Below, piece by piece: positions 1-29,444 of a stretch of DNA of 29,444 bases. Numbering within the stretch: the stretch's first letter is position 1; each line of letters starts with the position of its first letter. A program made the position numbers and the translations under genes. The notes under the pieces are model-generated. The model ran no database searches and was not told where the DNA came from. It saw nothing but the letters and a program-made list of their open reading frames with translations. Origin of the DNA: a virus; IMG/VR virus record IMGVR_UViG_3300017744_000095, positions 1 to 29,444 of that record; one strand, written 5' to 3'.

Positions 1-3000
1 CTATTTTAGCGGCTGCCAAACTAAGCCCTTCGTCTTTTGCAAAACCTTCAGCTCTACTTAAAGCATCTTGACGAGCAAAATACATTACGGCCTGTTCGCG
101 CTCTTGCTCGTAAGTTGAATCTTCAAAGTCGCTCATTTTTGCGACAAAATTATTATCATCAAACATGCGGAAGCTTCGGGTCATATATACCCCCGTGTTC
201 AAATCGAACGCAAGTTTGAGATCTTCGGGTTCCATAGTCCCTTTAAATATCTCCATTGCTTTCAACGAAAGTTGATCTTGAAGCTGCCTCATTTTAACAA
301 CCATTTCATATACTGGTTCAGATACAGTCAGAAGATCTGCCAATGCTTGATCCCTTTCTTTTATTTGCTCGTCCCTATTTACTTTTCTTAGTCTGAGAAC
401 TTCTGCATCCCTATCTGCAGCCGCTTTGTCTTCTGCGTCTGTCTTGAATGCACCCATCAAATTTTGACTAACACTCAATTTAATTGCGTCATCATAATCT
501 TTTTGGACTTTATTCTTTTGATCCTCAGTAAGTTGAGTCCCTGCTGTAGATCCAGATGCCTTAGAAATAAGTTCTGGTGGAATAACTACTGGTTTACCCG
601 CTACATCTGATAGTCTTCTCTCTTCTTTTTTTACGATCCTTCTGGTTTTAAGCTCGAAGTCAGTGATGATTTCTTTTGTGGCATCTACAAAAGATTGAGT
701 CTCGTCAAAAAATTCTACGACTCTCCTGTCTGCGCTCCTACTAAAAGTTTTAATTAACAATTTCTTGAAGTTACCGTAGCTATATTTCCCAAACTCTTTT
801 ACATCGATGTCATACTCTGTAAGATCCATCAGTGGAACATCTAGGAGTTCCAAGAAGTTCCCGATTTCATCTTCGGGCATCTTAACTTCTGGAAGTGAAC
901 TAGGTATACTAGAGTCCCCACCAAATGTTGATGGCTGACTAGCACCTACCGCAGCTTGAATCCTAACAGGAGACGGTTTTACTCTTACTGGTATTGGCGG
1001 GACTCCGAGGTCGGTTACTCCTCCGTCAGAAGTTCTCCTCCCACTGAAGAGTAGACCTCTTCTAGAGATAGACTTCTTTTGAACATCGTCTCCAATGAGT
1101 TCCTCTGCTCCTCTAAGAACTCCAGCGTCTGGCGTTCCAAACCATAGCGGCTTTGGAATTCCTTGTCCAAGGATTCTATCTCTTGCTTGCTCAATGTTAT
1201 TTTCTTTGAAGTTTTTTTCTTGTTCAGCGACATTTTTTTGGTTTCTAGATTTAGCGGGATAAATTTCTCTTATTGCTTCCCATGTTATTGATTGGAGTTG
1301 GTATGGTGGAATACCTAATGCATCAGCAGCTTGTCTGTATGCATCAGCGTATATGTGATATGTCCCTTGCATACCATCTCTTTCTGAATTAGCTGTCCCT
1401 GTTGCAAAATTCTGTGCGACAGGTTTCGCTGACTGAGCATATGGCATTAGAAATGCAGCAGCCACGGCATGGGTATCAATAGTAACGTCTCCTAAATCAC
1501 TGTAGGGGCTTACTATGTTGTTAAAGAAGCTACGAACTTTGTGATACTTACCAAGCTTATCACTTATGTTTTCCGGCGTACCATCTTCTAAAATTGATAA
1601 AGCTTTAGCCGTTTCACCAGCACTGCCCCATCCATTTTTAACAGGTGTGCCATCTGCTTTAAGGTATGGACCATTTGGTTCCCCTTCGGGAGTGACATTT
1701 GTGACCCCCTTACCAAATTCTGTTTCAGCAATAAGTCGAATAGCCCACCCTGATAGTTTCGGATCTCCCCCTTTAAGTTCCCTGAGCGTCTTACCCCTAA
1801 TCTTTTCAAAGATCATAGCCCTCTCTTCACGGGCTTGCTCATCCATCAGACGCCTCTCTTCTTTTGACTTCCCCTTTTTATTTTTTGCTGGTGCTTCAGC
1901 TACTTCAATAACAGCAGCGAGTGTAGCGTCGAACTTTTCGCTATCCATCTCATAGTCCTGATAGTTTGTGTAAACCTCAATAGTCTGTTCTGCTTGTGCG
2001 AGGTTTAGGAACCAATCTTTCTGAGGACTTAGGGACGCCATAACTCCAGCAACTTGCTCTGACGTGACTCCATATTTGTTAGCAAAACCATTAGCGATTC
2101 GATTAGCTCCCTCATACCAACGCTTTGAACGCTCTCTAATTTCAGGGTCAACTGAATTATGAAGTGCGATTAGGTTGTCAGCTAAATAGTCTTTAAGTAT
2201 TTGAAGTTTCTTTTGGGGGTTCCTTGCCCTGTTAAACTCTTTAGGAAGTATGTATCTTGAGGTGGAGGTCTTAGATTTTACACTCTCCGAAATCTTCTTT
2301 AACTGATCGGGGATAGTTGTTGATAGCAATCTCTCTGCCGCTTTAGGATCGGGGTTACCTTCACCAGTCACTCCTCCTATGTTGCTGTCGCGTGAAGTTA
2401 CAAGAGGTCTAGCTTTAGTCCCAAGTTTTGAAGTGCCAACCCTAACATCATCTCGCTTACCGATCTCAAGTAGGGCGGGGTCTACTTGAAGTCTAGATAC
2501 CTGTGGCTGAGTTTCGGAAATATCTTCTTCAGTAGTTTCAGGTGCTAACATGTTGTTTTGCATTGCCTGTCTAATGAGAGTTTCAACAACTTCCATTGGC
2601 TTGTTAGGATCGTAATTTAACTCGTTGTCAACGGGACTGTAGTTTAGTTCCATCGCCCGTATCTCACGAATTACATTGTTTACAGAGTTCCTCATTTCAG
2701 GAGAAACATCTTTCAAAGATCTGTGGTAGGTTAACTTGGTAACGAACACCTTAAGATAATTAATAAACGTAGGTATAAGCTTGGGGTTACTCGAAAGAAA
2801 AGCTACCTGTTGATTAGATGTCTCGCCTACAGTTGCTAGATCAACGTGTGCAACTATTGTTGCGAGGGCCATCTTCTGCTTTTCTTTAGATGCTTCTACG
2901 ATATCAGCACTATTCAATCGTTCAAACGCAGCTTCTTGTTCTTCTAAGGGGTAACTCTCTCTGACGATCCTGTCGAAATCTGCACTGCTCATCTCGTTAA

Positions 3001-6000
3001 TCACTGAAACGATTTGATCTTTGTTGAGCATAGCTTGTGCTGCAGCATGACCAACTTGTCGCCTCAACATCCCAGCTAAAATTTGATTAGCTCTATCTGG
3101 ATCTATGTTTTGATCGGTGACTAATTTAGAAAGTTTTATAGCAACCCTTCTAGGGTTCATTATAATACTGTTGGTTTCTACGTTATGGCTTAAAGCTTCC
3201 TTACTAGTGGGGTCAATGAGTAAGGCGACATCCGAAGAAATATAAGATCTCGCGAAACTTTTATATTCTTCTGCAGCTTCAGCAAGCGCCTCTTCATCAG
3301 CAAACTTTTCAGACATGCCTATGTCTTTAGCAATTTGATAAAGATTCTTTTGCGCTCTCCCAATTCGAGATGCAATCTGATTCCTGAATCCTGAAGCTGT
3401 TTCAGGTTCCTTGAGTCCTCGTCCAGTTAAGTCTAATGCATACGCAAGGGACTGTTTAAATTCCTTTGTGCTCCCACCAAAGAACCTAGATACAGCTTCA
3501 AAGATACGAACTAAGATATTCCTACCCCCATCAATAGGAGTAACCATCTTAACTTCTTTTTGGAAAGCTGGTGAAGTTAGTAGGTAGGCAATAAATTCTT
3601 CTACGTTTACTGTTCCATCTAGAATGTGACCCTTAACTCCAGCGTCATCGATTCGATTAGCTTTTTGTCTTACAATTTTTCGTAAGCTTTCCAACGAATC
3701 AATAGCTTTATTTTGTTCCCTAGTTCGAGCTTCGGGTGGCTTAGAAAAAATATCTACAGTAAATGCGTGAATATATTCGTGGATCAGGGTATCAGCTACA
3801 CCTCTCCCCCCTGTCCTATCAGGGTTCAGGACTACAACTCTACGACCGTTAACATCAGGGTAATAGATACCTGCGGAAGCAGAAGCACTGGGGTCAATGT
3901 AGAATTTAGTATCGCGAATGAACTCTTTGTCTCTTAGTAAAATTTTAGCAACGGGACGTAGTTGTTTAGGTTTCCCAGACTTAGCTATTTCTTCTATAGC
4001 AGCCACAACTGTTTCAGGGCGACCTTCGACTAAACCTAACTCATCAATTTGTTTGTAGTTTTCTGCAGAGATTTCTGCTCTAGATCTAGTATCTTCAACT
4101 GATTTCTTTTGTAGGTAAGCTGTGGCATTCCTGATTTGTCTGTGAAATGCCAAAACATCTTTAGGATATATTTTAGTTGACCCCGCTAATGCTTGAAGCT
4201 TTTCACGCATAAAATTAGCGAACTGTATATCAGTATCAACATCACCATCTACAGTTGGTGGAGATAAACCGAGTATTCTTATCGCATTTCTTAAATCTTG
4301 TCCGGTCTTATATGGAGAATCTTGCTGCCCTAAGCCCCAAATGAACTGAACAGCTTCTAGATTTGATGCGACATCCCCTCTAGCAAGAGAGTGTATAAAC
4401 TCAATGACAGTTTTTTCTGGGGTGTATGTAGATGTTACATCGCTACCGACCCCCGTATCTGGGGTAGATTTATCCCCCGCCCACGGTCGCCCGTTGTGGT
4501 TGAGAGTAGTTAATATTTTATTAAGTTGTTTTTGGAGTTTAGGGTCACTCTCAAGAGCAGCTACTGCATCGGCAACATGTTCGTCAATAAAGCTCTTAAT
4601 TTTATTATCTGGAAGTGGCTCTATTGGTGTTCGGCTTGGGGGTTGGTAGTTGTCTTGATACTTATTGGGATCAAAACTTTGAGGGTCTCTATGGATTAAA
4701 CTTTCAGGGTCCACCATCGCAGCTATGTCCTGCTTTGCTTTTTCTTTTCTCCCCCTTTGCTGATTAGAAAAGTAATTTACTTGTTTTTCTATGATCCTGT
4801 TAAGATCAAAAGGCATTGAACCTACTTTTTCTCCTTTAGCTAACTTTAATGAGTATTGCTTTAACTTGATCTGAAGCTCCATCTTTACAGAAATCTCTGC
4901 GGCTTCCAGATAAGGTTTGGTCAGAGACCCATTTGCGTTCTTTGCCAGCAAGTTTAGGACGCTGTTTTTCGTCTCACTGTTGTCTGTCCCTACCCCTTCG
5001 ATTTGATCGGACAGTTGATCTAGCGTTACTTCACTAAAGACATCACTATCGTATTTAAGAAACGGAGATCTAATTTTTACAGTCTTATTTAGTTCGACAT
5101 CTTTTACCTTATTAAAAATGCGGACTAAATTTTGTAGTGCGGAGTAATCACTTTCGGAAACTCCAACCTCATTCATCCTAGTCTTAGCACTGACTATTCC
5201 TCCAGCAACAGGAATCATTATGTCATGCACATAAGAAAAATCCCCCATTGAATCAGATATCTGAAATGCAGGGTTAAGTTGGCCTGTCTCTCTGAGTCTT
5301 TTAAGCTCTGCTGTCGCAATCGGGACTGGAATATCGTTGTGGATGAAAGTCATCATCCTTTGAGGGTCATTGTTAAACACCCCATCCCCATTTTCATCTA
5401 AGTGAACTTTACCCGTGCCTCCAAAAGTTGGTAATATAGAAGCTCCATTCTTTGGTTTCGACCTAGACAGGACAGGAAATTGCTCCTTGATCTTTCTTGC
5501 TATGGTATCTCTAACAAAAGTTATGTGTTCAGGATCTGTCTTTTCTAGATGAAGACCTAGCTGCTCTAGGTGTTCTTTCTTAAACTCGATAGGGTATCCT
5601 TTAGAAATAATATCATCTATAGAATAATTGTCTCCTTTAGTTAGGGCTTGCGTGACTAATGTAGCTTTAAGAGATTTCTCTAGTCTAAGTTCTTCAGCTT
5701 TGTTCTTTTTAGCCTCTATCCTTAAAGCCGATGACGCTTCAGGAGTATACATCTCCTTGTTAGCAATACCTTTTGTGATTACTTCTTGCTGGGCATTATA
5801 CTCAGGAGTCCCCGCAACTAAAGTTCTTAAAAGGTCTCTAGCCGCTATAAAGTTTTTCTCACCATCAGTAAATATTGCATCAAGAGCTTCATACCTTTGT
5901 TGTATAGTTGGTTCTTGCGCTGCTCCCACTACTCCTTCTGTAATAGATCTTTTAAGTTTTATGGGGTTTTCGGCAGTCTCAGCTATCCGATTAACTATCT

Positions 6001-9000
6001 CACTAGTAGTAACAGTTAGATCAATGTCACCTTCAAAGGTTGGATTAGAATCTACGATAGTGTTAAGGATACCATCCCAAACGCTACTAGCTTCAGGGTC
6101 TGCTGCTTTTTCTGCTAGTTTAGAAGAAAGTTCAGCGGCTTCTTCAACAGGATCAAGATCGGATTGTTCTTCAACAGGATCAACATCAGTTTGCTCTTCA
6201 ACAGGATCAACATCAGTTTGCTCTTGGCTTGCTTCCTCCCCGAAATTTTCGGCGAAGAATTCTGGAACAACTATGGGTTCTTGGTCGGCTCTCTCATCAG
6301 AAGCGGCATCCGCTCCTTCACGGTCTGCTGCTTCATCAGGCTTTGCATATTTATCGATTGCTGCCATCGCAGCATTTTTATCAGAGATAGTCTTAACTGC
6401 TTCTGCTGTTTGCGGGGCAACTTGAGCGAGCTTTTTATAAGCGTCTTTATATTCTGTATCTCTTATCCCTTGTTCAAAATCTTTTAATACTTGCTCTTCA
6501 GCGAGTAACATCTGGTCCATGTCTACTCTTCCGAATTTTTTACCTAAAGAAGTATTTCGGAAGGTTGTTCCAGCTAGGTTCAAACCTCCCCCAAGGAAAC
6601 CACCCATCACTATGGAGTGAAAAGTCTGAGATAATCTATCATATAAAGGTGTGTCCTTATTTAAGAAAGCGTCTTCAATTAAACCATTGATAATAGTGTC
6701 GAGTCCTTCTTCAAAACCTTCACTCACTACATCTCTTGTCAGTTTGCCAGCACCCATAGCTCCAAATTTGAGCATGGTTTTCCTAACGGCATCCTTCATT
6801 ATTTTTTTGAATGTTTTGTCTGATGACACACGCCCAACAAGTCTACCTGTCGCGGCTTTAAGTTGGCTGTAGCTAAGACCTTTTAAAAATGCCCCCTCTG
6901 CCCCTGCGAATTTCCCACCCATCATAGTTCCCATAGATGCGGTGATCAATCCAGTTACAACACCTGTTGTTATGTAACCCCTAGCACCTAGAGAGTGTGC
7001 TTCGCCTTTAACACGTTCTTCACTCCACCCTTCGTCCCACTTCCCATCTTTTTTATGCTCCGCAGTTAGCTCACTTACTGTTTGAGTATATAAAGTTGTG
7101 TAAGTTGATGAGCCTTGCCGTGCCGCAGCAGGGACAAACATCGACGTGCTAATGTCTAAGGACTTAGCTAAAGAGCTATTGTATGTTTTTAAGACTGATA
7201 ATATTTCTTTAGAAGATAAATCTTTTAATGCTCCAGAAGCTGTAACTCTTTTAACTAAGGCTTCCATACTCTCTTCAACCGCTTTACCCGAAACATCTTT
7301 AACAGTTTTTAGTCTAAGATTACTTGTAAAAGTTCCTTGAACTAATGTTCTCGCGGCGGCTGTGGCATTAACACCAGAAGTTAAAGCTTTGGTAGCCGCT
7401 GCACTTTTGCCCAATAACCCCTCTGCTTTCATGGCTTGTGTCACAGCTTTTTTGGCTGTCTGCTTTGCAGAGTAGTAAAATCCTACTCCTGCAGCAGAAG
7501 ATCCACCACTAACAGGGGTTGCTGCTGCTAGACCAGCAGTTATTACGGCATCCCCTGCTAAGGGGGCAAGTGTTTCCACAGTCTCTTGTCCAAACCCTAC
7601 ATCACGACCAAAGAGAAGGAACAATTCTCTGTTGTGCGCTTTCTCTTCCGCTGCATTCATCAGACCTTTACGGCCCCATTCAAAATTTAAAGCTGCTGCG
7701 ACTCCATATACTGGGGTTCTCCAAGTATCATGTGCCGACACATAAACACCGGCAGTCCCTAAATTGGGGTTGTGCTCTTTTATGAATTTTGTGAGAGTAT
7801 CGTGCTTTGATAAACCATTTTGCACCCCCTCCATTTTAGCTGCTGCCCATTTATCATCAAGGCCACCCACCATCTCAAAAACATAACCCTTATCTCCTGA
7901 CAGGATTTTATCATACACCTCATAGTTTTCCGTTACAGTAACGTGTCTATTAGTGTCTTCGATCTCATACTGTTTTTTACTTACCCCAGCTTGCCTAAAA
8001 GCTTCCTTAAATTCATCAGGTTTTAAGTTGAGTTCGGGGGGAGCAAACACCCCGTGAAATGAAGTTCGTGTAATATTTTCCCCTAGTCTATCGGCATCTT
8101 CAATGAACGCTCGCATAGTGGGGATGCCTTTCACCCTACCTGAAGCCATCATTTTCATAACTTCCGTTATGCTTTCTTCGATGACATCTTTGGGTAAATC
8201 TGTTTTTTGTATTACATAATTAATTAAGTTAGTTTTCGCGCTCTCTGTATCCTCTGCATACGATTTAGTTAGCCTTTTAAAATCTATCTTGTTTCGACGA
8301 GCGTTAGCAGCCTTATCATCTCCAGTTACAACTTCGTAAGCGTAGGGAATGTTTATATAGTTACTTAAAATACTTTCAAAATTACCTACAACTTCTTTAG
8401 AGAACCGCTCTCGCATACCCCAAGTGTCTGCTTGCTGCTGACGCATGGATAATCCATCTAGGGTCGCGTGAATAGTCCTATCATATATAGGACTTTTTTT
8501 ATTTCTAGATTCTAATAACAAGTTAAATACATCGGCCCTTTCATCCACCTCATACGCCATCAATTTGTTGCTATCTGAATTGGGATCTGGGTCATAACTG
8601 TCCCAAGTAAATCTTTCAGTTCCTTCGATGGGTTTTCTTTTTTCTAAAAATGCGAGAGAATCGTAAAAAGAAACACCAGATCCCAGTGCCGATCCTTTTA
8701 TAACATCCGATACAGTTTTGTTCTCAGGAACCCTACCACCTACAAGCCTACGCCGACCTTCCGTGTCATAATAGATCCCAGCATCTATATCGCCTGAAGC
8801 GTAGTTTTTCCGAACGACATCCTCTCTTGTCTTACGAACAATTTCTTCTACCTCTTCTTTTTTCTCGGCCTGACCAGCGGGATCTTTTAAATAATTATCT
8901 ACCGTAAAAGACTCATACCTATTAAATTCAGTATTATCTTTTGAATACGTATTAATAAAATCAATGTCTTGTTCTAGTGTTGGTTTGTATGAGTCTTTAA

Positions 9001-9283
9001 CTTCTTGAATTACATCCTCTTGGTTTTCTTCAGTTAAAAAACCTTTATAAAAAAGCCCCTGATATAATTTCTCTTGGATGTCAGATTCTACCGCTGCCCC
9101 ATATTTATTTTCATCTAAATACTGCATTCTTAAATTGTCAGCATAAGAAGCCATGCTCAAAGTTGTATCTTCAGAAATATTATTCTGCTCTGCCCACTCC
9201 GAATAAGGAGTAGGTTCAATAGTTGGTAGCGTTGGTCCCACAAACTCACCTTGGTTGTAGAACTGTTTGTCGTTTTCTGGCAT
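1..9283 (-). CDS. Giant polyvalent virion-type protein with metallopeptidase and HhH-GPD-like domains (C-terminus off the left edge)
   Basis: The frame is open from ATG 9283 to the window edge, giving more than 3,090 residues with no stop seen. Residues 1 to about 560 are helical and charged. Glycine/alanine-rich hydrophobic segments lie near 568-594, 766-798 and 886-908. An acidic three-copy repeat is near 1021-1048. Residues about 1790-1960 look like a zinc metallopeptidase: HEYIH at 1835-1839 and a glutamate pair at 1895-1896 in VEEFIAYL, as expected for a third metal ligand. Residues about 2385-2620 carry KRWYEGANRIA, SLSPQKDW (ending at 2424) and VTIDTHA (D2603), resembling HhH-GPD-like phage domains. 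Near 3030-3045 is GVYMTRSF, a motif I recall from large phage polyvalent proteins. Such proteins are known to be packaged and injected with phage DNA. It lies 5 bp after an internal-virion-like gene in the terminase operon. No Shine-Dalgarno sequence is seen. Injection is inferred. Confidence 0.8.
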   Translation of the reverse strand, partial: MPENDKQFYNQGEFVGPTLPTIEPTPYSEWAEQNNISEDTTLSMASYADNLRMQYLDENKYGAAVESDIQEKLYQGLFYKGFLTEENQEDVIQEVKDSYKPTLEQDIDFINTYSKDNTEFNRYESFTVDNYLKDPAGQAEKKEEVEEIVRKTREDVVRKNYASGDIDAGIYYDTEGRRRLVGGRVPENKTVSDVIKGSALGSGVSFYDSLAFLEKRKPIEGTERFTWDSYDPDPNSDSNKLMAYEVDERADVFNLLLESRNKKSPIYDRTIHATLDGLSMRQQQADTWGMRERFSKEVVGNFESILSNYINIPYAYEVVTGDDKAANARRNKIDFKRLTKSYAEDTESAKTNLINYVIQKTDLPKDVIEESITEVMKMMASGRVKGIPTMRAFIEDADRLGENITRTSFHGVFAPPELNLKPDEFKEAFRQAGVSKKQYEIEDTNRHVTVTENYEVYDKILSGDKGYVFEMVGGLDDKWAAAKMEGVQNGLSKHDTLTKFIKEHNPNLGTAGVYVSAHDTWRTPVYGVAAALNFEWGRKGLMNAAEEKAHNRELFLLFGRDVGFGQETVETLAPLAGDAVITAGLAAATPVSGGSSAAGVGFYYSAKQTAKKAVTQAMKAEGLLGKSAAATKALTSGVNATAAARTLVQGTFTSNLRLKTVKDVSGKAVEESMEALVKRVTASGALKDLSSKEILSVLKTYNSSLAKSLDISTSMFVPAAARQGSSTYTTLYTQTVSELTAEHKKDGKWDEGWSEERVKGEAHSLGARGYITTGVVTGLITASMGTMMGGKFAGAEGAFLKGLSYSQLKAATGRLVGRVSSDKTFKKIMKDAVRKTMLKFGAMGAGKLTRDVVSEGFEEGLDTIINGLIEDAFLNKDTPLYDRLSQTFHSIVMGGFLGGGLNLAGTTFRNTSLGKKFGRVDMDQMLLAEEQVLKDFEQGIRDTEYKDAYKKLAQVAPQTAEAVKTISDKNAAMAAIDKYAKPDEAADREGADAASDERADQEPIVVPEFFAENFGEEASQEQTDVDPVEEQTDVDPVEEQSDLDPVEEAAELSSKLAEKAADPEASSVWDGILNTIVDSNPTFEGDIDLTVTTSEIVNRIAETAENPIKLKRSITEGVVGAAQEPTIQQRYEALDAIFTDGEKNFIAARDLLRTLVAGTPEYNAQQEVITKGIANKEMYTPEASSALRIEAKKNKAEELRLEKSLKATLVTQALTKGDNYSIDDIISKGYPIEFKKEHLEQLGLHLEKTDPEHITFVRDTIARKIKEQFPVLSRSKPKNGASILPTFGGTGKVHLDENGDGVFNNDPQRMMTFIHNDIPVPIATAELKRLRETGQLNPAFQISDSMGDFSYVHDIMIPVAGGIVSAKTRMNEVGVSESDYSALQNLVRIFNKVKDVELNKTVKIRSPFLKYDSDVFSEVTLDQLSDQIEGVGTDNSETKNSVLNLLAKNANGSLTKPYLEAAEISVKMELQIKLKQYSLKLAKGEKVGSMPFDLNRIIEKQVNYFSNQQRGRKEKAKQDIAAMVDPESLIHRDPQSFDPNKYQDNYQPPSRTPIEPLPDNKIKSFIDEHVADAVAALESDPKLQKQLNKILTTLNHNGRPWAGDKSTPDTGVGSDVTSTYTPEKTVIEFIHSLARGDVASNLEAVQFIWGLGQQDSPYKTGQDLRNAIRILGLSPPTVDGDVDTDIQFANFMREKLQALAGSTKIYPKDVLAFHRQIRNATAYLQKKSVEDTRSRAEISAENYKQIDELGLVEGRPETVVAAIEEIAKSGKPKQLRPVAKILLRDKEFIRDTKFYIDPSASASAGIYYPDVNGRRVVVLNPDRTGGRGVADTLIHEYIHAFTVDIFSKPPEARTREQNKAIDSLESLRKIVRQKANRIDDAGVKGHILDGTVNVEEFIAYLLTSPAFQKEVKMVTPIDGGRNILVRIFEAVSRFFGGSTKEFKQSLAYALDLTGRGLKEPETASGFRNQIASRIGRAQKNLYQIAKDIGMSEKFADEEALAEAAEEYKSFARSYISSDVALLIDPTSKEALSHNVETNSIIMNPRRVAIKLSKLVTDQNIDPDRANQILAGMLRRQVGHAAAQAMLNKDQIVSVINEMSSADFDRIVRESYPLEEQEAAFERLNSADIVEASKEKQKMALATIVAHVDLATVGETSNQQVAFLSSNPKLIPTFINYLKVFVTKLTYHRSLKDVSPEMRNSVNNVIREIRAMELNYSPVDNELNYDPNKPMEVVETLIRQAMQNNMLAPETTEEDISETQPQVSRLQVDPALLEIGKRDDVRVGTSKLGTKARPLVTSRDSNIGGVTGEGNPDPKAAERLLSTTIPDQLKKISESVKSKTSTSRYILPKEFNRARNPQKKLQILKDYLADNLIALHNSVDPEIRERSKRWYEGANRIANGFANKYGVTSEQVAGVMASLSPQKDWFLNLAQAEQTIEVYTNYQDYEMDSEKFDATLAAVIEVAEAPAKNKKGKSKEERRLMDEQAREERAMIFEKIRGKTLRELKGGDPKLSGWAIRLIAETEFGKGVTNVTPEGEPNGPYLKADGTPVKNGWGSAGETAKALSILEDGTPENISDKLGKYHKVRSFFNNIVSPYSDLGDVTIDTHAVAAAFLMPYAQSAKPVAQNFATGTANSERDGMQGTYHIYADAYRQAADALGIPPYQLQSITWEAIREIYPAKSRNQKNVAEQEKNFKENNIEQARDRILGQGIPKPLWFGTPDAGVLRGAEELIGDDVQKKSISRRGLLFSGRRTSDGGVTDLGVPPIPVRVKPSPVRIQAAVGASQPSTFGGDSSIPSSLPEVKMPEDEIGNFLELLDVPLMDLTEYDIDVKEFGKYSYGNFKKLLIKTFSRSADRRVVEFFDETQSFVDATKEIITDFELKTRRIVKKEERRLSDVAGKPVVIPPELISKASGSTAGTQLTEDQKNKVQKDYDDAIKLSVSQNLMGAFKTDAEDKAAADRDAEVLRLRKVNRDEQIKERDQALADLLTVSEPVYEMVVKMRQLQDQLSLKAMEIFKGTMEPEDLKLAFDLNTGVYMTRSFRMFDDNNFVAKMSDFEDSTYEQEREQAVMYFARQDALSRAEGFAKDEGLSLAAAKI
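6141..6221 (-). repeat. Three tandem 27-bp units encoding an acidic 9-residue repeat
   Basis: Units at 6141-6167, 6168-6194 and 6195-6221 are each 27 bp. The second and third are identical and the first differs at a few bases. They lie in frame in the giant gene and encode EEQTDVDPV-type repeats. This is probably a flexible acidic linker between the membrane-like N-terminal part and the enzymatic C-terminal part. Confidence 0.9.
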
Positions 9284-9288
9284 AAACT

Positions 9289-10575
9289 TTATCGATTAAA
9301 TGGATTCTTTCTAGGAACAGGGGGAGCAGGGGCAACAGTCGGAGTTGGCGTATTCGGAGTTGGAGTCGGAGTTTGATCTGTTTGGTCAGGATTAACTATG
9401 ATATCAGGAATTAACGGATTTCTCCTACTCGGCCTATTCTTAATGTTATCAGCCATTCGACGAGCCAAAAGAGTTTTACGCTTGTCCTCCATTTCATTAT
9501 ACTGCTCTGCAATTGCTTGATTAACTCGTCGCATCCTCCACGCTAATGGTTTTGCGTTCTCTCTATCTATATTACCATCTTTATCTAGGGGAACCAGTAT
9601 CTCACCAAACACATCCATCTCTGCAGCTTCAACAACACCGATTTGCGCCCGAAGATTAGCTCCACCTTGCTTTTCTCTATCCGATGCGTTGAAATCTTGT
9701 TCTTGTTTTTCTAATCTATCAAAAGCATCTTGATAATCATTAACTGCATTACCTTTCCGCTTTAGTTTATCTTGATCAATCTTGAAAACATCGTCCTCAT
9801 AAAGTGCCGTTTGATCCGCTTCATATAGGCGATCCTCCTCTTGTTGATCTAGAAGTTGCTTTTGTAAATCTGCTTCGGCGGCAGTGGCTTTTCTATCCCC
9901 CATAGTTTTCCCAAGAGTAAGAGCCATTTGTTCTTTAGCAGTGATTTCCTTCCCACCTGCGCTGTCTTCGCTCTCAAATGCCTTTCGCATATTATCTAAG
10001 ACCTCTTTGGGCGGTCCTAGCTGTGAGACATTTAATGCATAACCAGTTGCATCGTTCTCTCTTCTAAGCTGATCTTTTCTGCTTTGTCTCTGCTTCTTAC
10101 GAAGGAGCTTTTCTTTTCGAGAATTATCAAGATCAGCTAGTCGTTTGAATTGATTATTGAGAGACGCCGTAAGTGTAGGGTCTTTTAAGCGGGTGTTTTG
10201 ATCCGCTGCTGCAAACACAATACTTTTCTTTTCCTCAAGTGTTGTGGAAGGGTCAACCATAGCTTGCTCTAAAGGACCGATTAGTTTAGTCGCTGCCTCC
10301 TCATGCTCTCTATCTTTAATAACCTGTCGTTTACGTTCTTCGAATTCAAACTGACCTCTTTCATATGCAAGATCAGCAGAACGATTCCTACGAAATTCAC
10401 TGTTAAGTTTACCAAGAAGTTCTAACTGCGGGGCGAGGACTTGCTGTCCTTTTGCTCTGACGTAGCTCGATTGAGGGCCAGTCATTCCGCTGTAGTCCGC
10501 TTGAGGGGCATTCAACCCATAAGTCCCCGCTAAAGGAGCGATGTCTCTTTTAAAATCTAAATCGTTTTCTGCCAT
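9289..10575 (-). CDS. Probable internal virion protein, helical with a Pro/Thr-rich tail
   Basis: I chose the start MAENDLDF at 10575 (428 residues). An upstream ATG at 10617 would add 14 residues, including a run of seven Asn made by an AAT repeat, and would overlap the previous gene by 26 bp. The protein is strongly charged and predicted to be mostly helical, with long Lys/Arg/Glu/Gln stretches at residues 60-360 that suggest coiled coil. It ends in a low-complexity Pro/Thr segment (TPTPTPNTPTPT) and a basic tip. No enzymatic motif is seen. It sits between another helical protein and the giant injected-type protein, which fits an internal-core or ejection protein. The function is inferred from context and composition only. 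The nearest purine-rich sequence (AAAGGA) is about 27 nt before the chosen start, so initiation may depend on coupling. Confidence 0.6.
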   Translation of the reverse strand: MAENDLDFKRDIAPLAGTYGLNAPQADYSGMTGPQSSYVRAKGQQVLAPQLELLGKLNSEFRRNRSADLAYERGQFEFEERKRQVIKDREHEEAATKLIGPLEQAMVDPSTTLEEKKSIVFAAADQNTRLKDPTLTASLNNQFKRLADLDNSRKEKLLRKKQRQSRKDQLRRENDATGYALNVSQLGPPKEVLDNMRKAFESEDSAGGKEITAKEQMALTLGKTMGDRKATAAEADLQKQLLDQQEEDRLYEADQTALYEDDVFKIDQDKLKRKGNAVNDYQDAFDRLEKQEQDFNASDREKQGGANLRAQIGVVEAAEMDVFGEILVPLDKDGNIDRENAKPLAWRMRRVNQAIAEQYNEMEDKRKTLLARRMADNIKNRPSRRNPLIPDIIVNPDQTDQTPTPTPNTPTPTVAPAPPVPRKNPFNR

Positions 10576-10579
10576 GATA

Positions 10580-10594
10580 TTATTATTATTATTA
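10580..10594 (-). repeat. Five consecutive in-frame TAA stop codons (AAT microsatellite)
   Basis: Read on the minus strand, the 318-residue gene ends CAA CAA and then TAA five times in a row (10594 down to 10580), followed by TAT C and the ATG at 10575. In the +1 frame the same tract reads as Asn codons of the extended downstream ORF. It sits exactly at the junction of two virion genes. Confidence 0.9.
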
Positions 10595-11548
10595 TTGTTG
10601 GTATCCTTTAATATCATCTCTAAGTTCGAAGAGTGACTTACCTTTTTCAGCTTCTTTCATTGTGTTCTTTCTAAGAAGTGCAGCGAGTCTTTGGTTTTCC
10701 TGACTTATCGCATCGGCTTGTTGTTGATCTGCCGCGAGTTGATCACGCATAGCTTGGTTGAATATGTTCGGAGCATCTGATTCTGGTGATGATGCCCAGT
10801 CATAGGCCACCTTCATCGCGGCTGGCCTATAACCCATTCTCTCCAATTTCCTCGCTTTTTTAAGCTGATCATTTTTGCCAGATCCTAATCTGGCCGATGC
10901 TCCTACTCCCCCTCTAGCTGTTGTGCCTAATTTAGGGCGGCTAGATGCTGTGACATCTGGAAGCTTTATCTTCATGTATTCTTTGTTCTTTGCCGTAAGA
11001 TCTGTGATGCCATCGTCTTCAATTGCTCTCTGGTCATTACGACTTAATAGTGGAAGCCCTCTATACCCAGTAGTAACTAAATTTTTAACGGGATCTTTTT
11101 TACTTATTGCTGCATCAGTTACGGACTGCTGACGATCCCGTTCTCCCGTTAACATGGAAATAAGAGATGCTGCACCATAGGCATCTCTCCTCTTGTTTAT
11201 CCGTTTATCAGTATTTTTATCAGTGAAGTTACTGAGACTCCCGTCTTTACCGTAGGCCATACCGAAGGAATTTTCTTCACTAGGAACTTCATTTTTTTTA
11301 CTGAAATCTCTAGGTATATTGAACCCCGCCATGTCCGCAAAGCTTTTATACTTATCTTTAGATGTAGGCCCAATAGGGTTGAGAGCTGCTTGCTTACGAG
11401 TTTGGATTGAGTTGTCGTCTGAAACCTCGTTAAAATAACTAAGCAAATCATTGACCCCATCTAAACCTTTACGCTTCTCCTTTTTCTCAGGTGGCCCCAC
11501 AAAAGCGTCTTTCATGTTGTAGATATCTTCAGTAAAATCAAATGCCAT
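10592..11548 (-). CDS. Probable internal virion protein, Gln/Lys-rich
   Basis: This is a 318-residue hydrophilic protein with no recognised enzyme motif. The N-terminal half is low in hydrophobics and rich in Lys, Asp and Ser, so it is probably partly disordered. The C-terminal third (about 215-318) is helical and Gln/Ala-rich, for example DQLAADQQQADAISQEN, which suggests a coiled coil. It follows the terminase by 10 bp from stop to start and precedes a second helical protein and the giant polyvalent protein. By position and composition it is a candidate internal-core or scaffold protein, but this is inference. The start ATG 11548 has no adjacent Shine-Dalgarno sequence. A strong promoter-like pair of boxes ends only 7 bp before it. 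Confidence 0.6.
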   Translation of the reverse strand: MAFDFTEDIYNMKDAFVGPPEKKEKRKGLDGVNDLLSYFNEVSDDNSIQTRKQAALNPIGPTSKDKYKSFADMAGFNIPRDFSKKNEVPSEENSFGMAYGKDGSLSNFTDKNTDKRINKRRDAYGAASLISMLTGERDRQQSVTDAAISKKDPVKNLVTTGYRGLPLLSRNDQRAIEDDGITDLTAKNKEYMKIKLPDVTASSRPKLGTTARGGVGASARLGSGKNDQLKKARKLERMGYRPAAMKVAYDWASSPESDAPNIFNQAMRDQLAADQQQADAISQENQRLAALLRKNTMKEAEKGKSLFELRDDIKGYQQ

Positions 11549-11555
11549 AATTAAA

Positions 11556-11584
11556 AGTATAGAGTTTTACCTTATGAAAGTCAA
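11556..11584 (-). promoter_or_regulatory. Sigma70-like promoter giving a nearly leaderless mRNA
   Basis: On the minus strand, TTGACT (11584-11579), a 17-bp spacer and TATACT (11561-11556) match sigma70 -35 and -10 boxes at 5/6 each. The ATG of the 318-residue gene begins 7 bp after the -10 box, so the expected start of transcription falls within 1-2 nt of the start codon. The -35 box overlaps the terminase stop codon. A similar arrangement precedes the gene at 24373. Confidence 0.5.
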
Positions 11585-13368
11585 TCGACTAGAGATGCGT
11601 CAGGATTCTGCAAAGCACCACTCAAAAACTTCATCGAACGTCTAGGTCCGTTATGCAGTTTATCCCCGTCCTTTGGTGGATCTACGGCTACTAACCCCAA
11701 TCTTTGACGCGCACAATCGAGAGCAAGAAAAGCGGCATCGGCAAGGTCAGGACTCCTACCGAATCTAGCTTTGAACTCTGGCTTGGATTCTATCTTCATT
11801 CGAAGGGTCGATCCTTTCACATGATCGTAGTTCCTCGCTGTGATTTCTTGAGCGAGGTCGCTGTTCACTCCATAAACCTGCCGTGTTCTCATCAATTCTT
11901 TCCCGACAAACCACAGTTCTGAAACCCTGTTTACGTAGAGTTCAGTCCCGATCATCTGACTATTCGCGCTAACTCTCTTATCACTAGCTTTCCCACCAAA
12001 AGAAATACGCATGAATCGATTCGACCACTCGCCAGCTAGGACATCGCAAAAGGGAGCCCCCGCTCCCGTGGCATCAACGCTGACATTCTCTGGTAGGATC
12101 TTTAGCTTTTCGCAATGCTCTCGAATCTGTCTCACTATCTGGTAGGTTCGAGGGACTGCTTTATTTGTCGCATCATCATTAAGATGAATGGCTTTACCAA
12201 ACTCCAACACATACTGACCAGAGGAACTGTAGCCACACTTAGCTGTGTAAAGTATGGTTCTATCACCACCATTAGTAAATGCGGGGTCAATCCCACATAA
12301 ATTAATCGGAGAACCTCTCCACTCAACTGCATTCAAAGCTCCCGTATTAGCGAGTTCATTCTCTGTGTAGATGCCTGTGGTTTCATCACTATCAAAAAAT
12401 ACAGCGCGAACCATTCGCATGTAGCCCCTACTCTCTACACCCAGTAGAGCTTTATCTTCTGCAAGCTTCTCCGCTGTGGGTAGCCAAGGATATATGACTT
12501 CACCCGCCAAAATGTTTGGGGATCTCTCACCATCTAGCCGTAGATACTTACCATTCCATTTTGTGTCCCACCCATCTGCGGTGTTAGTATCCACACTGTC
12601 CCACCCATCTTTGGGGGTGGACCATATACCAAACGCATCAAACCTTGAGTTGGGGTTACTCATCCCAATCATCTGAAAGGAGGGGTTTTTAGACAAGTTC
12701 GTGAGTCCAGCGTTCAAAATTGCTTCAGATAATTCTGATAGCTCATCGCCAATAAGTATGACTCTCTTCTGTTTGATTCCGATAAACTTACCAACTGCTT
12801 CCTTAGTCTTACTCTTCTCCGCTGAAATCAGCGATAGTCCTGCTCGCTCAATTAAAATACCCTTCTCATTAACGTAAGATACATTGCCTATTGAATCGCG
12901 TATCTTGATTGGTGCATCATCTATCACGGACAGTAGAGAAATTACACTACCCCAGATTCGTTTACGAGCTTCACGAAGTGTGGTGGATGTCATCAACACT
13001 AGCGTATCTTGAGGTTGGGATAAAAAGTTAACGATCCCCCACGCTGCCATAATGTGGGATTTACCAGATGAAGCAGAACCACCAACGGCTAAGTATTTAT
13101 TTTCCAATGCGGCCTTTACCATCAACTCTGCCCACGGATGTCTGACACAGAGTTTTTCTGGTAACTCTTCGTTGTTCCAAAGTTCGTCGCATATTCTCCA
13201 GAAATAATATTCTCTAGCTACAGAAGTTTCGTGGTTAGCAAACCCATACAGGAGTGCAGTAATTAGACTAGTAGGCGGGAGTTGAAACCCACCAACATCC
13301 ATCTTCTTTGTCTTAGCATCGATGCGCGGTTCTAGTAACTGCTTGCTCCGCTCTTGTTTTAAAGCCAT
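11581..13368 (-). CDS. terL: Terminase large subunit (ATPase and nuclease)
   Basis: This is the motor that packages DNA into the procapsid. I chose MALKQ at 13368 (595 residues) as the start, because the 23-residue upstream extension would overlap the divergent gene at 13393. In this numbering the Walker A motif is GGSASSGKS (about 96-104). Walker B is VILIGDE (D208, E209). The RNase H-fold nuclease has acidic residues in GIDPAF (D361), SVDATGAG (D432) and SPDLADAAF (D540, D544). Length and motif order are normal for TerL. It is the first gene of the minus-strand operon towards the giant protein. Its presumed small subunit is encoded on the other strand, 24 bp away, which is unusual. Confidence 0.95.
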   Translation of the reverse strand: MALKQERSKQLLEPRIDAKTKKMDVGGFQLPPTSLITALLYGFANHETSVAREYYFWRICDELWNNEELPEKLCVRHPWAELMVKAALENKYLAVGGSASSGKSHIMAAWGIVNFLSQPQDTLVLMTSTTLREARKRIWGSVISLLSVIDDAPIKIRDSIGNVSYVNEKGILIERAGLSLISAEKSKTKEAVGKFIGIKQKRVILIGDELSELSEAILNAGLTNLSKNPSFQMIGMSNPNSRFDAFGIWSTPKDGWDSVDTNTADGWDTKWNGKYLRLDGERSPNILAGEVIYPWLPTAEKLAEDKALLGVESRGYMRMVRAVFFDSDETTGIYTENELANTGALNAVEWRGSPINLCGIDPAFTNGGDRTILYTAKCGYSSSGQYVLEFGKAIHLNDDATNKAVPRTYQIVRQIREHCEKLKILPENVSVDATGAGAPFCDVLAGEWSNRFMRISFGGKASDKRVSANSQMIGTELYVNRVSELWFVGKELMRTRQVYGVNSDLAQEITARNYDHVKGSTLRMKIESKPEFKARFGRSPDLADAAFLALDCARQRLGLVAVDPPKDGDKLHNGPRRSMKFLSGALQNPDASLVD

Positions 13369-13371
13369 AAT
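13343..13371 (+). promoter_or_regulatory. Possible promoter for the plus-strand packaging/replication block
   Basis: TTGCTC (13343-13348), a 17-bp spacer and CATAAT (13366-13371) give a weak -35 and a good -10 match. Transcription would start near 13378, about 15 nt before the ATG at 13393. It lies inside the 5' end of terL. No better candidate was seen in the 24-bp divergent gap, which is AT-rich. Confidence 0.3.
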
Positions 13372-13392
13372 GTTGATGCAGAATATATCTAT

Positions 13393-13953
13393 ATGAGCGG
13401 GAATCCTAAAGAAGAAATTCAAGAACGTGCTGTGCAAATGTATCGGGCTGATTGGAAGACGGCAGCTATTGCTAAGGAGTTAGGTGTGCATGCAGGAACA
13501 GTAAGGAGGTGGTTTAAGAAAAGAGGCATCCCTGCTAAAAAATCAGGTCTGGTTAGGAACGAGCAAATTGAAGGTGAGGAAACACCCATCGAGCAGAACT
13601 TCGAGAACATGACGGATGAGGCTGTGATGCGAGCGAAACACGATGCACGAATCAAGGAGGAACAAGACATCCTTGAGATCGCCGAGAGTCAGGCAAGCCC
13701 CGCCGATAAGTATCAGAACTATATGGCGATGGCGGCAATCCGACTAGCGAGAGATGGGATGAAGAACATCAACGCACCTAAGAATGTGAGGGAGCTTTCA
13801 GAACTTGACCAATTGATACGAAGAAATTTAGGTCTGAACTCTAAGACCGGAGGGGGCGCTGCCAGCAAAATGCAGATCGACATCTCGATCCTTAACAACA
13901 AGAAAGCGGATCGCGGTGAAGGAACCATAATCGATATTCAAAGCGATGATTAA
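13393..13953 (+). CDS. Probable terminase small subunit (HTH protein)
   Basis: The protein has 186 residues. Residues about 5-50 form a helix-turn-helix of the type found in terminase small subunits and transposase-like regulators (AAIAKELGVHAGTVRRWFKK), followed by a basic stretch. A helical region (about 70-155) contains ASPADKYQNYMAMAAIRLA and ELDQLIRRNLGL, similar to the oligomerisation region of TerS proteins. It is encoded head-to-head with terL, 24 bp apart. TerS recognises the phage packaging site and recruits TerL. The alternative is a transcriptional regulator controlling the divergent pair. I favour TerS from the domain order and position, with moderate certainty. No Shine-Dalgarno sequence is seen. 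Confidence 0.6.
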   Translation: MSGNPKEEIQERAVQMYRADWKTAAIAKELGVHAGTVRRWFKKRGIPAKKSGLVRNEQIEGEETPIEQNFENMTDEAVMRAKHDARIKEEQDILEIAESQASPADKYQNYMAMAAIRLARDGMKNINAPKNVRELSELDQLIRRNLGLNSKTGGGAASKMQIDISILNNKKADRGEGTIIDIQSDD

Positions 13954-14287
13954 CAGTTTTGATTCTTTCTCATGGGACTACAGCCCCAACAAAGATCCTT
14001 ATTCTAACAGATCCAAATCAACCCCAGAAAATTTATTTGATGAAGATGATGATAATCTGTCTGAAATAATATTTTTTGGACAACTTGAGGAGGCTTTATT
14101 AGGCGTTGTAGAACAGATGGATAAGCCACCTATTGCTTGCTATTCAAGCGCAGTCTCTATAACTATTCTTAAAACAGAACATGGACTAACCGAAGAGGAT
14201 GCTAAGTTTGCACTTAAAAAACTTATGGATGTAGACTTAGGTGAATTTGCCCCCTGTTTCCTAGATACTAGTATTGTAAAAGAATGA
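13946..14287 (+). CDS. Uncharacterised acidic protein
   Basis: This 113-residue protein belongs to no family I recognise. It is acidic, with a disordered-looking N-terminal third (Ser/Asn/Asp-rich, including FDEDDDN near residue 32) and a helical remainder containing GQLEEALLGVVEQM and LTEEDAKFALKKLM. The last segment resembles a small winged-helix-like or adaptor fold, but this is only an impression. Its start overlaps the preceding gene by 8 bp and its end overlaps the next by 4 bp, so it is probably translated by coupling within the plus-strand operon. Confidence 0.65.
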   Translation: MINSFDSFSWDYSPNKDPYSNRSKSTPENLFDEDDDNLSEIIFFGQLEEALLGVVEQMDKPPIACYSSAVSITILKTEHGLTEEDAKFALKKLMDVDLGEFAPCFLDTSIVKE

Positions 14288-14514
14288 AATTTTTTGATAA
14301 CAAAGAAGTTGTAAGTGATCCAGAAGTCTTGATACGAACGGAGCGTGATGACGGCGACTTTGATTTTACTGTTAAGAAACTTGAAGGTGCGTTCTATAAA
14401 GTGGTTCCGTCTAATGCGAGAGAAATTCTTTTCTTAAAACAACTCAAGAAGAACGTATTTAAATACACCCCCGCAACAGGCGATGGATTAATTGTCACCT
14501 TAAACGTGCTGTGA
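14284..14514 (+). CDS. Uncharacterised small protein
   Basis: This 76-residue protein belongs to no family I recognise. It mixes acidic and aromatic residues (DDGDFDFTVKKLEGAFYKVV) and may be a small beta-rich fold. It has no membrane segment and no cysteines. It overlaps the gene before by 4 bp (ATGA) and the resolvase gene after it by 4 bp. The tight placement and the open frame support it as real; the function is unknown. Confidence 0.6.
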   Translation: MKFFDNKEVVSDPEVLIRTERDDGDFDFTVKKLEGAFYKVVPSNAREILFLKQLKKNVFKYTPATGDGLIVTLNVL

Positions 14515-15005
14515 TTGTAGGAGTTGATAACGGCTTAGACGGTGGTCTCGTCGCTATCTCTGATCATGGTTTGATCATTGATAAGATTGCGATGCCTACA
14601 AAGCAGATGTCAAAAAAGCGTGAGATTGATGTCAGAGAAATTAAGAAGTGGTTGATGTATTTAAACACGCCATTCTTACTAGCTATCGAAGAGCCACTAG
14701 CCCACGCTAAAAGTTCTCAAGCTGTTCGATCTATGGCATTGAGCTTCGGCAAACTTCTGGGCATGGCAGAGACATGCGATTTTGATGTCTGCCGTGTCTC
14801 AGTTCACAAGTGGCAGAAGGCGATCTTAGGATTCCGACCAAAAGGGACAACTAAGAAAACCGCTCTCGCCAAGGCTGAAGCTATAGCGCCAGATGAGAAC
14901 TGGTTAAAAAACAAGAGGTGTAGAACCCCCCACGATGGAATGGTTGATGCGTTCCTGATTGCCCGTTATATTTGGGAAGGGAAAAAAATTGAAGAAAGTT
15001 CTTGA
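14511..15005 (+). CDS. RuvC-like Holliday junction resolvase
   Basis: This is a structure-specific endonuclease with the RNase H fold, expected to cut Holliday or other branched DNA during recombination, or before packaging. It has 164 residues and starts at GTG. The acidic catalytic set of the family is visible: VGVDNG (D6) on the first strand, LAIEEP (E60/E61) in the middle, and HDGMVDAFLIARY (D142, D146) on the C-terminal helix. Length is normal for phage RuvC-like enzymes. The start overlaps the previous gene by 4 bp, and the next gene begins 30 bp later. It lies upstream of the Fe-S nuclease and ssDNA-binding protein, consistent with a recombination set. Confidence 0.8.
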   Translation: MIVGVDNGLDGGLVAISDHGLIIDKIAMPTKQMSKKREIDVREIKKWLMYLNTPFLLAIEEPLAHAKSSQAVRSMALSFGKLLGMAETCDFDVCRVSVHKWQKAILGFRPKGTTKKTALAKAEAIAPDENWLKNKRCRTPHDGMVDAFLIARYIWEGKKIEESS

Positions 15006-15035
15006 GTAACTTTTCGGGTCTGCCATGTTCCGTTC

Positions 15036-15257
15036 ATGGCAAGAATACAAAAGATCACAAGATCAGATAAGCACCACCAATATGCTGAGAAACATATGGC
15101 CTTTTCTGATGCGGGGGGTATGGAATTACGAGACTACTTTGCAGGACAAGTTTTGTCCCGCATCATATCTGAAGATGACGATATGCGGGATGTTGCTAAT
15201 TACGCATATGATATGGCAGACTGGATGATGGCAGTCAGAGATGAGCGTTCCATGTAA
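15036..15257 (+). CDS. Small conserved phage protein of unknown function
   Basis: The protein has 73 residues. The segment GGMELRDYFAGQVL followed by an acidic helix and YDMADWMMAVRDER matches a pattern I recall in many small phage proteins of unknown function (GMxLRDYFA). It is soluble, with no cysteines. Its stop codon overlaps the start of the downstream nuclease gene (TAATG), so translation is probably coupled. An alternative frame at 15025-15228 is not supported. Confidence 0.7.
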   Translation: MARIQKITRSDKHHQYAEKHMAFSDAGGMELRDYFAGQVLSRIISEDDDMRDVANYAYDMADWMMAVRDERSM

Positions 15258-16378
15258 TGAGTGCTCAACCTAATCACACAGAGAGAGGACACGCTGAGTT
15301 TTCTCCCAGCCAGCTAAAATATTTAGCAGGGTGTTCTGGCTATCAAGGTCGTAGTGGCACTAATGCAGCAGCAGCTATGGGAACACGCATCCACGAAGCG
15401 TTGGAGATCGAAGACCCATCCAATCTTCAAAGCGAGGAAGAGGTAAGTATCTACAATGAGATACTCACGGATCAAACCGAATACTTAGCAAACTACAAAG
15501 ACAATAGGAGGTTAACGGAGGAACACGCTGAGATTCAACTTGATGTCAAACTCGAAGGAACTGAAACTTACGGAACTTGCGATTACCTGTGCATCTTCGA
15601 TAACGTCGATGGAGTCTTAATTGATTACAAAACAGGTATCTCCAAGATAGATACTCCAGCTAAAAACTTTCAAGCGAAAGCCTACACCGTTGGTTGTTTT
15701 CAAAAATACCCAGAACTCACCTGCATTGACTTTGTTTTCTTTGTCCCGCAGCGAAACGAAATATTATCAGATACGTTCTACCGAGAAGACCTCGATGAGT
15801 TAATCGAAGAGTTATCAGACGTAATTTTAAAAGCAGAAAAGGTTCGCCCCAAATGGGAGACGGGGACTCCCAGTCTGGAAGAACTGACCCCGACTGTCGA
15901 TTGCAGGTTCTGCAAGCATGAAGATACCTGCCCAGCCCTCGGTGGATTAGTTGTTGAAGTTGCTAAAAAAGTAGACCCTCAACTACCTGACGTTGATCTA
16001 GATACAGTTGAAGATCCAGAAGTGGTGGAGCAACTCTACATGATTGCAAAGATTGTTACCAACTGGGCAGATCGTTTCAAGAAAAGGGCTATTAAACTAG
16101 CAGAAGATGGAATCGAATACCCCACTCTCCGTCTCAAAACGATGAGGGGGCGAAGAAACGTGACTGACTCAGATACATTTTTAAAGATTGCTAAAGATTT
16201 TGGGGTTGATAGTGAAGAAGTTTTACGCCATGTATCTCTGCCGCTTGCCAAGATTGCGAAGGCTGTGGGAGACACGGCAGAGAAAGGTGAGAAGAAAAGA
16301 CAATCAGATCAATTTTTAGATGCCTGTAATGACTCAGGTATTATTGAAGAATCTGCTCCTCGACGAACTTTGTCGTAG
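15257..16378 (+). CDS. Cas4/RecB-like PD-(D/E)XK exonuclease with an Fe-S cluster
   Basis: This is a 373-residue nuclease expected to resect DNA ends during phage recombination or replication. Residues about 15-48 hold FSPSQLKYLAGC and TRIHEALE (H46), the conserved RecB-family N-terminal motif. The catalytic core is GTCDYL (D109) and LIDYKTG (D123, K125). Four cysteines (C26, C216, C219, C225), the last three in CRFCKHEDTC, are spaced like the 4Fe-4S clusters of Cas4, AddB and Dna2. The C-terminal 130 residues are helical and basic, probably for DNA binding. It starts at TAATG, coupled to the small gene before it, and is followed by a putative ssDNA-binding protein. That pairing fits a 5'-end resection and annealing module, which is inferred. 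Confidence 0.85.
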   Translation: MSAQPNHTERGHAEFSPSQLKYLAGCSGYQGRSGTNAAAAMGTRIHEALEIEDPSNLQSEEEVSIYNEILTDQTEYLANYKDNRRLTEEHAEIQLDVKLEGTETYGTCDYLCIFDNVDGVLIDYKTGISKIDTPAKNFQAKAYTVGCFQKYPELTCIDFVFFVPQRNEILSDTFYREDLDELIEELSDVILKAEKVRPKWETGTPSLEELTPTVDCRFCKHEDTCPALGGLVVEVAKKVDPQLPDVDLDTVEDPEVVEQLYMIAKIVTNWADRFKKRAIKLAEDGIEYPTLRLKTMRGRRNVTDSDTFLKIAKDFGVDSEEVLRHVSLPLAKIAKAVGDTAEKGEKKRQSDQFLDACNDSGIIEESAPRRTLS

Positions 16379-16390
16379 AGCAAAAACAAA

Positions 16391-16429
16391 GAAACAAGAA
16401 ACATCGAAACATAGAAACATCGAAACATG
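16391..16429 (+). repeat. Tandem GAAACAT(N) 8-bp repeat ending in the start codon of the next gene
   Basis: GAAACAA (16391-16397) is followed by four units of GAAACAT plus C, A, C and G. The last unit (16422-16429) contributes the ATG start of the next gene. The tract is purine/adenine-rich, without a Shine-Dalgarno sequence, and fills the whole 48-bp intergenic gap together with A-rich sequence. Confidence 0.9.
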
Positions 16430-17089
16430 AGTAAGAAAGAAAACGAGCTTGCTGAAGCTCCAAACACCAGCCTAGTTCCATCGCTATCTGATACGTTGGA
16501 TCAAAATGACATCGACATCCCAAGGGTGAACGTGGTTCAAAAGACCAGTGACATCTTTGGAGCCGATGGTGAACCAGCACCATATGGAAGCCTAGTGCTT
16601 GATAAGCGTGTTGTTATTGCAAAACCCGAAGAAGCAATTCAAGTGGTTCCAATGTCGGCAGTAAAATCATGGCGTGAGGACATTCCTTTCGACAATGATG
16701 AAATGCCCCGCATTGCAACATCTCAAGATGAAAAGGCTCGCCTATCTCTAGATAGTGAGTATCCAATCTTAGAATTTGCTGAGATTACATTACTGTTTAA
16801 AGGTGCTGAAGACGATTCAGAAACCTTCCCGTTCCCCCTTGGAAAAGGTAACTACGCCATTGGGCGAATTAACGTAGCTAAAGATGCATACCGACAAACA
16901 TTCAAAAGACTCGCTACCTTTGCGATGTTCAACAAGAAAACACCGATACATAACAGACTGTGGAATTTTAAATCCACTCTTATTACTCGGGGTAAGTATA
17001 GTTGGTATGCACCAGCTTTGGCGATTACGAACGAAGAACCGTCAGAAGAAGTCTTAGATTTTGTAGGAGGGTATTTAGGACATGAGTAA
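16427..17089 (+). CDS. Putative single-stranded DNA-binding protein
   Basis: The protein has 220 residues. The N-terminal segment NDIDIPRVNVVQKTSDIF resembles the start of phage proteins annotated as ssDNA-binding or recombination-associated (IPRVxxxQ type). The centre is beta-rich, as expected for an OB-like fold, and aromatic residues occur at about 150-200 (NRLWNFKSTL, KYSWYAPAL). The N-terminus is acidic and probably disordered. Placed after the Fe-S nuclease and before the DNA polymerase, it could bind single strands during replication. No cysteine or catalytic motif is seen. The assignment rests on context and loose similarity, so an unknown replication accessory protein remains possible. 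It overlaps the next gene by 8 bp. Confidence 0.5.
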   Translation: MSKKENELAEAPNTSLVPSLSDTLDQNDIDIPRVNVVQKTSDIFGADGEPAPYGSLVLDKRVVIAKPEEAIQVVPMSAVKSWREDIPFDNDEMPRIATSQDEKARLSLDSEYPILEFAEITLLFKGAEDDSETFPFPLGKGNYAIGRINVAKDAYRQTFKRLATFAMFNKKTPIHNRLWNFKSTLITRGKYSWYAPALAITNEEPSEEVLDFVGGYLGHE

Positions 17090-17303
17090 AGTCAGCCCAA
17101 GCCCACAAGACAGAAGAAAGATTCTTGAGATTGAGATTTCAAAAATGCGCGAACTAATCCAACGGATTGAGGAAGCAATTGAAACATCGAAGCTCGACTT
17201 GCAAATGTCAAATGTTGTATTGGATTCTCTTGAAGACGCCTTTAAAGCTTTACCTGAGCAGACGGAAATCGCAGTTGCGGAAATCGTCGAAGACTTGAAA
17301 TAA
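17082..17303 (+). CDS. Small coiled-coil protein
   Basis: The protein has 73 residues and is almost entirely helical, with heptad-like spacing (ILEIEISKMRELIQRIEEAI) and an acidic C-terminus. No enzyme motif is seen and no family is recognised. It has one of the few good Shine-Dalgarno sequences in the window: GGAGG at 17067-17071, 10 nt before the ATG at 17082, inside the preceding gene. It is the last gene before the structured region and terminator, so it probably ends the first plus-strand transcription unit. Confidence 0.65.
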   Translation: MSKVSPSPQDRRKILEIEISKMRELIQRIEEAIETSKLDLQMSNVVLDSLEDAFKALPEQTEIAVAEIVEDLK

Positions 17304-17321
17304 CTTTTGGGACAGGGTATT

Positions 17322-17388
17322 GCGGCGGCGTCTTTGTGTGTTCGCTAGTTATAACATCGCCTTGGGGGTAACCGCATAAAAGCCCCCC
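17322..17388 (+). ncRNA. Candidate structured RNA with pseudoknot potential
   Basis: In the 158-bp gap before the polymerase gene, GCGG (17322-17325) can pair with CCGC (17372-17375), and GGCG (17327-17330) with CGCC (17358-17361). In between, GGGGG (17364-17368) can pair with CCCCC (17383-17388) outside the first stem, which would form a pseudoknot. It matches no RNA family I can name. No ORF is seen here. The intrinsic terminator follows 10 bp later. Pairing was judged by eye and no energy was calculated. Confidence 0.35.
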
Positions 17389-17398
17389 ACCAAAATAA

Positions 17399-17453
17399 AG
17401 CCTCACCCCCACGACTATGGGTTTCCATCACCTAGGGGGTGGGGCTACTTTTT
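17399..17453 (+). terminator. Intrinsic terminator between the coiled-coil gene and DNA polymerase
   Basis: AGCCTCACCCCC (17399-17410) pairs with GGGGGTGGGGCT (17435-17446) over 12 bp with one wobble pair. The loop contains a small ATGG/CCAT hairpin. A T5 run (17449-17453) follows two bases after the stem. The polymerase ATG lies 8 bp beyond the T run. Confidence 0.8.
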
Positions 17454-17461
17454 AAATATAC

Positions 17462-19243
17462 ATGAATAAAATTATATATGCTGTGGACTTCGAAACATAC
17501 TACGACAAAGAATGTAGTATTCGAACATTAGGTCCACTTGGGTATTTTTCTCACCCAAAATTTGACGCTTACATGGTGAGCGTAGTTGGTTCGGACGGTT
17601 TAACTTTTGTTGGGCATCCCGAAAAATTCGATTGGTCATTATTAAATGACAACATCGTCCTATCGCACAACGCCTCTTTTGATGAGACCCTTCATCTCTA
17701 TGCGGTATCTATGGGTTGGTGGGACAGTTGTTCTCCAGCGGAGTGGCATTGCACGGCAGATCTAGTGGCTTATTGCAAACTTCCCAGATCGCTTAAAGGG
17801 GCTACTGCTAAACTCTATGACATCCAAGTTGATAAATCTACCCGCGATAATATGTCGGGGAAAAATTGGAGTGAGATGAGTGAAGAGTTCCAGAAGGAGG
17901 TGAGTGAGTATGCTATCAAAGATAGTGAGCTTTGCTTACGATTGTGGAATAGTCTGGAAGATAAGTGGCCGCAATTCGAAAGGAGTGTTAGTCGATTGAA
18001 TAGGACAATTGTTCAGCGTGGAATCCCCATAGACTTAGACCTACTAAAGACTCAACTCGAAACAATCAAAGTTAGTTTATTCGAAGCGGAAGAAGACATT
18101 CCTTGGTTGGGTGAAAAGCCTCTATTGAGTAGGGCAGCATTTAACTCTCAATGCCTTCTTGTTGGTATCGAGCCTCCAGCTAGTTTAGCTCAAACAGATA
18201 AGGACTCTCAGGAATGGGTGGAGTATCACAGCAAAGAGCATAAGTGGGTTTCAGCCGTTAAAGACTGGAGAAGGATAAACTCTCTAAAGAAGAAGCTAGA
18301 AGCATTTGATAACGCCACTATGTCTGACTCCCGTTACTATGGCGGCTGTATGTATTTCGGAGCGCACACTGGTAGGTTCAGTGGTTCGGGTGGAAACTTA
18401 AACCTACAGAACTTACCAAGGGAAGAAATGTTTGGGGTCAATCTCCGACATCTTATCAAGCCTCACAAACTTAAAAGACTAGTCGTTGTTGACCTCTCCC
18501 AAATCGAAGTGAGAACACTTTGTTGGTTAGCAAATGATAAAGAAATGCTTAACGAGATCGCAGAGTGTGATGACATCTATGAAGCGTTCGCGATTCGGTT
18601 TGGAATGTGGAACCCAGACGAAGAAGATAAATCCTTTAAGAAGCACCCCAAACTTAGACATTCAGTAAAAGGAATGGTTCTGGGGTGTGGCTATGGTGCA
18701 GGAGCAGGTCGTTTTGCTTCGATGTCCAACATCTCCGAAAAGGAAGCTGAGAAGAGAGTTAAGAAATATAGGAGTAAAATGCAGAGGGTTAAAACCCTGT
18801 GGTCCAAATATAACTCGGAAATCGAGGGTTCTCACGAAGCTAGTCAGCAGATCCCTACAGAGTTCACTGTAGAACTCCCTAGCGGTAGGGTTATTAATTA
18901 TGGTGTTCTTACGGCGACTCCAGATTGCGGAAGATTACATTTTATAGCTGGTATTCCTAGACACGGAAAAATCCTGCCCGTTCGTCTTTGGGGAGGATTA
19001 GTAGCAGAGAATGCTTCACAAGCATTAGCTAGGGATATATTTTCCGATATGATGCTGCGTGTCGAAGAAGCTGGTTACAAAATAGTGATGCATGTCCACG
19101 ACGAAATGGTCATCGAAGCTAGGGAAGAAGATGCAGAAGACACACTAAAAGAGGTTACAAGAATTATGTCGGAACCTCCGGCATGGATTCCTGATATCCC
19201 CCTATCTGCTGAAGGGTCAATCCTAACACGCTATGAAAAATGA
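17462..19243 (+). CDS. DNA polymerase A family with 3'-5' exonuclease (Leu762 type)
   Basis: This is the replicative polymerase of the phage, 593 residues long, with no 5'-nuclease domain. Exo I is VDFETYYD (D9, E11), exo II SHNASFDE (N70, D74) and exo III YAIKDSE (Y150, D154). The polymerase motifs are A, VVVDLSQIEVR (D344); B, R399 to YG411-412 in RHSVKGMVLGCGYG; and C, VHDE (H546, D547, E548). In motif B the residue equivalent to E. coli Phe762 is Leu407 (codon 18680-18682), a variant known in viral PolA. There is no Shine-Dalgarno sequence; the start lies 8 bp after a terminator T run. The 3' end overlaps the primase-helicase gene by 4 bp (ATGA). Confidence 0.95.
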   Translation: MNKIIYAVDFETYYDKECSIRTLGPLGYFSHPKFDAYMVSVVGSDGLTFVGHPEKFDWSLLNDNIVLSHNASFDETLHLYAVSMGWWDSCSPAEWHCTADLVAYCKLPRSLKGATAKLYDIQVDKSTRDNMSGKNWSEMSEEFQKEVSEYAIKDSELCLRLWNSLEDKWPQFERSVSRLNRTIVQRGIPIDLDLLKTQLETIKVSLFEAEEDIPWLGEKPLLSRAAFNSQCLLVGIEPPASLAQTDKDSQEWVEYHSKEHKWVSAVKDWRRINSLKKKLEAFDNATMSDSRYYGGCMYFGAHTGRFSGSGGNLNLQNLPREEMFGVNLRHLIKPHKLKRLVVVDLSQIEVRTLCWLANDKEMLNEIAECDDIYEAFAIRFGMWNPDEEDKSFKKHPKLRHSVKGMVLGCGYGAGAGRFASMSNISEKEAEKRVKKYRSKMQRVKTLWSKYNSEIEGSHEASQQIPTEFTVELPSGRVINYGVLTATPDCGRLHFIAGIPRHGKILPVRLWGGLVAENASQALARDIFSDMMLRVEEAGYKIVMHVHDEMVIEAREEDAEDTLKEVTRIMSEPPAWIPDIPLSAEGSILTRYEK

Positions 19244-21420
19244 AATACAGATACATTGAAAATTTACGATCAAAGAAATGCACACCGTGTGACGATATGT
19301 CTAAAGTTTCGGTTAATCCGAAACCTACATTTAAGTCAAAAGCTGAATACAGAGAATGGTGTGGTAAGCAAACAACAAAGCATTGCTTCTATAGTCTAGC
19401 AGAAGGACTAGCTCCTAACTCTCGAATAGAGGGCGAAAACAAAGTGCGGAGAGTTCACGGTGTAGCTGCTGACTACGATGCCCCCGTGGACTGGATTAAT
19501 GTGGATAATACTATCAATGTTAAGTGTGCTGGTTGTATGCCCAGTTGGAGATCTAAAACTCAGAGTGGATACGTCAGGGTTGTGTTTGAGTTCGAAGAAG
19601 CTATATCCGTCCCAGACTTCTTGTATAAAGGTTTTATGCGCGAGCTTAAAAACTCGATTGGCTTTCATATGATATTCGCTGGGTATGATGTTAAATCTGA
19701 AAACCCTTCTCAATATTTCGAGATTGGAAAAGACTGGGTTTCTTTAGGGGGATCTGTTTCCCCTGCTGTAGTTCAAACAGCACTAATTAAAGCTGCTCAA
19801 AGTAATCCTCCAGAATCAAAAGAGACTTCGATACCAATTGAAAAGATTGCACAAGAAGTTGATAAACGATTCCCCAATAGGTGGGTGGGTGATTTAGAAG
19901 TAGGTTCTAGAGGCCCACTGTTTTGGATTGACGATGGGATTGATAGAGAAGGTTGTCAGGTATTTGAAGATGGGTGTATTGTCTACTCAGACCGAGATGA
20001 AGGTTGGAAGACTTGGCGAGATATCTTTGGTAAAGAGTTTGTAAAGAAATACGAAGAAGAGAAGATGGGTAATCTACTCGATGAGTATTGGTTTAACGGT
20101 AGGCAATTCTTTAAACTTCTAAACAAGATTGCACAACCAATCCCAAGAGATCAACTCGTCCTAGAACTTAAACAGCGTGGCTTTAAACAACGCGCTAAGA
20201 AAGGTGAAAACCTTTCAGAAGTCGAGAACGCCATCCTAGTCATTAGTAATCAAAATAGAATTAACGAAATCGCCCCAATTGTTTTCAGAAGGGATAAGCG
20301 TGTCGTTAGTTTTAACGGTCTCAGAATTCTTAATAGTTCTAGCATCGAGCCAATCTTAGCAGCGGAAGATGGCGACTTCGATAAGTGGCCTTGGATCAAT
20401 AAGTTCTTCGATCAGTTCTTCGTAGACTCCACAGACGTTAGAGCGAAGTATTACTTTTTCGCTTGGTTCCAGAGATTCTATGCGGGGGTTATAAATAATC
20501 GGGAAGATCAGGGGCAAGCTTGTATCCTAGTTGGTCCCGCTAAAAGGGGTAAGACTCTGCTATCAAATAAGATTATCTCTGCTGCTGTTGGTGGTTATGC
20601 CGATGCTAGTGATTATCTTTCGGGAGGAACTAAGTTCAATAAAGACTTAGGGAGAGCCGCTGCTTGGGTTATTGATGATACCGTAAGTGCTGCTTCATTC
20701 CAAGATCAACGGAAAGCAACAGAGCTAATTAAACGTGGTGTAGCTAACCCAAGAATAGAGTTCATGGCTAAGTTTTCAGACGCTGTTACTCTCCCTTGGG
20801 CTGGTAGGATTATCGTTAGCCTCAACGACGATGCTAACAGTATGAGCGTTATCCCAACACTAGACTCTAGTAACCGAGATAAACTGATGGCTTTCAAGAT
20901 CTGCCCCAAGCCGTTTAAGTTCCCCAAGAAATACGATCTAGAAGATATACTCGATAAGGAGCTTCCTCACTTTCTAGCTTGGTTAGAGAAATGGAAACCA
21001 CCTGAAGAGGTTCTCGACGATGATAGATTTGGAGTTAAGAGCTACATTGATAATAGTATTGCTTATGCGGCTTACGATAACTCAAGTAGATCTCAAGTAG
21101 CCGAACTCATCGACTTCTTCTCTAAAGCTTGTAGAGAACAGAACGATAGGATGGAGCAGTGGCGGGGAACTATCACTGAGTTCCAAGTCGCGATTCACAC
21201 CTATAATAATGGTAGGGCGCTAGGAGCTTCTAATAAACTAGAGTTCGTCCGTAATGGGTTAGCGCATTTAGAAGATGCTGGTAAATCTAATAAAGGTATA
21301 AGACCTATAAAGTCTGTTGGCAAAGGGAGTGGTAAAGTCTGGGTGATCGATGTCACTGAGCCTTTCGATATCGACTTCGAAGACTCTACAGAGAGTTCGC
21401 TGGACGCAGTGCTGCAATAG
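19240..21420 (+). CDS. Primase-helicase (AEP-like primase plus SF3/D5-like helicase)
   Basis: The protein has 726 residues. The N-terminal part resembles archaeo-eukaryotic primase/PrimPol domains: VAADYD (D78, D80) is the likely first metal motif, and GFHMIFAGYD plus SQYFEIG (about 141-163) the later ones. The middle (about 220-400) is a helical linker. The ATPase has Walker A GPAKRGKT (432-439), Walker B WVIDD (D479, D480), a sensor-like RIIVSLND segment and a possible arginine finger in SSNRDKL, as in superfamily 3/D5-like helicases. The protein would unwind DNA and lay primers for the polymerase, whose gene it follows with a 4-bp overlap. Its last 35 bp overlap the convergent nuclease gene. 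The helicase half is surer than the primase half. Confidence 0.78.
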   Translation: MKYRYIENLRSKKCTPCDDMSKVSVNPKPTFKSKAEYREWCGKQTTKHCFYSLAEGLAPNSRIEGENKVRRVHGVAADYDAPVDWINVDNTINVKCAGCMPSWRSKTQSGYVRVVFEFEEAISVPDFLYKGFMRELKNSIGFHMIFAGYDVKSENPSQYFEIGKDWVSLGGSVSPAVVQTALIKAAQSNPPESKETSIPIEKIAQEVDKRFPNRWVGDLEVGSRGPLFWIDDGIDREGCQVFEDGCIVYSDRDEGWKTWRDIFGKEFVKKYEEEKMGNLLDEYWFNGRQFFKLLNKIAQPIPRDQLVLELKQRGFKQRAKKGENLSEVENAILVISNQNRINEIAPIVFRRDKRVVSFNGLRILNSSSIEPILAAEDGDFDKWPWINKFFDQFFVDSTDVRAKYYFFAWFQRFYAGVINNREDQGQACILVGPAKRGKTLLSNKIISAAVGGYADASDYLSGGTKFNKDLGRAAAWVIDDTVSAASFQDQRKATELIKRGVANPRIEFMAKFSDAVTLPWAGRIIVSLNDDANSMSVIPTLDSSNRDKLMAFKICPKPFKFPKKYDLEDILDKELPHFLAWLEKWKPPEEVLDDDRFGVKSYIDNSIAYAAYDNSSRSQVAELIDFFSKACREQNDRMEQWRGTITEFQVAIHTYNNGRALGASNKLEFVRNGLAHLEDAGKSNKGIRPIKSVGKGSGKVWVIDVTEPFDIDFEDSTESSLDAVLQ

Positions 21421-21919
21421 GTAAGTGATACCCATCTACTTTGTATTTAAAACCAAAGTCATCTAACTCACCTCTCTTTTTAAATTCCCCTGATCTCTGA
21501 ATCTTGAGTCCTGTAGCCCAACCCAGAACCCAAGCCATTGAGAAATCTTTACGGACACGAACAAAGAAGTATGAGTTAGCTCCTAACTTCTTCCCCTCTG
21601 CACAGTTCACCGATGCTGTGTAGTGGGGTTGGGGTTTCCCCGCACATCCTTTAGCTTTAACGTCTATAGTTCTTTTCCCCAGAACGTAGTCGTGGGTAAA
21701 TACTTTATCCCCCACGTATAAGGATTCAGGATACAGCTTTTCAAAAGCAACCTCCCCGATAAAGCCTGTCATTCTCCCAGCCCCCCTTGTAAATGAATTT
21801 GGAAGAACCCCCAAGTCTTCGCTACGTTCAAACGCTTCTTTAATATCGTCGCTGTTAGGCGTAAAGATCAGCATCCCCTTAGTCCTAGAGAACTGAGGGG
21901 GTAGCTTTTTTCGTTTCAT
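21386..21919 (-). CDS. Putative PD-(D/E)XK endonuclease
   Basis: The protein has 177 residues. The fold signature is GFIGEVAFEKLYP (the E of motif I, about residue 56), then a strand with GKRTIDVKAKG (D and K of the D-x-K motif, about 86-88), followed by a beta-rich second half with TASVNCAEG and YFFVRVRK. This matches small phage restriction-like or resolvase-like nucleases acting on phage or host DNA; the substrate cannot be told. It is the last gene of the lysis-end operon, starts at an ATGA overlap with the peptidase gene, and overlaps the convergent primase-helicase gene by 35 bp. Because this fold is diverse, confidence is moderate. Confidence 0.65.
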   Translation of the reverse strand: MKRKKLPPQFSRTKGMLIFTPNSDDIKEAFERSEDLGVLPNSFTRGAGRMTGFIGEVAFEKLYPESLYVGDKVFTHDYVLGKRTIDVKAKGCAGKPQPHYTASVNCAEGKKLGANSYFFVRVRKDFSMAWVLGWATGLKIQRSGEFKKRGELDDFGFKYKVDGYHLPIAALRPANSL

Positions 21920-22215
21920 CCTTTAATAGTTCGTTTAATTAACCTGTCGTATGCGGGGAAGAAGACTTCTTCCATGCACCTAACTACAGCTTCTTGTTCA
22001 AATGTTTCACAAAAACCTACCCCCGAAATGCACAAGCTTGCTTCCATCAACTCATGCCTCAAGGTCTCTAAGCAATCCTTATCGTCTAGATCCTTGTGGA
22101 TTGTAATCAATTTCTGGTCATGGCTATAGTAGCCATAAAGATCTTGATCACTTAAATCTCTTTGAACAATTTTGACAGTCTGCCCAGCAACCCTCAGACT
22201 TTTAGGAACCCTCAT
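21916..22215 (-). CDS. Small HExxE metallopeptidase-like protein
   Basis: I chose MRVPKSLRVAG at 22215 (99 residues), which overlaps the amidase gene by 14 bp; a start at 22245 would add 10 residues. The centre holds ITIHKDLDD and then ETLRHELMEASL, a HExxE version of the zinc-peptidase helix (compare ImmA/IrrE-like and other small phage peptidases). The second metal-binding His of HExxH is replaced by Glu, so activity or metal use is uncertain. A helical C-terminus follows. It lies between the endolysin and a nuclease. Possible roles are cleavage of a host regulator or of the cell wall; neither is shown by the sequence. Confidence 0.6.
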   Translation of the reverse strand: MRVPKSLRVAGQTVKIVQRDLSDQDLYGYYSHDQKLITIHKDLDDKDCLETLRHELMEASLCISGVGFCETFEQEAVVRCMEEVFFPAYDRLIKRTIKG

Positions 22216-22759
22216 CAGAGTAAAAGTTGTTGATCGCATTAGCATACACCGAAGCTAATCGACTCAAGTCAGATCTAATCAAAGCCACATCACTCTTGTT
22301 TGAGCCAAAGAAAGGTTCCGCGATACACGCATAGCAGGGGGTCTTTCGTAAAAACATGGAGCCCCTACTCCCCTTTGATCGAGACTTAACTCCCCTAGCT
22401 TTTAACTCAGGGTATTCGCTGACCATTGATTCGTGAATCTTGTAAGCTAAAGCCTTCCCCCCTTTACTTGATTCCCAATGCAACCATTCATGGCCCGTTG
22501 CTTTGGGTCCGGCAGCATTGAAATGGAACTCGATACAGGCATCAATTCCATCTTTGCGCATACGCCTAGATACATTGTTGATCGCCCCTACATAACTCGA
22601 TGCACCATAATCATCGTAAATCTTGTAAGGGACTTTAAGAAGCGGAGTTACCAAAGGCATTAAGTTCGAGTTGAATTCGTGTTCACTCACACTGTCATCA
22701 CCAACAGTGTATGCTCCACTATCTCCTCTCCTCGAATGTCCAATGGCTAACCCAATCAT
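22202..22759 (-). CDS. N-acetylmuramoyl-L-alanine amidase (endolysin)
   Basis: This is the phage lysis enzyme, which cuts the amide bond between muramic acid and the stem peptide. The 185 residues form one Amidase_3 domain with no separate wall-binding domain. Zinc ligands are likely H8 (IGHSRRGDSGA), E28 (EHEFN) and H79 (CIEFHFNA), with catalytic E148 (IAEPFFGSN). No signal peptide is seen, so it should need a holin, and two holin-like genes lie just upstream. The start overlaps the stop of the 54-residue holin-like gene (ATGA), and its end overlaps the peptidase gene by 14 bp. Confidence 0.88.
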   Translation of the reverse strand: MIGLAIGHSRRGDSGAYTVGDDSVSEHEFNSNLMPLVTPLLKVPYKIYDDYGASSYVGAINNVSRRMRKDGIDACIEFHFNAAGPKATGHEWLHWESSKGGKALAYKIHESMVSEYPELKARGVKSRSKGSRGSMFLRKTPCYACIAEPFFGSNKSDVALIRSDLSRLASVYANAINNFYSDEGS

Positions 22760-22920
22760 TTTTTAAGCATTTTGTATATAGTCACAACAGCTACTGCGAT
22801 ACCCCCTACAAGGGACAAGATACGGAGCCAGTATTCGAGTTGATCTTGATACGATAAAATGACTCCTATTGTTGGTGACACAGCGCCTATAAGGGGCATA
22901 AGTAAACTATCTTTCATCAT
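22756..22920 (-). CDS. Small holin-like membrane protein (54 residues)
   Basis: This short ORF starts at ATG 22920 and ends TGA at 22756. It has two hydrophobic segments, about residues 6-23 (LLMPLIGAVSPTIGVILS) and 32-50 (RILSLVGGIAVAVVTIYK), split by a short polar turn, and a basic C-terminus. Size, two predicted membrane helices and 4-bp ATGA overlaps with both the o-spanin gene before it and the amidase gene after it fit a class II holin. Function is inferred from topology and position. Confidence 0.7.
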   Translation of the reverse strand: MMKDSLLMPLIGAVSPTIGVILSYQDQLEYWLRILSLVGGIAVAVVTIYKMLKK

Positions 22921-23165
22921 TTTGATCCAATAATAATTGCTCTCCGATAGCTGTAGTCACTATGGAATTTATGTTTTTCCCGACCTGTCAATACCCCTTC
23001 GACAAAATTATATTGGGTTCCTTCAATTAGAGTGATCGTAGGGGGGTCATGAAGTGCGCTTGAGTTCACGATGGAGGCGTTTCGCGATTCGCTCAAGCCG
23101 CAGCTTTGCAGCAGGACTACCATCGGCAGCAAGCTCATCAATTTCATCTTCCAGTTCATAAACAA
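22917..23165 (-). CDS. Outer-membrane spanin-like lipoprotein (Rz1-like)
   Basis: The protein has 82 residues with a signal peptide and lipobox: the segment MKLMSLLPMVVLLQSC has the cleavage-site pattern LLQS before Cys22. The true start may be the Met at residue 3 or 7. The mature part is about 60 residues and polar. The 5' part of the gene (23047-23165) lies in another frame inside the 61-residue gene, as in overlapping Rz/Rz1 pairs. O-spanins are anchored in the outer membrane and, with an inner-membrane partner, fuse the two membranes during lysis. This suggests a Gram-negative host. The assignment is from lipobox and position. Confidence 0.65.
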   Translation of the reverse strand: MFMNWKMKLMSLLPMVVLLQSCGLSESRNASIVNSSALHDPPTITLIEGTQYNFVEGVLTGREKHKFHSDYSYRRAIIIGSK

Positions 23166-23232
23166 ATCTTCGGTGTTTTAATTTTATGTAGGCTACGTAA
23201 GCGTGTAGCGCCGCTGTGATTACCTTAATCAT
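23047..23232 (-). CDS. Putative inner-membrane spanin-like (Rz-like) protein
   Basis: This is a 61-residue protein with an N-terminal mildly hydrophobic helix (VITAALHAYVAYIKL) and then a highly charged helical remainder ending in RLERIAKRLHREL. It starts at an ATGA overlap with the 58-residue holin-like gene, and the lipoprotein gene begins inside it in another frame. This arrangement suggests the i-spanin partner. It is short for an Rz protein, and its membrane segment is weak, so it could instead be a small lysis accessory protein. Confidence 0.5.
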   Translation of the reverse strand: MIKVITAALHAYVAYIKLKHRRFVYELEDEIDELAADGSPAAKLRLERIAKRLHRELKRTS

Positions 23233-23405
23233 TTCTTAGCTTTCCCAATATTGAGAGCGGCCCATTCTAGCACGAGGTATAGTTTTCGTACAATACCATC
23301 ATCTTTAGGTGTGGGTGTAAGAGCGCAAATTGCGGAGGCTGCAGCCACCACAGCGGTGGCGATTGAAATAAGGCTTTCTTTGTTTTCTAGTATATAATTA
23401 AGCAT
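23229..23405 (-). CDS. Holin-like small membrane protein (58 residues)
   Basis: The ORF starts at ATG 23405 and ends at TGA 23229. A hydrophobic Ala-rich helix (about 12-30, SLISIATAVVAAASAICAL) is followed by the motif TPTPKDD and then VLEWAALNIGKAKK. This TP(T)PxDD...LALNxGKAK pattern is one I recall from small membrane proteins in many phage lysis regions. It starts 2 bp after the upstream structural gene and overlaps the next gene by 4 bp. It is probably a holin or antiholin. No Shine-Dalgarno sequence is seen, so translation is probably coupled. Confidence 0.7.
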   Translation of the reverse strand: MLNYILENKESLISIATAVVAAASAICALTPTPKDDGIVRKLYLVLEWAALNIGKAKK

Positions 23406-23407
23406 GG

Positions 23408-24373
23408 TTACATTACGTTAGGTATTCGAGAACCAGATCCAGTTGGATCGAAGTTAACTACGGGTTTAGCTGAACCCCTGTAGGCGTCTAGCTCTTCTTC
23501 TAAAAGTTGTTTACACACATTCCAGTGGTAGTTGGCGCGTTCCAAATCAGCGTTGTCTTCGGCTACAGTCCCTAACAAACCATGTTTAATAGCATTGAGG
23601 TTGCTTGGCCTTACGACATCGAAGCTATTAATAAGATTTTTGAACCTCCTCTTAACCAAGACTCTAATTGTTTTCTTAGTAGCGCTTGTAGCGTCGTTGC
23701 CCAGCCTATACCTTCGGAAGTTATTAACTTTGTTAGCTTCTTGAACCGTTCCTAATTCAAGCGTATCTGATGAATCATTAACATTTACTGCCGTTATTTT
23801 TACAGGGCTAGGTAATGATGAATCCCCATTTCGTATCTCAGTAATTTTAGTAAATACCACCGCTCCTGAAGTAATGTTGTTTGAAGCTGTGTCTAGATTA
23901 GGCTTGTATGTCTGCGTAACAGGGGTGGAGGAGTTGTTTAATCCTGTTATGGTAATAAAGTTAGTCGAAGTTCGTGGGATATTAGTCGCAGGAGATACGG
24001 GACTTACAGTAATACTATAGACTTTAGACTCTTCAAGCTCGTTCACTGCCGGAGCAAACCCATCATCAACCAAACCAAAGCCGTAGAGAGTAGAACCATC
24101 TCTATTTCGTCCAGTAATTCGATAGTCATGGAATTGTGCTTTTGCCCTAACTGGGTCGTTGTCCACCAAAGCTGATACGATAGATTCCGAACCATCTGGT
24201 AGCGTGAAGTTACCGTCAGTAGTTGTAATAGTAGTCTCGTATAGTAAATCCCGCCACATGCCCATCGCATAGAGTCGGGGCATGACTAGATTTAGTTCCT
24301 GAATAAATGAGGAACCTACGGTTTTATATTTAGAGAGGGCTTCTTCTACCCCCGCTACGGTAAGAGTAGCCAT
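23408..24373 (-). CDS. Virion structural protein, possibly tail tubular/connector
   Basis: The protein has 321 residues. The N-terminal part has VMPRLYAMGMWRDLLYE and FTLPDGSESIVSALV. The C-terminal part has a run of helices, AIKHGLLGTVAEDNADLERA, followed by a short region ending in ELDAYRGSAKPVVNF. These features recall a phage structural family (LALxxxDNxDLExAxxxW...ELxxxRG) found among tail or connector genes. The middle (about 110-200) is Ser/Thr/Asn-rich and beta-like. No catalytic motif is seen. It lies between the large virion protein and the lysis cassette. A tail tubular or head-tail adaptor role is only a suggestion. Confidence 0.6.
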   Translation of the reverse strand: MATLTVAGVEEALSKYKTVGSSFIQELNLVMPRLYAMGMWRDLLYETTITTTDGNFTLPDGSESIVSALVDNDPVRAKAQFHDYRITGRNRDGSTLYGFGLVDDGFAPAVNELEESKVYSITVSPVSPATNIPRTSTNFITITGLNNSSTPVTQTYKPNLDTASNNITSGAVVFTKITEIRNGDSSLPSPVKITAVNVNDSSDTLELGTVQEANKVNNFRRYRLGNDATSATKKTIRVLVKRRFKNLINSFDVVRPSNLNAIKHGLLGTVAEDNADLERANYHWNVCKQLLEEELDAYRGSAKPVVNFDPTGSGSRIPNVM

Positions 24374-24399
24374 AAGGATATCTTAATTTAATATCCTTA
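24373..24399. repeat. AT-rich inverted repeat around the start of the 321-residue gene
   Basis: TAAGGATAT and ATATCCTTA form a perfect 9-bp inverted repeat with a 9-nt loop. On the minus strand the second arm runs straight into ATG at 24373. It overlaps the promoter-like -10 box at 24380-24385. It could be an operator, or a hairpin controlling initiation. Confidence 0.75.
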
Positions 24400-24408
24400 A
24401 TCAGTCAA
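24380..24408 (-). promoter_or_regulatory. Sigma70-like promoter before the tail/lysis operon
   Basis: On the minus strand, TTGACT (24408-24403), a 17-bp spacer and TAAGAT (24385-24380) match -35 at 5/6 and -10 at 4/6. The ATG at 24373 begins 6 bp after the -10 box, so transcription would start at or next to the start codon. Like the site at 11556-11584, it contains AAGG just after the -35 box. Confidence 0.45.
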
Positions 24409-24420
24409 GGCGGGGCTGGG

Positions 24421-26652
24421 TTAGCTCCCAGTGCAGCAACTAGTAGTCTCTTCTTCAGGTTCTTTTACAACCTTCAAGCCCTGTGAAGCACTCACATCAG
24501 CGGCATCGAGAAGGCTACCTGTCCAGTTTGTGCTTTCTCTATAAACCTCTGCGGTTCCTGTAGCGACAGGAACAGTGATAGTAACTGGAGGTAAGGAACC
24601 TTTAATTACAGACACTGGAGATCCTGCAACTGGAACAGACACAGGAGACGCCTCCCCCTTCAGGAATTTTTGTGTGTCAACTGCATTAGCAATGACTGTC
24701 GTATCGGTCATGTTCTTTTTCAAGCCAGTCACCGGAGACGCTTCACCTTTAAGGAATTTCTGATTATAATTAGCACCAGTGATTACGGGGACAGTAGTAG
24801 ATCCAGAAATTACAGATGCGGTAGTGTCTATGCTATTATGGAATGGGTTTTCTTGTATATCTGTCCCTATGATTCCCTGCCCTAAAACCGTGCTTTGAAC
24901 ACCAGCTCCAGTAGTCGTGCAGTCTTGCACACTAGTTATTTGAACAGCACTGGTAACTCCCGTTACCTGAGTAGGGTCGTGGACAAACTTGTAATCGGCA
25001 GGGGCTGATGATTCCGGCGTTGTTTCGCCCCCCAAAACCCAGTAACATTGAGTGGTGGCACTTTCACATGACCCAGATGATGAACAGGAACAAGATGTCA
25101 CACAAATTTTTACCCAAGGCAAAGTCATTTTAGTCCCCCCTGCCCACATCGTGGTGTTTGGGGTTCCTTGAATCATGTTAGAATTCACGGTTCCACCACG
25201 AACATAATCACTAACTACTGAAGCTGAAACTACCACATTATTAGCAGTTGAAGTTCCTCCTGTCCAAGCATCACTAGTTCCTAAAGTTTTTACAACGGTA
25301 GCGGGGGACCCACCAGTATGTGCACTAGTTGACATATCACCGCCAGACCAAGCTGCCGCTCTATCTGATTCAGCGTGGGCTGGTGCAGCGGATGTTGTAG
25401 TTCCTCCAGTATATGCGTTCCCTGTTGAACCCCCAGACCAAGCTGCCGCTCTATCTGATTCAGCGTGGGGTGGAGCCGCCGAAACTGGAGTTCCTGATGC
25501 AGTCAACACATCAACTTTATCAGATGAACTTGGGTATGCGGCAGCAGTTACGCTTGAGCCTACACTGCCATCGTATCCTGTTACAACTGTAACTGTGTCT
25601 AATTGTTTCTTAGTTAGTGTCTGGACAGGTAAATTTACCATGTCATTCACTAAACCATCTTCGACAACAGCCGATCGTTTAGCCCCCACATACCATTGAT
25701 TATTGAAATTGTTGCCCCTGACTACAATGGAGTTAGCATTATCTTTATCAAAGTTAGGGGTGGGCGTAATACCATCTGCTTGAAGCTCCCCATCATAGTG
25801 AACTCTTATCCTAGCTGAACCACAAAATGGGTCGGGTAAAGTGACTGGATTGCCGTCACCATCCGTCCCAGTTTGCACCTTATTTTCACACGAACCACCT
25901 ATATCTTTGATGGTTCGAAGATCTTTGAAGTCAGAAGCTTGAATGTATTCTTTATAAACATTTTTGCCCCCACCTATGTTTCGAAGGCTGTCATACCCCT
26001 TCACCCACCACAAAGGACCACGGTGACCTCTTAGACCACCGTATAGTTTTGCTTCTCGCGGGTTATCTTCACTATCACTCCATTGATCTCTATCTAACTC
26101 GCCATTCTTTATGTAAAAAATAGGAGTGTTGTATTCCCCGTTTACCCCTTGTCCGTCTTCATCTTTTATGATGTGTTGAGTTGAAGGGGGTAAATCTTTA
26201 GCCGTATGTAGCGTGTATTCAGGGGGATCAACTGCCCCATGCGGGTCCGTTTTAAATTTAGTGTAGACTACACAATTGGAAGACACACCTATGATTGTTT
26301 TATTCAGTTCGTGTATTTTGACCGCACTTGTTTTGGGGTGAACCTCATACAGGTGGGCTTTAGTAACACAAACCTGCCCATCACCATCAGGCTCATACCT
26401 AAATGGCTCATGCTCTTGACGTGGAGCAACATCTACATGGGCTATTTCTCTATCGGGTAAAGGTAGCAAACCCATTATCTGTCGATCAAAACTACTCTCC
26501 CCCTCAAGCACTGGGGATATTTCAATCGTCGGAAGCTCTTCAACCACACTTTCTATTATATCTATATCTGCATCGGGAATCGTGGACCCTGAAACTTCTT
26601 CCGGCCCCTCGGACAAATCACCACGTAGCTTTTTAAAAAACCCTTCAAGCAT
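24421..26652 (-). CDS. Large virion protein with 30-residue repeats and a Cys cluster
   Basis: This 743-residue protein belongs to no family I recognise. The N-terminal 110 residues are acidic. Residues about 110-340 are mixed beta-like, with charged loops. About 390-500 hold W(S/T)GG motifs and two 30-residue repeats around ESDRAAAWSGG. About 514-538 form a Cys-rich stretch (VTSCSCSSSGSC, then TTQCYWVLGG). About 627-667 contain two copies of QKFLKGEASPV, 30 residues apart. The C-terminus is acidic with SCC. Ser/Thr/Gly/Val-rich repeats are typical of fibres, collars or capsid decorations. It lies between a second large structural gene and the tail/connector-like gene. The role is inferred only as a virion protein. 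Confidence 0.65.
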   Translation of the reverse strand: MLEGFFKKLRGDLSEGPEEVSGSTIPDADIDIIESVVEELPTIEISPVLEGESSFDRQIMGLLPLPDREIAHVDVAPRQEHEPFRYEPDGDGQVCVTKAHLYEVHPKTSAVKIHELNKTIIGVSSNCVVYTKFKTDPHGAVDPPEYTLHTAKDLPPSTQHIIKDEDGQGVNGEYNTPIFYIKNGELDRDQWSDSEDNPREAKLYGGLRGHRGPLWWVKGYDSLRNIGGGKNVYKEYIQASDFKDLRTIKDIGGSCENKVQTGTDGDGNPVTLPDPFCGSARIRVHYDGELQADGITPTPNFDKDNANSIVVRGNNFNNQWYVGAKRSAVVEDGLVNDMVNLPVQTLTKKQLDTVTVVTGYDGSVGSSVTAAAYPSSSDKVDVLTASGTPVSAAPPHAESDRAAAWSGGSTGNAYTGGTTTSAAPAHAESDRAAAWSGGDMSTSAHTGGSPATVVKTLGTSDAWTGGTSTANNVVVSASVVSDYVRGGTVNSNMIQGTPNTTMWAGGTKMTLPWVKICVTSCSCSSSGSCESATTQCYWVLGGETTPESSAPADYKFVHDPTQVTGVTSAVQITSVQDCTTTGAGVQSTVLGQGIIGTDIQENPFHNSIDTTASVISGSTTVPVITGANYNQKFLKGEASPVTGLKKNMTDTTVIANAVDTQKFLKGEASPVSVPVAGSPVSVIKGSLPPVTITVPVATGTAEVYRESTNWTGSLLDAADVSASQGLKVVKEPEEETTSCCTGS
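24651..24770 (-). repeat. Two copies of an 11-residue motif (QKFLKGEASPV) 30 codons apart
   Basis: The motif QKFLKGEASPV occurs twice in the 743-residue gene, with starts exactly 30 residues apart and a similar but diverged sequence between and after them. At the DNA level the copies differ at several bases, so this is an older duplication than the copy pair at 25343-25469. Confidence 0.75.
25343..25469 (-). repeat. Exact 37-bp direct repeat, 90 bp apart, in the 743-residue gene
   Basis: The segments 25343-25379 and 25433-25469 are identical over 37 bp. The 90-bp period equals 30 codons and keeps the frame. Both encode HAESDRAAAWSGG with similar flanks, marking a recent internal duplication. 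Confidence 0.9.
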
Positions 26653-26658
26653 GGCAAA

Positions 26659-27912
26659 TTAAGTAAATGATGGAGGATACACGGTCCAAGAAGTTCTTAT
26701 ATATCCACCCCTAGCAGGTTCCTGTTTATCACGAACTTTAATCGATTCGGGCCAAGCTGGAGGATTAGTAGAAGGAATTTGTTTGTCATAACCAGCATAC
26801 TTATATACGGGATCACGGGTTCCAGTAGATACACGAATATTCCCTCCAGCCGATAAACATTTAGGTATGTTGATCCTCACATAAGGAGTTCCCATAGTAA
26901 ACGATTGGGGGAGCATAGCTACAGCACCCACACCAGAGAAGGGAGTGGGGGACCAAAATGTATCTATCCTAACCTTACATGGCCCACTATATCCTTCGGG
27001 GTTCATATTATATTCGGGGAATGATAGAAGCTGCCCATCCTGCCGTTCCCAAGCTGCTACGTTTACAGATTCCAAAACAGGTGGGAACGTGTGATCAATA
27101 GAAGAGAAATAAGTATCTACCGTGATCGCATTGCTTCCCAAAGGCGCACCAGCTACTAGTTCTTTTTTAACAACCTCAAACCAATCTGAAGATACTTGCT
27201 TCCCTTGTCGGTAAGAACCAATTGCTTCAGTCCCCGATAACGTAGTTCTTGTGGGTTTCCACCAAGTATTATCAGAATCAACTATGAGTGCTTGAATAGT
27301 TGCTCCTGCGCCAGTCGGAGTTTCTCCTTTGTAAAAATAGCTGATCGTGCTTTTTAGATTCCTATGGCTGAGTTCATCCCAAGCAAGTGATTCTATATTC
27401 TCGCGAACAAAATACATCCTTTGCTCAACAACAAATATACCGTCTAGCTCAGAATCTCCAATTCTCTTCTGCTCACGGCCCATTAATATGTAACCTTTAC
27501 CGCTAAAGTTCGCAGATGCAGGTTCAGTTGGCATCGCAGAACCCGCTACGTTAGTCGAATCGTCTTCAGTAAATGTGGATCGTAAGTGAATATACGTTCT
27601 CTTAACCGTATCAAACTTAGTGCTACCTAAACTAGCTTGTGAGTATTCAAAGTTATACTCATCTTGAGATGTTCTAGTATTGGCGTAATAGTAATAGTAA
27701 AGCTGACCATTAGGATCAGCTTGTTTCACATACGCAAGCGTATGATCAGGGAACTGCACACTATCAGGGTGTGCAGTTCCATATGCCGGAGGAGTCTTCC
27801 CAACCCTTTGAGCGTCTATCGTTTCAAAGAACAATAGATCTTTAACATTCGGGGATACGAATGTAAGGACTGTCTGCCGCTGGGGGCTGGGTTGATTCCT
27901 TTGTATTGGCAT
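26659..27912 (-). CDS. Uncharacterised virion structural protein
   Basis: This 417-residue protein belongs to no family I recognise. It is mostly beta-rich, with many Tyr, Ser, Thr, Gly and Pro residues and an aromatic run (LYYYYYANTR, about residue 70). No signal peptide, catalytic motif or membrane helix is seen. Its start shares one base with the stop of the 78-residue gene, and its stop lies 6 bp before the next large gene. Between fibre and repeat-rich virion genes it is most likely a tail or appendage component, an inference from position. GGAGG lies 15 nt before the ATG, farther away than usual. Confidence 0.6.
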   Translation of the reverse strand: MPIQRNQPSPQRQTVLTFVSPNVKDLLFFETIDAQRVGKTPPAYGTAHPDSVQFPDHTLAYVKQADPNGQLYYYYYANTRTSQDEYNFEYSQASLGSTKFDTVKRTYIHLRSTFTEDDSTNVAGSAMPTEPASANFSGKGYILMGREQKRIGDSELDGIFVVEQRMYFVRENIESLAWDELSHRNLKSTISYFYKGETPTGAGATIQALIVDSDNTWWKPTRTTLSGTEAIGSYRQGKQVSSDWFEVVKKELVAGAPLGSNAITVDTYFSSIDHTFPPVLESVNVAAWERQDGQLLSFPEYNMNPEGYSGPCKVRIDTFWSPTPFSGVGAVAMLPQSFTMGTPYVRINIPKCLSAGGNIRVSTGTRDPVYKYAGYDKQIPSTNPPAWPESIKVRDKQEPARGGYIRTSWTVYPPSFT

Positions 27913-28148
27913 TATTCTAGTGGGTTACCTCCACCATCAAATCCTTCAACTACCTCAACGGTTTCAAGATTTGATGGTCCCTGCTCCGGTGCTTGCTCCT
28001 GAGCTTCAGGATCGTCGGCTATTTTTCCAGCAAGGAAATTAGCAACGCCTGCGATCTTGAGTCCTCCCCCTACTGGGTTCTGAACTGCGAGATCGAGGAG
28101 TTGGATGACGGCGGTGCGTTCTTCGTCGGTTAATTCAATTGTTCTCAT
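27912..28148 (-). CDS. Small hypothetical phage protein
   Basis: The protein has 78 residues. The N-terminal LTDEERTAVIQLLDLAV followed by GGLKIAGVANFLAGKI resembles small phage proteins of unknown function that carry a similar helical pattern. The C-terminus is acidic and Gln/Pro-rich. AAGGA lies immediately before the ATG, too close for a normal Shine-Dalgarno sequence. Its stop and the start of the following structural gene share one base. Confidence 0.65.
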   Translation of the reverse strand: MRTIELTDEERTAVIQLLDLAVQNPVGGGLKIAGVANFLAGKIADDPEAQEQAPEQGPSNLETVEVVEGFDGGGNPLE

Positions 28149-28156
28149 ATCCTTGG

Positions 28157-28185
28157 AAAGTATGGTGGAAGTGTTCTTATTTCAA
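28157..28185 (-). promoter_or_regulatory. Weak promoter-like boxes before the 78-residue gene
   Basis: On the minus strand, TTGAAA (28185-28180), a 17-bp spacer and TACTTT (28162-28157) precede the ATG at 28148 by 8 bp. The -35 match is good and the -10 match weak. The geometry equals that of the two stronger late promoter candidates in this window. Confidence 0.3.
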
Positions 28186-28202
28186 GAGTTTTAATACAGA
28201 AG

Positions 28203-29444
28203 CTATTCATCTGATTCTTCAGAGTTTTCACCTTCCCCTTCAAATTCTCTTGTATCATCAACTTCTATTTCTAGTTTATCCATGTCTTTACGCTCTCCGT
28301 AAACCACATAAAAATAATTAAGAGACGCTTCTGTATTTGATCCCACAGTAACCTCTCCATCCTCTGCGATATCTTCAACATAAAGGTCTTGATTCGGTCC
28401 AATAGCAGTGAGTTCTACCGTCATTGAATCAAGGTGGACTAAACCACTCCAATAATCAGGCATCTCAATTGTATTAGATTTGCTCCTGCCCCTAAAGTAA
28501 ACACCTACTTCTGGACCCTCAAGACTTGAGTGGATTAATCTCTTACCTTCTTTAGTTGGGTGCGGTATTGAGAAGTTTTTAGAATATCCATAGATATTAC
28601 CAGAAACTGTCAGGTTGGAAGTACTAGAACTATTACCAATATCTACACTCCCTCTAGCGATTTTCATCACTTCAGTTCCCCCACCAGCACTCGCGCTACC
28701 ATACCTAAATGTAGCTATCTTCTGAGTGCTGCCTGAGTTGGGTGACTGCACATACAGGACATAGTTACTCGCTCCGGTGTTTCTTGTAATTAAGCTATAA
28801 CTAGTGCTTGAAGCATCGGTCCTTAATGCGTTTGCATAAACAACCCCATTAACATCAACACCATCCGTTTTAACCCTAAACCTTTCAGTGCCAGCGACTA
28901 CTGTTCTACAGTAGGAGTTGTTTGACCAATGGATATAATCATTACTGTCATAACCAATGTAACTAATGCTATCTCTTAGATCGGTCTCTAGTAGGAATTG
29001 AGTTCCGCTAAGGTCTAAGCCCCTACCTGCTGAGTATGTTGTATTGGTGTCAGTGTTTGTGTCCGTCCAAGGGACGTGAACATACATTTTCTCTGACGAA
29101 ACTTCGACAGGGTAATACTTACCACTTTCAGTATATCCAATCTTGAAACCACCTCTTGTCGAACTAGACCCAGCAGGTAAAGAATAGTTATTCGCACTAG
29201 TAGCAATACCGTCGAGCTTAGTCTTGAGCGTAGAGGTAAAGTTCTTTTGAGTCAGCCCACCATCGCCTACAGAGTAAGTTGTGTTCGTGGTAACATAACC
29301 AGCACCGTTGGTAAGCTGGTTGTTATTGGTAATGTAGTTAGCGTTTGTAGCTCCGGTGTAACCAAGATTTCCAAGGGTCAACGTCCTAGTCCCCATGCTA
29401 GTGATAACACCATCAGTAACATAAATGTTATCAATGATAGTAGA
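28203..29444 (-). CDS. Tail fibre protein, C-terminal part (N-terminus off the right edge)
   Basis: The frame is open to the window edge (414 codons visible); the ATG at 29396 is only an internal Met. The N-terminal visible part is a Gly/Asn/Thr-rich fibre shaft with repeats such as NTDTNTTYS and NLGYTGATNANYITNNNQLT. The C-terminal 130 residues contain KNFSIPHPTKEGKRLIHSS, EGPEVGVYFRGR, DYWSGLVHLDSMTVELTAIG and YFYVVYGERKDMDKLEIEVD. This block closely resembles the C-terminal domain I recall from cyanophage and other marine phage fibres. An acidic tail (EGEGENSEESDE) ends it. It should bind the host surface. It is the first gene of the visible minus-strand virion block. Confidence 0.85.
   Translation of the reverse strand, partial: STIIDNIYVTDGVITSMGTRTLTLGNLGYTGATNANYITNNNQLTNGAGYVTTNTTYSVGDGGLTQKNFTSTLKTKLDGIATSANNYSLPAGSSSTRGGFKIGYTESGKYYPVEVSSEKMYVHVPWTDTNTDTNTTYSAGRGLDLSGTQFLLETDLRDSISYIGYDSNDYIHWSNNSYCRTVVAGTERFRVKTDGVDVNGVVYANALRTDASSTSYSLITRNTGASNYVLYVQSPNSGSTQKIATFRYGSASAGGGTEVMKIARGSVDIGNSSSTSNLTVSGNIYGYSKNFSIPHPTKEGKRLIHSSLEGPEVGVYFRGRSKSNTIEMPDYWSGLVHLDSMTVELTAIGPNQDLYVEDIAEDGEVTVGSNTEASLNYFYVVYGERKDMDKLEIEVDDTREFEGEGENSEESDE

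Follow-up and report, generated by a model that had tools for sequence, protein, structure and literature searches.

A cysteine-free giant protein of probable polyvalent type closes an exchangeable three-gene cassette in uncultured marine phages

We analysed a 29,444-base stretch of viral DNA (the window), which is a complete virus record, and conclude with a probability of about 75% that its largest gene encodes a phage-type polyvalent protein, the last to be ejected of a three-protein cassette, in an uncultured and probably short-tailed marine lineage. The block architecture of this giant, its zincin signature, the homology and fold of its C-terminal block (C-block), the exclusion of cysteine, the mosaicism of its cargo and the en bloc exchange of the cassette are direct results of our computations. 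An earlier note on this DNA had raised the possibility of an ejected protein of polyvalent type, which is supported by C-block homology to an ART-PolyVal protein and to a virion protein detected by mass spectrometry, by fold matches, by the occurrence of the domain DUF7178 in two unrelated polyvalent giants, by the lack of cysteine and by a gene order like that of N4 and T7. The same note had pictured a single-chain ejection device; this is probably wrong, as the locus resembles a cassette of three proteins that ends with the giant.

Architecture of the giant protein

The unbroken minus-strand frame of more than 3,090 residues described earlier is real: it counts 3,094 codons (2-9283), begins with an ATG at 9283 and is free of stops up to the contig edge at base 2. 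A frame of this length at 40-43% GC rules out chance. Its 3' end is cut by the contig edge and, given that the giants of complete relatives measure 3,260-5,394 aa, several hundred residues of the window copy are missing. Colinear giants come after the same two genes in those relative contigs that are of sufficient length.

Table 1. Features of the giant gene and its neighbourhood in the window (aa, residues of the giant)
Feature	Position	Strand	Remarks
Giant ORF, 3,094 aa	2..9283	-	3' end cut by contig edge; zero cysteine
C-block, first 289 aa (aa 2806-3094) of ~1,100	2..868	-	remainder beyond contig; includes GVYMTRSFRMFDD
Slot B, variable cargo slot (aa 2252-2805)	869..2530	-	
DUF7178 cargo domain (aa 2355-2699)	1187..2221	-	invariant K2582; DTH motif (D2603)
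Middle block (aa 1179-2251)	2531..5749	-	holds zincin-like metallopeptidase
Zincin core (aa 1793-1904)	3572..3907	-	three predicted strands, HEYIH helix, later helix with E1896
Acidic repeat linker (aa 1021-1048)	6140..6223	-	within variable slot A
N-block (aa 18-963)	6395..9232	-	present in 32/32 giants examined
Companion ejection-protein candidate, 442 aa	9289..10617	-	zero cysteine
Companion ejection-protein candidate, 318 aa	10592..11548	-	zero cysteine
Terminase large subunit	11581..13437	-	by sequence motifs; start probably downstream of TTG; exchanged-block boundary
HTH protein, terminase small-subunit candidate	13393..13953	+	

The N-block, middle block and C-block are common to the 32 giants, the exception being L111, a truncated copy that ends before the C-block. 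They form a chassis of fixed order (N-block, zincin block with its HExxH...E signature, C-block), with exchangeable modules between the last two, and no core block, the N- and middle blocks included, matched a Pfam or PHROGs model. Near its end the N-block carries an E-x2-EE-x2-D motif (aa 855-862), preceded by a glycine-rich, mildly hydrophobic stretch; similar motifs in N4 gp50 (aa 388) and LS06 (aa 359) are suggestive only. The hydrophobic segments that had earned the protein the description membrane-like exist, yet the Kyte-Doolittle mean stays below 1.6 over every 19-residue window, which leaves that description weakly supported. The acidic repeat linker, also reported earlier, was located and consists of a 9-aa unit in three near-copies. 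In the giants of L092, L093, L108, L109 and L115, slot A is enlarged (583-721 aa, versus about 150-290 in most) and the middle block is long and interrupted.

The peptidase site previously read from the middle block, HEYIH with a distal EE pair, lies at aa 1835-1839 (DNA 3767-3781) and 1895-1896 and is conserved across the 32 giants: H1835, E1836 and H1839 are retained in 30-32 of them, E1896 in 29 and F1897 in all 32. In an AlphaFold2 model (pLDDT averaging 64.7 over its length and mostly 80-90 across the zincin; model numbering), strands at 154-157, 166-170 and 176-180 are followed by the HEYIH helix at 190-208 and by the Glu on a helix at 255-264. This topology agrees with the MPTase core of polyvalent proteins, which comprises three strands, an HExxH helix and a later Glu helix (PMC5512222), a feature that is common but not required in the class. 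An MPTase domain has been located in the N4 virion RNA polymerase (vRNAP; PMC5512222), and a local match of the window zincin to N4 vRNAP aa 2224-2268 scored 44.6, against a maximum of 31.2 over 40 shuffles. The giants of L108 and L109 have lost the HExxH from an otherwise recognisable middle block; peptidase activity is therefore not universal.

The C-block links the giant to proteins of other phages. The TRSF motif of the earlier note was found in it at aa 3031-3043 (GVYMTRSFRMFDD, DNA 155-193), within a conserved motif with invariant Y, R and F. A C-block profile matched the ART-PolyVal protein WPJ21803 of Pseudoalteromonas phage vB_Pun_Y3 over ~710 columns (E 5e-40), gp123 of Cellulophaga phage phi18:3 (E 6.7e-29), HTVC027P gp85 (E 8e-21) and StenR_269 (E 5e-9), while shuffled and reversed controls were silent. 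With a C-block model (pLDDT 69.8, pTM 0.63, nearly all helix), Foldseek retrieved 47 viral models at E<=1e-3, with moderate TM-scores of about 0.2-0.56 by query length; many are named large polyvalent, ART-PolyVal, Zeta toxin or RelA/SpoT, and one is an internal virion protein. PDB fold searches with this model and with the one that covers the zincin returned nothing significant. No C-block was found in GTDB genomes, so that no host can be assigned.

Two of these homologues are particularly informative. In Y3, WPJ21803 (1,027 aa) is preceded by the polyvalent protein WPJ21802 (3,421 aa), which carries ddrB-ParB, ART-PolyVal, LPD5 and LPD1; both are cysteine-free like the window giant, but they are two genes with other N-terminal domains, and the Y3 terminase and portal are not recognisably related to those of the window lineage. 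The phi18:3 protein (Pachyviridae) is the last of a cysteine-free set and, according to its GenBank record, a structural protein by MS/MS; it differs in its length of 1,935 aa and in an N-terminal part without a match to the window N- or middle blocks.

Compared with the phage polyvalent proteins of Iyer et al. (2017, PMC5512222; P1 DdrB/DarB, N4 vRNAP), the window giant is likewise a giant multidomain protein with a zincin MPTase, accreted cargo domains and predicted injection, but it is built on an orphan chassis of fixed layout that has a single main cargo slot, and the window copy has neither LPD, ART, helicase nor ParB domains by Pfam. At least two functionally disparate domains in one polypeptide, the mark of a polyvalent protein, are present (the zincin signature and DUF7178; in L114 a GNAT domain and a second HExxH). 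No catalogued polyvalent domain (LPD, ART-PolyVal, ddrB-ParB and others in Pfam) was detected in the window giant or the cores, and an LPD38 profile found nothing in the giants of 22 records, the control genomes being equally silent. The profile and structure searches suggested in the earlier note delivered C-block homologues and folds but no Pfam polyvalent domain in the window giant. Membership in the class fails on named domains and is supported by fold and by homology, which runs indirectly through Y3, LS06 and zth2-2.

Gene order and cysteine exclusion

The giant is the last gene of a block of three (318 aa, 442 aa, giant) that follows the terminase, and terminase, two medium ORFs and giant succeed each other in this order in the relative contigs that reach far enough. 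The window and its relatives show the arrangement of a T7/N4/P22-type ejection cassette, three consecutive genes in the structural region with the largest last. The small-middle-giant order recurs in N4 (gp52-gp51-gp50) and DEV (gp73-gp72-gp71), where the giant also has a zincin, and the N4 cassette proteins are all cysteine-free like those of the window; in contrast to N4 and DEV, no RNA polymerase was found in the window giant and the companions are not homologous (hhalign). The two adjoining internal-virion candidates of the earlier note keep that standing as cysteine-free companions in an N4/T7-like order, and hhalign against the neighbours in N4, Y3, phi18:3, HTVC027P, StenR and LS06 matched them to no known ejection or channel protein. 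A cysteine-free protein of ~3,100 aa with DUF7178 is also encoded behind internal virion protein genes in Rhodobacteraceae phage LS06-2018-MD07 (WBK39883); it differs in having a methyltransferase and an ART-PolyVal match, and its cores are not demonstrably homologous to the window giant.

The lineage itself is an uncultured, widespread marine group with contigs up to about 68 kb. Its terminase-like protein has at least 317 relatives in IMG/VR, while the window terminase gave no Pfam or PHROGs match, the terminase and portal candidate no INPHARED match (tblastn), and the terminase, portal and capsid candidates (window 11581-13437; L173:7496-9715 and 4397-5776) no PHROGs match. A replication block in the window (14511-22759) encodes DUF2800/PD-(D/E)XK, a family A DNA polymerase, a DUF5906 primase-helicase and an Amidase_3 lysin; INPHARED contains about 2,300 matches to the polymerase, every one below 60% identity.

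Not one cysteine occurs in the giant, although the other window genes would lead one to expect 38 (P about 2e-17, with residues taken as independent). The 32 giants have only 10 cysteines in 131,717 aa, and the homologues of the two companions, 53 and 60 in number, have none, as against 1.0-2.1% in the TerL, PolA, primase and DUF2800 families and 0.58% in portals. Known ejection proteins behave alike: N4 gp50-52 have 0 cysteines in 4,294 residues, P22 gp7/20/16 have 0 in 1,309, and T7 gp14/15/16/6.7 have 2 in 2,349 (none in gp15 and gp16), versus 31 in 3,646 residues of the other P22 proteins examined and 23 in 3,455 of those of T7. The absence of cysteine from N4-like vRNAPs has been noted before and attributed to passage through the tail and periplasm (PMC3715699, PMC3915230). 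Since T7 gp9, P22 gp8 and gp26, and N4 gp56 and gp57, among them scaffold-like proteins and the N4 MCP, also lack cysteine, this signature is not confined to proteins that are ejected. DUF7178 has 0 cysteines in 11 copies inside giants or large phage proteins and two to four in three of four stand-alone copies. In the ejection region of phage Y3 (L117:19497-37521), the six proteins examined (519, 317, 216, 318, 3,421 and 1,027 aa) have zero cysteine, which suggests from sequence that all six may be virion-internal or ejected. Cysteine exclusion, which applies to N4 and P22 and for the most part to T7, offers a sequence test for ejected proteins that is usable genome-wide.

Exchange of cargo and of the whole cassette

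Slot B varies from 42 to 2,076 aa among 29 giants. In about a third it measures just 42-291 aa, and large cargo is thus not essential. Giants with cores of mostly 25-40% identity have slot modules in common at 55-83%; between window and L116, for instance, the slot is 72% identical and the three cores 33, 39 and 48%. The slot of the L114 giant (aa 2509-3952) holds a GNAT domain and a second HExxH site.

The commonest recognised cargo is DUF7178, of various types. The window copy matches PF23802 (Pfam, E 6e-30) and corresponds to the region that had been called glycosylase-like. The domain also resides in polyvalent proteins of two unrelated phages, beside a methyltransferase and a sub-threshold ART-PolyVal match in LS06-2018-MD07 and beside ART-PolyVal and LPD22 in zth2-2, and other phages have small free-standing copies that bear the annotation glycosylase or endonuclease. 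All 15 of 15 sequences retain a Lys and an Asp; in an alignment to Nth that is not significant (P 0.11), K2582 and D2603 line up with its Lys and DTH Asp. PF00730 (HhH-GPD) and PDB profiles gave no match, and hhalign to E. coli Nth and to an Enterobacterales Nth profile was without significance, so that DUF7178 is rejected as a proven DNA glycosylase. It is likely a nucleic-acid-acting domain, for which the glycosylase name may serve as a lead.

Whole cassettes are exchanged between near-identical phages. Between the window and G001, the backbone genes, running from terminase through amidase to the ORF that follows, are 93-100% identical in amino-acid sequence, whereas the three cassette genes are 33-44% identical, and nucleotide identity ends about 4 nt into the 318-aa gene. 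In several phage pairs with terminases 97-99% identical, the three cassette genes are replaced together; giant N-blocks are 28, 39, 43, 50 or 63% identical in pairs of this kind other than window/G001 and stay at 93-95% in further pairs at the same terminase identity. Past the stop of the giant, identity returns (96% in L093/L115). Identity of the 442-aa protein follows that of the giant beyond what the terminase predicts (partial rank correlation 0.56, the pairs not being independent). The contig L120 was considered as a cassette donor with a diverged backbone and rejected: its TerL is 95% identical to that of G001, which makes it a second contig of the same cassette type.

The window and G001 also differ in two tail-region ORFs (24421-26652 and 26659-27912; window 24421-27912 against L174), which are replaced at 42% and 56% identity while their neighbours are still 86-93% identical. 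Tail-gene co-exchange with the cassette was rejected as a general claim, because the replacement is partial between the window and G001 and the other pairs with swapped cassettes have mostly kept these genes. Mosaicism of ejection proteins has been described for P22- and T7-like phages (PMC8954989), so that the principle of exchange is not new; the present case adds its scale and the slot inside the giant.

Alternative readings and a proposed mechanism

As the sequences are all metagenomic contigs, the cassette swap might be an assembly artefact. We consider this highly improbable: across the window junction the independent contig L001 is 99.99% identical over 11 kb, L120 has the alternative junction, the same pattern appears in several pairs, and homology returns right after the giant's stop. 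It would be equally surprising if the giant were an N4-type virion RNA polymerase, despite a size, position, zincin and lack of cysteine that resemble N4 gp50. A fibre or polymerase match, which the earlier note had named as evidence against its proposal, came up only as one C-block homologue annotated as a putative virion-associated RNA polymerase, with no recognisable polymerase motif. There was no Pfam polymerase match and no recurrent polymerase-like motif across the giants, and the sole profile match to N4 gp50 covers 43 residues at the zincin; a single-subunit RNA polymerase domain was rejected for the window giant, as only the zincin aligns with N4 gp50. A tape measure or fibre protein would account for the great length and the helical content; we reject this identity as the least probable of all in view of a separate, cysteine-bearing fibre-like ORF elsewhere in a related genome and of the relationship of the C-block to polyvalent proteins and to the virion protein of a short-tailed phage.

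A more serious contender, though in our view an unlikely one, is a purely mechanical ejection protein similar to T7 gp16, which would assist the DNA across the envelope and in which the zincin would serve the protein's own maturation and the slot adaptation to the host envelope, with no counter-defence effector. The order of the cassette genes and the exclusion of cysteine are compatible with any ejection protein, and the short slots in about a third of the giants fit this one. Against it, slots hold GNAT and DUF7178, the latter also found in polyvalent giants with ART and methyltransferase, and the high identity of modules set in diverged cores is the pattern expected of effectors.

We prefer a polyvalent protein that probably resides in the virion and enters the cell together with the DNA. 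The mechanism that we infer takes the N4 and DEV ejection cassettes (PMC12633501, PMC10925440) as its analogy for a channel built by the smaller proteins and a giant that comes after. The three cassette proteins would be packed in the head, and the two smaller ones would form a channel through the outer membrane and periplasm of the cell envelope, as do T7 gp14/gp15 and N4 gp52/gp51. The giant would then thread unfolded through this channel and cross the inner membrane, a passage that would explain the exclusion of cysteine. The N-block may engage the inner membrane, and the zincin may cleave the polypeptide, either inside the head or once it has entered the cell, or have a role in packaging. 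Slot B would deliver an exchangeable effector, here DUF7178, to act in the cytoplasm, and the C-block may be a conserved packaging or ejection module common to other polyvalent virion proteins. We tentatively propose, at a little under even odds, that the giant is a standard delivery chassis with a single fixed slot, flanked by a self-processing peptidase and a packaging domain, for interchangeable effectors that are purged of cysteine when recruited, while the whole cassette is swapped between near-identical phages.

Injection of polyvalent proteins is for the most part a prediction that has seldom been tested, and this marine lineage provides a natural experiment, as backbones about 95-99% identical carry wholly different cassettes and slot contents move between diverged giants. 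If our proposal is true, marine phages would gain a fast two-level system for changing what is injected and through which envelope. The swapping of both the injection gene set and its cargo section suggests how phages may re-arm against host barriers.
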